NCBI RefSeq assembly: GCF_010731875.1 | Contig: NZ_AP022595.1 | Location: 2,542,001-2,606,000 of the forward strand | Length of the DNA: 64,000 bases | Source: Mycolicibacterium sarraceniae | GTDB lineage: Bacteria > Actinomycetota > Actinomycetes > Mycobacteriales > Mycobacteriaceae | Reading direction: 5' to 3' | Shown: in pieces, positions 1-64,000 of the stretch | Layout of the letters: every line of letters begins with the position of its first letter | Numbering within the stretch: position 1 is the first letter of the stretch | Translations under genes and position numbers: made by a program | Notes under the pieces: generated by a model | Seen by the model: the letters and a program-made list of their open reading frames with translations, nothing else | The model's database searches: none | What the model was told of the DNA's origin: nothing

Positions 1-33
1 AAGTCTCCGGTCTCGCGTGAGCGAGCTGACGAG

Positions 34-615
34 ATGGGCCGGACCGCACTGAGAGCCGTCACGGCAATCGCCAGGTTCATTGCGGGCATCGCACGATCCG
101 GGGCGCGCGCCGTCCGGCAGTTCTGGCGTCTCATCGCAGCGGTGCCGCCTGCGGTGCAGTTATTCTCCAGCGCGGGCACCCTGATGCTTCTCGGCGTCGT
201 CGGCGCGATCACCTTCCACACCACCCTGGGCTTGGTCTGCACCGTCGTAGTCGTCCCGGTGTGCGCCGCGGTCCTCGGGGCCCTTGGCCACCGGTGGTAC
301 ACCGGGCTTGGCATCGAGGTGCCTGGGCGGTCGACGGCGGGGCAACCCGCCGCATCGGATCTGCAGCGATCAATGCACTACGTCGACGCGAAACTCGGGC
401 AGGCCCTCACCTCATTCGGCACCGAACATCACCAGCAGGCTGTGATCGCGCTCTTCCAGGCAAAGACGGCCGTGGAGCTCACTTTGGGCACCGAACAAGA
501 CGTCACGAGCTTCTTCGACGTACCGCTGCGGGCGGAAGACTACAATTTGCAGCCGAGGATCCAGGCCGGATCCACTTCGGCATTGCGAGAAAGCAATTCG
601 CGAGCCGCATCGTGA
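34..615 (+). CDS. Hypothetical membrane protein
   Basis: Function not recognised. The 193-residue protein has a basic N-terminal segment, then two adjacent hydrophobic stretches (roughly residues 42-62 and 65-85) that look like a membrane hairpin, then a polar cytoplasmic-type tail. The stop codon overlaps the GTG start of the next gene in a GTGA arrangement, so the two are probably translationally coupled and act together. The gene lies close to the window edge, so an operon partner further left cannot be excluded. The ATG at 34 is the first in-frame start; no strong ribosome binding site is visible. Confidence 0.55.
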   Translation: MGRTALRAVTAIARFIAGIARSGARAVRQFWRLIAAVPPAVQLFSSAGTLMLLGVVGAITFHTTLGLVCTVVVVPVCAAVLGALGHRWYTGLGIEVPGRSTAGQPAASDLQRSMHYVDAKLGQALTSFGTEHHQQAVIALFQAKTAVELTLGTEQDVTSFFDVPLRAEDYNLQPRIQAGSTSALRESNSRAAS

Positions 616-1016
616 CCGGAACGGCCATCACCGGGCAGGTCGCCCTGGTTGAAGATGACTACACGCTGGTCATCAACCGCGGCACCGAGGCCGGGGTAAC
701 CGTCGGGATGATCTTCGCGGTCAACACCCGCACGGGTCCGGTGATCACCGATCCCGAATCCGGCCGGGAGTTGGGCAGACTCAGCCGCGAGAAGCTCCGG
801 GTGCGGGTGTTCGACGCGCAGCCGTTGTTCGCCCGTGCGCACACCGTTGCCATGACCGACGACTTCTCCGGACTGCTCCAGATCCCTTTCGTGGCAAGGC
901 CGGCCGAGGAGGTCATCACCGTGGACGTAGGTGACACCGTTGAACTTGTCCGCGGCCAGGCGCGCTCGTATCAGGCCGAGGCCCTGGGGGGACGACTGTC
1001 AGGTCGTAATCGCTGA
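612..1016 (+). CDS. Small protein with FlgT C-terminal-like beta domain
   Basis: About 134 residues. The first half (ITGQVALVEDDYTLVINRG, then GVTVGMIFAV) follows the pattern of the FlgT C-terminal-like fold, a small beta domain that often binds partners at membranes or surfaces. The GTG start at 612 overlaps the TGA stop of the preceding membrane-protein gene. A much longer reading in the same frame is open upstream from 261, but that part overlaps the membrane gene and is low-complexity, so I chose the coupled GTG start. The domain resemblance is from memory and the cellular role is unknown. A frameshift joining the two genes is a less likely alternative, because the GTGA overlap explains the layout without an error. 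Confidence 0.5.
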   Translation: MTGTAITGQVALVEDDYTLVINRGTEAGVTVGMIFAVNTRTGPVITDPESGRELGRLSREKLRVRVFDAQPLFARAHTVAMTDDFSGLLQIPFVARPAEEVITVDVGDTVELVRGQARSYQAEALGGRLSGRNR

Positions 1017-1024
1017 TCCAGACG

Positions 1025-1246
1025 CTACCGGCCTTCAGATCTACCTCGCCAGCGCATGAACGCCGACGCCGCGCGTCGTTGGGGAAGGTACCCGCGGTCG
1101 ACTTTTGTTGGGAATCGGTATATCTCGCGCTGCAGCGCCGGCCGTTTCATGGGATCGGCGCGAATCCGCTCGACGGCTGCGTCCGCATAGGCGGCAGCCT
1201 CGATGGCCCCACTCATACCCGCGATTATCCCGGTAATCGCGCTCAC
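1025..1246 (-). CDS. Small hypothetical protein or gene remnant
   Basis: A 73-residue reading frame with an alanine-rich helix followed by a basic, aromatic stretch. I do not recognise a family. It faces the upstream membrane-protein pair and starts only about 10 bases from the GTG of a truncated acyl-CoA dehydrogenase on the opposite strand, in a stretch that contains broken genes. It could be the surviving end of a longer gene. There is no convincing ribosome binding site. Low certainty that it is expressed. Confidence 0.25.
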   Translation of the reverse strand: MSAITGIIAGMSGAIEAAAYADAAVERIRADPMKRPALQREIYRFPTKVDRGYLPQRRAASAFMRWRGRSEGR

Positions 1247-1254
1247 GTCGTGCT

Positions 1255-1611
1255 GTGAGATCGGACCTGGTCGAGCGGGCGCACGAGATCGCCGACGCGG
1301 TGTTGTTCCCGGCTGCGCTGGCGGTGGACCGGACAGGACACGTCCCGGAGTCGCATGGGGAGGCTCTTGCCGATGCGGGTCTGTACGGGATCGCCGCCCC
1401 TAGCGACGCCGGCGGTCCTGGGCTCGACCTGCCGCAGATCATCATGGCCAATCAGAACTTCGGGTCTCGGCTCAGCGCGACATTGCCCATCGGCCTGGTC
1501 GGTCGCTGTACGCCGCTGCTCGACGAGGCCGGCGAGATTGCCGCGGCGGCCGCATTGCGGGAGGAAGCCGACGGTTGCGAGCTGGCCATGCTGTCAGACA
1601 CGACCTGGTAG
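1255..1611 (+). pseudogene. Acyl-CoA dehydrogenase remnant
   Basis: The first 70 residues match the N-terminal helical domain of acyl-CoA dehydrogenases (a LADAGLYGIAAP segment followed by GGPGLDLPQ). The frame then passes directly into a piece resembling a C-terminal helical segment and stops at 118 residues, against about 380 for the family. The flavin-binding beta domain and the catalytic glutamate region are missing, so an internal deletion has probably fused the two ends. It starts with GTG. No enzymatic activity is expected. Confidence 0.6.
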
Positions 1612-1625
1612 AGGCGTGGTGAAGG

Positions 1626-2678
1626 CTACGAGAGATAGCGCTGCCAGCGCCGCTGCGCGATCGTCGATATCGGCCCGTCGGCGACTCGCAGTCCGTCGGC
1701 TATCCGGGTCCGGACAGTCGCGGCGTCGAAATGTGTTCCGATCGCTACCAGGTGGCTCCGCGCGCCGGATGATGAAGCGCCGCGGGCGATGTGGACCGCG
1801 GGCCCGACAACGTTGACCACATAGCCGCGGACGCTCGACCGATGCCGCACCGCTACAACACCCTTCATCCGGTACACGCCAGAGGGGGGATTCTCGAGAA
1901 GCTCCAGGAGCCGTTCGGGGTCGACGGGTCCATCGCCGGTGACCGTCACCGATTCGGCGTGCACATGGTCATGCCGGTGCGCGGGCTCGTCGAACAAGGC
2001 CTCGCGGAAGGAGAGTTGACCCATCTCGTCGGCCGCGGCGGCGACGTCGTAGAGCAGGGTCGGGTCGATCTGTCCACCGATCGCCCCAATGACGTGAGCC
2101 CGTGAATTGCGTTCCCGCACCCTGGCTTCGACACGCCGCAGCGTCGCGTCGCGATCGGCGTCCTGGATCTGATCGAGCTTGTTCACCACCACCAACGTCG
2201 CCGCACCGTAGCGGGCGGGTGCCACCCCGCCGGAGTCCACGGTGTCGAAATGCCGCACGGCGTCGATGACGTCGACGACACCGCCGTCGCGGACGCCATT
2301 GATCTCAGTGAACGCGATGATGCGGGCCAGCGCCGCTGGGTCGGCCAGGCCGCTGGCTTCCACGATGATCGCGTCCAGGCGCAACTTGGGGTCCGCGAGC
2401 CGGGCCAGTGCGGCATCCAGCTGGCCGTCGTCGGGCAGGCAGCAGATGCAACCGCCGGCGATCGACGCGGGCTCGTCGATCTGCCCGCTGATCAATCCGG
2501 CGTCCACGTTGATCTCCCCGAAGTCATTGATTACCACCCCGATCCGAGCTGACGGCGTGCGCAACACGTGGTTGAGCAAGGTGGTCTTACCTGCGCCGAG
2601 ATACCCGGTGAGTGCGATGACCGGGATCGTCGCCCCGCGGTCGCTGGTCCGTGACACCACCTGGCGATGGTGCCACAC
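1626..2678 (-). CDS. COG0523 (CobW/ZNG1-like) GTP-binding metallochaperone
   Basis: A 350-residue GTPase of the COG0523 family, whose members insert or traffic metals (zinc, cobalt, iron) using GTP. A Walker A motif GYLGAGKT sits at residues 25-32, the family metal-binding motif CICC at 77-80, an NKLD guanine-specificity motif near 170, a histidine-rich patch (HRHDHVHAE) near 236, and a CobW C-terminal domain after about 250. The reading frame opens with GTG at 2678; a second GTG eight codons later could be the real start. The gene diverges from the GH2 gene across about 360 bases. No metal-uptake gene lies next to it and I saw no clear Zur box, so the metal cannot be assigned. Confidence 0.85.
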   Translation of the reverse strand: MWHHRQVVSRTSDRGATIPVIALTGYLGAGKTTLLNHVLRTPSARIGVVINDFGEINVDAGLISGQIDEPASIAGGCICCLPDDGQLDAALARLADPKLRLDAIIVEASGLADPAALARIIAFTEINGVRDGGVVDVIDAVRHFDTVDSGGVAPARYGAATLVVVNKLDQIQDADRDATLRRVEARVRERNSRAHVIGAIGGQIDPTLLYDVAAAADEMGQLSFREALFDEPAHRHDHVHAESVTVTGDGPVDPERLLELLENPPSGVYRMKGVVAVRHRSSVRGYVVNVVGPAVHIARGASSSGARSHLVAIGTHFDAATVRTRIADGLRVADGPISTIAQRRWQRYLS

Positions 2679-3037
2679 CGGACGGGCACCGCTGCGACAC
2701 GCCGCGGCGAGTTTGCTGGAAACGATGAATTTGGTATCTGTCGAGGGCTGAAAGCCGAGGCTGAGACGATGGCGTCAGCCCGAGTTGCAGGACCTGCTCG
2801 GACCGGGCCAACGGCCGGAAAATTGCTGCGCGAAACACGTTGTTAGGTAGTGGCGAACTGGGTTTTCGCCCGTTAGAGTACTTACGGCATCGCATCCTCC
2901 CCACCGGCCTCGGGCCGACCCGCAGCGCACCGCCGGACCACGTTGCGGCGGTGCTGGATGGATTCGTTTGCTGTGAAAACTGCGGTCGCGCAGGGGCGCG
3001 CGCACCGTGGTTGGTTTCTAGCCCGGGGGAAACAACC
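2679..3037. other. Intergenic region between COG0523 GTPase and GH2 gene
   Basis: About 360 bases between two divergent genes. It should carry both promoters. Frames run through it on both strands but none shows family similarity, and the long in-frame extension of the GH2 gene (from 2840) lacks protein-like character before its signal peptide. No repeat or RNA gene was seen. Confidence 0.4.
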
Positions 3038-5002
3038 TTGACCGACGATATCGCGCCGCCGCCTAGCGGTCGCCGCTACCGCGGTCGCATCTGGACCCGT
3101 CGATTCGCGGCAGTTGCGTTGACCCTGTTGGCTTTTGCCGCGGTCGTTAGCCCGCCCGCCAATGCGGTCGTCCTGTGGCATCCGAAGCCCGCGGTGCTGC
3201 CCACGCCGTGGACCGCACTGGTGGGGCCCGACAATGCGTTGCCCGACTACCCGCGCCCGCAGATGACGCGGACTGCGTGGCTGAATCTCAACGGGGTGTG
3301 GGGCTACCTGGGTCGCTCCGGGGGGACAGTCCTGGCGGGGCCACCGCCGCCGGCGGCCTACGGCGAGCAGATCCTCGTCCCGTACCCCGTCGAGTCAGCC
3401 CTGTCCGGGATCGCGCGCCATGACGACGAAATGTGGTACCGCAAGATCGTCAAACTGCCGAGCACCTGGCTGGGACAGCATGTGCTGCTCCACTTCGGTG
3501 CAGTGGACCAGATCGCCACCGTCTGGGTCAACAACAAACAGGTCGCTCATCACGAGGGCGGCTACACCGAGTTCAGCGTTGACATCACTGACGCGCTGCG
3601 GGGACCGGGCGCCCAAGAGATCACCGTGCGGGTCCAGGATCGCAATGACGCCAACCCGTTCCCGATCGGGAAACAGCGCAACAGTCCGAAGGGCTTGTTC
3701 TACACCGGTGCATCGGGAATCTGGCAGACGGTGTGGATGGAGCCGGTTAACGCCACCTTCATCAACAAGCTCGACATCAGCACCGATCTGACGAGTATGT
3801 CGGTCACGCCCCGGGTCGCCGGGACCAGGGGCCAACGTGTGGTGGCGTTCGCCTCCGAGCCAGGTGGCCGGGTGGTCGCGGTCGGGTCTGCCGGTGCGGG
3901 TGACACGATGCGCCTGCCGATCCGCAACCCGCATCTGTGGACGCCCGACGATCCTCACCTATATGACCTGCAGGTCGCGCTCGTGAATTCCACAGGCAAG
4001 GTCGTCGACGCGGTGTCCAGCTATGCCGGGCTGCGCACGATCGGCGTCATGCCCGATCCGCGAGGTCGGCCGCGAATCGCGTTGAACAACAGGATCACGT
4101 TCCTGCACGGCCCGCTCGATCAGGGCTACTGGCCCGACGGGATCTACACCGCCCCCACCGATGAGGCACTGAAGTCCGACCTCACTCGGATCAAGGAACT
4201 GGGGATGAACTTCGTGCGCAAGCACGGCAAGGTCGAGCCGGCCCGCTGGTATTACTGGGCCGACAAACTGGGGCTGATGGTGTGGCAGGACATGCCCGCA
4301 CTGGCCGTGTCCCTGGCCATCCCGGTCGGGCCGGCCCCCGAGCCGTCGCCGTCCGCGAAGGCCAACTTCGAAAAAGAGCTGCTGGCAATGATCGACCAGC
4401 TGCGCAGCGTGACCTCGATCGTCGGCTGGGTGCCGTTCAACGAGGGCTGGGGTGAGTTCGACGCGGCCCGGATCGCGGGCGTGGTGAAGACGGCGGACCC
4501 GACCCGGATGGTGGACGCCAACAGCGGGGTGAACTGCTGCAAGTCGCGCGGTGACACCCTGGCCGGGGATATCTACGACGATCACACCTACGTCGGCCCT
4601 GGCGAGCCCCAAATCCATGACGATCTGATGAAGATGCATTCGAAAGGCCCCGTCCCGGTGGACAACCGGGTGCGGGTCGACGGCGAATACGGCGGTCTGG
4701 GGCTGGTGCTTGACGGCAACCGGTGGCCGGGGCGGCCGGAGGCCTACGAGATGGCCGCCAGCCCTGCGCGTCTCACCGATCGTTACGTCCAGGTGAGCCG
4801 CAGATTGGCGGACATTGTCCGCAGGACGGGTCTTTCCGCGGCCATCTACACCCAGACCACCGACGTCGAAAACGAGGTCAACGGCTTCCTGAGTTACGAC
4901 CGCTGGCAGGTCAAGATGCCGATTCCGGTTGTGGCGGAATGCAACCGCGCGGTGATCGCCGCAGGGACGCCCGGTATGGCGCCGGCGGACGTTAGCCGGT
5001 AA
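3038..5002 (+). CDS. Secreted glycoside hydrolase family 2 enzyme
   Basis: A family 2 glycosidase (beta-galactosidase, glucuronidase or mannosidase type) of about 654 residues. I place the start at TTG 3038, preceded by GGGGGAAA, because a signal peptide follows directly: a basic stretch, a hydrophobic core near residues 28-45, then ANA before the mature protein. The N-terminal sugar-binding jelly roll is followed by an immunoglobulin-like domain and a TIM barrel. The barrel carries the FNEGW acid/base motif (glutamate near 469) and a DGEYGG segment that fits the nucleophile (glutamate near 550). It acts outside the membrane on a polysaccharide or glycoconjugate. The exact sugar specificity cannot be read from the sequence. 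Confidence 0.85.
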   Translation: MTDDIAPPPSGRRYRGRIWTRRFAAVALTLLAFAAVVSPPANAVVLWHPKPAVLPTPWTALVGPDNALPDYPRPQMTRTAWLNLNGVWGYLGRSGGTVLAGPPPPAAYGEQILVPYPVESALSGIARHDDEMWYRKIVKLPSTWLGQHVLLHFGAVDQIATVWVNNKQVAHHEGGYTEFSVDITDALRGPGAQEITVRVQDRNDANPFPIGKQRNSPKGLFYTGASGIWQTVWMEPVNATFINKLDISTDLTSMSVTPRVAGTRGQRVVAFASEPGGRVVAVGSAGAGDTMRLPIRNPHLWTPDDPHLYDLQVALVNSTGKVVDAVSSYAGLRTIGVMPDPRGRPRIALNNRITFLHGPLDQGYWPDGIYTAPTDEALKSDLTRIKELGMNFVRKHGKVEPARWYYWADKLGLMVWQDMPALAVSLAIPVGPAPEPSPSAKANFEKELLAMIDQLRSVTSIVGWVPFNEGWGEFDAARIAGVVKTADPTRMVDANSGVNCCKSRGDTLAGDIYDDHTYVGPGEPQIHDDLMKMHSKGPVPVDNRVRVDGEYGGLGLVLDGNRWPGRPEAYEMAASPARLTDRYVQVSRRLADIVRRTGLSAAIYTQTTDVENEVNGFLSYDRWQVKMPIPVVAECNRAVIAAGTPGMAPADVSR

Positions 5003-5199
5003 CGGCCATGGTGGTCTAGCGTGGTGCGATGAACCGCAGACCGCCGGAGATCCGTTGTCCATCAACTGAGATCCTCCCGGCTTTATCCCGGGGATCGGCG
5101 GGCAGGGCATGATCGACGACGCCAATCCCGCACTGGGCGGGCATTTCTCGGCCCGGTGGGATCCGGCACCCGGCTTCTGGGATGTGCAGTACGAGTTCT

Positions 5200-5351
5200 G
5201 CTGAGCCGCTCAGCCGGCTGATTCCGACACCTGAACCGCGCAGTTCCTTCTGGATGCTCAGATCGAGGTCGAGCGTTCCGTCGGAGGTCCGCCCGTGGCC
5301 ATCGCGGCCTTCCCCGGTGGCCAATGCCCCTGCAGCACACCGAACCTTCAT
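5200..5351 (-). pseudogene. Ohr/OsmC-type peroxidase, N-terminal remnant
   Basis: The first 45-50 residues match the start of organic hydroperoxide resistance proteins: an ALATGEGRDGH segment followed by RTSDGTLDLDLS and QKELRGSG. After GVG the similarity stops and the frame continues into unrelated sequence to 5016. Both redox-active cysteines of Ohr are in the missing part. It begins at an ATG preceded by AAGAAAG, so the 5' end is intact and the 3' part was lost. Confidence 0.6.
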
Positions 5352-5405
5352 ATCAGCTTGCTTTCTTCTTCGTTGCTTCGCTAGAAACCGTCGGCCGACC
5401 AGGAA

Positions 5406-5595
5406 TCATCCGGGTAGGGCGGCCGCGACATGAGCGACGACAGCTTGCCAGAAGTAGGTGATGCCTGCGATGAACGCCTTCACACGTCAGAGACGGTGAG
5501 ATCCTCGCGATCCGGGCGGCCTGTGTGCGGGTGGGACCGAACACCGGATCGGTACGACGATCTACGTACTCGCCAACCCGTGTCCGATGCGCTGC
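5406..5595 (-). pseudogene. Membrane protein remnant, C-terminal part
   Basis: Two frames carry protein-like sequence on the minus strand. One reads EYVDRRTDPVFGPTRTQAA, followed by RIARISP. After a shift near 5480 the other reads AFIAGITYFWQAVVAHVAAA, then LPG and a stop at 5406. The second piece is a typical last transmembrane helix. I do not recognise the family. It looks like the frameshifted, 5'-truncated end of a membrane protein lying downstream of the glutamine transporter genes. Confidence 0.35.
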
Positions 5596-5602
5596 GGCAT
5601 AG

Positions 5603-6376
5603 TCAGAGAACCTTCGATAGAAACTCCTGCAGCCGTGGGCTTTTCGGGTTGCCGAAAAGCTCGTCGGGGGTGTCGTCCTCGACGATGTTGCCGTCGGCCA
5701 TGAAGATCACCCGAGAGGCCACCTCCCTGGCGAAGCCCATCTCGTGGGTGACCACCACCATCGTCATGCCGCCCTGGGCGAGCTGGCGTAGCACCTCGAG
5801 GACGTCGCCGACCATCTCCGGATCCAGCGCGCTGGTGGCCTCGTCGAACAGCATGATCGACGGGTCCATCGCCAACGCGCGCGCGATTGCCACGCGTTGT
5901 TTCTGCCCGCCGGACAGGGTGGACGGCTTGACGTTGGCCTTCTCGGAGAGGCCGACCTGGGCGAGAAGCTCCATCGCCTTCTTCTCGGCGGCGGCCTTGT
6001 TCAACTTCTTGGTCACCAGCGGTGCCAGGGTGACGTTCTGCAGCACTGTCATGTGCGGGAAAAGGTTGAAGTGCTGGAACACCATGCCAATGTGCTGGCG
6101 CACCTTGTCCAGGTCGACCTTGCGGTCGGTGAGGTCGAAATGGTCGACGGTCACCTTGCCTGCGGTGATGTCCTCCAACTTGTTCAGGCAGCGCAGGAAC
6201 GTCGACTTGCCCGAGCCCGACGGCCCGATGACGCACACGACTTCACCTTGCTTGATGTCGGTGGTGATGCCGTCGAGCACCACCAGCTCACCGAAAGCCT
6301 TCTTGAGATTCTCGATCTGGATCTTGACGGTGCCCGCAGGCTCGGCGGCCGCGGCCTCGGGGACGAGTTCGGTCAT
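5603..6376 (-). CDS. glnQ: Glutamine/polar amino acid ABC transporter ATPase
   Basis: A 257-residue ATPase of polar amino acid ABC importers, acting on the cytoplasmic face. Walker [10 protein letters not shown] is at residues 51-59, the signature LSGGQKQR near 150, Walker B IMLFDE follows, and the switch histidine lies in the VVVTHEMG motif. The ATG at 6376 overlaps the TGA stop of the permease gene (ATGA), so the pair is coupled; a longer frame to 6460 is read-through of that overlap. It is expected to energise uptake by the fused binding protein and permease encoded just upstream. Confidence 0.93.
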
Positions 6377-7842
6377 TTCACGATCCTTTTCTCGAGGCGA
6401 TCCGAGAGTTTGGTCAGCGCCATGATGACGATGAAGTAGATGATGCCGATAATCAGCCACATCTCAAACGATTTGTAGTTGCCAGCGATGATGATCCGCC
6501 CGGTCTGGGTCAATTCCGCGATGCCGATCACCGACAGGATCGAGGTGTCCTTCAGCGTGATCACGAACTGATTGATGTAGGACGGAATCATCGTTCGGAT
6601 TGCCTGCGGCAGAATCACTTTTCGCATGGTCGACATGTAGCCGATGCCAAGGCTGCGGGCGGCTTCCATCTGGCCCTTGTCGACGGATTGGATTCCGCCG
6701 CGGACGATTTCGGTCATGTAGGCACCGGCGTTGAGCGACAGCGTGATGACGCCTGCCATCAACGCCGACATCTGGAAATCGAGGGCCGTCGGGATGCCGA
6801 AGTAGATGAAGAACGCCTGCACCAGCAGCGGGGTGCCGCGGAAGATGTCGACGAAGGTGGTGCCGATCGCGCGCAGCCAGATCGACCTGGACACCCTGGC
6901 CAGCCCGAAGACGATGCCGAGAATCAGCGCGAAGAAGATCGAGACGACCGTGAGGAAGATCGTCATCTTCAGGCCCTTGAGCAGCAGCGGGTAGGTGCTC
7001 TTGATCAGGCCGAGGTACGAGGTGTCGTCGGTGTTGGCCTTATCGCTGAGGTAGGTGTTGATGATCTCGTCGTAGCGGCCGGATTTTTTGAGGTTGTCCA
7101 ATCCGGCGTTGAACTTCGAGATGAACTCGGCATTGCGGCCCTTGTTGACGGCGAACCCGTAGCCGGTGGGGTCTTCCTTCGGCCCCACGGTCTTGAACCC
7201 GCTGCCCTGCGCGATGTTGTAGAGCAGTACCGGGTAGTCCTCGAAGGCTGCCTGCGAGTTACCCGTCTTCACCTCGTCGAACATCGACGACGAGTCCGCG
7301 AACGAGACAACCTGGAAGCCGTACTTGTCCTTGATGGAGTTGGCGAAGGTGGCGCCCTGGGTGCCGTTCTTGACAGCCACCTTCTTGCCGCGCAAGTCGT
7401 CATAGGACTTGATGTCGTTGTTGTTGTTCAGCACGGCCATCTGTATGCCGGACTCGAAGTACGGTTCCGAGAAGTCGAAAACCTGCCTGCGCTTGTCGGT
7501 GATGGACATGCCGGCGATCACGCCGTCGACCTGGTTGGCCTGGACGGCTTGAAGTGCCGCGTCGAAGCCCAGAGGTTTGATGTCGACCTTGAACTTCTGG
7601 TCGTCGGCGATCGCTCGGATGAGATCCATATCGATTCCGACGAATTTGCCTTGTTTGTCCTGGAATTCGAATGGCGCGAAGGTGGTGTCGGTGGCGACTA
7701 CATACGTCTCGCCGTCGGCCGACGCGCGGGCTGGGTCGACCAGCCCCGCGGCGAACACCGCGATTAGGGCGGTCAGTAGGACGGCGGCAGCGGCCGGTCC
7801 GGTACCTCGGCGAGACGTTCGCCGTAACCATCTGGTGGGCAT
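6373..7842 (-). CDS. Fused substrate-binding protein and permease of amino acid ABC transporter
   Basis: A single 489-residue chain combining two normally separate parts of a glutamine-type importer. A signal or anchor segment occupies residues 15-42. A family 3 solute-binding domain runs from about 45 to 280, with TFAPFEFQD and [15 protein letters not shown] motifs. A permease with the amino acid ABC inner membrane fold runs from about 290 to the end, including the EAA-type loop [20 protein letters not shown]. The start at 7842 is preceded by GGGAGGG on the minus strand. The ATPase gene follows with an ATGA overlap, so two genes encode the complete transporter. Fusions of this type are known in Actinobacteria and Firmicutes. 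Confidence 0.92.
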
Positions 7843-8074
7843 GCGGTTCCCTCCCGTTTCCAGACTATGGGTGCGTGGTTCACGCTAATGCCATGACGTG
7901 ACGTGTGCGCGGGAAACGTGAATCGCCCGCGGTGCGCCGTGACATCGGTCAGGCTGGGCGCAACCGTCGGCGACGAGGAGTGCCATGACCTTCCGAGTGC
8001 AGACCGCCACAGCGTGCGGCCCGGTGACCTACGGCACCGGGCGCGGGCGGTGTGCATTCCGGCCCGAGTGCCGC

Positions 8075-8365
8075 ACCGGGTGAACAAGGCGAACAGTGAC
8101 GTGGCGAGGATCGCGCCGCCGCCGACGATCAGCCCAACGACCATCAGCGCCAGCACAATACAGCCGACGCGGATACCGGAGGAGGGGGCGGGAGCCGACG
8201 GCGGCGGCATCGGCGGGCCGTAATAGGCGGGCGGCATCGGTGGCGGTGGCCCTCCCGCTGGCCAGCCACCGGGAGGGCCGAACGGTCCCCAATTCGCTGG
8301 TATGAGCCTGGTCGGTCAGCGGACATTCCAATTCCCGGATGCGCTTCTCGGGGTCGCCATCGGGG
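8075..8365 (-). pseudogene. Proline-rich single-pass membrane protein, frameshifted
   Basis: Three frames together make one mycobacterial-type small membrane protein. Near 8360-8300 one frame reads DPEKRIRELECPLTDQA and then HTSELG. Within GAATTGGGGA the coding moves to another frame that gives WGPFGPPGGWPAGGPPPPMP, then a hydrophobic helix (VGCIVLALMVVGLIVGGGAI), with its own ATG at 8237. After the helix the expected extracellular domain is lost and the frame runs into non-coding sequence. I read this as a broken gene; the piece from 8237 could still be translated as a short proline-rich membrane peptide. Confidence 0.45.
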
Positions 8366-8409
8366 ATCGTCGGCGCGCTCCTCGATCAGGTCGTCGACGA
8401 CTGGTGGAC

Positions 8410-9006
8410 TCAGTTCGGGAGCAGCAGCCGAACCGCATAGGCGACGACGGCATCGACATCGTCGCCGAGGGTGCCGGCCAGCCACTGCTGGGCCAACTCG
8501 GCCATCGCCCCGGCGTACATCGCGGCGCCGACTTCGGTTGCAACCCGGTCGGATTCGGGTGCGGTCCGACGTTGCTCGTCGAGCACGAGCTCACGCACGT
8601 GGTCCTGGGCGATGGTGCGTCGAGCCGCGAGGACTGGATTGGTGCGAGCTTCGGTGAACAGGATCTTGCCCCGGCGCGGGTCGGCAGAACTGAAGTCCAG
8701 CACGGCGCGAATGCCCGCGCGCAGCCGTACTCGTTCGTCGCGGGTGCTGGCCATGGCCGCCGTCAAGATGGCGCCGAGTTCGACGGCAACCTCGTCGTAG
8801 ACCGCGCCGAGCAGTGCGTCGGTGTCGGTGAAGCTTTCGTAGAAATACCGGGTGTTCAGCTCGGCCGCCCGGCACACCGACCGTACGGACAGCGCGGCTT
8901 CACCACCCTCGCCGAACAGAGCGAACGCGGCGCGGATCAGCAGTGCGCGACGCTCGGCCTGGCGGTCGGCAGGAGACACCCCGGCCCACCGGGTGGCACT
9001 CGGCAT
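8410..9006 (-). CDS. TetR family transcriptional regulator
   Basis: A 198-residue regulator. The N-terminal helix-turn-helix spans about residues 20-65 (LIRAAFALFGEGGEAALSVR, then VCRAAELNTRYFYESF), typical of TetR. The C-terminal half is a helical ligand-binding domain with no recognisable specificity. It diverges from the broken DUF2236 gene with about 95 bases between them, so that gene was probably its target. The ligand is unknown. Confidence 0.85.
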   Translation of the reverse strand: MPSATRWAGVSPADRQAERRALLIRAAFALFGEGGEAALSVRSVCRAAELNTRYFYESFTDTDALLGAVYDEVAVELGAILTAAMASTRDERVRLRAGIRAVLDFSSADPRRGKILFTEARTNPVLAARRTIAQDHVRELVLDEQRRTAPESDRVATEVGAAMYAGAMAELAQQWLAGTLGDDVDAVVAYAVRLLLPN

Positions 9007-9101
9007 TGGCAGAGGATATACCGGCCGGCGGGCGTTACCGTGCTATTTTGGATACGAGCGTGACCAAAGGGCGGGCCGCCGAGTGTTAGGAGCCAGCCGA
9101 G

Positions 9102-10105
9102 ATGAAACTGCCGCTGCCGCAACACCTTCTCGCAAACAAGGTCAGGGGTGATTTCGACAAGAACATCCGGAGCCAGTTCTTCCGCGGCCTGGAATTCGCC
9201 GGGCCCGAAGGCGATCCGGGCTGGTTCGGCCCCGGCAGTGCGGTCTGGCATGTCCACTCGCACACCCCGATGCTGATCTTCGGACTGCAATGCGCCGCCT
9301 TCATCGAGCGTTTCGACCCGAGCATCTACTGGATGGGCTCCGACCATTCCCGGGTCGCCGAACGCGATGAGGATGGCAACCCTACCGGCAAGCTCGACCT
9401 CAAGGGTTCTGGCGTGCGGCTGGCCCACTCGGTGGCGTTCTTCATCGGGACCGCCTACGGCTCCACCGCGACTGCCGAACGCGTGGCCCAGGCGGTGCGT
9501 GCCATGCACCACACCATCAAGGGTGTTCGTCCCGACGGTTTGGCTTATGACGCCGACGACCCGGAATGGCTGCGCTGAACTACGCCACCGTGGTCTGGGG
9601 TATCGCGACCGCGCACGAGCTCTACCACCCCAGCCCGTTACGCAACCTCGACCGCTACTACGGCGAGTTCGTTCGGGTCGGCCACGCACTAGGTGGTACC
9701 GACCTGCCGGCGACCAAGGGTGAGACACTCGACTGCCTGCGCTCATACCTGCCGAAGTTGGCCCTGACCCACGGTGCCGCCCAGTTCACCGGGCCCAACC
9801 TGGCGCAGAATCCCGACGTCCCGCCGGAGGCCAAGTTCTTCGACTGGGCCATCCGCGACAGCATGCCGGACTGGGCTGCCGACATGCTTGCGTACCGTCC
9901 GCCGCATCCGATCGAACGTGCCGCGCGGCGCGCCGCCACCTGGGCGGCGCTCAATGGGGCATGGGCGGCGATGGGGCCGCTGGCCGAGTTCACGCAAGCC
10001 CAGCAGCGGGTCGCCAATGGCACAACTGTCGACCACACCGAGCCCGCGTACGTACTCGGCAGCGATCCGGTGCGCAACCGCGACACCGTCGAGCAGATGG
10101 TGTGA
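9102..10105 (+). pseudogene. DUF2236 (MpaB-type) oxygenase, split by one missing base
   Basis: Two adjacent frames (9102-9578 and 9566-10105) encode the two parts of one DUF2236 protein, a heme-binding oxygenase family related to MpaB and latex-clearing proteins. The first frame ends DPEWLR followed by TGA; the second continues with NYATVVWGIATAHELYHP. Adding one G in CTGCGCTGAAC (near 9577) would give LRWNYATVVWGI and one continuous protein of about 334 residues. Conserved histidines are present in both parts (for example WHVHSHTP and AHELYHP). This is a real single-base deletion or a sequencing error. A TetR gene diverges just upstream. Confidence 0.8.
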
Positions 10106-10592
10106 GGCCACTAGCGAAAGGCTGAGCTGCAGTTGCTGACCATGCCGATCAGCGAACTTGATCAGGATCAAGATCGAGAGTTCGACTACCTGTGCTCGCA
10201 CGGCTGCCAGCGACGTCAATAAAGTAAGAAATCCCCTTAGGAATTTAGGACGCGACCGAGGCACTGTGATTTCGGCCTCTTTTATCCGTGGCGGGGTAAG
10301 AAATTCTAAGCCCGCGCCTCATTCAAGCATCTGATTCATGATCTTGAATCCATCAGTATTTGCAGTTCAGAGGCCATTTGTGGGACATGCCCGAGGCATT
10401 GCAACGAATTGATAACGATCCTTGTCTTAGCGCACCCTGAGATCCACGGGGTGCTCGCGAATTGGGTTCCGAAAAGCCGCGAATTCTCCGCGAATTCGCT
10501 CGCTACACTTGTCGAAGGCAGTTACCGCCAGGTAACGCACAACGACCAAAGACAATGACCGGCCGCGTTCAGGCCGGCGGAGGTACGAGATC
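10106..10592. other. AT-richer intergenic region before beta-propeller gene
   Basis: Nearly 490 bases with no supportable gene, clearly richer in A and T than the flanks around 10210-10440. It holds a weak hairpin (10258-10283) and presumably the promoter of the beta-propeller gene. The base composition could mark an old insertion junction. No repeat or RNA gene was recognised. Confidence 0.4.
10258..10283 (+). terminator. Possible weak terminator
   Basis: GAGGC and GCCTC pair across a 12-base loop and are followed directly by TTTT. It lies about 150 bases after the DUF2236 pseudogene. The stem is only five base pairs, so support is weak. Confidence 0.25.
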
Positions 10593-11735
10593 ATGGCAAA
10601 CGCAACGGGAGTTTCGGAAGGGTCTAAAGGCACCGGTGTCGCGGTGGCCGAGCGGACCGCCGCTGCGGACGCGCTGTGGCTGTCGTCCTTGCCGAGCATT
10701 AGGCGCACTCCGATCAGCGATCTGCTCCCGCAGTTACTGGGCGGTGCCGGACTTGAGCCGCTGACCGAGCCGATCGCGGCCCCGGTCGTCACCATCGCAA
10801 GGACGCTCGCTGCCGGACACGGCCCGGTCAGTGATATGGCCGTCAGCCCGGATGGCCGCCACCTAGTCACCGCGCACTACGGCGCGGATGTGGTGTGCGT
10901 CATCGACGCTGCCACGCTGAAGGTGACCGCCACCATCGAGGGCCTCAGTGAGCCGTACTCGGCCGTAGTCGTCGGCGAGCGTGCATACGTCAGCGCCGCC
11001 TCGAACGAGGCGGACGCCGTCGTCGCCGTCGACACCAGAACCGGCATGCCGCTGGCCGCCAAGACTTTTGAGATGACCGCCTGCGGAATTGCGGTCAGCC
11101 CCACTGCTGACGTCCTCTATGTCGCGCGCACCGCCGACGACATCGTCGACATCGCCGTCGTCGACATCGAAACCGGCAGGATCGCTAGCGTCGAGATTCC
11201 CGCCGCCCCCGGCTCCACCGTCGAATCGCTGTGCGTGAGCGCCGACGGCACCCGCCTGTTCGCGGCACTCACCACTCCGTTCGGCGGCCTGCTGGCGATC
11301 ATCGGTACCTGCGACAGAGTGGTATACGACCTCGTCACGATCTCTGGATCCATCGGCGACATCGCGGTTATGCCCAACGGCCGCACCGTGTTTGGTACCG
11401 GCTGGGATGCCGAGTTCGGCGGAGCCGTCCACGTCATCGACGTCGCCGGTGCCCGTGTCACCGACACCATCGCGATGGGTGGCGTGCCCACGCAGCTGGT
11501 ACTCAGCCGCACAGGCAACTGCGCCTACATCGTCGACCGCAATGAGATCGCCGTGCTGTGTACTGCCACCTCCGAGATTGTCGACAGCGTTGTCATCGGC
11601 CCCCAGCTGTCCTGCCTGGCCGCCGACCCCGTTCGTAACCGGCTGTACGCGGCCGACTACGCCGGTGCGATCACCGCACTTCGCCTCGAGACAGCCGCGC
11701 AGCAGCCGCGGCCGTTGGCCGTCGCGGCATCCTGA
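10593..11735 (+). CDS. YVTN/YncE-type beta-propeller protein
   Basis: A 380-residue protein. After an N-terminal region of about 70 residues come repeated blades with recurring motifs such as AVSPDGRHLVTAHYGADVV, VVAVDTRTG and LCVSADGTRLFAAL, giving about six to seven blades. Such propellers bind ligands or partner proteins; no catalytic residues are visible. There is no signal peptide, so it is probably cytoplasmic. GGCGGAGG lies just before the ATG. It stands alone between an AT-rich gap and a broken reductase gene. Function unknown. Confidence 0.75.
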   Translation: MANATGVSEGSKGTGVAVAERTAAADALWLSSLPSIRRTPISDLLPQLLGGAGLEPLTEPIAAPVVTIARTLAAGHGPVSDMAVSPDGRHLVTAHYGADVVCVIDAATLKVTATIEGLSEPYSAVVVGERAYVSAASNEADAVVAVDTRTGMPLAAKTFEMTACGIAVSPTADVLYVARTADDIVDIAVVDIETGRIASVEIPAAPGSTVESLCVSADGTRLFAALTTPFGGLLAIIGTCDRVVYDLVTISGSIGDIAVMPNGRTVFGTGWDAEFGGAVHVIDVAGARVTDTIAMGGVPTQLVLSRTGNCAYIVDRNEIAVLCTATSEIVDSVVIGPQLSCLAADPVRNRLYAADYAGAITALRLETAAQQPRPLAVAAS

Positions 11736-11756
11736 ACCGCCTGCCACGATGGAGCC

Positions 11757-12133
11757 ATGACTTCGTCTCCCCGGCAGCGCTTCGCCACCCTCTTTCAGAG
11801 CAACATCGCTCCAACCCGGTGATGCGGTTGGTCCCGATTCAGACTCTGCTGGAGACCACCGGCTGCAAATCCGGGCAACCGCGGCGGTCCCCGCTCGGCG
11901 GCCGACTGACCGGCAGCGAGTTCTGGTTCGTGTCGGAGTTCGGTGATCGATCGCAGTATGTGCGCAATATCGAGGCCAACCCCCATGTGCGGGTTCGTGT
12001 TCGCAGCGGGACAGCCACCCCGCTCCCGGAGGACGACGCGCGCGCCAGACTGGCCGAGCTTCCGCGGATGAACAGTGCCGGGGTACGCACGATGGGCGAC
12101 AACTTGCTCACCATCCGCGTCGACCTCGCCTAG
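11757..12133 (+). pseudogene. Deazaflavin (F420)-dependent nitroreductase-like protein, frameshifted
   Basis: An ATG at 11757 opens a frame reading MTSSPRQRFATLFQSNIAPT and stopping after one more residue at 11822. The next frame, from GTG 11819 or ATG 11822, reads MRLVPIQTLLETTGCKSGQP with a RRSPLGGRL segment and a C-terminal part typical of the DUF385/Ddn family, small F420H2-dependent reductases. Together they would form one protein of about 125 residues; the break is in ATCGCTCCAACCCGG near 11812. The downstream 104-residue frame could still be translated from its own start, but it would lack the usual N-terminal helix. Confidence 0.6.
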
Positions 12134-12441
12134 CGCGCGCTGCAGTCCAATGACACCGAGACCGTCTGGCTGGTGAGGACCGGCACCAGGATGGTGCGGT
12201 CATCGCCACGACCTGGACCCGCGTAGGGCACCCACTGGGTGAGAGTCTGGGGATTGCGCACGTTGGTGACAACGCACTTCGATATCGGCCCGGTCCCGAT
12301 GCGGTCGAGGTTGACGGTGTAACCCTGCTGCTGCAATTGGCTGATTGTGGCCTGCGCAGAATCGGCCCACGCCGGCGCGGCCGGCCCCGCGAAAACGACA
12401 CCCACAGCCGCCACTGCGGCAAGTGTCAATGTGTTCCGCAT
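12130..12441 (-). CDS. Small secreted mycobacterial protein
   Basis: A 103-residue protein with a clear signal peptide (basic start, hydrophobic core, cleavage near AWADS at residues 24-28). The mature part begins with QATISQLQQQGYTVNLDRIG, a pattern seen in a family of small secreted mycobacterial proteins of unknown role, and contains two cysteines that could form a disulfide. It is convergent with the reductase remnant and their ends touch (12130-12133). Confidence 0.75.
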   Translation of the reverse strand: MRNTLTLAAVAAVGVVFAGPAAPAWADSAQATISQLQQQGYTVNLDRIGTGPISKCVVTNVRNPQTLTQWVPYAGPGRGDDRTILVPVLTSQTVSVSLDCSAR

Positions 12442-12477
12442 GATCGCGCCTCCTCGTTGTGTTCCCCTATCCTCCTC

Positions 12478-12690
12478 TCACATCGCCGCCGGGGGGGGAA
12501 ACGTTCCCGCCGGTATCCGCCCAGACACCGCCAAAACCCGGCCGAAGTGCGCGTCAGGCTGCAGGTTCGGCCCGAAACCGTAAGCAACCAAGGCGATTAC
12601 ACCAAGCCCTGCCCACAGGAGTCCGCGGTGTTCTCGGATTAGCTGCCACTCCAGCCAGGAGCCGCCGATCTCCAATAGCGCGGACACCAC
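12478..12690 (-). pseudogene. UPF0060 (YnfA-like) membrane protein, C-terminally truncated
   Basis: The frame reads [19 protein letters not shown], then [16 protein letters not shown] and [12 protein letters not shown], which is the first half of UPF0060 small multidrug-resistance-like membrane proteins. After GRVLA the sequence becomes unrelated and stops; the last two helices are missing. A GTG at 12690 is a possible start. Half-length compared with about 110 residues for the family. Confidence 0.6.
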
Positions 12691-12741
12691 GAAAACGCAG
12701 TCGATTTGAGCACCAGCATCCGATGGGTATGCCCGTCGCGC

Positions 12742-12747
12742 TAGATT
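12742..12747 (+). promoter_or_regulatory. Leaderless-type -10 element of fadD gene
   Basis: TAGATT is followed by seven bases (CGGGCCT) and then the ATG at 12755. This spacing fits transcription starting at the A of the start codon, common in mycobacteria, and supports 12755 as the start. Confidence 0.45.
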
Positions 12748-12754
12748 CGGGCCT

Positions 12755-14380
12755 ATGCAGAGCACGATGCAGTCCTTCTCCCTGACGGTCGCCGCGATCC
12801 TGCGTTACGCCGTCGCAGTCCACGGCGATCGGACAGTGACCACCGCGACGGGAGAGGGCTACCGCCACGCCACATACCGCGAGGTCGGCCAGCGGGCCGC
12901 TCGCCTGGCCAACGCGCTGCGGCGCCTGGGGATCACGGGCGACCAGCGCGTCGCCACGTTCATGTGGAATAACCAGGAACACCTGGAGGCCTACGTCGCC
13001 GTGCCGTCGATGGCGGCGGTGCTGCATACGCTGAACATCCGGCTGTTCCCCGAGCAGATCGAGTTCGTCGCCTACGAGGCCGAGGACCAGGTGGTGATCG
13101 CCGACCTGTCGCTGACCTCGATCCTGGCTCCCGTGTTGCCGCGGATGGAGACGGTGCACACGGTGATCGCGGTCGGCGACGGCGATCTGGCCCCGTTGGA
13201 AGCTTCGGGCAAGCGGGTGCTGCGCTACCACGAGGTCATCGCCGCCGAATCCGACGAGTTCGACTGGCCAGAGATCGATGAAAACTCAGCCGCCGCAATG
13301 TGTTACACAAGTGGCACCACCGGGCATCCGAAAGGTGTGGTGTACAGCCACCGGTCGAACTACCTGCACTCGATGGCAGTCTGTAGCGGTAACGGCCTGA
13401 GTCTGAGCTTCTCGGACAAGGCCTTGCCGATCGTGCCGATGTTCCACGCCAACGCGTGGGGGTTGCCGTATGCGTCGATGATGGCTGGCGCCGATCTGGT
13501 GTTGCCGGATCGCTTTATGGACGCCACTTCGATGGTCAACCTGATCGAAACCCAGCGCCCTACGGTGGCCGGCGCGGTACCCACGATCTGGAACGACGTG
13601 ATGAACCATCTCGACCGCAACCCCGGCCACGACATCTCGTCGCTGCGCCTGGTGTCCTGCGGCGGCTCAGCCGTGCCGGTGTCGCTGATGAAGGCGTTCG
13701 AGGAGAAATTCGACGTCCAGATCCGCCAGCTGTGGGGGATGACCGAAACGTCGCCGATCGCCACGGTGGCCTGGCCGCCGCCGGGGTTGTCCCCCGAAGA
13801 GGAGTGGGAGATACGCGGTACGGCCGGCCGGCCGATGTGCGGCGTTGAAGCCCGCATCGTCGACGACGAGGGCGGTGTGCTGCCCACCGACGGCGAATCG
13901 GTGGGCGAGCTGGAGGTTCGCGGGCCGTGGGTCACCGGCTCCTACTACCGCAACACCGACGATTCGAAGTTCCAAGCCGGCTGGCTGCGCACCGGCGACG
14001 TGGGCTGCATCGATGCTCGCGGCTACATCACGCTGACCGACCGGGCCAAGGACGTGATCAAGTCCGGCGGTGAATGGATCTCGTCGGTGGAACTGGAGAA
14101 TCAGCTGATCGCCCACCCGGCCGTCCGGGAGGCCGCGGTGGTCGGCGTGCCCGACGACCGCTGGCAGGAACGGCCGCTGGCCGCCATTGTTCTTCAGGAA
14201 GGCGCTGAGGCATCCGCGGAGGAGCTACGGAACTTTCTGTCCGACAAAGTTGTTCGGTGGTGGCTGCCGGAACGGTGGACGTTCATCGACGAGATTCCGC
14301 GTACCAGCGTCGGCAAGTACGACAAGAAGACAATCCGGGCCCGGCACGCCGACGAGGTCTACGACGTCACGCACCTCTAG
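12755..14380 (+). CDS. Fatty-acyl-CoA/AMP ligase (FadD type)
   Basis: A 541-residue member of the adenylate-forming family that activates a fatty or other organic acid with ATP to acyl-AMP and then to acyl-CoA. The phosphate-binding motif [11 protein letters not shown] starts near residue 184, the adenine motif WGMTETSP near 329, and the C-terminal lid has the GWLRTGDVG and [13 protein letters not shown] motifs, with the catalytic lysine in TSVGKYDKK near 521. All key residues are present. It lies upstream of, and convergent with, the Ltp1-type thiolase, so a shared role in lipid or sterol side-chain degradation is plausible but not proven. Confidence 0.9.
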
Positions 14381-14674
14381 CGGCACCTCCCGTATTGAAA
14401 ACAATCTCCAGTAACGTCCTCTGCGCGCTACAGCCCAACTCGGCGCTTGCCGAAAATCATTTTCAATAAAACAATCCGTGGGGGGTACGGGATGCCGGCA
14501 TGATGCCACGTGGCCGGGCGTTCAACGGTTGCGCGCCAGCGCCAAAGGCATCACCGCCGTCGTGTGCACGGGCTGCGAGCCGGCGGGCACTTCAGTGCTC
14601 GACGCGATGCGAGACGTGATGCTGCAACCGTGCCGGGCCGACCGCTCGCCAGTCGGTCCCGCGCAGGGGCTGCG
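14381..14674. other. Intergenic region with possible ferredoxin-like remnant
   Basis: The first part is AT-rich and holds an 8-base inverted repeat (ATTGAAAA at 14394, TTTTCAAT at 14460). The second part contains a 72-codon frame (14478-14696, plus strand) with a VVCTGCEPAGTSVLDAMRDV segment that could be a cysteine-containing remnant. It overlaps the end of the thiolase gene by 22 bases and has no ribosome binding site, so I do not call it a gene. Confidence 0.25.
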
Positions 14675-15874
14675 CTACCGCTCGGCGCGCTGGTAGGCGG
14701 TGACGACGGCCGCCCCGCCCAGCCCGATGTTGTGCTGCAGTGCGGCAGTGACGTTGTCGACCTGGCGCTTGTCGGCGGTACCGCGCAGCTGCCAGGTCAG
14801 CTCGGCGCACTGCGCCAGGCCGGTTGCACCCAACGGGTGACCCTTGGAGATCAGCCCGCCCGACGGGTTGACCACCCAGCGGCCGCCGTAGGTGGTGTCA
14901 TCGTTGTCGATCAGCGACGGCGCCTCACCGGGGCCGCACAGGCCGAGGGCTTCGTACAGCAGCAGCTCGTTGGCCGAGAAGCAGTCGTGCAGCTCGATGA
15001 CCTGGAAGTCTTGCGGGCCGAGGCCGGACTGGTCGTAAACCTGTTGGGCGGCCTGAACATTCATGTCGTAGCCGATGATGTTGGCCGCGCTGCCGTCGAA
15101 CGTCGATGCGAAATCGGTCGTCATCGCCTGCCCGACAATCTCCACCGCCTGTTCGGCCAGCCCATGCTCGTCGACGAACGCCTCGCTGACCACGATCGCC
15201 GCGCCGGAACCGTCTGACGTCGGCGAGCACTGCAGCTTGGTCAGCGGGTCGGAGATCATCTTCGCGCCCAGGATGTCGTCGAGGGTGTACTCCTCCTGGA
15301 ACTGCGCGTACGGGTTGTTCACCGAATGCTTGTGGTTCTTGTAGCCGATCTTGGCGAAATGCTCGGCGGTGGTGCCGTACTTCTTCATGTGCTCGCGGCC
15401 CGCCGCGCCGAACATCCACGGCGCCACCGGAAACGCCATCGCGTCGGTCTCGTTGAGCGCGACAATGTGGCGCATCAGCGGTGATTCGCGATCATCTGCA
15501 CCGCCGCCGAGGGAGCCGGGTTGCATCTTCTCGAACCCCAGCGCGATCGTGCAGTCGGCAAGCCCGCCGCGGATGGCCTGCGCCGCCAGATACAACGCGG
15601 TCGAGCCGGTCGAACAGTTGTTGTTGACGTTGACGATCGGGATGCCGGTCATGCCGAGCTCGTAGAGCGCGCGCTGCCCGGAGGTGGAGTCACCCGAGCA
15701 GTAGCCGACGTAGCCCTGCTCAACTTGGCCGTAGTCGATACCGGCGTCGGCCAGTGCCTTGGTGCCCGATTCGTTGGCCATCTGGGGGTAGTCCCAGCCT
15801 TCGCGGCGGCCCGGCTTTTCGAACTTGGTCATTCCGACCCCGACGACGAACACGCGGTTTTTCGCGTTGGCCAT
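14675..15874 (-). CDS. ltp1: Lipid-transfer protein/SCP2-type thiolase
   Basis: A 399-residue thiolase-superfamily protein that closely resembles mycobacterial Ltp1 in its [20 protein letters not shown] and NNNCSTGS motifs, the latter with the nucleophilic cysteine at 87. HDCFSANE and the [14 protein letters not shown] motif provide the other active-site residues. Such proteins act as thiolases or aldolases on acyl-CoA or steroid side-chain CoA substrates. I place the start at ATG 15874, preceded by AAGGGA; the open frame upstream (to 16147) overlaps the divergent gene and is not protein-like. A perfect KstR-type palindrome lies in the 82 bases shared with the divergent dehydrogenase gene. 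Confidence 0.88.
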
Positions 15875-15921
15875 GACAATCCCTTCCGTCCACACTGACG
15901 ATCCGGCTAGTGTAAGCCGCC

Positions 15922-15935
15922 TAGAACCTGTTCTA
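15922..15935. promoter_or_regulatory. KstR-type operator
   Basis: TAGAACCTGTTCTA fits the published KstR motif TNNAACNNGTTNNA at every fixed position. It lies between the divergent ltp1-like and dehydrogenase genes, where it could repress both until a cholesterol-derived CoA thioester is present. Confidence 0.65.
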
Positions 15936-15956
15936 GTTTGCCACGGAGGTGCAGCA

Positions 15957-17015
15957 ATGGCGTTGCGGGTCGTGCAGTGGGCAACCGGCTCAGTCGGGGT
16001 GGCGGCGATCAAGGGTGTGCTCGAACATCCAGAACTCGAACTGGCCGGCTGCTGGGTGCATTCCACCGACAAGGCAGGCAAGGACGTCGGCGAGATCATC
16101 GGCTCCGAACCGCTGGGGGTCACGGCCACCAACAGCCTTGACGACATTCTCGCGCTGGACGCCGACGCCGTGATCTACGCGCCGCTGCTGCCCAACCTCG
16201 GCGAGGTGACCGCGCTGCTGCGCTCCGGCAAGAACGTCGTCAGCCCCATCGGTTGGTTCTATCCGAGCGAATCCGAAGCCGCACCGCTGGAGGCCGCTGC
16301 CCGAGAGGGCAACGTCACCTTGCACGGTGCCGGCATCGGGCCGGGTGCGGCCACCGAGCTGTTCCCCCTGCTGCTATCGGTGATGTCCACAGGCGTGACG
16401 TATGTGCGTGCCGAGGAATACTCCGATCTGCGCACCTACGGCGCACCCGACGTGCTGCGCCACGTGATGGGCTTCGGCGGCACACCGGAGAGCGCCCTGA
16501 CTGGGCCCATGCAGAAGCTGCTCAACGGTGGCTTCTTCCAATCGGTTCGGCTGATCGTCGACCGCCTCGGTTTTGCCGCCGAACCCCAGATCCGCACCTC
16601 CCAGGAGGTCGCGGTCGCGACCGCACCCATCGACTCGCCGATGGGCGTGATCGAGCCCGGCCAGGTCGCCGGCCGGCGCTTCCATTGGGATGCTGTGGTG
16701 ACCAACACCATCGTCGTACGCATCACCGTCAACTGGCTGATGGGCGAAGAAAACCTCGACCCCGCTTGGTCTTTCGGTCCTGCAGGGGAGCGCTACGAGA
16801 TGCAGGTGCGGGGCAACCCGAATACTTTCGTCACGGTCAAGGGCTGGCAACCCGAAAGCGTCGAGGAAGGGTTGATCAGCAACCCGGGCGTTGTGGCCAC
16901 CGCCGCGCACTGCGTCAACTCCATCCCCGCGACGGTGGCCGCGGAGCCGGGTATCGCCACCTTCTTCGACCTCCCGCTCATCACCGGACGCGCGGCGCCG
17001 CAACTCTCCCGCTGA
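15957..17015 (+). CDS. Dihydrodipicolinate reductase-like NAD(P)-dependent dehydrogenase
   Basis: A 352-residue protein with an N-terminal Rossmann fold beginning [17 protein letters not shown] and a C-terminal dimerisation/substrate domain. It belongs to the dihydrodipicolinate reductase-like/amine dehydrogenase group common in mycobacteria, whose substrates are mostly unknown. I chose ATG 15957 because GGAGG lies at the right distance; the open frame from 15825 runs into the divergent ltp1-like gene. The shared KstR-type operator upstream suggests a role in sterol or fatty acid metabolism. Confidence 0.8.
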
Positions 17016-17100
17016 CCGCACCAGCGCTACCGGTGTTCGCCCAGATCTGGAAGGGCTACGCCACCGAGGCGCTCGGCACCGTGTCGGACTCCCTGCTGCG

Positions 17101-18273
17101 TTAGGAGCCGAGTAGTGTCGCCGGGCCGCGTTGCATCAGCTGACGGCCGATGATTATGCGCTGAATCTCGCTGGCGCCCTCCCAGATTCGCTCCACCCGT
17201 AGCTCGCGGAACATTCGCTCGGCGACGTTCTCGCGCATGTAGCCGCGGCCGCCGAAAACCTGCACCGCCCGGTCGGCCACTCGGCCGGCCATTTCCGAGC
17301 AGTACAACTTGGCCATCGATGCTTGCCCGTGCAGCGCCTTGCGATCCAGCCCGGCATCGATCCCGCGGGCCACCTCGTAGAGCATGCTTCGGGCGGCGAA
17401 CAGTTCGGTGGCGCTGTCGGCGAGCATGCCGGCCACCAGCTGGTGGTCGCCGAGCGCCTTCCCGTCGACGATGCGATCCCGTGCGAATGCGGTCATCTCG
17501 TCGACCAGCCGCTGGGCAGCACCGACGCAGCGGGAGGCCACCATGATCCGCTCGAAGCGGAACCAGTCCTGGGTGAAAGTCATTCCTTGGCCCTCGGCGC
17601 CGATCAGGTGGCTGACCGGGACCCGCACATCGGTGAACGAGACGATCGGGTGTTCATCGGGGATATTGTGCGAGTAATGCGGTGTTCGCACCACTTCGAC
17701 CCCGGGCCAGGGCAGATCCACCACCAGCAGGACGTGGTCACCCTCGTGTGGCCCGCCGACCAGCACCGCCTGGACGAAGACGTACTCGGCCAGGTTGAAC
17801 GAGGTGACGTGCCACTTGATCCCGTTGATGACGTAGTCATCGCCCTCGCGGACCGCGGTCGTTTCCAGCGCAGAAACGTCCGAGCCGGCGAATTCCTCGG
17901 TGATGGCGTACGCCTCGTGCTTCTCCCCGCGGACCGCGGGCAGCAGCCAGCGCTGCTTCTGGTACTCGGTAGCCACCCCGGCCCACCATTGCGGCGGGGT
18001 GTGCATCACCCACGCGATCGCATTGGTGACCCGGCCGACCTGTTCCTGCACCAAAACCTGTTGCAGTGCAGTAAATCCCGGGCCGCCCACCGAGCTGGGC
18101 ATATTGGTGGCGTACAGGCCCAGCTCAATGGCCTTCGCGTGGTGCTCGGCGGTCAGTTCCTTGGGTAGTTGGCCGCCGGCCAGCTCGGCCTCGGACTCGT
18201 AGGGGATCAGAGTCTCGACGAACTCGCGGGCGGTGTCACGGATCCGTCGGTCTTGCGTCGTCAACCCGTACAT
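17101..18273 (-). CDS. Acyl-CoA dehydrogenase
   Basis: A complete 390-residue flavin-dependent acyl-CoA dehydrogenase, oxidising an acyl-CoA to its enoyl-CoA. The flavin/substrate motif YAITEEFAGSDVSALETTA is near residue 123, the arginine-rich FAD segment RFERIMVAS near 243, and the C-terminal motif VFGGRGYMRE, then WEGASEIQRIIIGR, carries the usual glutamate. It is divergent from the DAO-type oxidoreductase gene over a 66-base gap that holds a palindromic operator also found at three other promoters in this region. That makes it part of the proposed TetR regulon. Substrate unknown. Confidence 0.9.
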   Translation of the reverse strand: MYGLTTQDRRIRDTAREFVETLIPYESEAELAGGQLPKELTAEHHAKAIELGLYATNMPSSVGGPGFTALQQVLVQEQVGRVTNAIAWVMHTPPQWWAGVATEYQKQRWLLPAVRGEKHEAYAITEEFAGSDVSALETTAVREGDDYVINGIKWHVTSFNLAEYVFVQAVLVGGPHEGDHVLLVVDLPWPGVEVVRTPHYSHNIPDEHPIVSFTDVRVPVSHLIGAEGQGMTFTQDWFRFERIMVASRCVGAAQRLVDEMTAFARDRIVDGKALGDHQLVAGMLADSATELFAARSMLYEVARGIDAGLDRKALHGQASMAKLYCSEMAGRVADRAVQVFGGRGYMRENVAERMFRELRVERIWEGASEIQRIIIGRQLMQRGPATLLGS

Positions 18274-18302
18274 TCGCGGTGCTCTCTGCTCGCTGGAAGC
18301 TA

Positions 18303-18322
18303 TTGACTGAGCGTTCAGTCTA
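18303..18322. promoter_or_regulatory. TetR-type operator, site 1
   Basis: TTGACTGAGCGTTCAGTCTA, with 6-base arms GACTGA and TCAGTC around four bases. It lies between the acyl-CoA dehydrogenase and the DAO oxidoreductase genes. A TAGCTT -10 element for the minus-strand gene (18297-18302) abuts it, so binding would block that promoter. Confidence 0.7.
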
Positions 18323-18339
18323 TGTCACGGTCTTGAGGT

Positions 18340-19536
18340 ATGACCAGTAGTCGCAGTGCGGACGTTGTGGTGGTCGGCGGTGGCACGGTCGGGGCGTGGA
18401 CGGCAGTCCAACTGGCCGAGCGTGGGGCTGGCCGCGTCGTGCTGCTCGAAGCCCAGACGCTGGGTGACGGCGCCAGCAGCCGTGCCGCCGGTATGGTCCG
18501 TGCGCAGGGCGGTACCGAGACCGCCATCCGACTGGGCTTGCGGAGCCAAGAGTTCTACATCGCTTCTGGTGAGCGCTATCCGCTGGATTGCGGTTTCGTC
18601 GCGCAGGGCTACCTGATGCCGTGCTTCTCCGACGTCGAGGTGCGACAGGCGCACGACCGGATCGCCCTGCAGCACTCGCTCGGGTTGACCGTGGAATGGT
18701 TGTCCAGCACCGATATCGACGGCCGCAACACCGGTTTGGCGCCAGGCATCACGGCTGGCGGCTCGTATGCTCCCGGCGACGGATACATTAACGCCCCGCG
18801 CAATGTGCTGGCCTACACTGCGGCGCTTACCGCACACGAAGTCGACGTCCGCGAACGCTGTGCGTTCACTGGCTTGCGGGTGGCCAAGGGGCGTGTCGTC
18901 GGCGTCGATACCGCCGCCGGACCCATCGACACCAACCGGGTGGTGCTGACCGGTGGCCCCTTGCTCGGCGAGGTCGGTGTGACGGCGGGCGGCCGGATTC
19001 CCGCCGGCGGCACCCGCCATCAGGTCGTGGTCACCGAACCACTACGCGGCGCCAACATCGACGAGCTGCCCATGGTTTTCGACGTCAGTGAAGGAATCTA
19101 TTGGCGACCAGGGGAATACGGTGGGGTGCTATGGGGGATGAGCAACCCCGACGAGCAGCCCGGCGAAGCTACCGAATTCGACTGGAGCTACTACCAGAAG
19201 GCGCTCGCCCGCATCGAGTCATTGTTGCCGGCGGTGCGCGGGCTGGGACTTCGGCGCACGTGGGCGGCCACGATCGACTACACGAACGACCACCTGCCGA
19301 TCCTGGGTCGGCTGCTGACCGAGGACGGCGCGATCGACGGCACCGTGGTTGCCTGCGCGGCCGGGCACGGCATGATGTGGGGTCCCGCGGTGGCCGAGGC
19401 CGCCGCCGACATCACTCTCACGGGCGGATGCGACTGGCTGGACCTCACCGACCTTGGACTGGACCGTTTCGACGCCGACGGGAACAGTCGCCTCGAGCCT
19501 GAACCGATTTCTCTCCCGTTCCCCGAACACGCCTGA
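18340..19536 (+). CDS. DAO-family FAD-dependent oxidoreductase
   Basis: A 398-residue amine/amino acid oxidoreductase of the DAO family (glycine, sarcosine and dimethylglycine oxidase/dehydrogenase type). The Rossmann FAD motif VVVGGGTVGAWTAVQLAERG lies near residues 8-27 and the flavin-contact segment GDGASSRAAGMVRAQGG follows. The C-terminal part has the typical RTWAATIDYTNDHLPILGR segment, then GHGMMWGPA. It would oxidise a C-N bond with FAD. The cupin gene follows immediately, and the operator upstream places it in the TetR regulon. Confidence 0.87.
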   Translation: MTSSRSADVVVVGGGTVGAWTAVQLAERGAGRVVLLEAQTLGDGASSRAAGMVRAQGGTETAIRLGLRSQEFYIASGERYPLDCGFVAQGYLMPCFSDVEVRQAHDRIALQHSLGLTVEWLSSTDIDGRNTGLAPGITAGGSYAPGDGYINAPRNVLAYTAALTAHEVDVRERCAFTGLRVAKGRVVGVDTAAGPIDTNRVVLTGGPLLGEVGVTAGGRIPAGGTRHQVVVTEPLRGANIDELPMVFDVSEGIYWRPGEYGGVLWGMSNPDEQPGEATEFDWSYYQKALARIESLLPAVRGLGLRRTWAATIDYTNDHLPILGRLLTEDGAIDGTVVACAAGHGMMWGPAVAEAAADITLTGGCDWLDLTDLGLDRFDADGNSRLEPEPISLPFPEHA

Positions 19537-19556
19537 CAATGAAGGGTTTACCTCCC

Positions 19557-19904
19557 ATGAACGCTGCAGTACTCACCACCGTGCTGGCCAATGCGGCCGA
19601 TGCCGAACTCGAAGACTGGGGTCCGTTGGAGGAAGCCACCGGTGACCCGATGGCGACCCACGGTCTGGAGGTCTGGGTCGACGGCGACAAGTCGGCGGGT
19701 ATCTGGCAGTGCGCCCCCGGGCCGTCGCACTGGACGCTCGAGGTCAACGAAGTGATCTACGTGGTGTCCGGGCGGATGACGGTCACTCCCGATGGCGGTG
19801 AGCCCAGTGAGGTCGGTGCAGGTGACCTCGCGGTCTTTCCGCTCGGCTGGACCGGGACGTGGGTGATCCACGAGATCCTGCGCAAGGCCTACGCCATTTT
19901 CTGA
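19557..19904 (+). CDS. Small cupin domain protein
   Basis: A 115-residue single-domain cupin of the DUF861 type (related to ureidoglycine aminohydrolase cupins), with the WTLEVNEVIYVVSGRMTVTP core followed by GAGDLAVFPLGWTGTW. It follows the DAO oxidoreductase by about 20 bases and is probably co-transcribed, so it may handle or sense the oxidation product. The start could also be the ATG at 19539; I prefer 19557 because AAGGG is at a normal distance. Metal-binding histidines are sparse, so catalysis is uncertain. Confidence 0.75.
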   Translation: MNAAVLTTVLANAADAELEDWGPLEEATGDPMATHGLEVWVDGDKSAGIWQCAPGPSHWTLEVNEVIYVVSGRMTVTPDGGEPSEVGAGDLAVFPLGWTGTWVIHEILRKAYAIF

Positions 19905-19914
19905 TCGTCGCCAG

Positions 19915-20746
19915 CGGACGGCAGCGGCGGACTTCGCGCAGCCGATCGCCGATGCCAGCCCGATTAGCGATGACCCGGCGCAGTGTCTGGCTCACACCCG
20001 CGACGGTGATCGGGTCTCCCGGGGTGTCGATGCGCGGCTGCGCGATTCCCAACGCAGCGCATTTGGCGGCAAGCGAGGGCTGGTACCAAAAAACGGACAC
20101 GAGATCATGGGGACCGTATGCACGATGGCTTGGTGGGTGGAGTTCATCCCCTGGTGAGTGATGAAGATGTCCGCTTCACGCGGGATGGCCTCCTGATCGA
20201 CGTCGTCAACGACGGTGACGTTCGGTGGTGTCGAACCGAGGCTGGTATCGCTACGGCCGAGACTCACGACCAACTCGGCTTCCGGGAGTGTGCTGAGTGA
20301 ATCGGCTATCGCTACGAGCGCGGCGATAGCGACACCGGAATAGTGACGCCAGATGATCGTCCCGAATGAGGCGCAGGTTTTGAGGGCGATATCGCTGAAA
20401 TACGGCTCGTGGCGCAGCGTTGTAGACCGTCCGGGGTGCGAGCCGAACAAGGCGACCGGTTCGAAGACGTTCCGCTCTTCGTCGGTCGGAAAAGCGCTCA
20501 GCTCGCAGTACAGATTCAGCCAGGGGCTCAACCCTGACGCGTACGAGAAAGGTGAAGCGTCGGCGACACCGTAGTCATTTCGGAGGATTTCGACCGCTCG
20601 CAGACAGCGCTCCGATGTTTGCACCCGGGGATCGTCGCGACGATGCGGCCGATGACTGAGAAGGTGTCTGCGACGATCACAGACGAAGTGCTGACGATGC
20701 CGTTCGACCAAGGGCTCTGCACGGTGCGGGCAATCAGCGCGCCCAC
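19915..20746 (-). pseudogene. Macrolide-type glycosyltransferase, multiply frameshifted
   Basis: Three minus-strand frames carry consecutive pieces of a GT1 (MGT-type) glycosyltransferase. The first, near 20746-20640, contains VIVADTFSVIGRIVA. The second, about 20630-20060, contains SFGTIIWRHYSGVAIAALVA and the donor-binding region THQGMNSTHQAIVHTVPM, then ISCPFF. The third, about 20090-19923, contains SLAAKCAALGIAQPRIDTPG. At least two frameshifts separate them and the C-terminal end is lost near the cupin gene. It interrupts the otherwise intact amine cluster on the opposite strand from the cupin. Confidence 0.65.
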
Positions 20747-20758
20747 TCCACCACCGCC

Positions 20759-22810
20759 CTAGCGCGGGATCACCAGCGCGTCGACAGCCAGCACCCCGGC
20801 CGCAGACGCGATGACGGGATTGGCCTCGATGGCGTCGAGATACTCACCGAGTTCGATTGCCAGCTGCGAGAATCCGACGACGGCGTCCGTCAATGCCGCC
20901 AGGTCGACCGGCTGTGCACCGCGCCAGCCGGCCAGCAGAGGTGCGGCGCGTAGCGAGCCCAGCAGCGCCACGGCTGCCTCCCGGCTGACCGGCGCACACG
21001 CGACCGTGCGATCGGCCAGCAGTTCCACCATCGTGCCCCCGGCGGCGACCACGATCAGCGGTCCGAAGTTGTCATCGCGTACCACGCCCAGCGAGATCTC
21101 CACGCCCGCAGGAGCCATCGCGTCGATGCTGACGTCGGGTCCGAGGCGGCCGGCCATCTCCTCGTAGGCCACCCACAGCGCCTCACGGTCGCTGATGTCG
21201 AGAACCACCCCGCCGACATCGCTCTTATGCTCGCTGCCTTGAGTTTTCAGTGCGACCGGATAACCGAGCGCTTCTGCCGCGGCCAGCGCCTCGGTGGCGT
21301 TATGGGCAGCGCGCGAGCGCGTCACCGAAATGCCGTAATCGGCCAACAACGCAAAGGCGGTGGGGGAGTCCCAGCCGGGCTCGCCCAGCTTGGCGGCCCA
21401 GCGTTGCGCACGGGCGGTGTCGATCTCAGGGATACCCGCCGGCACCGGTAGTGGCCAGCGCGCCAGATGCCCGAGTGCCGCGATCCCGCTACGGGTGCCT
21501 TCGAGTAGAGGAATTCCGTTGTTGCGGAGCCTCTTCGCCGTGGTCTTGTCGATCGCAGAAGGGACCGATGCCAGCACTGCGAGCGGCGCATCGGTGTCGG
21601 CCGCGATGTCCAGAATGGCATCGCTGTAGGCGGTGTCGCCGTCGAACTCGGTGACCAAGTCGACGGCAAGGGCGGTCACCGCCACCCCTGGATCATCGAC
21701 CAGCGCACGCAGGCAGCCGCCGAACAATTCGCGAGTGTCCGCGCCGGTACCCCACACGTCGAGCGGATTGCCGGCGGTCAGTCCCTCGTCGAGCAGTTCA
21801 CCGAGGGTGGCTAGGGTCGCGCGGGTCAGCTCCGCGAAGTCGACGGCGAGCTCGTGGGCGATATCGGCACACAAGGCGCGTTCGGCTCCGGAGTCGTGCG
21901 CAGTCGCGATTGCCCGCGAGCCCGGCCTGCGTCGTCGGCCCGCCTCGAAAAGCTCAATCGTGTCAACGAATTCGGCCATATCCGATACTCGGATGGCCCC
22001 GGTGTCGGCGCAGAATGCCCGCCAGCCGGCGGCGTCACCCGCCAGCGCACCGGAGTGCGCGGCGACCATAGCGCGCCCACGGGGGGAGTGCCCGACCGGC
22101 AGGATCACCACCGGGATGCCGCGCTCGGCGGCGAGGTGCAGTCCGGCTCGCAGGCGGCCCACCGAGCGCGGGGTCTCCAGCAGCAGCGCGATCAACGACG
22201 TGTCCGGGTCCTCGACGATGTAGTCCACGTAGTCGGCGGTATCGGTGACGAGCTCCTGACCCGAGGAAACCGCCAACCGGAAGCCGAACCCACGGCCGGC
22301 CCGCAGGATCGTGGAGAACGCCGACCCCGAGTGTGTCACGAGCGAAACCCCGCCCGGCGGTAGGGGATCGGGCTCGAGGTAGCCGAGCGCGCGCAGGCCG
22401 GTGGTGTTGTTGACAAATCCCATGCACCCCGCCCCGCACACCGCCATCCGGGCCCCGGCGGCGACCTCGGTGACGCCCTGGCGCAACGACGCGCCGTGCG
22501 CCGAACCGAAGATGACCGCGGACGGCGCCCCGATCGCGGCAGCGGCTTTCAGTTCGTCGAGCAGGGCCGCGTCGGGGACGCCGAGCAGCACCAGATCGAC
22601 CGGCTCGTCGAGCGCGGCCAGCGATGGCGCGCACACGATGCCGTCGATCCTGTCGTAGCGCGGGTTGACCAGATGCATGCGCCCCGAGCTTCGGCGCGCT
22701 TCGATCATCATCCGCTCGCCGAAGCTGCCCGGCCGTGGGCTGGCCCCGACGAGCGCCACCGAACGCGCCCCTAGCATGGCGGCCACGGCCGCACGGCGGC
22801 TGTCGGTCAT
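20759..22810 (-). CDS. ADP-forming (NDP-forming) acyl-CoA synthetase
   Basis: A 683-residue fusion of the alpha and beta parts of ADP-forming acid-CoA ligases, which convert an acid, CoA and ATP to acyl-CoA, ADP and phosphate. It begins with a CoA-binding domain (SVALVGASPRPGSFGERM). A succinyl-CoA ligase-like domain follows, with the phosphohistidine region VSLVTHSGSAFSTI. The C-terminal ATP-grasp domain carries YPVALKTQGSEHKSDVGGV near residue 510. There is no acetyltransferase domain, unlike Pat-type proteins. The ATG at 22810 overlaps the stop of the upstream oxidoreductase gene (ATGA), so both are expressed together. It could activate the acid made by the amine pathway. Confidence 0.87.
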   Translation of the reverse strand: MTDSRRAAVAAMLGARSVALVGASPRPGSFGERMMIEARRSSGRMHLVNPRYDRIDGIVCAPSLAALDEPVDLVLLGVPDAALLDELKAAAAIGAPSAVIFGSAHGASLRQGVTEVAAGARMAVCGAGCMGFVNNTTGLRALGYLEPDPLPPGGVSLVTHSGSAFSTILRAGRGFGFRLAVSSGQELVTDTADYVDYIVEDPDTSLIALLLETPRSVGRLRAGLHLAAERGIPVVILPVGHSPRGRAMVAAHSGALAGDAAGWRAFCADTGAIRVSDMAEFVDTIELFEAGRRRRPGSRAIATAHDSGAERALCADIAHELAVDFAELTRATLATLGELLDEGLTAGNPLDVWGTGADTRELFGGCLRALVDDPGVAVTALAVDLVTEFDGDTAYSDAILDIAADTDAPLAVLASVPSAIDKTTAKRLRNNGIPLLEGTRSGIAALGHLARWPLPVPAGIPEIDTARAQRWAAKLGEPGWDSPTAFALLADYGISVTRSRAAHNATEALAAAEALGYPVALKTQGSEHKSDVGGVVLDISDREALWVAYEEMAGRLGPDVSIDAMAPAGVEISLGVVRDDNFGPLIVVAAGGTMVELLADRTVACAPVSREAAVALLGSLRAAPLLAGWRGAQPVDLAALTDAVVGFSQLAIELGEYLDAIEANPVIASAAGVLAVDALVIPR

Positions 22811-24429
22811 CGCTTGCGGAAACGCTTCTTCTTGGTATCGGCCAGTGCGGCTTTGGCGGCCTGCCACCCGGGGATGCCACACACCCCGCCGCCGGCATGG
22901 GTGCCTGAGCTTCCGTTGTAGAGCCCGGCGATCGGCGTGCGGTAGTCGGCGTAACCCGGTGCGGGCCGCATGTGGAACAGCTGCTCCAGCGACAGTTCGC
23001 CGTGGAAGATGTTGCCGCCGATCAAGCCGTACTCCTGCTCCATCTCGTGCGGTCCGATGACGTCGCGATGCAGGATCGAGGACTTGAAGCCGGGGGCGAC
23101 CTGGTCGTAGAGATCGATCAGCCGGTCGGCATATGCATCGAGCTCCTCGGTGTGTGGAGCATCGGCCCATGCTGCGGGAACCCACTGGGTAAACAGCGAC
23201 ATGATATGCGTTCCATCGGGATTGAGTGTCTTGTCGAGGGTTGTGGGGATGACACCGTCGCTGAACGGCATCAAGGCGGGCTTGCCGACGCGGGCGTCCT
23301 GGAACGCGGCCTCGATGTACTCCATCGTCGGTGCCATCTCGACCGAGCCGGTGTGGTGTTCGGCCTGGCCGTCGCTGGGATCAGCGGTGAAGTTCGGTAG
23401 CTCTCCCAAGGCCAGGTTGATCTTCACCACACCGCTGCGGGTCTTGAAATGCTGGATGTCGGAGACGAACTCCGCGGGTAACTCGGTGCGCGGAATATGT
23501 TCCAGAAAAGCAATTTTCGGGTGCAGCGTGGTCACGACCAAGGGTGCGCGGATCTCATCGCCGTTGTCCAGGACCACGCCCTCGACCCGGCTGCCGCGCA
23601 CCAACATCCGCGACACCCGAGCCTTGGTGCGGATTTCGGCACCGAAGCTGCGTGCGGAGCGGGCGATGGCCTCCGACACCGCGCCCATGCCTCCCTCGGG
23701 GTAGCCCCAGCTGCCGAGCTGGCCGTCGCCAACGTCGCCGATGGAGTGGTGCGCCATCACGTAGGCGGTGCCTGGTTCGTACGGTCCGGCCCAGGTTCCG
23801 ATGACACCGTTGACCGCCAGCGCACCTTTGATTTGCGGTGATTCGAACCAGTCGTCGAGTAGGTCGGCGATGCTCATGGTGAGCAGCCGGGTGACGTCAC
23901 CCATCATCCGGGTGGTCATGCCGCGTTGGCTCCAGCCCAGCTTCGCGAGCTCGAACAAATCCGACGGCTTGTGCGAACCGATGTTGGGCGGCACCTGGGT
24001 CAGCAGGGGGCCCATGACATCGGCGATACCCTCCAGCCAGGCGTTCCACTTGGGCCAGGTTTCGGCGTCCTTCTTCGAGAATTTGGCCAGTTGCTCGTGG
24101 GTGCGTGCCGGGTCGTCCTCGTAGATGGTGAGCGAGCCACCCTCGGGAAATGCCTGGTAGTAGGGGCCCATCGGGTGCACCTTGTAGCCGTGGCGCTCCA
24201 GGCTCAAATCGTTGACGATGGTCGGCGGCATCAGGCTCATCACGTACGACAACCGGGTCACCCGGAGGTGGGGTGCGTCCTCCCACGGCGCCTCAGTGGT
24301 GGCGGCGCCGCCCAATGCGCTCCGAGACTCCAGGACGACGGTATTGGCGCCCGAGCGTGCCAGATAGGCGGCCGAGACCAGTCCGTTGTGACCGCCGCCG
24401 ATGACGATGGCGTCGTAGGTGTTCGACAT
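22807..24429 (-). CDS. Phytoene dehydrogenase-like FAD oxidoreductase
   Basis: A 540-residue flavoprotein of the phytoene desaturase/PYROXD2-like group. The dinucleotide-binding motif AIVIGGGHNGLVSAAYLARS is near residues 8-27, with a second conserved region GYPEGGMGAVSEAIARSARS near 243. The C-terminal motif GLYNGSSGTHAGGGVCGIPG fits the family. Substrates in this family range from carotenoids to amines and are not predictable here. It is the first gene of a two-gene unit with the acyl-CoA ligase and is divergent from the TetR gene; operator site 2 sits in the gap. Confidence 0.85.
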   Translation of the reverse strand: MSNTYDAIVIGGGHNGLVSAAYLARSGANTVVLESRSALGGAATTEAPWEDAPHLRVTRLSYVMSLMPPTIVNDLSLERHGYKVHPMGPYYQAFPEGGSLTIYEDDPARTHEQLAKFSKKDAETWPKWNAWLEGIADVMGPLLTQVPPNIGSHKPSDLFELAKLGWSQRGMTTRMMGDVTRLLTMSIADLLDDWFESPQIKGALAVNGVIGTWAGPYEPGTAYVMAHHSIGDVGDGQLGSWGYPEGGMGAVSEAIARSARSFGAEIRTKARVSRMLVRGSRVEGVVLDNGDEIRAPLVVTTLHPKIAFLEHIPRTELPAEFVSDIQHFKTRSGVVKINLALGELPNFTADPSDGQAEHHTGSVEMAPTMEYIEAAFQDARVGKPALMPFSDGVIPTTLDKTLNPDGTHIMSLFTQWVPAAWADAPHTEELDAYADRLIDLYDQVAPGFKSSILHRDVIGPHEMEQEYGLIGGNIFHGELSLEQLFHMRPAPGYADYRTPIAGLYNGSSGTHAGGGVCGIPGWQAAKAALADTKKKRFRKR

Positions 24430-24464
24430 GGCGCTCTACTTTCGTCAGCCCGGAACGGGCAGCT

Positions 24465-24484
24465 TTGACTGACTGTTCAATCTA
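24465..24484. promoter_or_regulatory. TetR-type operator, site 2
   Basis: TTGACTGACTGTTCAATCTA lies between the divergent FAD oxidoreductase and TetR genes. It aligns without gaps to sites 1 and 3 and implies autoregulation. A TAGGCT -10 candidate for the TetR gene is just downstream, near 24493. Confidence 0.65.
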
Positions 24485-24545
24485 ACCAAGTGTTAGGCTT
24501 AGAACAAGTGCCAGCGCAGGCGCGATCTAAGGGGAGTACGACGAG

Positions 24546-25199
24546 ATGGCAGAACCCGCACCCGCGACCGAGAACAACGAAGCGCGGCGCATCCAGATGT
24601 TGCGCGCCGCAGCGGAGCTCATATGCGAACGTGGCTTTTCCGAGACGCGAATCTCTGATGTCGCCAAACGGGCCGGGGTCAGCTCGGCGTTGGTCATCTA
24701 CTACTTCGGCACCCGCGATCGGCTGCTCGTCGATGCGTTGCGCTATTCCGAGGAATCGTTCTACGAGGCGGCCGAACAGATGCTCGCCGAGGTGTCCTCA
24801 TTGCGTGACCGGCTCTCGCTGTTGATCCAGTGGACCTGCGTCCCGGAGGGCAAGAACGAGATCCCCGGCGCGTGGGGGCTGTGGTTCGACCTCTGGGCGC
24901 AAGCCTTCCGGCACGACGAGGTCAAGACGGGCCGGGTGGAACTCGATGCGCGCTGGCGCCGGATGATCGTGGATGCGGTGCAATCGGCCGAGCTGGAGTC
25001 CGAGGTCGACGCGAAGATGTTCGCTCTGGAGTTCTCGGCGCTGTTGGACGGGTTGTCGATCCAGGTTGCGCTGGAAGATCCGGATGTCGACTCGACCGTG
25101 GCTTACGACATCGCGATGCGCTTCGCCGAACGTGAGCTGGAAATGCCGCGGGAGAAGCGGCGTCCGGTGGCGGCCGGTCGCGGCCGGCGGTCGCGCTAA
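24546..25199 (+). CDS. TetR family regulator of the amine cluster
   Basis: A 217-residue TetR protein. The DNA-binding part (MLRAAAELICERGFSETRIS, then DVAKRAGVSSALVIYYFGTR) spans about residues 18-65. The C-terminal part, with the WDLWAQAF-like region (LWFDLWAQAFRHDEV), resembles BetI-type effector domains. AAGGGGAG precedes the ATG. It is the only TetR gene within the cluster that shares the TGACTGNNYRTTCA operator, one copy of which lies in its own promoter, so it is the likely regulator of the four operator-bearing promoters. It ends four bases into the convergent ABC ATPase gene. The ligand is inferred to be a pathway amine or CoA ester. Confidence 0.87.
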   Translation: MAEPAPATENNEARRIQMLRAAAELICERGFSETRISDVAKRAGVSSALVIYYFGTRDRLLVDALRYSEESFYEAAEQMLAEVSSLRDRLSLLIQWTCVPEGKNEIPGAWGLWFDLWAQAFRHDEVKTGRVELDARWRRMIVDAVQSAELESEVDAKMFALEFSALLDGLSIQVALEDPDVDSTVAYDIAMRFAERELEMPREKRRPVAAGRGRRSR

Positions 25200-26338
25200 A
25201 CCGGGCTGGCGACCAGATCAGCCGCCGGATCCTTGATAACGGCCGCGGTACTTCGGGCCAGCACCCGCACCGCGTCATCGGTGCACACGCAGGTGACCGA
25301 CATCCCCGTGTCGTAGGCCACGGAGCCAGGCCCGGAGCGGTTGGGGACATCGACGACCAGGGCGGCGGGTTCACCGACGTTGACATGAACCTGCGTCGAC
25401 GCCCCGTGATAGACGACCTGGGCCACCGTCCCGGTGATCGCGTTGTGCCCGGGCGACACCGGGTCGTCAGGGGACTGCAGAGTGATGCGTTCCGGCCGGA
25501 TGACGATGGCGGCCGGGCCGGGCTGACACGAGGCGTCCACCGTGGCGCCGAGTCTGGTCGCCAGTGCCGAGCACAGCGCCGACCCGCCGTCGTTCTCCAG
25601 GACATCGGCATCGAAAATGTTTGCCGCACCGAGGAATCCAGCCACGTAGGTGGTGGCTGGCGCGGAGTAGATCTCCTGCGGGGGTCCCACCTGTTCGACC
25701 CGTCCCTCGGCCAAGACGGCGATCTGGTCACTCATTGTGAGCGCCTCGTCCTGGTCGTGGGTCACGTACACGAACGTGATCTCGACCTCGCGCTGTACGG
25801 CGCGCAGTTCGAGCTGAAGTTGCTTGCGCAGCTTGGCATCGAGTGCTCCGAGCGGCTCATCGAGCAGCAGCACGCTGGGTTGTAGCACCAGCGCCCGGGC
25901 CAGTGCGACACGCTGTTGCTGGCCGCCGGAGAGCTGGGTGGGCTTGCGTTTGGCGTACCCGCTCATCCGGACCAGTTCGAGCGCTTCGCCGACGCGGCGC
26001 TTGGTCTCGTCCTTGGGGGTTTTCTTGTAGCGCAGACCGAACGCGACGTTGTCCCACACCGTCATGAATGGAAACAGCGCGTACGTCTGGAACACGGTAT
26101 TGACCGGCCGCTTGTGCGGTGGATCCTGCGCGACGTCACGGCCGTCGAGTTCGATGCGGCCGGAGTCGGGTTTCTCGAAACCGGCGATCATCCGCAGTGT
26201 GGTGGTCTTACCGCAGCCGGATGCGCCGAGAAGTGAGTAGAACTGTCCTGCCGGGATATCCAGGTCGATACCCGTCACGGCGGGTACTCCGTCGAACGAC
26301 TTCGCCAGCTGGTGCAGCCGGATGGCGCCGCCGGTCAC
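25196..26338 (-). CDS. Pot/spermidine-type ABC transporter ATPase
   Basis: A 380-residue ATPase of the PotA/spermidine-putrescine importer class. Walker [10 protein letters not shown], the Q-loop [14 protein letters not shown], signature LSGGQQQR, Walker B VLLLDEP and the switch VTHDQDEA are all present, followed by a TOBE regulatory domain after about residue 250. I chose GTG 26338 as the start because the frame upstream overlaps the aminotransferase gene, whose stop is 25 bases away. It should energise the binding protein and two permeases encoded on the other strand from 27.9 kb. Confidence 0.88.
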
Positions 26339-26363
26339 CGGCGGCCGTCCCCGCAACAGGCGG

Positions 26364-27740
26364 TCAGGCCGCCACCGCCGAAGCGAGCCGGGCGAAGTTC
26401 GCGGCGAACCGGTCGACATCGGCCTCGTCGTGCTGAACAGATAGCAACCATTGCTCCACCTTGCCCCACGGCGGCAGGAATACACCGCCATTGTGCTGCA
26501 TGAGCCAGTGCAAGTGGCCCAACCGATCGTCGATCTGGAGGAAATCGCGGAAATCGTGCACCGGCTCGCGTGTGAACGTCACACAACCCTTGGCGCCCAC
26601 GCTCACCACGTGCCAACCGTAACCGTGCTCGGCCGTCGTCGCTTCCAAAGCGCCGCGCAGCCGCTCTGCCAGGGATGCCATGCGTGCGTACGCAGCGGGG
26701 GTCAGCACCTCGGCCAGGGTGGCCCGGGTAGCCGCCATCGCCAGCGGATTGCCGTTGAAGGTGCCGACCTGTTCGTAACGGCCGTCGGCGATCGCCGACA
26801 TCACGGTGGTGCTGCCCCCGATCGCCGCCACCGCGATCCCGCCCCCCAAAGCCTTTGCCAGACAGATGATATCGGGGACAACACCCGACATTGCGGTGAC
26901 ACCGCCGGGTCCGGTGGTGAAGCCGGTCTTGACTTCGTCGTAGATCAGCAGTGCACCCTCGGCGTGCAGCAGCTCGCGGATCGCGGCCAGGTAGCCGACG
27001 TCAGGGGGAATGATGCCGGCGTTCATCATCACCGGCTCGACGATCATTGCCGCCACCTCGCCACGGTGCTCGGCCAGTGCCCGGGCAACCGCGTCGGGAT
27101 CGTTGAATCCCACGACGACCACCAGATCGCGGATCGCCGCCGGGATACCGCTGTTACCCGGCACCCCGGTCGGATGATCGCGCGGGCCGACCTGGTCTGC
27201 CTCGGGGAGCACCGAGACCTCCACCGAGTCGTGATGGCCATGGTAGCAACCCTCGACCTTGATGATGAGATCTCGCCCGGTCACCGACCGGGCGAGGTGC
27301 ACGGCGTCCATGGTGGCCTCGGTGCCGGAATTGGCAAAGCGCCACAACGGCAAATCGAACCTGCGGGCCAGTTCGCCGGCGATCCAGATCGCGTCCTCGG
27401 TGGGTTGTGCGAAGTGCGTGCCGCGGCGAACCTGCCTGCTGACCGCCTCGACGATCGCGGGGTGGGCATGTCCGGCGATGGACGCGCCGTAGCCGCCGTG
27501 CATATCGACGTACTCGGTGCCGTCGACGTCGTAGACCTTGGAACCCGCGCCGTGGCTCATCCAGACCGCCTGCGGCTGGGCGATCTGCCAGTTGGACGTG
27601 GCACCGCCCGCAAGGTGTTCGCTTGCGCGGCCGATCATTTCGGTGCTGCGCGGCTGGCGGGCCAGAAACACCTTTTCCTGATCGGCGATCAATTGGTCGA
27701 CCGCGTCGTGAACCGGGCTCTCGATAATCGGCGAAGCCAC
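26364..27740 (-). CDS. Class III PLP aminotransferase (GSA aminomutase-like)
   Basis: A 458-residue class III aminotransferase similar to glutamate-1-semialdehyde aminomutase and related omega-aminotransferases. GCYHGHHDSVEVSV carries the cofactor-stacking aromatic and EPVMMN and LIYDEVKTGF the phosphate and pyridine contacts. The PLP lysine is in ICLAKALGGGI. I place the start at GTG 27740, preceded by GGAAGG; an ATG at 27794 lies only four bases from the operator. With the ATPase downstream it forms an operon. It could transaminate an amine or amino acid delivered by the transporter. Substrate unknown. Confidence 0.87.
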   Translation of the reverse strand: MASPIIESPVHDAVDQLIADQEKVFLARQPRSTEMIGRASEHLAGGATSNWQIAQPQAVWMSHGAGSKVYDVDGTEYVDMHGGYGASIAGHAHPAIVEAVSRQVRRGTHFAQPTEDAIWIAGELARRFDLPLWRFANSGTEATMDAVHLARSVTGRDLIIKVEGCYHGHHDSVEVSVLPEADQVGPRDHPTGVPGNSGIPAAIRDLVVVVGFNDPDAVARALAEHRGEVAAMIVEPVMMNAGIIPPDVGYLAAIRELLHAEGALLIYDEVKTGFTTGPGGVTAMSGVVPDIICLAKALGGGIAVAAIGGSTTVMSAIADGRYEQVGTFNGNPLAMAATRATLAEVLTPAAYARMASLAERLRGALEATTAEHGYGWHVVSVGAKGCVTFTREPVHDFRDFLQIDDRLGHLHWLMQHNGGVFLPPWGKVEQWLLSVQHDEADVDRFAANFARLASAVAA

Positions 27741-27797
27741 GGGGAAACCTTCCGCTCGAATGCTGTGCGGACCTGCGAAGAAGCGCCGCTGCATCTA

Positions 27798-27817
27798 TTG
27801 ACTGAGCATTCAGTCTA
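27798..27817. promoter_or_regulatory. TetR-type operator, site 3
   Basis: TTGACTGAGCATTCAGTCTA differs from site 1 at a single base. It lies between the divergent aminotransferase and transporter binding-protein genes and would control both. Confidence 0.7.
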
Positions 27818-27874
27818 TGCCAGAGTCCAAGGAACAAACAAGACTCGAGAAGACTCGAAACCACGGAGGCGCGG

Positions 27875-29119
27875 ATGCCAGCACCGACAGGACCCGGCCC
27901 GAATCGTCGTCAATTCCTGCAGCGGGCCGCCTTACTGGCCGCTGGAACCCCCGCGCTCGTGGCCTTTCTCGATGCGTGTTCCAAAGGCGGACAATCGACT
28001 TCGGCCCCGACCCTGAAGATCGCGTCACCGAAGAACCCGGTGACATGGGACATCGCTGGCGATAACAAGCCGATCGCCGACGGGCTGGCCCCGGAAAAGG
28101 GTGCCACGCTACAGCTCTACAGCTATGCCGACTACATCGCGCCCGGCGCGATCAAGTCGTTCGAGGAGAAGTACTCGACCAAGGTGGCCGTCTCGACCTT
28201 CAACGACACCGACGAGGCCATCACCAAGATCCGCGGCGGCAACGTCGACTACGACATCTACTTCCCGAGCTACGACCAGATCAGCCGGCTGGTCAACGGC
28301 GGACTGGTCCGCCCGATCAACCACAGCTATGTCCCCAACATCAAGAATGTCTGGCCGTTCTTCTCCAACCCCTGGTATGACCAGGAGTGGCGGTTCACGG
28401 TGCCCTACACCGTCTACACGACCGGCATCGGCTGGCGTGCCGACCAGGTGCCGGCGGATATCGGTGCGCTGAAGAATCCCTATGAGGCACTGTGGGATCC
28501 GACCTATAAGAACAAGACCGCCGTCATCGATGACTGGCACACCGCGATGGCCATGGTGCTGCTGAAACTGGGCATCACCGATGTCAACACATCATCGGCA
28601 GACGATCTCAAGAAGCTCGGCGACCAGCTGACCGAGCTCGTGAAGGCAACCTCGCCGAAGGTCACCGTCACGATGTACAGCGATCTGCCCGCGGGTCAGA
28701 TCGGCCTGTCGCAGATGTGGTCTGGTGACATCATCAACGCCGTCAACTACCTGCCGGAGGGAACCGGACCGGAGATCCTGCGCTATTGGTTCCCCTCCGA
28801 CGGCAAGGGATTGGTCGACAACGACCTGATCGTGCAGCTTCGTGGCGGCAAGAATCCGGTGCTGGCGAACCTGTTCCTCAACCATATGCTCGACCCGGAG
28901 GTCGCCAAGCAGAACCTCCAGCAGATCGGCTACCAGCCGCCACAGGTGTCACTCAATCCGGACACGCTGATCGCTGATGGGCTGGTCCCGGAGAACCTGA
29001 AGAGCGCGATCGTGCGCCCGGAGTACTTCGACGCCGGTTACCGGCTGCTGGAGCTGGATACCGCCAATGACGCTGCCTGGCACAATGTCTGGCGCGCCTT
29101 CAAGGCCGGAGGTAACTGA
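27875..29119 (+). CDS. Spermidine/putrescine-type ABC transporter binding lipoprotein
   Basis: A 414-residue extracellular solute-binding protein of the PotD class. The N-terminus has a twin-arginine motif (NRRQFLQR) and hydrophobic segment ending in LDACSKGG, so it is probably Tat-exported and lipid-anchored at that cysteine. The mature part contains the GATLQLYSYADYIAPGAIKS start and the DYDIYFPSYDQISRLV segment typical of the family. ACGGAGG precedes the ATG. It leads an operon with two permease genes and the Rieske gene, under operator site 3. The ligand is inferred to be an amine. Confidence 0.9.
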   Translation: MPAPTGPGPNRRQFLQRAALLAAGTPALVAFLDACSKGGQSTSAPTLKIASPKNPVTWDIAGDNKPIADGLAPEKGATLQLYSYADYIAPGAIKSFEEKYSTKVAVSTFNDTDEAITKIRGGNVDYDIYFPSYDQISRLVNGGLVRPINHSYVPNIKNVWPFFSNPWYDQEWRFTVPYTVYTTGIGWRADQVPADIGALKNPYEALWDPTYKNKTAVIDDWHTAMAMVLLKLGITDVNTSSADDLKKLGDQLTELVKATSPKVTVTMYSDLPAGQIGLSQMWSGDIINAVNYLPEGTGPEILRYWFPSDGKGLVDNDLIVQLRGGKNPVLANLFLNHMLDPEVAKQNLQQIGYQPPQVSLNPDTLIADGLVPENLKSAIVRPEYFDAGYRLLELDTANDAAWHNVWRAFKAGGN

Positions 29120-29166
29120 CCCTGGCGCCGCGGTCGCGCAACACCGGCCTGTGGCCCCTGCTCGCC

Positions 29167-30021
29167 ATGCCCGGGGTCGTCTGGCTGACGTTGTTCTTCC
29201 TGGCTCCGCTCTATGTGGTGCTGGCCATCGTCTTCGGCCAGGTCGACCCGATCTTCCGCACTCCGATCCCGGTATGGAATCCGTTGGAGTGGGACCCTTC
29301 TCAGTTCACCTACGTCCTGACCCACATCGTCGGCGAGAACGGGGTGTTCGGGCCGGCGCTGGTGCGTACCGCGGTCTACGTCGCACTGGCAAGCGTGCTG
29401 TGCCTGCTGATCTCCTTCCCGGTGGCTTATTACACGGCGAGGCTGGCCGGACGGTGGGCCGGGGTGCTGCTCGCCGCGCTTATCGCACCGTTCTGGATCA
29501 GCTACATGATGCGAATGCTGGCTTGGGTCAACCTCCTTCAGGACGACGGCATGGTCAATGGGTTTCTGCGTCTCGGTGGTCTGTTCGACGCGAACGTGCA
29601 CTGGCTGACCGGCCAGCCGGTGGTGGTGGTGCTGGGGTTGGTGTACGGCTATGCGCCGTACATGATTCTGCCCTTGTATGCCGGTCTTGACCGGTTGCCG
29701 CAGTCGACACTGGAGGCCGCCCGTGATTTGGGGGCCAACCGGCTGGCGTCGTTCTGGCGGGTGACGCTGCCGATGTGTCGGCCCACGATCGTGGCCGGTG
29801 TCCTGCTGACGTGCCTGCCGATGCTCGGCGACTACTTCACCTCCGACATGTTGTCGGCCTCACCGAAGACGGCGATGGTGGGCAACCTGATCAACGACAG
29901 CGTGCAGGCGCCCGGACAGACCGGGCAGGCCGGCGCGTTCGTGATGCTGGTCCTGCTCGTCACCGTGCTGCCGATGTTCTACTACGTGCGGGTGACTGCG
30001 CGCGACGAGGTGTCCACATGA
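29167..30021 (+). CDS. PotB-type ABC transporter permease
   Basis: A 284-residue inner-membrane permease with about six transmembrane helices and the EAA loop TLEAARDLGANRLASFWRVT near residue 180. The first ATG is inside the first helix, so the true protein probably starts earlier: in frame there is a CTG at 29122 with GGAGG nine bases upstream and the sequence LAPRSRNTGLWPLLAMPG, which supplies the normal cytoplasmic N-terminus. A stop at 29113 bars any earlier start. Its TGA stop overlaps the ATG of a mini-ORF that leads into the second permease gene. Confidence 0.87.
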   Translation: MPGVVWLTLFFLAPLYVVLAIVFGQVDPIFRTPIPVWNPLEWDPSQFTYVLTHIVGENGVFGPALVRTAVYVALASVLCLLISFPVAYYTARLAGRWAGVLLAALIAPFWISYMMRMLAWVNLLQDDGMVNGFLRLGGLFDANVHWLTGQPVVVVLGLVYGYAPYMILPLYAGLDRLPQSTLEAARDLGANRLASFWRVTLPMCRPTIVAGVLLTCLPMLGDYFTSDMLSASPKTAMVGNLINDSVQAPGQTGQAGAFVMLVLLVTVLPMFYYVRVTARDEVST

Positions 30022-30086
30022 GCGATGCTTGCGGAGCGAATCATGGGCGGACATGGCGCGACCGAGCCTGCGAGGGGGCGGCATGA
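30018..30086 (+). repeat. MIRU-like coupled mini-ORF between permease genes
   Basis: A 22-codon frame (MSDACGANHGRTWRDRACEG, then AA) begins with an ATGA overlapping the stop of the first permease and ends with an ATGA overlapping the start of the second. This is the layout described for mycobacterial interspersed repetitive units, which sit between coupled genes in operons. The sequence (AGCGATGCTTGCGGAGCGAA) is repetitive in style but occurs only once in this window. Confidence 0.5.
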
Positions 30087-30961
30087 GAGGGCCGATCTCG
30101 TGGTGGAAAGACCCATGGCGGCCGCCGCGGATTCTGATGGCCGTCACCGCCGGTTATCTGGTGTGGTCGCTGTTGCCGGTAATGATCGCGGTGATGTTCT
30201 CCTTCAACGACGGCAGGTCGCGGACCAGTTGGCAGGGCTTCTCGTTTCGCTGGTACTGGGGTGATGCGACCAAATCGGTGTGGCATGACGCCTCGCTGCA
30301 CACCGCGCTGCTACAGACCCTGAAGCTCGGCGTGATCACCACGCTGATCACCGTGCCGCTGGGTGTGCTGTTCGCGATCGGTGTCGACCGCTGGCGGGGG
30401 CGGCTGCCCGCCGGCGCCAACCTGCTGATGCTGGTGTCGTTCGTGGTCCCCGAGGTACTGCTGGCCGTCGCATTGCTGTTTGTGATGACCTCGCTAGCAC
30501 TGCCGATCGGGCTCGGCACTTCCGCGCAAGTGATCGGCCTGGTCACCTTCCAGATCGCCTATCCGGCTGTGCTCGTACGCGCCCGGCTGGCCACGATCGG
30601 CAACCAATATGAAGAAGCAGCAATGGATTTGGGCGCTTCGCCGATGGAGGCGCTACGACGCGTGACGGTACCGATGCTGTTCCCGGCGATCTTCGCCAGC
30701 ACCGTGCTGGTATTCGCGGACGTCATCGACGACTTCGTGCTGGTGCGTTACCTTTCGGGGAACTCCTCGACCGAACCGGTCTCGGTGAAGATCTACAACA
30801 CCGCCCGAGCCGCGCCGAGCCCGGCTCTCAACGCGCTGGCCACCCTGTTGCTGCTGGCGGCGTTGGTCGCGGTGACCATCGGATATCTGGTGTACCGCCG
30901 GATGACTCGCGGCGACAATTCAACGCGCGGTGGCATTGCCGCCTTCGCGGGCGAGGCATAG
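30083..30961 (+). CDS. PotC-type ABC transporter permease
   Basis: A 292-residue second permease of the amine-type importer, with about six transmembrane helices and the EAA loop YEEAAMDLGASPMEALRRVT near residue 190. The start at ATG 30083 gives a normal N-terminus (MRGPISWWKDPWRPP) and is preceded by GAGGGGGCGGC; the frame open from 30029 runs through the MIRU-like insert. With PotB-type, PotD-type and ATPase genes nearby, all parts of a complete importer are encoded. The Rieske gene follows by nine bases. Confidence 0.88.
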   Translation: MRGPISWWKDPWRPPRILMAVTAGYLVWSLLPVMIAVMFSFNDGRSRTSWQGFSFRWYWGDATKSVWHDASLHTALLQTLKLGVITTLITVPLGVLFAIGVDRWRGRLPAGANLLMLVSFVVPEVLLAVALLFVMTSLALPIGLGTSAQVIGLVTFQIAYPAVLVRARLATIGNQYEEAAMDLGASPMEALRRVTVPMLFPAIFASTVLVFADVIDDFVLVRYLSGNSSTEPVSVKIYNTARAAPSPALNALATLLLLAALVAVTIGYLVYRRMTRGDNSTRGGIAAFAGEA

Positions 30962-30964
30962 TCT
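30959..30964 (+). promoter_or_regulatory. Leaderless-type -10 element of Rieske gene
   Basis: TAGTCT followed by six bases and the ATG at 30971. It indicates a promoter specific to the Rieske gene inside the transporter operon. Confidence 0.4.
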
Positions 30965-30979
30965 GACTGTATGTTCAAA
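30963..30979. promoter_or_regulatory. TetR-type operator, site 4
   Basis: The core TGACTGTATGTTCA (30964-30977) aligns to the other three operator cores, and a wider GTCTG/CAGAC inverted repeat (30961-30984) frames it. It spans the start codon of the Rieske gene. Less symmetrical than sites 1 and 3. Confidence 0.5.
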
Positions 30980-32119
30980 CAGACTCCCGCGCCGGTGCCT
31001 GCCGGAGATCTCGCGGCCTCGCTCGCGCCGTTCGGGCAGTCCCGAATGCTGCCCCGGGCGGCCTACGTCGACGCCGAGGTGTTCGAGTGGGAGAAGCTCC
31101 ACATCTTCTCTGGCTGGCACTGTGTGGGTCAGGCGAGCGATCTGGACGGTGTCGGCGCCCAAAAGGCCGTCGGCTCCGGTGCCAACGGAATCCTGCTGGT
31201 GCGCGGGGAGGACCATCAGGTGCGCGCCTTCGCCAACGTGTGCCGCCACCGCGGACACGAAATGCTGGCATGCGGTGCCACCGCCAAGCGGCGCGGCATC
31301 GTCTGCCCCTACCACTCGTGGTCTTACAAGCTCGACGGCGAACTACGCAAAGCGCCCGGCTTCGACGCCGCCAAGGACTTCGATTCCAGCCAATTCGGCC
31401 TGGCCGAGCTGCGATTGGTGAACTGGCACGGCTACCTGTTCGTCGACCCCAGCGGTGCCGACATCGATTTCGACGAGCACGTCGCGGGGATGGAAGACGT
31501 CATCGGCCCGTACCGTCCGGAAGATTTGACCGTGGTGGCGCGGCACTCCTACGAGCTCGCGACCAACTGGAAGGTCATTGTTGAAAACTATCAGGAGTGC
31601 TACCACTGCTCGACGATCCACCCCGAGTTGTCCAAGATCAGCCCACCGACGAGCGGGGAGAACCTCGACCTGCCCGGCGACTGGATCGGCGGCTGGATGA
31701 GCATGATCGACGAGGCCGAGACCATGTCGCTGAGCGGGCGCAGCGGCGGCGTGGCGATCAAAGGCCTATCCGAACAAGAACTTCGCAGCGTGATGTATCT
31801 GGTGGGATTCCCCAACCTGTTGGTCAGCCTGCATCCCGATTACGTGATGACGCACCTGATGACGCCATTGGCCGTCGACCGCACCCACGTCGAGTGCGCC
31901 TGGGCGTTCCCGAAAGAGGCCCTGGACAAGCCTGATTTCGATCCCTCCTATGCGGTGGACTTCTGGGATCTGACCAACCGGCAGGACTGGACGGCTTGCG
32001 AATCGGTACAGCGGGGGCTGAGCTCCCCGCACGCCCGCCCGGGACCGCTGGCGCCCGACGAGGACGGCGTCTACCAGTTCGTCACCCGGGTTGCCCGGGC
32101 CTACAGCGGGTCCCGCTGA
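30971..32119 (+). CDS. Rieske non-heme iron oxygenase, alpha subunit type
   Basis: A 382-residue aromatic-ring-hydroxylating-type oxygenase. The Rieske [2Fe-2S] ligands are in CRHRGHE and CPYHSWSY (residues about 91-118). The C-terminal catalytic domain has ENYQECYHCSTIHPEL, giving the mononuclear iron histidines and the bridging acidic residue region. Family members include carnitine (CntA), glycine betaine (GbcA) and stachydrine N-demethylating oxygenases as well as ring hydroxylases. Next to an amine importer and a DAO oxidoreductase, an N-dealkylating role is my inference. No reductase gene is adjacent, so electrons must come from elsewhere. Confidence 0.88.
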   Translation: MFKQTPAPVPAGDLAASLAPFGQSRMLPRAAYVDAEVFEWEKLHIFSGWHCVGQASDLDGVGAQKAVGSGANGILLVRGEDHQVRAFANVCRHRGHEMLACGATAKRRGIVCPYHSWSYKLDGELRKAPGFDAAKDFDSSQFGLAELRLVNWHGYLFVDPSGADIDFDEHVAGMEDVIGPYRPEDLTVVARHSYELATNWKVIVENYQECYHCSTIHPELSKISPPTSGENLDLPGDWIGGWMSMIDEAETMSLSGRSGGVAIKGLSEQELRSVMYLVGFPNLLVSLHPDYVMTHLMTPLAVDRTHVECAWAFPKEALDKPDFDPSYAVDFWDLTNRQDWTACESVQRGLSSPHARPGPLAPDEDGVYQFVTRVARAYSGSR

Positions 32120-32289
32120 ACAACGTTGCGGCTGGTAGCGTTCGGAGCGGGCGCGCAGGACCGCCCGACGTCCGCTCGAAGAGGCTCAGCCTCCCTGCTT
32201 TAGACCTCTGATTCCTAACCGACCTCCTTCTCGGCCTGGCCTCGCGGACGCAAGGCACGTGAGAGGACCATCCGCGTCCCGATATCGCG

Positions 32290-33138
32290 TTGGAAGCGGA
32301 GCGATTCCGGCTGCACGACGCACAACTTGTCGTGGCCCGCAACTACGGATTCAGTGGTTGGCCGGCGCTCGTCGGCTATTTGGCGATCGCCGACGAACTC
32401 GCGGTTGATCCCGGTGGAATCGCCGAGGACGCGCTCAGCGCTGCCGACCAGTTCTGCGCGCTGGCATCACTGCGCTATGACCACTCCGACGCCCCACCGC
32501 GGTGGCGCGCCGCTGGCGAACTGATCGAGGCGAATCCCGATGTGCCACACCATCATGTGTGGTCCGCGGCATCGGCTGCCGACCCGCTGGCGCTGAGTCG
32601 TCACCTCGAGGCCCGGCCCGCGTTGGCCAACACGCCGGGCGGCCCGTTCGGCTGGGTTCCCCTGATGTACCTGTGCTACTCGCGGCTTGCCCTGCCGCGC
32701 AACGAGGATGAGGTGCTCGCAGCGGCCGTCATGCTGCTGGACGCCGGCGCCGGCCCCAGTCCGTGGGAACGGCGCCTGGGCGAGGCGATGGAAACCCGTG
32801 CACAGATGTGGCAGCGCCAAATCGACTGGGCCTCCGCACACGGCCTCGCCGGCCGGCTGGCGTTGTTGGCTGGGCACGGGATCGAGATAGGGCCCGCCGA
32901 GCTGGTCGAACACGAGTTTCCCACTGACCCGAACATCCGTGACGACGGCGGCGCCACGCCGCTGCACCACGCGGCCTGGTGTGGTGATCTGGCCTTGATC
33001 CGACGCCTCCTCGACGCGGGTGCCGACCCCGATCTCGTCGATCATCGTTACGGGACGACGCCAAGGGGCTGGGCGCAGCACGCCTACCAGACCGAGGCGG
33101 CTGCATACCTGGACAACTGGCAGACTCGCAGGCTGTGA
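32290..33138 (+). CDS. Ankyrin-repeat protein, probably 5'-truncated
   Basis: A 282-residue protein with ankyrin-type repeats at the C-terminal end (DDGGATPLHHAAWCGDLALI followed by RRLLDAGADPDLV) and a looser repeat earlier (VMLLDAGAGPSPW). The start used is TTG 32290; the conserved-looking sequence HPRPDIALEAERF begins a few codons earlier and meets an in-frame stop, so the N-terminus appears lost. Its TGA overlaps the GTG start of the patatin gene, which suggests coupling. Partner binding is the likely role. Confidence 0.55.
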   Translation: MEAERFRLHDAQLVVARNYGFSGWPALVGYLAIADELAVDPGGIAEDALSAADQFCALASLRYDHSDAPPRWRAAGELIEANPDVPHHHVWSAASAADPLALSRHLEARPALANTPGGPFGWVPLMYLCYSRLALPRNEDEVLAAAVMLLDAGAGPSPWERRLGEAMETRAQMWQRQIDWASAHGLAGRLALLAGHGIEIGPAELVEHEFPTDPNIRDDGGATPLHHAAWCGDLALIRRLLDAGADPDLVDHRYGTTPRGWAQHAYQTEAAAYLDNWQTRRL

Positions 33139-33986
33139 CGACGAAACGAGCCCTGATCCTGGCCGGCGGCGGACTTGCCGGCATCGGCTGGGAAACCGGC
33201 ATCCTGCAGGGAATCGCCGACGAAGCCCCGGATACCGCGAGGGCGCTGCTGGACTCCGACGTCCTCGTCGGCACCTCGGCTGGCTCCACTGTCGCAGCGC
33301 AGATCAGCAGCCCGCTGTCGTTGACGGAGCTCTTCGAGCGCCAAATTGGTGACACGTCAGCCGAGCTCGACTCGGGTGCCGATGTCGACACGATCACGGC
33401 GCTGTTTCTGAGCGCGCTATCGCAACCGGGTGACCTCCGGGAGCGCTTGCAGCGCATCGGGACGATCGCCCTGAACGCGCCGACCGTGCCCGAGCCGGCC
33501 CGCCGAAGTGTCATCGAAGCTCGGTTGCCGTCGCACACCTGGCCCGCTCAGGCTCTGCGTATCACCGCGATCGACACCGTGACCGGAGACTTGGCGGTGT
33601 TCGACTCGTCGTCCGGGGTGGATCTGGTCGACGCGGTGGCCGCCAGCTGCGCGGTGCCCGGCACCTGGCCGCCGGTGACGATCGGTGGCAGGCGTTACAT
33701 GGATGGCGGCGTCAGCACCCCGGTGCACACCGCGGTGGCCTCCGATTGCGCGACGGCGGTGGTACTGGTGCCCGCGAGTGAAACCGCGCCGTCACCGTTC
33801 AGTGCCGGGACGGCAGCAGAGATCGCGGCCTTCGGTGCGCGAACCTTCGCGATCTTCGCCGACGACGAGGCACTGGCGGCGTTCGGCCCCAACCTGCTCG
33901 ACCCGCGTTGCCGGCGCCCGTCGGCGCTGGCCGGTCGCGAACAAGGCCGCCGGGTTGCGGCCGCCGTCACGGAGTTTCTGGCGTGA
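33135..33986 (+). CDS. Patatin-like phospholipase (Rv1062 type)
   Basis: A 283-residue patatin-fold lipid acyl hydrolase. The oxyanion loop is LAGGGLAGIGWETG near the N-terminus, the nucleophile elbow is GTSAG (serine near 55), and the catalytic aspartate is in YMDGGVSTP near 195. It starts with GTG overlapping the ankyrin gene's stop and ends 20 bases inside the convergent second patatin gene. From memory, its position matches Rv1062 at the start of a block shared with M. tuberculosis. Confidence 0.85.
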   Translation: MTTKRALILAGGGLAGIGWETGILQGIADEAPDTARALLDSDVLVGTSAGSTVAAQISSPLSLTELFERQIGDTSAELDSGADVDTITALFLSALSQPGDLRERLQRIGTIALNAPTVPEPARRSVIEARLPSHTWPAQALRITAIDTVTGDLAVFDSSSGVDLVDAVAASCAVPGTWPPVTIGGRRYMDGGVSTPVHTAVASDCATAVVLVPASETAPSPFSAGTAAEIAAFGARTFAIFADDEALAAFGPNLLDPRCRRPSALAGREQGRRVAAAVTEFLA

Positions 33987-34965
33987 CGGTGGTGCGGTAG
34001 CCATCCAAGGCTTTGGCGGCAAGCTCGCGGCCAAGGTCGATGACCTCGGCTGCGCGGTGGAATTCCAAACTGCGGCAAGCAGTTCGGGGTACCTCGATGA
34101 GCAGGTCGGGCGGATAGGCCGCCATCTGATGACGGGCCAGCGCGGCCTGCGCGATATCGATGGTGCGGTTCATCACCGCAAAGCTGCCCAGCTTGGGTAC
34201 AGGCTCGGGATCCTCGCCCGCGTCCTCGGAATCCGACCCCGTGCCGAACCGGCTCAGCATCGTGCGGGCTGCGGGGGTGTCGAGAATCGAACGCGCGGTG
34301 TTCGTGTCGAGTAGACCGGATGTGCTGCGCAGGAGCTTGCTGAGCCATTCGGTGCTGGCGCGGGTCTCGGGGTCGGTTGTGGCGTCCTCGCTGTCGCCCG
34401 GAGCCGGGCCGGACAAGCTGACGGCAATGGTGACGTCGGCGTTGACCGCGGCGATCGGCGCCATCGGCAGCGGATCGAGGATGCCGCCGTCGGCCAACAG
34501 CCGGCCGTCGAGCACATACGGCGCGATGACGCCGGGGATCGCGATCGAGGCCCGGATCGCGGCATCGACCGGTCCGCGCTGCAACCACACCGACTTACCG
34601 GCGATCAGGTCGGTGGCCACCGCGGTGTAGGGAATCGGGAGGCTTTCGATGGTGGCCTCGCCGAGGATGTCGCGCACCGCGTCGATGATGCGCTCGGCAC
34701 GCAGCACACCGGCCGCGGTGATCGACGGGTCGAGCAGTCGCAGGACGGCCCGCTGCGTCAACGTCTTGGCCCAGTCCGAGAATTCGTCGAGCGATCCCGC
34801 GGCGTGCAAGCCGCCGACCAACGCTCCCATAGACGAACCCGCGACACCGACGATTTCGTATCCGCGGCGCTGCAGTTCGTCGATCACGCCGATGTGCGCG
34901 TACCCACGCGCGCCACCGCTGCCCAGGGCGAGTGCCACGCGCCCGGTGGGCGATTGTTCGGCCAT
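33967..34965 (-). CDS. Patatin-like phospholipase (RssA/Rv1063c type)
   Basis: A 332-residue patatin-family protein with the LGSGGARGYAHIGV oxyanion loop, nucleophile elbow GSSMG (serine near 45) and catalytic DGGILDPLP. No signal peptide. It belongs to the bacterial RssA/NTE-like group that hydrolyses phospholipid or thioester acyl chains. It is convergent with another patatin gene, with a 20-base overlap. The position matches Rv1063c. Confidence 0.88.
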   Translation of the reverse strand: MAEQSPTGRVALALGSGGARGYAHIGVIDELQRRGYEIVGVAGSSMGALVGGLHAAGSLDEFSDWAKTLTQRAVLRLLDPSITAAGVLRAERIIDAVRDILGEATIESLPIPYTAVATDLIAGKSVWLQRGPVDAAIRASIAIPGVIAPYVLDGRLLADGGILDPLPMAPIAAVNADVTIAVSLSGPAPGDSEDATTDPETRASTEWLSKLLRSTSGLLDTNTARSILDTPAARTMLSRFGTGSDSEDAGEDPEPVPKLGSFAVMNRTIDIAQAALARHQMAAYPPDLLIEVPRTACRSLEFHRAAEVIDLGRELAAKALDGYRTTVTPETP

Positions 34966-35003
34966 GGCTCCATTCTGCTCATCCGTGGCCCGGCGAAACG
35001 AAA

Positions 35004-35028
35004 AAGGGCACCCCTGCGGGGTGCCCTT
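35004..35028 (-). terminator. Rho-independent terminator
   Basis: An 11-base-pair perfect stem, AAGGGCACCCC and GGGGTGCCCTT, with loop TGC. On the minus strand it is followed by TTTTT, so it ends transcripts from the small secreted-protein gene at 35059-35238. Confidence 0.85.
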
Positions 35029-35058
35029 CCGTAGTCGGTGCGCGTCGTTGCGCGCCGG

Positions 35059-35238
35059 CTAGTCGCGCTGGACTGCGTCAATGGTGCCGAGCTTGTCGCT
35101 GCCCACCGTGTATCCCAGCGAGTCGAATGTGGTGTGGCGGGTGTCACCGGACCCGCGTGGGGCCGCTGGCGCGGCCAAGCCGATGACGACCGCGCTCATC
35201 GCGGAACCCAGCAGGGTCGCGACTGCGAACTTGGTCAT
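35059..35238 (-). CDS. Small secreted peptide precursor
   Basis: A 59-residue protein: an N-terminal signal peptide (MTKFAVATLLGSAMSAVVIG followed by LAAPA) and a short mature part ending LGTIDAVQRD. GAGGCAGC precedes the ATG. A strong terminator follows 30 bases after the stop, supporting a separate transcription unit. Similar alanine-rich exported peptides are common in mycobacteria and have no known role. Confidence 0.65.
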   Translation of the reverse strand: MTKFAVATLLGSAMSAVVIGLAAPAAPRGSGDTRHTTFDSLGYTVGSDKLGTIDAVQRD

Positions 35239-35380
35239 GTTGCTGCCTCTTCCTCGTGTTTCTCCAGTTACAAGGGTGTAAACCCGGAGTTCAGGCAAAC
35301 AATTCCGTTGGCAGGAACTGGTTGGTTGCCGGCAGGAATCCGTCGCCCGGCGTGACTTTTGCTGGCCGTGATTCCAACGG

Positions 35381-35812
35381 TTAGCAGCCGCCCTCGGCGG
35401 CCGCTCGCACCGCGATGAGGACGGCGGCCTGCTGCGCTTCGGACAGCTGCCCCCACGTGCTGTTGAACGTTGATGGACCGGCGGCCGGATTGCTCTGCAG
35501 CTCCTTGAGATACGGCTCGACCAACGTCGCGGGATCGCCGCCCTTGCCTTCCATCCACGTCTTGGTGGCCATGCAGGCCTGCGCATATTGTTCTTCGGTT
35601 GATTCTGCGGGAACGTCAATTCGAGTGGTCACCCCGCCGGGTGACGTCGCAATGGCACCCGAGGTCGCGCCCGCATCACCGGACTGCTGGACGCTGGTTG
35701 AGGAGGTCGGGGCTGTCGAGGCGCCGTTCCCGCCACCGCCCGATGAGCACGCGGTCAGCACCGCGGCACACGCCGCAGCGGCGAACAGGGAGCGACTTCG
35801 GTACCCGCGCAT
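35381..35812 (-). CDS. lpqV: Lipoprotein LpqV
   Basis: A 143-residue lipoprotein: signal peptide with lipobox LTAC (cysteine at 22), a serine/glycine-rich linker, then the conserved domain starting GVTTRIDVPAESTEEQYAQA. This matches mycobacterial LpqV (Rv1064c), which is anchored on the outer face of the membrane. The start is supported by TAGATT placed six bases upstream of the ATG. Its promoter is back-to-back with the one for the cysteine leader peptide and cysteine dioxygenase. Function not established. Confidence 0.85.
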   Translation of the reverse strand: MRGYRSRSLFAAAACAAVLTACSSGGGGNGASTAPTSSTSVQQSGDAGATSGAIATSPGGVTTRIDVPAESTEEQYAQACMATKTWMEGKGGDPATLVEPYLKELQSNPAAGPSTFNSTWGQLSEAQQAAVLIAVRAAAEGGC

Positions 35813-35818
35813 GGCATC

Positions 35819-35824
35819 AATCTA
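35819..35824 (-). promoter_or_regulatory. Leaderless-type -10 element of lpqV
   Basis: TAGATT on the minus strand, six bases before the ATG at 35812, fits a leaderless transcript. Confidence 0.45.
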
Positions 35825-35840
35825 TGCAACACTGGCGGCC

Positions 35841-35876
35841 ATGACGAAGCGCACCGGGCATCGGGAGTGTTGTTAG
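35841..35876 (+). CDS. Cysteine leader peptide upstream of cysteine dioxygenase
   Basis: An 11-codon frame, MTKRTGHRECC and TAG, starts 88 bases before the cysteine dioxygenase gene. A tandem cysteine just before the stop is the mark of the polycysteine short ORFs reported in mycobacteria as cysteine-responsive attenuators of sulfur genes. A possible -10 (AACACT) lies seven bases before the ATG, so it may be leaderless. The gene that follows breaks down cysteine, which fits well. Translation is not shown by sequence alone. Confidence 0.55.
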   Translation: MTKRTGHRECC

Positions 35877-35928
35877 GCGCCAGCCAACCCCCTGATTTGA
35901 CCCTGCGATCTGGAGAAAGTCCCTCGTC

Positions 35929-36516
35929 ATGCCGTATTCGGGCGCTGCCCTTTCCCTTGCCACATTTCCCTCCACCGCACCGGCGGTCTCCGCGCCGACC
36001 CGGTTGCGGTTGCCCGACCTGTTGCGCGCCACCGATCAGTACGCCGATGAGGTGTTGCGCGGTCAATACAACGACCTGTTACCCGTCGGTGGCCCGCCGA
36101 CCGACGAACGGTGGTTCACCCGCCTCTACGCCGACGACGATCTTGACGTCTGGCTGATCAGTTGGGTCCCCGGCCATTTCACCGAATTGCACGATCACGG
36201 CGGATCGCTCGGTGCGCTGACGGTGCTCTCCGGCGCCTTGCACGAATACCGTTGGGACGGCGAGCGATTGCACCGCCGCCGCCTCGACGCCGGCGATCAG
36301 GCGGCGTTTCCCCTGGGTTGGGTGCACGATGTGGTCCGGGCCCCGGCGGTGGCACCGGCTGTCGCGCCGCCGACCGCGGCCACGCCCGCTGCGGCTACGC
36401 TGAGTGTGCACGCCTACTCGCCGCCGCTGACCGCGATGTCGTATTACGAAGTGACCCAACGTAACACGCTGCGCCGCACGCGCACCGAACTGACTGACGA
36501 ACCCGAAGGGCAGTGA
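35929..36516 (+). CDS. Cysteine dioxygenase family cupin
   Basis: A 195-residue type I cysteine dioxygenase homologue, oxidising cysteine to cysteine sulfinate with O2. Two iron-ligand histidines are in LHDHGG (residues 88 and 90) and the third is in LGWVHDV near 131. The C-terminal part has an Ala/Pro-rich insert near residues 142-157, then SPPLTAMSYYEV. It forms an operon with the rhodanese gene, whose GTG start overlaps its stop, and is preceded by a cysteine leader peptide. Position matches Rv1065. Confidence 0.82.
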   Translation: MPYSGAALSLATFPSTAPAVSAPTRLRLPDLLRATDQYADEVLRGQYNDLLPVGGPPTDERWFTRLYADDDLDVWLISWVPGHFTELHDHGGSLGALTVLSGALHEYRWDGERLHRRRLDAGDQAAFPLGWVHDVVRAPAVAPAVAPPTAATPAAATLSVHAYSPPLTAMSYYEVTQRNTLRRTRTELTDEPEGQ

Positions 36517-36914
36517 TTCCGATGACCAGCCGAATCGATCGCATCCTGGCCGACGCCCGGGCGCGGCTGCATCGGCTGACGGCCGGAGAAGTCCCCGCTG
36601 CGCTGCGTCGTGGTGCCATTCTGGTCGACATCCGCCCGGCCGCCCAGCGCGCTGTCGAAGGGGGGACGACAGCAGCGCTGGTGATCGAACGCAATGTTCT
36701 CGAGTGGCGATGCGACCCGACCAGCGATGCGCGGCTGCCGCAGGCGAAAGACGATGACGTCGAGTGGGTGGTGCTGTGCTCGGAGGGCTACACCTCGAGC
36801 CTGGCCGCGGCTGCACTGCAGGACCTCGGACTGCACCGGGCCACCGACGTCATCGGCGGCTATCAGGCACTGACCGAGGCCGGCGTGCTTGCCGAGCTCA
36901 CTCCGGCGCCGTAA
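36513..36914 (+). CDS. Rhodanese-like sulfurtransferase (Rv1066 type)
   Basis: A 133-residue single-domain rhodanese. The conserved VDIRPAAQR region near residue 39 and active-site loop CSEGYTSS (cysteine near 90) are present. It would carry persulfide sulfur between thiols in the cytoplasm. GTG 36513 overlaps the stop of the cysteine dioxygenase gene; an ATG three codons later is an alternative. The 3' end overlaps the convergent membrane hydrolase gene by 17 bases. Cysteine oxidation and sulfur transfer are thus encoded together. Confidence 0.82.
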   Translation: MIPMTSRIDRILADARARLHRLTAGEVPAALRRGAILVDIRPAAQRAVEGGTTAALVIERNVLEWRCDPTSDARLPQAKDDDVEWVVLCSEGYTSSLAAAALQDLGLHRATDVIGGYQALTEAGVLAELTPAP

Positions 36915-38610
36915 CGATCCCGCGCAGCCGTTCGGTCTTCTCTGCCGTCCACCCCGGTGGCTGCAGGACGGCCGCCCACGCGTTGACGACGTCGCGCACA
37001 TAACGGTGCCCGTGCCCGTCGGGCACATCGACGGCCACCGCCATATCGGCTGACACCTGAAGGAATGTCACGATCGGAATCCAGTACATGTCGGGGGACA
37101 CGTCGGAGCCGCGCGGTTCGCGTAGCCAATCCGGTTCGGCGAAAAGAAGATTGGGGTTCCACCAGGAGATCGGGTCCGACGCGTGCTGCAGGTAGACGAT
37201 ACGCGGATACCCCCACGGTTTGTCCGGCCTGGCCAGGTTGTCCGGGTGTGCGGAGAACCGGATGTTCTGGCCGTCGTCGTAGATCGGGAGCCACATCGGC
37301 GAGCCCTCGTCGCGATTGACGGTGACGTCGTCCCACATCGTGTTGTTGAACGTCGGGCCGGAGAACAGCGCACCGTCGGTGCGGGCGATGATGTTGTTCG
37401 GGCTTAGGAACGGCGCCTCGCCGCCGAAGGATCCCAAGCTTTCGCCGAACACCACGATCTTGGGACGCTGCGCCTCCGGCATCTCCCGTAACCGCGCGTC
37501 GACCGCCTCGAAGAGGGCTTGGCCGGCCTGACGGGCGTTCTCCTTGTCCACCAGGAACGACAGCCAGCTCGGGAGGAACGAGTACTGCATGCTCACGATC
37601 GCGGTGTCGCCGTTGTACATGTACTCCAGCGCGGAGGCTTCGGCCTCGTTGATCCAGCCCGTTCCCGTCGTCGTCGCGACCGCGATGACCTTGCGCTTGA
37701 ACCCGCCCTCGCGTTCCAGTTCACGCGCGGCAAGCTCCGCTGTCGCCCTGATGTTCGGGGCCGAGTTCTTGCCGGCGTAGGCGCGGATCGGTTCGACCGC
37801 GGGGGCGCCGTTGAACTTCGTCAGCTGCTCGACGCTGGGACCACCAGAGACGAACACCCTGCCCTGATGGCCCAACGTGTCCCAGGACACCAACGAGCCC
37901 GGACCGCCCGAGAGCAGTGGGGTGGTGGGTGCCGGATTGTCCGGGTCCATCTCGTCGTTCGCCGAGGCGAAGGTGCTGTTCAGGAAGCTCATACCACCCC
38001 TGACCACAACGCCGTTGAGAATGGCGATCGTTAGGTTCAGTAGTATCGCGACCACGACGACAGCTGAAACACGCGGTGGGGCAAAACGATTCAGCTTCTG
38101 GACCAGGAATCTGACGAGTCGCCCGACCAGCTGGCCGATCTCGACGAAAATGAACAACACGATCACGCCGATGATCGCGGCCTGCGGGTAGTTGTACCAA
38201 GTCAGCCGTGGCACGCCCATCAGGTCGCGGACCTGGTCCTGCCAGAGGTGGAACAAGTAGATCGCGAAGACCAGTCCGATGACGCCGGCGACGACGAGAA
38301 CAGGCCAGACCCAGCGTGGGGCGTGCGGACTCGTCGGTCGAGAGAGCATGAAGTTCACCACCCAGACGGCGAAGACACCGAGGCCGTAGCCGATCGCACC
38401 GGCCGAACCGCTGACCAGACCCTGGAAGAGCGGCCCGCGCGGCAGCAGCGACGGAGTCAGTGAAAGCCACAGGAATGCCAGGGCCACGGCGGTTCCGGTG
38501 AACGTGTAGTGCCGCTGCCACCAGTCCTGCCGTGGGGTGGGTTCGGGCTCCGGCGCGGTGGCGACCGCGGAGTCGGTGGGTCCAGGCTGCTCCGGCTCGG
38601 CTGCGGTCAC
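36898..38610 (-). CDS. Membrane-anchored alpha/beta hydrolase (Rv1069c type)
   Basis: A 570-residue protein with about five transmembrane helices in the first 215 residues and a large C-terminal alpha/beta-hydrolase domain. The nucleophile elbow is GESLGS, near residue 395, followed by a conserved GALFSGPTFNNTMWDDVT segment. The family is conserved in Actinobacteria, and the position matches Rv1069c. The substrate is unknown; lipid or cell-envelope ester hydrolysis is the usual guess. It lies just downstream of echA8 on the same strand. Confidence 0.8.
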   Translation of the reverse strand: MTAAEPEQPGPTDSAVATAPEPEPTPRQDWWQRHYTFTGTAVALAFLWLSLTPSLLPRGPLFQGLVSGSAGAIGYGLGVFAVWVVNFMLSRPTSPHAPRWVWPVLVVAGVIGLVFAIYLFHLWQDQVRDLMGVPRLTWYNYPQAAIIGVIVLFIFVEIGQLVGRLVRFLVQKLNRFAPPRVSAVVVVAILLNLTIAILNGVVVRGGMSFLNSTFASANDEMDPDNPAPTTPLLSGGPGSLVSWDTLGHQGRVFVSGGPSVEQLTKFNGAPAVEPIRAYAGKNSAPNIRATAELAARELEREGGFKRKVIAVATTTGTGWINEAEASALEYMYNGDTAIVSMQYSFLPSWLSFLVDKENARQAGQALFEAVDARLREMPEAQRPKIVVFGESLGSFGGEAPFLSPNNIIARTDGALFSGPTFNNTMWDDVTVNRDEGSPMWLPIYDDGQNIRFSAHPDNLARPDKPWGYPRIVYLQHASDPISWWNPNLLFAEPDWLREPRGSDVSPDMYWIPIVTFLQVSADMAVAVDVPDGHGHRYVRDVVNAWAAVLQPPGWTAEKTERLRGIVTAPE

Positions 38611-38619
38611 GACAGCACT

Positions 38620-39393
38620 TTAGCGGTGCGTGAAGTTCGGAGTGCGCTTCGCGGTGAAGGCAGCCATCCCCTCGGTCTGATCCTCGGTGGCGAAGGCGGA
38701 GTGGAACAGCCGGCGCTCGTAAAGGAGGCCTTCGGTCAGGGTCGATTCGAACGCCCGGTTGACGGCTTCCTTAGCCATTCGCGCGGCCGAGCGCGACATC
38801 TGCGAAATCGTCGTGGCGATGGCCTTGGCCTCGGTGAGTAGATCGTCGGCGGGCACCACCCGGGACACCAAGCCGCTGCGTTCGGCCTCGGCGGCGTCGA
38901 TCGTGCGGCCGGTCAGGATCAGGTCCATCGCCTTGGCCTTACCGATGGCGCGGGTCAGCCGCTGCGAGCCGCCCATGCCGGGCAGCACGCCCAATTTGAT
39001 CTCGGGCTGACCGAACTTCGCGGTGTCGGCGGCGATCAGCACATCGCACATCATCGCCAGTTCGCAGCCGCCGCCCAATGCGTAACCGGCCACCGCCGCG
39101 ATCGTGGGGGTGCGGACGGCGGCGAGCTTGCTCCAGGCCGCGAAGAAGTCGGCGTCGAAGACCTCCGAGAACGAGAGGGTCGCCATCTCCTTGATGTCAG
39201 CACCGGCGGCGAACGCCTTGGCGCTGCCGGTGATCACGATCGCGCCGATACCTGGGTCGGCGTCGAATTCGGCCGTGGCCGTGGTGACTTCGGCCATTAC
39301 CTGGCTGTTGAGCGCGTTGAGCGCCTGCGGGCGGTTGAGCGTGATGGTGCCGACGCGCTCGTCACGGTCGACCAGGATGGTTTCATAACTCAC
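38620..39393 (-). CDS. echA8: Enoyl-CoA hydratase EchA8
   Basis: A 257-residue crotonase-fold enoyl-CoA hydratase that adds water to trans-2-enoyl-CoA in beta-oxidation. The oxyanion-hole segments [11 protein letters not shown] and [13 protein letters not shown] are present, as are the two catalytic glutamates, in ALGGGCELA near 110 and [12 protein letters not shown] near 130. Very similar to mycobacterial EchA8, with matching gene order. It follows echA9 by nine bases, so they are likely co-transcribed. Confidence 0.93.
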
Positions 39394-39402
39394 TTGTGCT
39401 CC

Positions 39403-40440
39403 TTAAAAGGTCAGGTCCGGGTCCGCCGGCGCGAAGTACTGTTCCACATCCTGCTCGGTCACCGCAGCCAGCGAAGGTGGGTTCCACGTCGGGTTGCGAT
39501 CCTTGTCCACGAGCTGCGCGCGGATGCCTTCGACGAGGTCGTGGGAATTCAGCGAGGCCGAGGACACCCGGTACTCCTGCACCAGGACGTCTTCCAGCGT
39601 GGCAAGCCCCGCGGCGTGCCGGACTGAGGCCAGTGTCACGGACGCCGCGATAGGGGAGCGCGACGCGATGACCTCGGCGGCCTTGCGGGCTTCGTCCTCG
39701 TCGTGCTCCTGCAGGGCAGCGACGATATCGCCGATTGTCTCGCCTGCATAGCACTCGTCGATCCAGTGCTGTTGGGCCAGAAGGTGACTCGGCGGGGGAT
39801 CCACGGCGAATTGGTGGATGGCGGCGTCCACGCCGTCGGCGACGATCGCGGCGACGAGGCCTTCGAGCTGGAAATGCGGCACGTAATGGTCGGCGAACCC
39901 GAGGGCGATGGCGTCCTCCGCGCGGAACGTCACGCCCGACAACGCCGCGTGCAGTCCGAGACCGCCGGGCGCCCGGGACAACAGGTAGGTGCCGCCGACG
40001 TCGGGGATGAAGCCGATGCCGACCTCGGGCATGGCGACCTTCGAGGTGTCGGTCACCACCCGCACGCTGCCGTGCGCGGCGACTCCGACACCGCCGCCCA
40101 TGACGATGCCGTCCATGATCGCCACATACGGCTTGGGGTAGCCGGCGATCTGGGCGTTGAGCCGGTATTCGTCTGCCCAGAATTGCCGCGCCTCGGCTCC
40201 GCCGGCCTTGGCGCTGTGATAGATCGCCACCACGTCACCGCCGGCGCACAGGCCGCGCTCGCCCGCGCCGGCAAGGACCACCGCGCGCACGGTGTCGTCG
40301 CGCTCCCACTCGGTGAGTGCCTTGGCGATGATCCTGACCATGGTGTGGGTCAGGGAGTTGATGGCCTTGGGCCGGTTGAGCGTCAGGAAGCCGATGCCGC
40401 CCTCGACATAGGTCACGACTTCGTCGGTGTCAGCCGTCAC
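39403..40440 (-). CDS. echA9: 3-hydroxyisobutyryl-CoA hydrolase-type crotonase EchA9
   Basis: A 345-residue crotonase-superfamily protein of the 3-hydroxyisobutyryl-CoA hydrolase group (valine breakdown), longer than hydratases because of its C-terminal extension. The oxyanion-hole segments GLCAGGDVVAIY and MGGGVGVAAHG and the acidic motif MPEVGIGFIPDVGGTYLL fit. GTG 40440 with GGAAGG upstream is the likely start; the ATG at 40491 gives an unconserved extension. It is the first gene of the echA9-echA8 unit. Confidence 0.88.
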   Translation of the reverse strand: MTADTDEVVTYVEGGIGFLTLNRPKAINSLTHTMVRIIAKALTEWERDDTVRAVVLAGAGERGLCAGGDVVAIYHSAKAGGAEARQFWADEYRLNAQIAGYPKPYVAIMDGIVMGGGVGVAAHGSVRVVTDTSKVAMPEVGIGFIPDVGGTYLLSRAPGGLGLHAALSGVTFRAEDAIALGFADHYVPHFQLEGLVAAIVADGVDAAIHQFAVDPPPSHLLAQQHWIDECYAGETIGDIVAALQEHDEDEARKAAEVIASRSPIAASVTLASVRHAAGLATLEDVLVQEYRVSSASLNSHDLVEGIRAQLVDKDRNPTWNPPSLAAVTEQDVEQYFAPADPDLTF

Positions 40441-40653
40441 GACGGGGGTTCCTTCCGTGCTTGGAAAGGTTGGATGTCCTAGTTTTACCACTAGGCCGAT
40501 CTAGATCAGCACCCGCCGGTTGCCGTCCACAGGTAAGCTCAGGCTTCGTAGGACCGGACACGCCGGGAAGAAATTTGTGGACTTCCTGGGAACCGGTTTG
40601 AGCCACCGTTCGTTGACGGTGCGTTACTCGATTTCCAGGAGAGGATTCCGACG

Positions 40654-41505
40654 GTGCGGGAGACCAGCAACCCGGTGTTTCGTTCGCTGCCCAAGCAGCA
40701 GCAGGGCGGATACGCACAATTCGGTACCGGTGTCGCCGGTGCTCAGCAGGTCGCTTACCAGGCCGACCCCTATACGACGCAGTACCCGCCGCAGACCGGC
40801 GTCTCGCGGCCCATGACGATCGACGACGTCGTCACCAAGACCGGCATCACGCTGGCTGTGCTATCCGTCGTCGCAGTCATCTCCTACTTCCTGGTGTCGG
40901 CCAACCTGGCGCTGGCTACGCCGTTCACCCTGGTAGGTGCGCTCGGTGGCCTGGCCCTGGTGCTGGTCGCGACGTTCGGGCGTAAGCAGGACAACCCGGC
41001 GATCGTGCTCAGTTACGCGGCGCTGGAAGGCCTGTTCGTCGGTGCCGTCTCGTTCATCTTCGCCAACGTCGTCGTGTCCGGCGCCAACGCCGGTGTGATG
41101 ATCAGCCAGGCGGTGCTCGGCACCATCGGCGTCTTCTTCGGCATGCTCGTCGTCTACAAGACCGGTGCCATCCGGGTGACCCCGAAGTTCACCCGCATGA
41201 TCGTCGCGGGCATGGTCGGCGTCCTGGTGCTGATCCTCGGCAACTTCGTGCTGGCAATGTTCGGTGTTGGTGGCGGCGACGGCCTCGGCCTGCGCAGCGG
41301 CGGCCCGATCGCGATCGCGTTCTCGCTGTTCGTCATCGCGCTGGCGGCGTTCAGCTTCCTGATCGACTTCGACGCCGCGGATCAGATGATCCGCGCCGGT
41401 GCACCGGAGAAGGCGGCCTGGGGTGTGGCGCTGGGTCTAACGGTGACGCTGGTCTGGCTGTACCTGGAGATCCTGCGACTGCTGTCGTACTTCCAGAGTC
41501 GCTAG
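40654..41505 (+). CDS. Bax inhibitor-1/YccA family membrane protein
   Basis: A 283-residue membrane protein (Rv1072 position). A proline- and glutamine-rich cytoplasmic N-terminus of about 60 residues precedes seven predicted helices, including LAVLSVVAVISYFLVSANLA and VALGLTVTLVWLYLEILRLL. BI-1 family proteins affect calcium or pH leak in other organisms; the bacterial role is unclear. It starts at GTG with GGAGAGG upstream and ends just before a strong terminator. Confidence 0.85.
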   Translation: MRETSNPVFRSLPKQQQGGYAQFGTGVAGAQQVAYQADPYTTQYPPQTGVSRPMTIDDVVTKTGITLAVLSVVAVISYFLVSANLALATPFTLVGALGGLALVLVATFGRKQDNPAIVLSYAALEGLFVGAVSFIFANVVVSGANAGVMISQAVLGTIGVFFGMLVVYKTGAIRVTPKFTRMIVAGMVGVLVLILGNFVLAMFGVGGGDGLGLRSGGPIAIAFSLFVIALAAFSFLIDFDAADQMIRAGAPEKAAWGVALGLTVTLVWLYLEILRLLSYFQSR

Positions 41506-41517
41506 CCGCTCTCACGC

Positions 41518-41550
41518 ACAAAGCCCCGGCCTGTACGGCCGGGGCTTTGT
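41518..41550 (+). terminator. Rho-independent-type terminator after BI-1 gene
   Basis: A 14-base-pair perfect stem, ACAAAGCCCCGGCC and GGCCGGGGCTTTGT, with loop TGTAC, 12 bases after the stop codon. The T-run is short, as usual in mycobacteria. Confidence 0.8.
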
Positions 41551-41560
41551 CGTATGCGTG

Positions 41561-41618
41561 TTGAGTGTGCGCCCAGGTCGATTTCGCGCGGTGATCCGCG
41601 ATCTGGACGCACACTCGA
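41561..41618. repeat. Long palindromic element, copy 1
   Basis: Left arm TTGAGTGTGCGCCCAGGTCG and right arm CGATCTGGACGCACACTCGA pair at 17 of 20 positions, with a small inner TCGCG/CGCGA hairpin. It is related in sequence to the palindrome at the far side of the DUF559-like gene. Confidence 0.65.
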
Positions 41619-41710
41619 GGCGTTACACAGACGGGCATGCATCCCCAGGTTCCTGAAAGCCGGTCTGCGCGGGTCCAATCCCCGTCGGCGCCCACCACGA
41701 CGGTGGCGTC

Positions 41711-42577
41711 ATGCAACGGCCATTTGTCGGCAGTCGCGCTCTTGCCACCGGGGCAGTCGCGAACAAGTACCGGCTTCGTACTGAATTCCGCGCCGTCTTC
41801 CCCGATGTGTACGTGCGCGACGACGGTCTTGCTCTCACGCTCCGACAATTGACTGAGGCGGCGTGGCTGTGGTCGGGTGAACAAGGGATAGTCAGTGGCG
41901 TCGCCGCGTTAGCTCTTCACGGAGCCAAGTGGGTTCAGGACGGCGTGCCCGTCGATTTGATCCATCCCAATCCGCGTGCGCCACGCGGCATCATCACGCA
42001 TCGCGACACACTTTTCCCTGGGGAATTCGGGCTTAGAGCTGGTCTGCCGGCTACCACCGCCGCACGAACCGCGTTCGATCTCGGCCGCTGGCTTGGCCGC
42101 AACGACGCCGTCGCACGACTCGATGCGTTGGGCCACGCCACCGGATTCGACCGTGAACAGGTGCTGGAGATAAGTCGCCGACATCCGGGCGCACGACATA
42201 CTCGGCGGTTGAATACCGCACTGGCAGTACATGATCCAGGTGCGCAATCACCGCAGGAGACGTGGCTGCGTCTACTGGTCATCGACGCCGGCTATCCACG
42301 GCCCCGTACGCAGATACCTGTCGACTGCGGCGATGGTTATCCCCGGTACCACCTAGATCTGGGCTGGGAGGACCGGATGATCGGCATGGAGTACGACGGC
42401 GCACATCACCGCAGCGATCCTGACCAGGCTCGCCACGACATCGTGCGACACGAGACGTTGGCCGAACTTGGCTGGATAGTCATCCGCGTGGTCGCCGGTA
42501 TGCGCAGAGCCGAGATCTTGCGACGGCTCGGCCGGGTTTGGTCATCGAGCGTGCGCACAGATCGAAGGATTGCGTAA
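41711..42577 (+). CDS. DUF559/Vsr-like endonuclease-fold protein
   Basis: A 288-residue protein with two parts. The N-terminal 170 residues resemble AbiEi-like transcriptional domains (LRQLTEAAWLWSGEQGIVSG). The C-terminal 100 residues form a PD-(D/E)XK-like DUF559 domain: YHLDLGWEDRMIGMEYDGAH, then the DIVRHETLAELGWIVIRV end. Related genes are common in mycobacteria and their role is unknown; a nuclease or DNA-binding function is inferred. The position may match Rv1073. The gene is flanked by two related palindromes, and its last codons lie inside the second one. Confidence 0.6.
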   Translation: MQRPFVGSRALATGAVANKYRLRTEFRAVFPDVYVRDDGLALTLRQLTEAAWLWSGEQGIVSGVAALALHGAKWVQDGVPVDLIHPNPRAPRGIITHRDTLFPGEFGLRAGLPATTAARTAFDLGRWLGRNDAVARLDALGHATGFDREQVLEISRRHPGARHTRRLNTALAVHDPGAQSPQETWLRLLVIDAGYPRPRTQIPVDCGDGYPRYHLDLGWEDRMIGMEYDGAHHRSDPDQARHDIVRHETLAELGWIVIRVVAGMRRAEILRRLGRVWSSSVRTDRRIA

Positions 42578-42601
42578 TCCAGCGATCTGCACGCACGCTC
42601 G
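42546..42601. repeat. Long palindromic element, copy 2
   Basis: CGAGCGTGCGCACAGATCG and CGATCTGCACGCACGCTCG pair at 17 of 19 positions across 18 bases. The arms resemble those of copy 1 (GAGYGTGCGCMCAGRTCG). It overlaps the 3' end of the DUF559-like gene and lies eight bases beyond the thiolase stop, so it may also act as a terminator. Confidence 0.65.
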
Positions 42602-42609
42602 GCGACCTT

Positions 42610-43827
42610 CTAGGCGAGGCGCTCGATGACCATGGCCATGCCCTGGCCACCGCCGACGCACATCGTCTCGATGCCGAACGTCTTGTCGTGGGTCTGCAGG
42701 TTGTTGAGCAGCGTGGCCGTGATCCGCGCGCCCGTCATGCCGAACGGATGTCCCAGCGCGATCGCGCCGCCGGAGACGTTGAGCTTGTCCTCGTCCATGC
42801 CGAGGGCGCGGGCTGAACCCAGCACCTGAACGGCGAACGCCTCGTTGATCTCAAACAGGTCGATATCGGAGATCTTCTTGTTCGCCTGTGCCAGCGCCTT
42901 CTTGACGGCCTCGATCGGGCCGAGCCCCATGATCTCCGGCGACAACCCGGACACTCCGGTCGACACGATGCGCGCCAGGGGGGTCAGCCCCAGCTCCTTG
43001 GCCTTGGTGTCGGAGACGATCACCAGCGCGGCGGCACCGTCGTTCAGCGGGCAGGCATTGCCCGCGGTGATCGTGCCGTTGGGTCGGAACACCGGCTTGA
43101 GCTGGCTGATCTTCTCGTAGGTGGTTCCGGCGCGCGGGCCGTCATCCGTGCTGACGACGCTGCCGTCGGGCAGGGTCACCGGGACGATTTCGCGCGCGAA
43201 GAAGCCGCTGTTGATGGCCTCCTCGGCGCGGTTCTGCGAACGCACGCCCCAGTGATCCTGGTCCTCACGGCTGATACCGGTGTGCAGCGCGACGTTCTCG
43301 GCGGTCTGGCCCATTGCGATGTACACGTCGGGAAGCAGGCCGTCTTCGCGCGGATCGTGCCACTCCTCGCCGCCGGCAGCGCCCGCCGCCGATCGCTCCT
43401 GCGCTTCGGCGAACAACGCGTTCTTGGTGTCCGGCCAGCCGTCGGCACTGCCTTTGCCGAACTGCGAGACCGTCTCCACGCCGGCCGAGATGAAGGCGTG
43501 GCCCTCGCCGGCCTTGATCGCGTGGAACGCCATCCGGGTGCTCTGCAGCGACGACGAGCAGTAACGGTTCACCGTGGTGCCGGGTAGGAAGTCATAGCCC
43601 AGCTCGACGCCCACGACGCGGCCGATGTTGAACCCGGACTCACCGCCGGGCTGTCCGCAGCCCATGATCAGATCGTCGATCTCGCGGGGATCCAGCGAGG
43701 GCACCTTGTCCAGCGCGGCGCGCACCATCTGGGCGGCCAGATCGTCCGGGCGGATGGTGGCCAGCGACCCCTTGTACGCGCGTCCGATCGGCGAGCGGGC
43801 AGTGGAAACGATGACGGCTTCGGGCAT
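42610..43827 (-). CDS. fadA3: Acetyl-CoA acyltransferase (beta-ketothiolase) FadA3
   Basis: A 405-residue degradative thiolase that cleaves 3-ketoacyl-CoA with CoA at the end of each beta-oxidation round. Nucleophilic cysteine in NRYCSSSLQS (near 92), the histidine in GGAIALGHPFGMTGAR, and the second cysteine in MCVGGGQGMA are all present. Start at ATG 43827 with GAGGAG upstream; the frame open to 44034 overlaps the GDSL gene and is not protein-like. Position matches Rv1074c. Confidence 0.92.
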   Translation of the reverse strand: MPEAVIVSTARSPIGRAYKGSLATIRPDDLAAQMVRAALDKVPSLDPREIDDLIMGCGQPGGESGFNIGRVVGVELGYDFLPGTTVNRYCSSSLQSTRMAFHAIKAGEGHAFISAGVETVSQFGKGSADGWPDTKNALFAEAQERSAAGAAGGEEWHDPREDGLLPDVYIAMGQTAENVALHTGISREDQDHWGVRSQNRAEEAINSGFFAREIVPVTLPDGSVVSTDDGPRAGTTYEKISQLKPVFRPNGTITAGNACPLNDGAAALVIVSDTKAKELGLTPLARIVSTGVSGLSPEIMGLGPIEAVKKALAQANKKISDIDLFEINEAFAVQVLGSARALGMDEDKLNVSGGAIALGHPFGMTGARITATLLNNLQTHDKTFGIETMCVGGGQGMAMVIERLA

Positions 43828-43871
43828 GAGACGGCTCCTCGTGAGATATGCAGCAACGACTGCACACGAAC

Positions 43872-44843
43872 CTAGCTCGCAGGCACCACGATCGGTGCGG
43901 GCACCCCGGTCGTGCGGCGGCGAAGCAGCCTCACCAAGGGTCCGAGCCGGTCGGTCAACGCCCTGACCTCTGAGCGGGTCGCCCACGGCAGGTCGGGAAC
44001 CGTTTCCCCGGTCCACTCGCCAAGTGCGTGGCACAGCGCGGGCAGCAACTGGTTAGCGGCCAACGCATATCCTGCCGCCGATGGGTGGTAGCGATCTTCG
44101 GAGAACATCACCTCGGGTGCCTGGAGAAAGTTCGGCGACAACAGATCCGCCAGCGGCACCGGAACACCCCCGGCGGCGCGCACCGCGGTGGCCTGGGCGC
44201 GGGCCAGACGTAGCCCGCGGGCGCGGGCAGTCCACCGTAGCGGCTGCGGAATATCTTTGATAACACCAAAATCCGGGCACGTGCCGACGACCACCACCGC
44301 GCCGGAGGCACGCAAGCGCTGGACCGCTGCACCGAGCCGGCGCGCTGAGGCGCTGAGCCCGTTCAGGGCGGTGATGTCATTGGCACCGATCATGATCACC
44401 GCGGCATCCGGCGGTGGACCGGCCACGAACATGGCGTCGACCTGACCGGACAGACCCTTGGACGTCGCGCCCACGATCGCCTTGGTGGACAGCCGGATCA
44501 ACTTGCCGGACTCCTCGGCCAGCCCCCGCGCGACCAGCACCCCGGGCACCTCGTCGGCGGTGCGGCAGCCATATCCGGTGGCCGTCGAGTCCCCGAACAC
44601 CATCAGATGAAGGTCGAATGGCACACCCCGTTCCCACCCGCGGACCGGTCCGCCACCAGGTGCGTAGACACCGTCGGCGCGCGGCGGCACATCCCAGGCT
44701 TTGGGGATGACGCTGCGGACTTGATCCGCCTGGCCGCTGAGCAAACTGCGCGCACCCAACACGGCGGTGCCGGTAGACGCCAGAACCCCCGCCGCTGCCA
44801 GTGCCGCTGTCGACTTTCGCGTAGCGCGTATGCCCACGCCCAC
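43872..44843 (-). CDS. SGNH/GDSL-family esterase (Rv1075c type)
   Basis: A 323-residue SGNH hydrolase. An N-terminal hydrophobic segment (residues about 12-32) suggests export or membrane anchoring. Block I is MVFGDSTATGYG (serine near 86), the oxyanion asparagine is in MIGANDITAL, and the Asp/His pair is in EDRYHPSAAGYALAA. It would hydrolyse acyl esters outside the cytoplasmic membrane. It lies upstream of fadA3 on the same strand. Confidence 0.85.
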   Translation of the reverse strand: MGVGIRATRKSTAALAAAGVLASTGTAVLGARSLLSGQADQVRSVIPKAWDVPPRADGVYAPGGGPVRGWERGVPFDLHLMVFGDSTATGYGCRTADEVPGVLVARGLAEESGKLIRLSTKAIVGATSKGLSGQVDAMFVAGPPPDAAVIMIGANDITALNGLSASARRLGAAVQRLRASGAVVVVGTCPDFGVIKDIPQPLRWTARARGLRLARAQATAVRAAGGVPVPLADLLSPNFLQAPEVMFSEDRYHPSAAGYALAANQLLPALCHALGEWTGETVPDLPWATRSEVRALTDRLGPLVRLLRRRTTGVPAPIVVPAS

Positions 44844-45028
44844 CAGTTTAGGTGCTGCTCGGGCGTGAATCCCCCTCCGACGGTGGCCCCGCGATTACGG
44901 AGAGGTATCGGATCCGGTAAGAAATCAAATCGTTAGTTGTTGTAGGTAATACGCGTGGCAAGCTAAGTCACCGGGTTTCGCTCGATCGCCCGGGACACGT
45001 ATCTACATTGGCGTAGGGAGTGTTGACG

Positions 45029-46075
45029 ATGACCGCACCCAGTAAGACCCGGGCTACGGCCCCCGGTCGTGTTCAGACCGGCAGAGGTCCGCGTCGCTAC
45101 CCGGTTTCGGACGGCGCACCGGTCGAAGTCGTTGAGAGCGGTCCCAGCGTCGCCGCGCGACTGGTCTCGATGGGCACCCGCGCCACCATGTGGCCCACGT
45201 TGGCCGTGCTCAGTCACGTCCCGCACTGGCCATGGCCATTCGGCTTGGTCGACTTCGTCGCCCGGGCGCTGTTGCCAACCCCCGGCACCGTGCGGGCCAC
45301 CGTCGGCTTGCCCAACGCCTCCGCGCAACTGGTCCGCGCCCCCGGAGTGTTGCCGGCCGACGGGCACCGCCGGGTCGTGCTCTACATGCATGGCGGCGCG
45401 TTCCTGACGTGCGGGGTGAACTCGCACAGCCGGATCTCGGTCGCGCTGTCGAAGTTCGCCGATTCCCCGGTATTGGTCGTCGATTACCGGCTGATCCCCA
45501 AGCACACGATCGGCAACGCCGTCGACGACTGCTATGACGCCTACCAATGGCTGCGGACGCGCGGCTACGAGCCCGATCAGATCGTGCTCGCTGGTGACTC
45601 CGCCGGTGGATACCTCGCGCTCACGCTGGCGCAGCGGCTGCAGGCGCTCGGCGAGGAGCCCGCTGCGCTGGTGGCCATCTCGCCGCTGCTGCAGCTCGAC
45701 CACGAGCAGAAGCTCACGCACCCGAACGCCCACACCGATGCGATGTTCCCGCCCAAGGCTTTTGACGCCCTGGTTGCGTTGGTGGCCAAGGCGGCCGCGA
45801 AGAACGTCGTCGACGGCGAACCCGAGGGCGTCTACGAACCGCTCGACCACATCGAGCCGGGACTTCCGCGCACCCTGATCCATGTGTCCGGCTCGGAGGT
45901 CCTGCTGCATGACGCACGCCTGGCCGCGCGCCGGCTGGCTGCCTCGGGAGTGCCCACCGAGGTGCGGGTGTGGCCCGGCCAGATCCATGATTTCCAGCTC
46001 GCGGCTCCGCTGATTCCGGAAGCCACGCGCTCGTTGCGGCAGATCGGCGAGTACATCCGCGAAGCGACCGGCTAG
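45029..46075 (+). CDS. lipU: Alpha/beta hydrolase LipU
   Basis: A 348-residue hormone-sensitive-lipase-type esterase. The HGGAF oxyanion motif lies near residue 122, the nucleophile elbow is GDSAGG (serine near 193), and the catalytic Asp/His pair is near the C-terminus (SGSEVLLHDA and GQIHDFQ). ATG 45029 is preferred over the GTG at 45020 because GGGAG is at a better distance. A TACATT -10 candidate lies about 25 bases upstream. Position matches Rv1076. It precedes cbs by 33 bases. Confidence 0.88.
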   Translation: MTAPSKTRATAPGRVQTGRGPRRYPVSDGAPVEVVESGPSVAARLVSMGTRATMWPTLAVLSHVPHWPWPFGLVDFVARALLPTPGTVRATVGLPNASAQLVRAPGVLPADGHRRVVLYMHGGAFLTCGVNSHSRISVALSKFADSPVLVVDYRLIPKHTIGNAVDDCYDAYQWLRTRGYEPDQIVLAGDSAGGYLALTLAQRLQALGEEPAALVAISPLLQLDHEQKLTHPNAHTDAMFPPKAFDALVALVAKAAAKNVVDGEPEGVYEPLDHIEPGLPRTLIHVSGSEVLLHDARLAARRLAASGVPTEVRVWPGQIHDFQLAAPLIPEATRSLRQIGEYIREATG

Positions 46076-46108
46076 GCGTCACAGCACGCCGCCTGACAAC
46101 ATGTAGGC

Positions 46109-47503
46109 ATGCGCATCGCGTCCCACATCAGCGAGCTGATCGGGAACACCCCCCTGGTCCAACTGAACTCCGTCGTTCCGGAGGGTTCAGGGTTGGTCGC
46201 TGCCAAGATCGAGTACGTCAGCCCTGGCGGTAGTGCCAAAGATCGCATCGCCGCCAAGATGATCGACGCGGCGGAAGCCAGCGGCGAATTGAAGCCCGGC
46301 GGCACGATCGTCGAACCCACCTCGGGCAACACCGGCGTCGGGCTGGCCCTCGTCGCGCAGCGACGTGGCTACAAGTGCATCTTCGTCTGTCCGGACAAGG
46401 TCAGCGAGGACAAGCAGAACGTGCTGCGCGCGTACGGTGCCGAGGTCGTGGTCTGCCCGACGGCTGTGCCACCCGATCACCCGGACAGCTATTACAGCGT
46501 CTCCAACCGGCTGGTCAGCGAGATCGAGGGTGCCTGGAAGCCCGACCAATACTCCAACCCGAACGGGCCGGCCAGCCACTACGAGACGACGGGCCCGGAG
46601 ATCTGGGCCGATACCGATGGCAAGGTCACCCACTTCGTCGCGGGCGTGGGAACCGGCGGCACGATCACCGGTGCGGGCCGCTATCTCAAGGAAGTATCCG
46701 GCGGCAAGGTCACGATCATCGGCGCTGACCCCGAGGGCTCGGTGTACTCGGGCGGAACCGGCCGGCCCTACCTGGTCGAGGGTGTCGGTGAAGACTTCTG
46801 GCCGTCCGCCTATGACCCGTCGGTGCCCGACGAGATCATCGCGGTCTCCGATGCCGACTCCTTTGATATGACCCGGCGGCTGGCCCGTGAGGAAGCCCTG
46901 CTGGTCGGTGGCTCCTGTGGGATGGCCGTCGTCGCCGCGCTGAAGGTGGCCCAGGACGCCGGGCCGGATTCGCTGGTCGTGGTCCTGTTGCCGGACGGCG
47001 GCCGTGGCTACCTGTCGAAGATTTTCAACGACGGGTGGATGTCGTCCTATGGATTCCTGCGCACCCGCCTCGACGGTTCGGCGGTCGAGCCGACGGTCGG
47101 CGACGTACTGCGGGGAAAGTCCGGTGCGCTGCCCGACCTGGTCCACACCCACCCTCAGGAAACCGTGCGCGACGCTATTGGCATCCTGCGCGAATACGGC
47201 GTCTCCCAGATGCCGGTCGTCGGTGCTGAGCCCCCGGTGATGGCCGGTGAGGTGGCAGGCAGCGTGTCCGAGCGGGAATTGCTGTCCGCGGTGTTCGAAG
47301 GCCGGGCCAAGCTCGCCGACGCGGTATCGCTACACATGAGTCAGCCGCTGCCGCTGATCGGGGCGGGGGAGTTGGTCAGTGCCGCGGCGAAGTCCCTGCG
47401 GGAATGGGATGCGCTGATGGTCGTCGATGACGGTAAACCCGCCGGCGTCATCACCCGGCACGATCTGCTCGGGTTCCTCTCCGATGGGCCGCGGCGTCGC
47501 TGA
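46109..47503 (+). CDS. cbs: Cystathionine beta-synthase
   Basis: A 464-residue PLP enzyme that joins serine and homocysteine to cystathionine. The catalytic domain has PLP lysine 44 in PGGSAKDR, the cofactor-phosphate loop GTGGTITG and the substrate loop TSGNTG. Two C-terminal CBS domains (from about residue 335) may sense adenosyl ligands. There is no N-terminal heme domain, as usual in bacteria. With metB nearby it completes reverse and forward transsulfuration. Position matches Rv1077. Confidence 0.93.
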   Translation: MRIASHISELIGNTPLVQLNSVVPEGSGLVAAKIEYVSPGGSAKDRIAAKMIDAAEASGELKPGGTIVEPTSGNTGVGLALVAQRRGYKCIFVCPDKVSEDKQNVLRAYGAEVVVCPTAVPPDHPDSYYSVSNRLVSEIEGAWKPDQYSNPNGPASHYETTGPEIWADTDGKVTHFVAGVGTGGTITGAGRYLKEVSGGKVTIIGADPEGSVYSGGTGRPYLVEGVGEDFWPSAYDPSVPDEIIAVSDADSFDMTRRLAREEALLVGGSCGMAVVAALKVAQDAGPDSLVVVLLPDGGRGYLSKIFNDGWMSSYGFLRTRLDGSAVEPTVGDVLRGKSGALPDLVHTHPQETVRDAIGILREYGVSQMPVVGAEPPVMAGEVAGSVSERELLSAVFEGRAKLADAVSLHMSQPLPLIGAGELVSAAAKSLREWDALMVVDDGKPAGVITRHDLLGFLSDGPRRR

Positions 47504-47652
47504 GATTATTGCCGACGCAAATGTTTGCCGCTGGTTGACGCCGGATACGTCGGGCAGATGAAGATTCCGCTTTCCCGCGATATGCAGGTATGTCTCAGGT
47601 ACATTAATGCCGTTTCACCTCGGGTGATCATTGGAGAAGTGGAAGGCGAGCC

Positions 47653-48309
47653 ATGACTGAACAACCGCCAGGTCCCCCACTGGGGAACTACCCCCCGCCA
47701 CCACCTCCGCCACCGGCCGGGGGCTACCCGCCTCCACCGCCCCCGCAAGGTGGTTATACGCCGCCGCCGCCCGGCACCGGCTATGCGCCGCCGCCGGCCG
47801 GTCAGTCAGTTCCGCAGCTGCCGCAGAGCGCATACACGTCGTGGTTCACCCGCGTCGTGGCGTGGATCATCGACTACCTTCCGGTCTTTGTGATCAGCGG
47901 TATCGGCGTCGGCGTACTGTTTGCCACCCAGGACACGTCGTGTCTGACGGAGTCGACCGAATACGCCGCGGATTCGACCTGTGCAACGGATCCATCGGCG
48001 ACTGGTCAGGCCGCGATGACGGGGTCCATTGTGCTGGCGTATCTCTACCTGATCTGGAACCTGGGATGGCGCCAGGGCAAGACGGGTTCGAGCATCGGCA
48101 AGTCGATCATGAAGTTCAAGGTGGTCAGCGAGAAGACTGGGCAGCCAATCGGTTTCTGGTTGTCCGTGGTGCGTGAGGTGCTCTACAACGTGGCGTTGTA
48201 CGTGTGCGCCGGCATCCTCTGGCTCGTCGCCGTCCTGTTCCCACTGTGGGACAGCAAGCGGCAGACGCTAGTCGACAAGATTCTGTCAACCATCTGCCTC
48301 CCGCGGTAA
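47653..48309 (+). CDS. pra: RDD-family proline-rich membrane protein (Pra type)
   Basis: A 218-residue protein with a cytoplasmic N-terminus of about 60 residues made of Pro/Gly/Tyr repeats (GYPPPPPPQGGYTPPPPGTG), then three helices of the RDD domain. The RDD segment includes WFTRVVAWIIDYLPVF and GSSIGKSIMKFKVVSEKTGQ. It corresponds to the mycobacterial proline-rich antigen homologue (Rv1078). A paralogue follows 13 bases later. Possible roles are transport or envelope organisation; not established. Confidence 0.85.
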   Translation: MTEQPPGPPLGNYPPPPPPPPAGGYPPPPPPQGGYTPPPPGTGYAPPPAGQSVPQLPQSAYTSWFTRVVAWIIDYLPVFVISGIGVGVLFATQDTSCLTESTEYAADSTCATDPSATGQAAMTGSIVLAYLYLIWNLGWRQGKTGSSIGKSIMKFKVVSEKTGQPIGFWLSVVREVLYNVALYVCAGILWLVAVLFPLWDSKRQTLVDKILSTICLPR

Positions 48310-48322
48310 GACAAGGACCCCG

Positions 48323-48853
48323 ATGACACAGCCTCCGCCGCCGGGTGACTATCCGCCGCCGCCAGGGGCCGGCTTGCTGCCCAAGGATGCCTACACCCCC
48401 TGGATCAAGCGGGTCGGCGCCTACATCGTCGACGCCATCCCGATCGCGATCCTGTCCGGTGTTGGTCAAGGCCTGTCGGTGGCCACCGGGGAGAACAACT
48501 GCACGTCGAGCAGCGGCGATAACACCTACGGGGTGTACTGCACGTCGCAGCCGTCGGCGCTGGGGCTGATCCTGTCGCTGGTGTTCGGGCTCGCCGCTAT
48601 CGCGTTCTGGGTATGGAACTACGGCTACCGCCAGGGCACGACCGGGTCGAGCATCGGTAAGTCGGTGCTCAAGTTCAAGGTGATCGGCGAGAAGACGGGC
48701 CAGCCCATCGGGTTCGGGCTGTCGATCGTCCGCCAAATCGCCCACTTCGTCGACGCGATCATCTGCTACATCGGCTACCTGTTCCCGTTGTGGGACGCCA
48801 AGCGGCAGACTATCGCCGATAAAATCATGACGACGGTGTGCGTGCCGCTCTGA
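48323..48853 (+). CDS. Second RDD-family membrane protein, tandem paralogue
   Basis: A 176-residue paralogue of the preceding gene with a much shorter proline-rich start (PPPPGDYPPPPGAG) and the same RDD core (WIKRVGAYIVDAIPIAIL, GSSIGKSVLKFKVIGEKTGQ). An insert with two cysteines lies between helices one and two. The two genes arose by tandem duplication and are probably in one transcript. Whether they form a hetero-oligomer is open. Confidence 0.83.
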   Translation: MTQPPPPGDYPPPPGAGLLPKDAYTPWIKRVGAYIVDAIPIAILSGVGQGLSVATGENNCTSSSGDNTYGVYCTSQPSALGLILSLVFGLAAIAFWVWNYGYRQGTTGSSIGKSVLKFKVIGEKTGQPIGFGLSIVRQIAHFVDAIICYIGYLFPLWDAKRQTIADKIMTTVCVPL

Positions 48854-48866
48854 CGTCTCGAGCCGT

Positions 48867-48872
48867 TAGGCT
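48867..48872 (+). promoter_or_regulatory. Leaderless-type -10 element of metB
   Basis: TAGGCT, eight bases before the ATG at 48881, suggests metB has its own promoter after the RDD pair. It overlaps a small GAGCC/GGCTC inverted repeat. Confidence 0.4.
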
Positions 48873-48880
48873 CGAAACCG

Positions 48881-50053
48881 ATGAGTGAGCAGCGCAGCGC
48901 CGCCGACCGGCACCGAGCACAGGGGTTCGCGACCAGGGCCATCCACGCCGGATACCGGCCGGATCCGGCGACCGGAGCGGTCAACGCCCCGATCTACGCG
49001 AGCAGCACGTTCGCCCAAGACGGGGTGGGCGGTCTGCGCGGCGGGTTCGAATATGCCCGCACCGGCAATCCGACTCGGCAAGCGCTGGAAGCGGTGCTGG
49101 CCTCGGTCGAGGCCGGCGCCTTCGGACGGGCGTTCAGCTCCGGCATGGCCGCCACCGACTGCGCCCTGCGCGCGGTGCTGCGGCCCGGCGATCACATCGT
49201 CATCCCCGACGATGCCTACGGCGGCACTTTCCGGCTGATCGACAAGGTGTTCACCCAGTGGGGTGTGCAGCACACCCCGGTGGCACTGTCCGACCTCGAC
49301 GCGGTGCGCGCGGCGATCACCGCCAATACCCGGCTGATCTGGGTGGAGACGCCCACCAACCCGCTGCTGTCGATCGCCGACATCTCCGGAATCGCCGAGA
49401 TCGCCGCGGCTTCGGGGCTGAAGGTGTTGGTAGACAACACGTTCGCCTCCCCCGCGTTACAGCAGCCGCTGAACCTGGGTGCCGATATCGTGCTGCACTC
49501 GACGACGAAATACATCGGCGGGCACTCCGATGTGGTGGGCGGCGCGCTGGTGACCAATGACGAGGAGCTCGACACCAAGTTCGCCTTCCTGCAGAACGGT
49601 GCCGGCGCGGTGCCCGGCCCATTCGACGCCTACCTGACGATGCGCGGTCTGAAGACTCTCGAGCTGCGCATGCAGCGACACAGCTCCAATGCCGCGAAGG
49701 TTGCCGAGCTGCTGGCCGGCCATGAAGCCGTGAACTCGGTGCTCTATCCCGGCCTGCCCGGCCACCCCGGTCACGAGGTCGCCGCCCGTCAGATGAGCGG
49801 CTTCGGGGGCATGGTGTCGGTGCGCATGCGCGGGGGTGCCGAGGTTGCGCGCCGGTTGTGCTCGCGCACAGAGGTTTTCATCCTCGCGGAATCGCTGGGT
49901 GGGGTCGAGTCTTTGATCGAGCATCCCGGTGCGATGACGCACGCATCGACCGCCGGATCCCAGCTCGAGGTTCCCGACGACCTGGTCCGCCTCTCGGTGG
50001 GCATCGAGGATCCGGCGGACCTATTGGGCGACCTCGAACAAGCCCTAAGCTAG
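48881..50053 (+). CDS. metB: Cystathionine gamma-synthase
   Basis: A 390-residue Cys/Met-metabolism PLP enzyme that makes cystathionine from an O-acylhomoserine and cysteine. YARTGNPTR binds the cofactor phosphate of the partner subunit, VDNTFASP holds the pyridine-contacting aspartate, and HSTTKYIGGHSDV carries PLP lysine 210. Position matches Rv1079. The last nine bases overlap the convergent GOLPH3-like gene. Gamma-lyase activity is an alternative for this fold. Confidence 0.9.
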   Translation: MSEQRSAADRHRAQGFATRAIHAGYRPDPATGAVNAPIYASSTFAQDGVGGLRGGFEYARTGNPTRQALEAVLASVEAGAFGRAFSSGMAATDCALRAVLRPGDHIVIPDDAYGGTFRLIDKVFTQWGVQHTPVALSDLDAVRAAITANTRLIWVETPTNPLLSIADISGIAEIAAASGLKVLVDNTFASPALQQPLNLGADIVLHSTTKYIGGHSDVVGGALVTNDEELDTKFAFLQNGAGAVPGPFDAYLTMRGLKTLELRMQRHSSNAAKVAELLAGHEAVNSVLYPGLPGHPGHEVAARQMSGFGGMVSVRMRGGAEVARRLCSRTEVFILAESLGGVESLIEHPGAMTHASTAGSQLEVPDDLVRLSVGIEDPADLLGDLEQALS

Positions 50054-50704
50054 CGCCGCACGCACTGCGGCGGTGGTCACCGCGAGGTTGACGTCAGCTA
50101 TCTTCTGGTCGTCAACCCATGTGCCGCTTGAGATTACGCTGGCACGATCGATAGCCCACTGCCAGCCGCGGTCGTTGAGACTCAATACCGCGCCGAGTGC
50201 CTGCACGCCATGCAGCAGTGAGACGATCGCGGCCGTCGTGGGATCGGGACGATGCCCGTCGAATAACGTGGCCAAGAGTGCCGACCGTGCCGCGTCCACC
50301 CGCGCCCGGCTGGCCAGCGGCCATGCGTACGAGTTACGGCGAAATCGGTTCGCCGACAACGCAACCTGGTGAAGCTGCCCGGTCCGTAGCAGTTGGTCGA
50401 GCACCCGGTCCTCGGTGTGCTTGCGCAGCTTGCCGATCGCGACGCTCGCGGTGATCGGGGCTTGTTGCAACATCGCAAGGGCCGGGCGCACAACGGGATC
50501 CAGCGGCGGTGGTCCCGTCAAGACGATCAGCCGGCCGGCCGGCACCGATTCGTGCGGTAGTGCGGGCCGAATCCGGCACTCGTAGGCCAGGTCCAGTAAC
50601 ACCGCACCGGCCAACAGCCGTTGCAGAAGGGCGGGCTCGACGCCGGGCTGAGCCGCGGCATTGTCGAGTAGCAGCAGAAGGAGATCTTCGGCGATGCGCG
50701 CCAT
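50045..50704 (-). CDS. GOLPH3/VPS74-like (GPP34) protein
   Basis: A 219-residue protein that begins IAEDLLLLLLDNAAA and contains LLAGAVLLDLAYECRI, followed by helical repeats, typical of the GPP34 fold shared with eukaryotic Golgi phosphoprotein 3, a phosphoinositide-binding membrane adaptor. Actinobacteria carry many copies of unknown role. It lies between metB and greA, where I recall no counterpart in M. tuberculosis, so it may be an insertion into the conserved block. Confidence 0.72.
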   Translation of the reverse strand: MARIAEDLLLLLLDNAAAQPGVEPALLQRLLAGAVLLDLAYECRIRPALPHESVPAGRLIVLTGPPPLDPVVRPALAMLQQAPITASVAIGKLRKHTEDRVLDQLLRTGQLHQVALSANRFRRNSYAWPLASRARVDAARSALLATLFDGHRPDPTTAAIVSLLHGVQALGAVLSLNDRGWQWAIDRASVISSGTWVDDQKIADVNLAVTTAAVRAALA

Positions 50705-50716
50705 GCGCGTCGACGC

Positions 50717-51211
50717 TTACGAGTGGTAGGGCTCCGCGCTAACCAGCGTGACCTTCACCGTCTTACCGCTGGGCACGTTGTACTCGCGGGTGTCGCCGAC
50801 CTTGGCATTCAGCAGGGCGCCGCCCAGCGGTGAGTTCGGCGAGTAGACCTCGAGCTTGTCGTGGTCGATACCCTCTTGGCGAGTGGCGATCAGGAAGGTC
50901 TCGGTGTCGGACTCGTCACCGTCGTAGTAGACCTTGACCACCGAGCCGGGCAGCGCGACGCCGGACTGCTTGGGCGCCTCGCCCACCTTGGCGGTGTTCA
51001 GCAGTTCCTGCAGCTGGCGGATCCGGGCTTCCTGCTGGCCCTGCTCCTCGCGGGCGGCGTGGTAGCCACCGTTTTCACGAAGGTCACCCTCTTCGCGGCG
51101 GTCGTTGATCTCAGCAGCGATGATCGGACGGTTCGCGATCAACTGATCCAACTCGGCCTTGAGGCGGTCATACGACTCTTGGGTAAGCCAAGTCACCTGG
51201 GTGTCGGTCAT
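50717..51211 (-). CDS. greA: Transcription elongation factor GreA
   Basis: A 164-residue GreA. The N-terminal coiled coil carries the acidic tip (REEGDLREN, near residues 39-47) that enters the RNA polymerase secondary channel and stimulates cleavage of backtracked RNA. The C-terminal FKBP-like domain includes [19 protein letters not shown]. Complete length. Position matches Rv1080c. Confidence 0.95.
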
Positions 51212-51343
51212 TTGGTCGCGCTCCTCATTCGTTGGTTCCCGCGCATATGTTCGCGTTGCAGTCTGTTGTCACTGCTGGGAATGTGCGGATTTCTCCGCGT
51301 GCATTCCCTTCGAAGAGCTGCGAGCAAACGCGCTAATGAAGCA

Positions 51344-51372
51344 ATACACGGCTCCCAGCAGGAACCGTGTAT
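51344..51372 (-). terminator. Stem-loop downstream of DUF4307 gene
   Basis: ATACACGG and CCGTGTAT form an 8-base-pair stem around 13 bases, in the gap between the DUF4307 stop and the greA start. No T-run follows, so it is a weak terminator candidate. Confidence 0.3.
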
Positions 51373-51446
51373 GGGACAAGCCTACCACCGCGACGACAAT
51401 CAGTTTTCATACATTGGCAGTTCGCTGTTCGTTCCGCCGACGCGGT

Positions 51447-51881
51447 TCAGGCCGCAACCAGGTAGCCCGGCACGTCGGTCCCGCAGCCGTAAACATCACC
51501 GACGAACGGGCGCTTGTAGGACTTCACCAACGTCGTGACCTGCACCGTCGCCGCCTGAGATGGCGGGACCAGAATTTCTCGACGGCCGGTCTCATCGCCG
51601 TCGTGGGACCGCGCCCGCACGATGCAATGCACCGGCTGCGAGGGGTTCTTTCGGGTCACGCTGATCGTTACCGAGACGGTCTGATTGTCGACCACCTGAT
51701 AGGTGGCGATCGCGCCCTCGACATCGTTGCCCTCGAAGCGCTGGTAAGCAATCAGGGCCAGCACGACGCCGGCCGCCAGAACCAGCACACCCAGCGCGAA
51801 CGCCACCCGGCGCCGGGTGGCCGGCGGCATCCCCTGGCGCCCGTATCGGGACTGGGGGAGTTGCGGGGGGCCGTCGGTCAT
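51447..51881 (-). CDS. DUF4307 membrane protein (Rv1081c type)
   Basis: A 144-residue protein with one transmembrane helix (RVAFALGVLVLAAGVVLALI, near residues 25-45) and an extracytoplasmic beta-sandwich-like domain (SVTISVTRKNPSQPVHCIVR) with two cysteines. This is the actinobacterial DUF4307 family next to mca; function unknown. It diverges from mca. Confidence 0.82.
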   Translation of the reverse strand: MTDGPPQLPQSRYGRQGMPPATRRRVAFALGVLVLAAGVVLALIAYQRFEGNDVEGAIATYQVVDNQTVSVTISVTRKNPSQPVHCIVRARSHDGDETGRREILVPPSQAATVQVTTLVKSYKRPFVGDVYGCGTDVPGYLVAA

Positions 51882-52024
51882 CGGAATGCGATGTGTCTCT
51901 CGTGAGCAGGTTTCGATTGGGGGTATCCGTGCCTTGGATGGAACTATTGGACTATAGGGCGTGCTGCAACTGTTGCATCAGCACGTGAGGCAATGACCAG
52001 CGGACGAGCAATTACAGGGGAGAC

Positions 52025-52897
52025 GTGACCGAACTGCGGTTGATGGCCGTCCACGCCCATCCGGACGACGAGTCCAGCAAGGGCGCGGCTACGGCTGCGC
52101 GGTATGCCGCCGAAGGTCACCGGGTTCAAGTGGTGACGCTGACCGGTGGCGAGCGCGGCGACATCCTCAACCCGGCGATGGACCTGCCGGAAGTGCATGG
52201 GCGTATCACTGACATCCGCCGGGACGAGATGGCCAGGGCGGCCGAGATCCTCGGCGTTGAACACCACTGGCTGGGGTTCGTCGACTCCGGGCTACCGGAA
52301 GGCGACCCGCTGCCGCCGCTGCCTGACGGCTGCTTCGCGGTGGTGCCGATCGAGCAGCCGGTGGAAGCCCTGGTGAAGGTCATCCGCGAGTTCCGTCCGC
52401 ACGTCATGACGACCTACGACGAGAACGGCGGTTATCCGCACCCCGATCACATTCGCTGCCACCAGGTTTCGGTGGCCGCCTACGAAGCTGCCGCCGATTG
52501 CCGGCTCTACCCCGACGCCGGCGAACCGTGGGCGGTCAGCAAGCTCTACTACAACCACGGCTTCCTGCGGGCCAGGCTGCAGCTGCTGCAAGACGAGTTC
52601 GCCAAGCATGGTCAGGAGGGCCCGTTCGCCGACTGGCTGAAGAAGTGGGATCCCGAGATCGACATCTTTGCCGGGCGGGTGACCACTCGGGTGCTGTGCT
52701 CGGAGTACTTCAATCAGCGCGACGAGGCGCTCAAGGCGCACGCCACCCAGATCGACCCGGACGGATTCTTCTTCGCGACCCCCATAGAGTGGCAGCAACG
52801 GTTGTGGCCGACGGAGGAGTTCGAATTGGCTCGTTCGCGGGTGCCCGCCAAATTGCCTGAGGACGACCTGTTCGCCGGAATCGAGATCTTCGAGTGA
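52025..52897 (+). CDS. mca: Mycothiol S-conjugate amidase
   Basis: A 290-residue zinc amidase that cleaves mycothiol-toxin conjugates so the mercapturic acid can be exported. Zinc ligands come from AHPDDES near residue 11 and the [10 protein letters not shown] segment near 142. [12 protein letters not shown] and the C-terminal part fit Mca rather than MshB. Start at GTG with GGGGAGACGTG context. The stop overlaps the start of the next small membrane gene (GTGA). Position matches Rv1082. Confidence 0.92.
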
Positions 52898-53169
52898 ATA
52901 CAGTGATCTCGGTGTTGGCGGATGCGCCGAAGAACACCGGTCCGGATTTCGGCAAGGCCAGCCCCTTGGGTCTGCTGATCGTCGTGATCCTGCTGATCTG
53001 CGTCTTTGCCCTCGTGTGGTCGATGAACCGGCATCTGAAGAAGCTCCCCGAAAGCTTCGATGAGACGCTCGGCGGGCCGGACGACGGCGACACCGCCGGC
53101 GCGGCGAACGACGATGGTGTGGGTTCCGAGCGCGAGCCCGAGAGGCCCCCGCGTGAGCCCAGCGGGTAA
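52894..53169 (+). CDS. Small single-pass membrane protein (Rv1083 type)
   Basis: A 91-residue protein with one helix ([20 protein letters not shown], near residues 23-42) and an acidic, glycine-rich tail. It is coupled to mca by a GTGA overlap and to the next gene by a 17-base overlap. Conserved beside mca in mycobacteria, with no known function. Confidence 0.75.
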
Positions 53170-55153
53170 CACGCTCGCCGGCGCGACCAGCCCCTATCTT
53201 CGTCAACACGCTGACAACCCCGTCCACTGGCAGCAGTGGACCCCTGAAGCGCTTGACGAGGCCGGCACCCGCGATGTGCCGATCCTGCTGTCGGTCGGGT
53301 ATGCGGCCTGCCACTGGTGTCACGTCATGGCCCACGAGTCCTTCGAGTCCGAGGACGTCGCAGTGGTGGCGAACGCAAATTTCGTGTGCATCAAGGTCGA
53401 CCGTGAGGAGCGGCCGGACCTCGACGCGGTGTACATGAACGCGACGGTGGCGATGACCGGCCAGGGCGGTTGGCCTATGACCTGCTTCCTGACCCCCGAC
53501 GGTCGGCCGTTCTTCTGCGGCACCTACTACCCGAAGCCGCAGTTCCTGCAACTGCTGGACGCGGTGGCCGAGACATGGCGGGATCGCCGCGGCGAGGTCG
53601 AGGAAGCCTCCGATCAGGTAGCCGGCGAGCTGCGGCAGATCACCGCCGGGCTGCCCGACGGCGGGCCGGAGATCAACGCCGAGCTGTGCGACCACGCCGT
53701 CGCGGCGATCCTGCGCGATGAGGACGTCGAGCGGGGCGGTTTCGGTCAGGCCCCCAAGTTCCCGCCGTCGGCATTGCTCGAAGCGCTGCTGCGTGCGTTC
53801 GAGCGCACTGGCTCTCCACTGCCGCTGGCGGCGATGATCCGCACCGGGACAGCGATGGCCCGCGGCGGTATCTACGACCAGCTGGCCGGCGGCTTTGCGC
53901 GCTACAGCGTCGACGCGGACTGGGTGGTGCCGCACTTCGAGAAGATGCTCTACGACAACGCCTTGCTGCTGCGGGCCTACGCGCACTGGGCCCGCCGCAC
54001 GAACGATCCGTTGGCCCGGCGGATCGCGGCGCAGACCGCGGGGTTCTTGCTCAACGACCTCGCCGACGGCGATATGTTCACCTCCGCGCTGGACGCTGAT
54101 GCGGCCGGTGTCGAGGGCTCCACCTATGTGTGGACGCCCGAGCAGCTGAACGAAGTGCTCGGCGAGGACGATGGACTCTGGGCTGCAATGCTTTTCGAGG
54201 TGACCGACCGCGGCACTTTCGAGCACGGGACGTCGGTGCTGCAGTTGCCGACGGACCCCGACAACGCCGAGCGTTTCGAGCGGGTACGACTGGCCCTGCT
54301 GGCCTCCCGGCTGACCCGTGCGCAGCCCGCGCGTGACGACAAGATCGTCACCGCCTGGAACGGGCTTGCGATCACCGCCCTAGCCGAAGCCAGTGTGGCC
54401 CTTGATTTTCCGCCGCTGTTGAACGCGGCCGTTCGTTGTGCCGCGGCCCTGCTCGACCTTCATATCGCCGATGGCCGGCTGCGGCGGGCCAGCCTCGGCG
54501 GTGTGGTCGGCGACAGCGCGGGCATCCTCGACGACCACGCCACCTTGGCCACCGGGCTGCTGACGCTGCACCAGCTCACCGGCGAGGAGAAGTGGCTGAG
54601 GAGCGCCACCGATCTGCTCGACGTGGTGCTGACGCATTTCGCCGACCCCGAACGTCCGGGTCGTTGGTTCGACACTGCCGATGACGCTGAGCAGCTGATG
54701 GTCCGGCCTGCCGACCCCCTGGATGGGGCGACGCCCTCGGGAGCGTCCTCGATCGCCGAGGCGCTGCTGACCGCCGCGCATATGGTCGACGCGGACCGGG
54801 TGGCCCGCTACGAGCAGGCTGCCGAGGACACTCTGCTGGCGCACTCGCCGCTGCTGGCCCGCGCGCCGCGGTCGTCCGGCCACTGGCTGGCGGTCGCCGA
54901 GGCCGCGGTCCGCGGGCCCCTTCAGGTGGCTGTCGCCACCGACGGTACCGATTCCGAATTACTCGCTGCGGCAAGGCAGTTGGCACCGGGCGGCACCATC
55001 GTGGTCGGTGGCGCAGTCGACTCCTCGCCATTGCTGGAAGGCCGCGACCGAGTCCGCGGAAACGACGCCGCCTACGTCTGCCGGGGCCGAATGTGCGACC
55101 TGCCCGTGACCGGTGCCGGGGAACTTGCCGACGCGCTCGGCGTGCCCGTGTAG
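53153..55153 (+). CDS. YyaL/DUF255 thioredoxin-domain protein (Rv1084 type)
   Basis: A 666-residue protein. The N-terminal DUF255 thioredoxin-like domain has SPYLRQHADNPVHWQQW and the CHWCH redox motif near residue 58. The remaining part is an (alpha/alpha) barrel like that of glycosyl-sugar isomerases (N-acylglucosamine 2-epimerase fold), for example GGIYDQLAGGFARYSVDADW. GTG 53153 is the start consistent with the family N-terminus and overlaps the upstream gene. The family is widespread (human SPATA20) and its reaction is not known. Confidence 0.87.
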   Translation: MSPAGNTLAGATSPYLRQHADNPVHWQQWTPEALDEAGTRDVPILLSVGYAACHWCHVMAHESFESEDVAVVANANFVCIKVDREERPDLDAVYMNATVAMTGQGGWPMTCFLTPDGRPFFCGTYYPKPQFLQLLDAVAETWRDRRGEVEEASDQVAGELRQITAGLPDGGPEINAELCDHAVAAILRDEDVERGGFGQAPKFPPSALLEALLRAFERTGSPLPLAAMIRTGTAMARGGIYDQLAGGFARYSVDADWVVPHFEKMLYDNALLLRAYAHWARRTNDPLARRIAAQTAGFLLNDLADGDMFTSALDADAAGVEGSTYVWTPEQLNEVLGEDDGLWAAMLFEVTDRGTFEHGTSVLQLPTDPDNAERFERVRLALLASRLTRAQPARDDKIVTAWNGLAITALAEASVALDFPPLLNAAVRCAAALLDLHIADGRLRRASLGGVVGDSAGILDDHATLATGLLTLHQLTGEEKWLRSATDLLDVVLTHFADPERPGRWFDTADDAEQLMVRPADPLDGATPSGASSIAEALLTAAHMVDADRVARYEQAAEDTLLAHSPLLARAPRSSGHWLAVAEAAVRGPLQVAVATDGTDSELLAAARQLAPGGTIVVGGAVDSSPLLEGRDRVRGNDAAYVCRGRMCDLPVTGAGELADALGVPV

Positions 55154-55156
55154 CGT
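55151..55156 (+). promoter_or_regulatory. Leaderless-type -10 element of ketosteroid isomerase-like gene
   Basis: TAGCGT, seven bases before the ATG at 55164 and overlapping the stop of the YyaL-type gene. It supports the start at 55164. Confidence 0.4.
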
Positions 55157-55163
55157 TCCGCCC

Positions 55164-55529
55164 ATGAGCGATGCCCTCGATCTCGAAGCCCTGGTCAACC
55201 GCTACCTGAGCACCGTCGCCGCCGGTAACGCGGCCAACGTGGCGGCGCTCTACGCCCAAGACGCCACCCTGGAGGACCCAGTAGGCGGCGGCGACGTCCA
55301 CATCGGCCGGCAGGCGATCGAGGGCTTCTACAAGGCGATCGAGGGCGCCGAGGTGAGCGCCGAACTGCTGACGTTCCGGTCCGGTGGCCAAGAGGCGGCG
55401 TTCCTGTTCGCGCTCACCGTCGCCGGCGCCATGCGGATCGAGGTCATCGAGGTGATGACGTTCAACCACGACGGTGAGGTCACCTCGATGAAGGCCTACT
55501 GGGGCCCGGAGAACGTCACCCAGCTCTAG
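55164..55529 (+). CDS. Ketosteroid isomerase-like protein
   Basis: A 121-residue SnoaL/NTF2-fold protein that resembles bacterial delta5-3-ketosteroid isomerase: [14 protein letters not shown] supplies the catalytic aspartate (residue 38 counted here), and the C-terminal [11 protein letters not shown] matches the enzyme end. It could move a double bond in a steroid or act on a related ring. It ends in a 4-base overlap with the convergent hemolysin-III gene. I do not recall it in the M. tuberculosis block. Confidence 0.75.
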
Positions 55530-56260
55530 AAGACCGCGAACCACATCGCGATGTAGTGGCAGATTGCCGCCACTGCGGTGCAGGCATGGAAGAATTCGTG
55601 GTGGCCGAACGTGGTCGGCCACGGGTTGGGCCACTTCAGTCCGTACAGGACCCCGCCGACGCTGTACAACGCGCCGCCGACGATCAACAGCACCATGGCG
55701 GCGACTCCGGCACCGTTCATGATCGGGACGATGAACCACACCGCGACCCAGCCCAGTAGCAGATAGAGCGGAACGCCCACCCACCGCGGCGCCGACGGCC
55801 AGAAGCACTTCAGGAGCACACCGGCCAGCGCGCCGCTCCACACGATGGTCAGCAGAACGGCACCGCTCTTCTCGGGCAGCGCCAACATCGCGAACGGCGT
55901 GTAGCTGCCGGCGATGAAGATGAAGATCATCGAGTGGTCGAGCCGCTTCATCCACTTGCGGGCGTCCGGCGACGTCCAGTTCACCCGGTGGTAGGTGCCG
56001 CTGACGGTGAACATCGCCACGATCGTCAGCGTGTAGATCAGCGTGGAGACGCCGGCCCTCGTCGATTCCACCGACCACGACACCGACACCAGCGCGGCAC
56101 CGGCGATCGCCGCGATGACAGCGGCATAGACGTGAATCCAGCCGCGCAGCCGCGGTTTTCCGAAGAACTCGACAGCGGCGTCGACGACGGCCTCGGGGAA
56201 ATCCTCCGCGTCGGACGACTTGGATTGGCGGGGATCGGTGGTGTCGACTCCTGCGGTCAT
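55526..56260 (-). CDS. Hemolysin III/PAQR-family membrane protein (Rv1085c type)
   Basis: A 244-residue protein with seven predicted helices. The conserved PAQR/hemolysin-III residues are visible in SGTYHRVNW near residue 78, [17 protein letters not shown] near 96 and [18 protein letters not shown] near the end, giving a putative zinc site of histidines. The bacterial role is unclear despite the name; ceramidase- or hydrolase-like activity is known for eukaryotic relatives. Confidence 0.87.
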
Positions 56261-56299
56261 CTCACCTCCATTGCGCCAGGGGCTACCTGATCGTCACAG

Positions 56300-56305
56300 T
56301 AGTCT
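56300..56305 (+). promoter_or_regulatory. Leaderless-type -10 element of uppS gene
   Basis: TAGTCT, eight bases before the GTG at 56314, in the gap between the divergent PAQR and prenyl synthase genes. Confidence 0.4.
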
Positions 56306-56313
56306 GATTCGTC

Positions 56314-57111
56314 GTGGAGATCATTCCGCCTCGCCTCAAGGATCCGGCCTACCGGCTCTACGAGATGCGGCTGCGCCAGGAGCTGGCGCGCTCCAAGTCC
56401 CAGCTACCCCGCCACATAGCCGTGCTGTGCGACGGCAACCGACGCTGGGCTCGTGATGCTGGTCACGATGATGTTGCCTACGGGTACCTGATGGGTGCGG
56501 CCAAGATCGCCGAAATGCTGCGCTGGTGTGCAGAATCCGGCATCGAGATGGCCACCGTCTACCTGTTGTCCACTGAAAATTTGCAGCGTGATCCGGACGA
56601 ATTGTCATCGCTGATCGAGATCATCACCGACGTCGTCGAACAGATCTGCGCACCCGCCAACCGCTGGAGCGTGCGGACCGTCGGCGATCTCGAACTGCTC
56701 GGTGAGGAACCGGCCAAGCGGCTGCGCGACGCCGTCGACAGCACCGCCTCGCTGGCCGCGGCGGCGTCGTTTCACGTCAACGTCGCCGTCGGCTACGGCG
56801 GGCGGCAAGAGATCGTCGACGCGGTGCGGGCGCTACTGAGTAAGCAGCTCGCTAACGGTGCCAGCGCGGAGAAGCTGATCGAGGCCGTCACGATCGACGG
56901 GATCTCGGAGAACCTCTACACCTCGGGTCAGCCCGACCCCGATCTGGTGATCCGGACCTCGGGGGAGCAGCGCCTGTCCGGGTTCCTGTTGTGGCAGAGC
57001 GCCTACTCGGAGATGTGGTTCACCGAGGCGCATTGGCCGGCGTTCCGTAAGGTCGATTTCCTGCGCGCGCTGCGCGCCTACAGCCGCAGACACCGCCGAT
57101 TCGGCATGTGA
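56314..57111 (+). CDS. uppS: Short-chain (2Z)-prenyl diphosphate synthase (Rv1086 type)
   Basis: A 265-residue cis-prenyltransferase. The catalytic aspartate is in AVLCDGNRRWAR (near residue 42), followed by the SGIEMATVYLLSTENLQR segment. The C-terminal DLVIRTSGEQRLSGFLLWQS and YSEMWFTEAHWP motifs bind the isopentenyl diphosphate. In M. tuberculosis Rv1086 makes (2Z,6E)-farnesyl diphosphate, the first step to decaprenyl phosphate for the cell wall; the same role is inferred. The symbol uppS is generic for the family. Confidence 0.88.
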   Translation: MEIIPPRLKDPAYRLYEMRLRQELARSKSQLPRHIAVLCDGNRRWARDAGHDDVAYGYLMGAAKIAEMLRWCAESGIEMATVYLLSTENLQRDPDELSSLIEIITDVVEQICAPANRWSVRTVGDLELLGEEPAKRLRDAVDSTASLAAAASFHVNVAVGYGGRQEIVDAVRALLSKQLANGASAEKLIEAVTIDGISENLYTSGQPDPDLVIRTSGEQRLSGFLLWQSAYSEMWFTEAHWPAFRKVDFLRALRAYSRRHRRFGM

Positions 57112-57287
57112 ATGGCTGCGCTGTCGGCGGTGGTCTTCATGGAACGCCGATGACATGTCGACACCCCGGCCGCCTGCGTCGGTGCCCGCCTCGCATAGGA
57201 TACGGCGCAGTCCACGCCGCTTAGTGCTTCCGCGTGTGCGGGCACCACTGAATGTCAGCATAGATATTTCCGGGGAAGGGGTGCGCG

Positions 57288-57707
57288 ATGCAGGTCATCA
57301 CGTTCGCAGCCGCACGCGAGGCAGGCTTGGAAGAGACGGGCGGGGTCATCGCGGAAGGCTTCCCGATGACCAGTTGCTATGTCCATCGGTTCCCCGCCCA
57401 GATCACCGTGTCCGTGATCCTCGCCGTGTACACGAGTGGCGGGAGCGAATACGAGCCGCGACGGTTCGTCGTCGCGAAATCGCCGGACGGGCAGCGGGTC
57501 GGATCACTGGAGTCGGTGTGGCACTGGCCCGATAAGCCGGGAAGTCCGTTCAAATTCCGGGTCTTCGCCCACCGGCTCCCCCTCGAAGTGCCCATGTCGG
57601 GCGTCTACTCGATCGGGTTGTACGAGGATGTCGACGCCGAACCGGAAGCGGCCTTTCCGCTGCCGATCCTGAAGCTCAACCCGCTCACCGGTGTCCCCAC
57701 GAGCTAG
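57288..57707 (+). CDS. Conserved hypothetical protein, paralogue 1
   Basis: A 139-residue protein, predicted mostly beta, with no signal peptide. I do not recognise the family. It clearly shares its pattern with the protein at 59976: [41 protein letters not shown] and GVYSIGL. GGGGAAGGGG precedes the ATG. It is convergent with coaA, with a 4-base overlap of the stop codons. Confidence 0.65.
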
Positions 57708-58642
57708 AGCTTCCGCAGCCGCAACCGATTGATCGAGTGGTCGGCGTCCTTGCGTAACACCAGCGTTGCCCGCGGACGGGTCGGCAGGATGTTCTCGATC
57801 AGGTTCGGCCGGTTGATGGAACTCCAGATATCGCGGGCGGCCGCGACGGCCTGGTTGTCGGTCAATCCCGCGTAGTGGTGGAAGTGCGACGCGGGATTGG
57901 CGAAGGCGCCGGCCCGCATGGCCAGGAAGCGGTTGACGTACCACTGCTCGATGTCCTCGATGCGGGCATCGACGTACACCGAGAAGTCGAACAGGTCCGA
58001 CACCATCAGGGTCGGCCCTGTCTGCAAAACGTTGAGCCCCTCCAGGATCAGGATGTCCGGGTGGGTGACGATATGTTTCTCGCCGGGCACGATGTCGTAG
58101 ATCAGGTGTGAGTACACCGGGGCGCACACCTGGTCGGCGCCGGATCTCACCGTCGTCACAAACCGCATCAATGCGCGACGGTTGTAGCTCTCCGGAAAAC
58201 CCTTGCGGTGCATCAAGTTTCGACGAGACAACTCGGCGTTGGGGTAGAGGAAGCCGTCGGTCGTGACGAGGTCGACGCGGGGGTGGTGCTCCCAGCGGGC
58301 CAGCAGCGCCTGCAGCACGCGCGCGGTGGTGGACTTACCGACGGCCACACTGCCCGCGACGCCGATGATGAATGGCACCGGACGGTCCGGACTCTGCTGC
58401 GGTTCGCCGAGGAATTCCGAGGTCGCCGCGAACAGCCGCTGTCGGGCGGCCACCTGCAGGTGGATCAACCGGGCCAGCGGCAGGTAGACCTCTTCGACCT
58501 CGAGCAGGTCGACCTGCTCACCCAGACCGCGCAGCCCAACCAGTTCGTCCTCCGTCAGCTTCAACGGGGTCGACATGCGCAGTGAACGCCATTGACTCCG
58601 GTCGAACTCGACGTAAGGGCTGGGTTCACTCAGCCGCGCCAT
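57704..58642 (-). CDS. coaA: Pantothenate kinase, type I
   Basis: A 312-residue type I pantothenate kinase, the first committed step of CoA synthesis. P-loop [12 protein letters not shown] lies near residues 96-107, and the feedback/substrate region includes TTDGFLYPN and [25 protein letters not shown] and [20 protein letters not shown] complete the family pattern. ATG 58642 gives a normal N-terminus ([20 protein letters not shown]); a much longer frame upstream is antisense to the DUF885 gene and spurious. Position matches Rv1092c. Confidence 0.94.
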
Positions 58643-58672
58643 CGTGCCAGTCTTGCAGTTAGCTTGGTTGAC

Positions 58673-59884
58673 ATGCATCCCGGCACCCTCATCTGCGACT
58701 ACCTGACCCTCGGTTTGCGCTTCGACCGCATCGAAGAGGGCTACGTCGACTCCTTTACCGGCGACCCCGAATTGCGCCGCGCGGTCGCCGATGAACCCGC
58801 TCCCGAGCCGGCCGAGCTGGCTCGCGAGGCCGACCGGCTGCTGGCCGAGCTGCCGCAGGTGCCGCGCGAGGCCGGCTTCACCGACCAGCGTGCGGACTTC
58901 ATCGGCGCGCACCTGCGGGCGCTGGCGTTTTCGGCGCGCAAGTTCGCCGGTGAGCAGGTCGGTTTCGTCGACGAGGTGCGCAACTATTTCGACGTCGAGA
59001 TCAGCCGCGGCGACCCCGAGCGCTATCGCGCCGCGCACGCCCGCATCGACGAGGTGCTTGGCGGCAGCGGCCCGCTGGTCGAGCGGATGGAGGCCCACCG
59101 GCGCGCCGACGAGATCCCACCCGACCGTCTGGAGGAATGCATGCACGCGTTCTCCAGCGCGCTGCGCGATACCGTCCGCGCGACGTACCCGCTGCCGGAC
59201 GCCGAGACCATCGTCTATGAGGTGGTCACCGACAAACCGTGGTCGGGGTTCAACTACTACGAGGGCAACTACCGCTCGACGGTGGCGGTCAATGCCGATC
59301 TCAAGCAGCAGATGGCCAACCTGCCGCGGCTGGTGGCCCACGAGTCCTATCCGGGTCACCACACCGAACACTGCCGCAAGGAGGCCGGGCTGGTGGCCGG
59401 CCTGGATCAGCAGGAGCAGACGATCTTCCTGGTGAATACCCCCCAGTGCCTGATGGCCGAGGGGCTGGCGGATCTGGCGCTGCACGCCGTGGTGGGGGCA
59501 GGCTGGGGGAGCTGGGCTTCGGAGATCTATGCCGATCTGGGGCTGCGGTTCGACGGCGAGCGCGCCGAAGCCTTGTCCGAGGCCACGGCGGCGCTGGCCG
59601 ATGTGCGCCAGGACGCGGCGCTGATGCTGCATGACGAACACCGCGACGTCGATGACGTCGTCGCCTTCCTGCAGCGCTGGCTGCTGGTCGACGATACCCG
59701 GGCCCGGCAGATGCTGCGATTCCTGTCCTCGCCGCTGTGGCGGGCCTACACGAGCACCTACGTCGAGGGCTACCGGCTGCTGCGGACCTGGCTCGACGAC
59801 CGGCCCGCCGGGGTGGGGCTGACCGAGCGGTTCGGACGACTGCTCGACGAGCCGCTGATCCCCTCGGCGTTGCGCGCCGTTTGA
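58673..59884 (+). CDS. DUF885 family metalloprotein (putative peptidase)
   Basis: A 403-residue, largely helical protein of the DUF885 family, related to HExxH-type carboxypeptidases. The key motif is [15 protein letters not shown] near residue 220, with HESYPGHH in place of a classical HExxH, and a downstream acidic helix ([14 protein letters not shown]) that may complete the metal site. No signal peptide. It diverges from coaA with only 30 bases between start codons. I recall no counterpart between coaA and glyA1 in M. tuberculosis. Confidence 0.78.
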
Positions 59885-59975
59885 TCAAGGCGTCAAGACC
59901 GGCCCTAGCGCTGCGGTAGCATCGCAAGCGCCGCGGGCGGGGATCTGCGAGTTGACAAAAGTTGGGAAGAAAATC

Positions 59976-60386
59976 ATGCAGGTTGTCGCGTTCGCACCAG
60001 CACGAAAGTCGGAGCTTGAAGACGCGGGTGGGGTACTTGCTGAGGGCTTCCCCATGACCAGCGCCTACGTCGAGGTTCTCCCCGCGCAGATCGTCGTTCC
60101 GTTTGTACTCGCCGTGCACACCAAGGCTGGTATCGATTTCGAGCCGCGCCGCTATATCGTCGCCAAGTCACCGGAAGGTGAGCGGGTGGGGTTATTGGAG
60201 TTTGCTTGGCAGTGGCCGGACACACCCGGGGTGCCGGTCAAGTTCCGGGTCTTCGTGCATGAGGTGCCGATGTGGGTCACAACTGCAGGCGTCTACGAGA
60301 TCGGGTTGGCCGATAGCCCTGAGGGTGAACTCGAATCCGTCTTCCCCTTCCCCATTTTTGAGAACAAACCCGCGCTGAACAACTAG
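59976..60386 (+). CDS. Conserved hypothetical protein, paralogue 2
   Basis: A 136-residue paralogue of the protein at 57288, starting MQVVAFAPARKSELEDAGGV and sharing EGFPMTSAYV, LAVHTKAG, EPRRYIVAKSPEGERVGLL and KFRVFVHEVP. GGGAAG lies upstream of ATG 59976; an in-frame TTG eight codons earlier is a weaker alternative. Family and role unknown. The two copies flank coaA and the DUF885 gene, which suggests duplication followed by insertion or rearrangement. Confidence 0.68.
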   Translation: MQVVAFAPARKSELEDAGGVLAEGFPMTSAYVEVLPAQIVVPFVLAVHTKAGIDFEPRRYIVAKSPEGERVGLLEFAWQWPDTPGVPVKFRVFVHEVPMWVTTAGVYEIGLADSPEGELESVFPFPIFENKPALNN

Positions 60387-60480
60387 TCATCACTCACCCG
60401 GCATGACGGTTGGGACAGTGGCCTCGAGGGCGGTTGAGGTTCGCGATCGCCCAGCGCTCCGAGCGACTCGGGGTTCCGGA

Positions 60481-60486
60481 TAGGCT
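60481..60486 (+). promoter_or_regulatory. Leaderless-type -10 element of glyA
   Basis: TAGGCT, six bases before the ATG at 60493, fits a leaderless transcript and the chosen start. Confidence 0.5.
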
Positions 60487-60492
60487 GGGCGT

Positions 60493-61959
60493 ATGACCGC
60501 AGACTCGACGATTTCGACGCACGCGCCCGCCCCGGGCGCGGACTACGCAGCCACCGCCAGCGAGGCCTATCGCGCCGCGCTTGAGGTCATCGAATCAGTC
60601 GAGCCGCGGATCGCTGCGGCTACCCGTAAAGAGCTTGCCGATCAACGGGATTCGCTCAAACTGATCGCCAGCGAGAACTACGCCTCGCCGGCGGTGCTGC
60701 TGACCATGGGCACCTGGTTCTCCGATAAGTACGCCGAGGGCACCGTCGGGCACCGCTTCTATGCCGCATGCCAGAACGTCGACACCGTTGAGGCGCTGGC
60801 CGCCGAGCACGCTCGTGAGCTGTTCGGCGCGCCGTACGCCTACGCCCAGCCGCACTCCGGCATCGACGCCAACCTGGTCGCATTCTGGGCCATCCTGAAC
60901 ACCCGGATCGAAGCTCCTGCGCTCAAAGACCTCGGCGTCAAGCACGTCAACGATCTCTCCGAAGCCGAGTGGGAGCGCCTGCGCGCCCGGCTGGGCAGCC
61001 AGCGACTACTGGGCATGTCACTGGACACCGGCGGGCACCTTACCCACGGCTTCCGGCCCAATATCTCCGGCAAGATGTTCCACCAGCGCAGCTACGGCAC
61101 CCACCCCGAAACCGGGCTGATCGACTATGACGCCGTCCGCGCCGCCGCCCGCGAGTTCAAGCCGCTGATCCTGGTGGCCGGCTATTCGGCCTACCCGCGG
61201 CGGATCAACTTCGCGACCATGCGCGAGATTGCCGACGAGGTGGGCGCCACCCTCATGGTCGACATGGCGCACTTCGCCGGCCTGGTCGCAGGCAAGGTCT
61301 TCATCGGCGACGAGGACCCGGTGCCGCACGCCCACGTCACCACCACGACCACGCACAAGTCCCTGCGCGGTCCGCGTGGCGGGCTGGTGCTGGCCACCGA
61401 GGAGTACGCACCTGCAGTCGACAAGGGCTGCCCGATGGTGCTCGGGGGCCCGCTGTCCCACGTCATGGCCGCCAAGGCCGTCGCGTTGGCCGAGGCGCGC
61501 CAGCCGTCGTTCCAGGCCTATGCCCAGCGGATCGCCGATAACGCCCAGGCATTCGCCGAGGGTCTGCTCAAGCGCGACGCCCGGCTGGTCACCGGCGGCA
61601 CCGATAACCACCTGGTGCTGCTCGACGTGCAGAGCTTCGGGCTGACCGGCCGGCAGGCCGAGTCCGCCTTGCTCGACGCCGGCGTCGTCACCAACCGCAA
61701 TTCGATTCCGAACGACCCCAACGGGGCCTGGTACTCCAGTGGCATCCGGTTCGGAACTCCGGCGCTGACCACGCGCGGGTTCGGACCGGCCGAGTTCGAT
61801 CGGGTCGCCGAGCTGGTGGTCGACGTGCTGTCCAACACCGAGGCCGACGGCTCATCGAAAGCCAAGTACACCCTGGCCGACGGCGTCGCGGACCGCGTGC
61901 GTGCGGCGTCGGCCGAGCTCCTGGACGCCAACCCGCTGTACCCAGGTCTCACCCTCTAG
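60493..61959 (+). CDS. glyA: Serine hydroxymethyltransferase, long form
   Basis: A 488-residue SHMT that interconverts serine and glycine with tetrahydrofolate. It has [33 protein letters not shown] and the PLP lysine 289 in [14 protein letters not shown]. It differs from the 426-residue GlyA1 I recall from M. tuberculosis by a longer N-terminus (about 45 residues) and an insert between residues about 130 and 175 ([20 protein letters not shown]) before [14 protein letters not shown]. It occupies the glyA1 position of the conserved block, so it may be a replacement by a paralogous type. Confidence 0.9.
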
Positions 61960-62020
61960 GCTGCGAAACGCCGGACGGCGGAATTTTCAAACATACGTGT
62001 CTTTGAGTTACGGTTACTTT

Positions 62021-62851
62021 ATGGCACGAAAACCTGTCGCGAATGCGCTGACCTTGGAGCTCGAGCCGATTGTGGCCAACAATCTGGCTCAGTATCTGGA
62101 GACCGCCGACGAGTGGTACGGCCACGATTACGTCCCGTTCGACCAGGGTGAGAACTTCGCGTTCCTGGGCGGTAAGGACTGGGATCCCTCACAGGTCACC
62201 CTGCCCTCCGATATCGTCGACGCCCTCGAGATCCTGCTGATCACCAAGGACAACCTCGCCGGCTATCACCGCGAGCTGGTCGAGCACTTCATCCTCGAGG
62301 ACAAATGGGGCCGTTGGTTGGGCCGCTGGACCGCCGAAGAGCACCTGCACGCGATCGTGCTGCGCAACTACCTCGTGGTCACGCGCAACTTCGACCCGAC
62401 CGCTGACGAGGACGTGCGCCTTGCGCACGTCATGCGCGGCTATCGGGCCGACCAGTTCAGCCAGATCGAGACGCTGGTGTTCATGGCGTTCTACGAGCGC
62501 GCGCATGCGGTGTTCGCCCGCAACCTCGAAGCGAGGATCACCGACCCCGTGCTGAAGGGTCTCGTCGGCCGGATTGCCAACGATGAGGAACGGCACGAAG
62601 TGTTCTTCGCCAATCTCGTGGCGCACTGCGTGCAAACTCATCGCGACTCGACGATCAACTCGATCAACCGCCGCGCGGTCGGGTTCGGCGTGGTCGGCGG
62701 TGACATCATCGAGTATCAGGAAGACAAGCTGCCGAACGTTGCGAAGGCCGGCATTTTCGACTTGGACGCCTCGCGTCAGGTGATCTCCGATCGCATCACG
62801 GCATGGGGCCTCGGCGACGAGCCCGTGCTGAAGAAATTCGTTCGCTCCTAG
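62021..62851 (+). CDS. desA2: Acyl-ACP desaturase DesA2
   Basis: A 276-residue soluble di-iron acyl-ACP desaturase, shorter than plant enzymes. Iron ligands come from the two E-ExxH type helices: VEHFILEDKW/TAEEHLH near residues 84-108 and QIETLVFMAFYERAH with NDEERHEVFFANLV near 165-195. It introduces a double bond into an acyl chain, probably for mycolic acid precursors, needing a ferredoxin. Position matches Rv1094. ATG 62021 is chosen because the upstream frame overlaps glyA. Confidence 0.9.
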   Translation: MARKPVANALTLELEPIVANNLAQYLETADEWYGHDYVPFDQGENFAFLGGKDWDPSQVTLPSDIVDALEILLITKDNLAGYHRELVEHFILEDKWGRWLGRWTAEEHLHAIVLRNYLVVTRNFDPTADEDVRLAHVMRGYRADQFSQIETLVFMAFYERAHAVFARNLEARITDPVLKGLVGRIANDEERHEVFFANLVAHCVQTHRDSTINSINRRAVGFGVVGGDIIEYQEDKLPNVAKAGIFDLDASRQVISDRITAWGLGDEPVLKKFVRS

Positions 62852-62905
62852 CGCGGCGGCGCGCCGGTCGGCGCGTGGGCGCAGACCGGAGTAGCGTCGC
62901 TTCCG

Positions 62906-63019
62906 ATGGCTAGCGACATGCTCTGCTGTCCGGGCGGCACCTTTCGTATCGACTACGACAGGACCGGTCCCGGTCCTGGTGCCGCAGTTTCCGCCGAAGG
63001 GTTCGCGGGGACCGCGTGA
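62906..63019 (+). CDS. Short ORF upstream of phoH2
   Basis: A 37-codon frame beginning [20 protein letters not shown], ending 16 bases before the phoH2 GTG. PhoH2 genes in mycobacteria are known to be preceded by a small antitoxin gene (phoAT), and this is the best candidate here, but I cannot recognise it by sequence. It also carries a Cys-Cys pair like mycobacterial regulatory short ORFs. No clear ribosome binding site. Confidence 0.3.
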
Positions 63020-63035
63020 ACTTGAGGAGCGCCCA

Positions 63036-64000
63036 GTGACCGATTCGCAGTCGCCCATTCGGACGTACGTTCTCGACACCTCAGTCCTGTTGTCCGACCC
63101 GTGGGCGTGCACCCGGTTCGCCGAACACGAAGTGGTGGTACCACTCGTGGTCATCAGTGAATTGGAAGCCAAGCGTCACCATCACGAGTTGGGTTGGTTC
63201 GCCCGGCAGGCGCTGCGGTTGTTCGACGATCTCCGTCTGGAACACGGTCGCCTCGATCAACCCATTCCCATTGGGACAGAAGGCGGAACGCTGAATGTCG
63301 AGCTCAACCACAGCGACCAGTCGGTGCTGCCGTCCGGTTTCCGTACGGAGAATAACGACACTCGGATCCTGACGGTCGCCGCGAACCTGGCCGCCGAGGG
63401 CAAGCGAGTCACGTTGGTCAGCAAGGACATTCCGCTGCGGGTGAAGGCCGGTGCGGTAGGTCTGCTGGCCGATGAGTATCACGCCCAGGACGTGATCACC
63501 TCCGGCTGGACGGGCATGACGGAGCTCGATGTTGCCGGCGAGGATGTCGACACAATTTTCGTCGACGGTGAGATCGATCTTGACGAAGCGCGTAATATGC
63601 CGTGCCACACCGGCGTTCGGCTGATCGGCGCTAACTCCAGCGCGCTGGGCCGGGTGAACGCGGACAAGAAAGTCCAGCTGGTGCGGGGCGACCGCGAAGT
63701 GTTCGGCCTCCGGGGAAGGTCAGCCGAACAACGCGTCGCACTCGATCTGCTGCAGGACGAATCGGTGGGCATCGTGAGCCTCGGCGGCAAGGCGGGCACC
63801 GGTAAGTCGGCGCTGGCACTGTGCGCGGGCTTGGAGGCCGTGCTCGAGCGGCGCACCCAGCGCAAGGTCGTGGTGTTCCGGCCGCTGTACGCGGTCGGCG
63901 GCCAGGAGTTGGGTTATCTGCCGGGCAGCGAGAGCGACAAGATGGGCCCGTGGGCGCAGGCCGTCTTCGACACCCTCGAGGGTCTGGCCTCGCCGGCGGT
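63036..64000 (+). CDS. phoH2: PIN-PhoH protein PhoH2, partial at window edge
   Basis: The first 321 codons of a PIN-PhoH fusion. The N-terminal PIN domain begins [12 protein letters not shown], with further acidic residues in [13 protein letters not shown] and [14 protein letters not shown]. The PhoH ATPase domain then starts, with Walker [16 protein letters not shown] near residue 250. Mycobacterial PhoH2 is an ATP-dependent RNA helicase and ribonuclease. Start at GTG 63036 with TTGAGGAG upstream. The gene continues past the right edge. Position matches Rv1095. Confidence 0.92.

Follow-up and report, generated by a model that had tools for sequence, protein, structure and literature searches.

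BetI is the choline-responsive TetR repressor of the bet genes, and KstR and KstR2 provide examples of local TetR regulons in mycobacterial catabolism. The cluster described here lies in a 64,000-nucleotide stretch of Mycolicibacterium sarraceniae DNA (the window) and comprises twelve genes, one of them for a BetI-type TetR regulator of 217 aa (24546..25199, + strand). The TetR_N helix-turn-helix of this protein (PF00440, 46.5 bits) and its family C-terminal domain (PF13977, BetI-type, 63.7 bits) both score above cut-off, as fits a TetR-family repressor. We propose, with a probability of about 0.87, that it represses its own gene and its eleven neighbours through a 16-bp palindrome, GACTGANNNNTCAGTC, and that a cationic amine or one of its breakdown products would release it.

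The initial annotation had noted a core, TGACTGNNYRTTCA, shared by four promoter regions. A scan of the window recovered it at each of these places (18304-18317, 24466-24479, 27799-27812 and 30964-30977), four matches against an expectation of 0.02, and none of 100 shuffles got to four. Across the 4.83-Mb genome, a scan that the same annotation had proposed as a check, the core has four matches in total, all in the cluster, and the reversed control has none. The sites are versions of the full palindrome, with exact arms at sites 1 and 3, one mismatch at site 2 and three at site 4; sites 1 and 3 differ, as had been claimed, by one base over 20. A chance origin is rejected on the shuffles, the genome-wide count and the counts in relatives given below, and the four sites are real. 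Exact matches to a looser palindrome, GACTGANNNNTCANTC, occur in the whole genome at sites 1-3 only, and allowing up to one mismatch gave 24 matches against 22 in the control. Thus, with looser matches elsewhere at control level, no further targets can be named, and weak distant targets are possible.

Each of the four gene blocks has a version of the palindrome at its start, and family searches uphold the gene assignments first made, from the acyl-CoA dehydrogenase to the Rieske oxygenase. Operator 1 (GACTGAGCGTTCAGTC, 18305..18320) lies between the divergent genes for the acyl-CoA dehydrogenase (17101..18273, −), whose nearest NCBIfam model is the acryloyl-CoA reductase AcrC, with a score far under cut-off, and for a sarcosine/glycine-oxidase-like FAD oxidoreductase of the DAO family (18340..19536, +), beside which stands a EutQ-like cupin (Cupin_3; 19539..19904, +). 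At this operator, 20 of the 22 bases spanning −1 to +20 are invariant in 29/29 relatives, and the other two are kept in 28. Operator 2 (GACTGACTGTTCAATC, 24467..24482) separates tetR from the divergent gene for a phytoene-dehydrogenase/PYROXD2-like FAD oxidoreductase (22807..24429, −), which adjoins that for an ADP-forming acyl-CoA ligase (20759..22810, −). Operator 3 (GACTGAGCATTCAGTC, 27800..27815) is placed between a class III aminotransferase of the glutamate-1-semialdehyde-aminomutase-like type (26364..27794, −), next to a PotA-like ABC transporter ATPase (25196..26338, −; start uncertain), and a divergent PotD/PotF-type solute-binding protein (27875..29119, +), followed by a PotB-like permease (29122..30021, +; start uncertain, with the first ATG/GTG/TTG at 29167) and a PotC-like permease (30083..30961, +). 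Operator 4 (GACTGTATGTTCAAAC, 30965..30980) contains the start codon of a GbcA/CntA-like Rieske oxygenase carrying the motif ENYQECYHC (30971..32119, +). Thus this last site, listed initially as a Rieske promoter site, does lie at the Rieske start but is not simply upstream of it, since it includes the ATG at 30971.

All four operators overlap predicted promoter elements, so that RNA polymerase would be shut out while TetR is bound. In the case of sites 1-3, one half of the palindrome would supply the −10 (TAGACT or TAGATT) of a leftward promoter and the other half would overlap the predicted −35 (TTGACT) of a rightward one. At site 4 the operator would extend from the −10 across the initial codons of the Rieske mRNA, which is probably leaderless: the predicted −10, TAGTCT (30959..30964, +), assigned by the TANNNT promoter rule (PMC6448022), ends 7 nt before the A of the ATG and overlaps the TAG stop codon of the PotC-like permease. 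Among 44 relatives this element, TANNCT, keeps its T, A and C in 42 each and its last T in all 44. Rieske codons 1-4 hardly vary: codon 3 is AAA in 40/42, whereas AAA accounts for 56/301 of the Lys codons elsewhere in the gene. If this reading is correct, the conserved operator lying over the start codon would clearly illustrate how regulatory sequence can restrict codon choice in a leaderless gene.

The attribution of the operators to the TetR at 24546, offered initially as an inference, gains strong comparative support from co-occurrence in 60 genomes of the same genus, co-loss in two genomes, conserved site positions and the lack of a close TetR paralogue in the M. sarraceniae genome. Taking E <= 1e-40 to define an intact TetR, the 14 genomes that have one hold 61 core matches (mean 4.4), and the 45 without it hold 29 (0.64), no more than control level, as the reversed control gives 47 in all 60; the one genome with a broken TetR has none. 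A contrary case is G054, where the TetR and site 2 are kept although the surrounding cluster is lost. Off-cluster matches were sampled as one per genome from 19 genomes without the TetR and from G009, 20 in all. For ten whole genomes reached through related loci, at least two of which (G255 and G260) repeat the records G009 and G035, 35/42 matches are at the cluster, and the seven elsewhere compare with six in the control. The 35 include four that fall a little beyond the fetched loci but within about 13 kb of tetR on its contig.

Of 96 relatives, 80 loci were kept; related loci occur in Mycobacteriaceae, Nocardioidaceae, Streptosporangiaceae and Acidimicrobiales, and M. sphagni and M. litorale are among the environmental relatives with the cluster. 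Because the 80 loci were found through the TetR, their counts depend on its presence, and some of their records recur in the 60-genome sample (L076 and G053, for example). The mycobacterial group of 55 (L073-L126 and L128) is defined by TetR identity of at least 77%, and some of its members are labelled otherwise, such as L115, a 'Bifidobacterium breve' MAG. A gene start was scored where a tblastn match of >=35% identity began no more than 60 residues into the query, with the 250 bp upstream. By this measure 182/182 matches in the mycobacterial loci (1.01 Mb) are at the starts of cluster genes, and sites are missing from operon-internal genes (PotA 0/52, PotB 0/50, PotC 0/48, CoA ligase 0/53), with 1/31 for the cupin; the sole cupin case is L090, in which no DAO gene was matched. 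Site 3 was counted for the binding protein in 52/52 and for the aminotransferase in 29/52, the latter a lower figure because start codons are uncertain. Close relatives are not independent, so the 25 distant loci, with TetRs 46-64% identical, are the more independent evidence: there 62/65 matches are at cluster-gene starts, and the other three (155 and 7314 in L134, 1330 in L146) adjoin the DAO gene, the aminotransferase and binding-protein genes, and the aminotransferase gene, respectively, outside the gene filter. Site positions are conserved in these other families, many with different gene orders. As the motif is unique to the cluster within the genome, kept in distant actinobacteria and present at all block starts, a single cluster-encoded repressor likely switches the whole set.

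It could be argued that the motif is a sigma-factor promoter element, with TTGACT as −35 and TAGACT as −10, recognised by RNA polymerase alone, and the sites do fall on plausible −35/−10 elements with constant spacing. This is very improbable, however, given that the dyad symmetry extends past the searched core, with exact 6-bp palindromic arms at many sites of distant loci. An outer arm GTC, outside the search pattern, follows 56/65 distant sites, 83/182 mycobacterial sites and 0/20 off-cluster matches, and its last C is kept in 182/182 of the mycobacterial sites. In the other families the distance from site centre to gene start runs from about 1 to more than 200 nt; the motif mostly tracks the TetR; and, in contrast to a general sigma-factor element, it has no further copy in the genome. 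Equally improbable is that the four sites are bound by a TetR-family protein from another part of the genome while the local TetR controls something else. TetR regulators can work in trans, and in G302, a class-level cluster without a close TetR, a site is kept beside a distant BetI-type TetR (34% identity) that has GGLIHYHF in the corresponding helix in place of ALVIYYF. The genome's remaining TetRs, however, are distant from the local one: the next best matches at E 1e-10 with 28% identity over residues 8-183, and others match only partially (for example 41% over residues 6-68). Further, operator 2 precedes the local tetR in 54/54 mycobacterial and 24/25 other loci, and related clusters without this TetR in G267, G333 and G511 show no site in the 6-20 kb fetched, these clusters also being more divergent. 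The local protein is thus favoured as repressor, since palindromic operators stand at the promoters of its own gene and of its targets and are conserved along with it, G302 excepted; judged by these comparisons, this is a real, conserved local TetR regulon around an uncharacterised pathway, the type of regulon itself being known.

What the regulon would serve is less certain. The enzymes point to a system that takes up and oxidises a cationic amine, perhaps an N-methylated one: the cation would enter through the PotABCD-type transporter, N-alkyl groups would be stripped or C–N bonds oxidised by the Rieske oxygenase and DAO oxidase, the aminotransferase would deaminate, the ADP-forming CoA ligase would activate the resulting acid and the acyl-CoA dehydrogenase would process the product. 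Of the amine degradation and import originally suggested, the import and oxidation families fit, and the amine substrate is still a prediction. The TetR might instead govern the cluster in response to another cationic or zwitterionic compound, such as a betaine, a sulfonium like DMSP, or something opine-like, which we consider possible though unlikely. In its favour, the solved structure closest to the ligase is that of the DMSP lyase DddX (7cm9), and the equivalents of DddX H292, W391 and E432 (H252, W353 and E388, paired by hand, E432 lying next to a gap) are conserved in 49/49 sequences. An SBP_bac_5-type gene also occurs in some distant clusters (L149, L151 and L152, with Pfam run on L149 only), which leaves room for a ligand other than a polyamine. 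In L172 such a protein stands beside PotABCD. Carnitine, choline, stachydrine, homarine and DMSP would each presumably suit some of the cluster enzymes, and none all of them.

Neighbouring genes, called in the relatives by a simple GC-based script, vary with species. M. agri (L091) has an aldehyde dehydrogenase scoring 609 bits on NF010000 (cut-off 615), and M. barrassiae (L120) has an Aldedh-family relative in the same slot; L088 and L128 carry molybdenum-hydroxylase-type genes (Pfam run on L128), and L145 a transaminase with a likeness to GABA transaminase, below cut-offs. These genes hint at an amino-aldehyde-like intermediate, with no compound named.

Residue conservation was read from alignments of 48 CoA ligases, 50 Rieske proteins and 54 binding proteins, chosen by length, together with the window's own. 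The cluster enzyme is close in kind to the group V Rieske oxygenases CntA, GbcA and Stc2. It has a Glu-Cys-x-x-Cys motif like that of CntA, with E209, C210 and C213 invariant in 51/51, and its PDB matches are headed by 3vca, 4qup (titled monooxygenase/demethylase; Stc2), 3n0q and CntA (6y8j). It scores 204 bits against a cut-off of 670 for glycine betaine monooxygenase GbcA (NF058607), and it differs from these systems in that no reductase is seen in the cluster. In CntA the motif is E205/C206/C209, a bridging Glu followed by Cys-X-X-Cys next to the mononuclear iron, the Cys pair being described for some of the group V enzymes (PMC10952381). The ligase shares its ADP-forming family with DddX and three of the four key residues (phospho-histidine H292, cation–π W391 and base E432), but the aromatic F435 is replaced by G391. 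It does not carry the full residue set of a DddX DMSP lyase and would be at most a putative lyase, and the transporter in its cluster is of Pot type. All four components of the PotABCD/PotFGHI polyamine transporters are present by family, the ATPase scoring above one cut-off (386.5 bits versus 355.6, TIGR01187) and below another (389.9 versus 482, NF006987), and the binding protein is of PotD/PotF type by sequence relationship and by the fold of a predicted model. Its N-terminus has, by eye, a twin arginine and a lipobox-like cysteine, with R11, R12 and C35 invariant in 20 aligned sequences. Pairing it by eye with the PotF ligand residues W37, D39, E185, W244, D247 and D278, as given in PMC8666671, suggests that D86, W282, D285 and D317 are kept, whereas W37 appears as Tyr (Y84) and E185 seems lost. 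The protein likely takes a ligand other than PotF's.

A fuller scheme, which we regard as speculative and doubtful as a whole, would make the cluster an actinobacterial catabolon, so far undescribed, whose substrates are polyamine-like cations of N-methylated or quaternary type. It would combine the PotABCD-type importer, a group V Rieske demethylase, the aminotransferase and the DAO oxidase with an ATP-dependent CoA ligase resembling DddX, and this ligase would also eliminate the amine of a beta-amino acyl-CoA, leaving an acryloyl-type CoA ester. The BetI-like TetR would switch the set as one unit, with an operator doubling as the leaderless Rieske start codon. In a search of titles and abstract openings, with thin coverage of subscription journals and bioRxiv, we found no literature on this cluster or operator. 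The regulatory part of the prediction is sharp and cheap to test, involving one TetR, one 16-bp palindrome, four operators and twelve genes. If it is true, the inducer of the TetR would show what class of substrate feeds this amine pathway, which is widespread and apparently uncharacterised, and the TetR with its operator could act as a sensor for that class.

As a regulator, the protein resembles BetI in its TetR_C_6/BetI-type C-terminal domain and in its divergent, apparently autoregulated cluster of catabolic and transport genes. However, it falls below the cut-offs of the BetI models (91.0 bits versus 201.3 for TIGR03384, 85.0 versus 118 for NF001978), and its target genes are other than those of BetI. 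With KstR and KstR2 it shares the arrangement of a TetR acting, as predicted here, on palindromes at the promoters of a catabolic gene set, but the genes are different and its resemblance to KstR itself is weak (19 bits, cut-off 280).

The window contains four matches to the core pattern TGACTGNNYRTTCA, against 0.02 expected; none of 100 shuffles reached four. These four predicted operators (sites 1 to 4, at 18305..18320, 24467..24482, 27800..27815 and 30965..30980) are also its only matches genome-wide, and the reversed pattern, our control, has none in the whole genome, which includes the 4.83-Mb contig containing the window. As a palindrome the element reads GACTGANNNNTCAGTC, with the versions GACTGAGCGTTCAGTC, GACTGACTGTTCAATC and GACTGAGCATTCAGTC at the sites and GACTGTATGTTCAAAC as the weakest; looser palindrome matches (24 genome-wide, sites 1-3 included, versus 22 for the control) show no excess elsewhere. 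By window gene and family assignment, twelve genes in four blocks lie between 17101 and 32119, comprising an acyl-CoA dehydrogenase (-) with a DAO oxidase and cupin (+); a PYROXD2-like oxidoreductase and ADP-forming CoA ligase (-) with tetR (24546..25199, +), the predicted repressor gene; a class III aminotransferase and PotA (-) with a binding protein, PotB and PotC (+); and a Rieske oxygenase (+).

We scanned 60 genomes of the genus for the motif and for the TetR (E <= 1e-40). Matches numbered 61 (mean 4.4) in the 14 genomes whose TetR is intact and 29 (mean 0.64) in the 45 that lack it, with 47 control matches over all 60. The sole broken-TetR genome, G004, has no motif match, no further cluster gene within 20 kb around the broken tetR and no aminotransferase match genome-wide at E <= 1e-150. 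In another genome, G054, TetR and operator 2 survive next to a scar, where what is left of the acyl-CoA dehydrogenase gene directly adjoins what is left of the PYROXD2-like gene. The system is seen in decay in two genomes (loci L068 of G004, 9937-10586, tetR broken, and L064 of G054, 9279-10596, tetR intact). The second-best TetR match in the window's own genome has E 1e-10 and 28% identity over residues 8-183, and those below it are partial alignments only.

Because conditioning on the TetR was to be avoided, the search was also started from the aminotransferase, in 296 genomes of the class (E <= 1e-150; TetR at E <= 1e-35). There were 11 aminotransferase and 10 TetR hits, the broken G004 copy included, and all seven genomes with both had strict matches to the core pattern, placed before cluster genes in the loci fetched. 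Four genomes with more divergent aminotransferases (54-57% identity) lacked a close TetR: three (G267, G333 and G511) lacked strict sites over the available 9.6, 6.3 and 20 kb, and in G302 a single strict site lies next to a regulator of the same BetI-type family with 34% identity. The TetR occurred without that aminotransferase in G004 and in two further genomes (G268, G456), both with a site before tetR.

Scanning a single genome for each species, we found 96 loci and retained 80, some of which are records that also belong to the 60-genome sample. Each of the 182 matches in the 55 mycobacterial loci (1.01 Mb) fell at -250 to +12 of a cluster-gene start: at tetR in 54/54, PYROXD2 in 55/55, the binding protein in 52/52, Rieske in 44/46, acyl-CoA dehydrogenase in 30/31 and DAO in 29/29. 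The aminotransferase, whose start codons are uncertain and whose site is common to the binding protein, had one in 29/52. Operon-internal genes gave 0/52 (PotA), 0/50 (PotB), 0/48 (PotC), 0/53 (CoA ligase) and 1/31 (cupin). The other 25 loci are distant (Nocardioidaceae, Streptosporangiaceae, Acidimicrobiales-type and other actinobacteria; TetRs 46-64% identical) and often differ in gene order, with 62 of 65 matches at cluster-gene starts and a site before tetR in 24; here PotA (4/18) and CoA ligase (11/21) have sites where they have become first genes. The outer arm GTC, which lay outside the search pattern, follows 56 of the 65 distant sites, 83 of the 182 mycobacterial ones (the rest having ATC and AAC) and none of 20 off-cluster matches, of which 19 come from genomes that lack the TetR. 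Of the 42 matches in ten whole genomes reached via these loci, 35 lay at the cluster, with seven elsewhere versus six for the control. One locus with the mycobacterial cluster, L115, comes from a MAG contig that bears the name Bifidobacterium breve, so that bin is probably contaminated.

The regulator's C-terminal domain is BetI-type (PF13977); as BetI itself the protein scores below both BetI cut-offs. Its helix region ALVIYYF, which we take to be the recognition helix, does not vary among the ten sequences aligned, the least similar of which is 49% identical; this agrees with the constancy of the operator. The distant regulator of G302 reads GGLIHYHF there.

Column counts over mycobacterial relatives show bases conserved beyond the operator limits. 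Rightward, TTGACT (first T kept in 29/29 at site 1, 23/55 at site 2 and 47/52 at site 3) stands 17 nt ahead of nANNGT, in which A, G and T are kept in 29/29 at site 1 and, at sites 2 and 3, in at least 49 of 52-55; this putative -10 fits the ANNNT rule for M. smegmatis given in PMC6448022. Leftward, the right arm reversed reads TAGACT or TAGATT, a predicted TANNNT -10. At site 4 a TANNCT ends 7 nt ahead of the Rieske ATG, and a leaderless Rieske mRNA is therefore predicted. Operator 4 spans the first Rieske codons, and among 42 relatives there is hardly any change in codons 1-4 (ATG 40, TTC 41, AAA 40, CAG 39), whereas codons 5-8 vary; later in the gene AAA makes up 56 of 301 Lys codons. Seven predicted promoters have core elements that would lie under a repressor bound at the operators.

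The window carries a UDPGT-like fragment (19992-20711, -), an insertion or a remnant, between the cupin and CoA ligase genes, which are at most 42 bp apart in 26 of 40 measured relatives. Nine of the 40 (L081, L119, L121, L122 and others) have a 5.6-kb insert in this gap, at about 2600-6300 of each locus; the products encoded in such loci include a ROK protein, a xylose-isomerase-like TIM barrel and a sugar-type binding protein. The PotC-Rieske slot holds an aldehyde dehydrogenase in two species (L091:16443-17828, L120:16352-17737) and molybdenum-hydroxylase-type genes in two (L088:16780-20093, L128:17053-20192), possibly alternative enzymes for one step. An SBP_bac_5-type gene between tetR and the aminotransferase (L149, L151, L152, about 10600-12700; Pfam run on L149) is possibly a transporter swap inside a conserved regulon. 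Directly downstream of the cluster lie two convergent patatin-like phospholipase genes (33135-33986, +; 33967-34965, -). Upstream, at 14675-17015, are a thiolase/SCP2-like and a 2,4-diaminopentanoate-dehydrogenase-like gene, which adjoin the cluster in several relatives too; no motif match in the relatives' loci scanned belongs to either.

Among the papers listed by our literature searches, none dealt with this regulon, operator or pathway. Control of a divergent catabolic cluster by a TetR by way of palindromes is a familiar arrangement; this particular regulon, along with the operator and pathway that belong to it, appears to be new.
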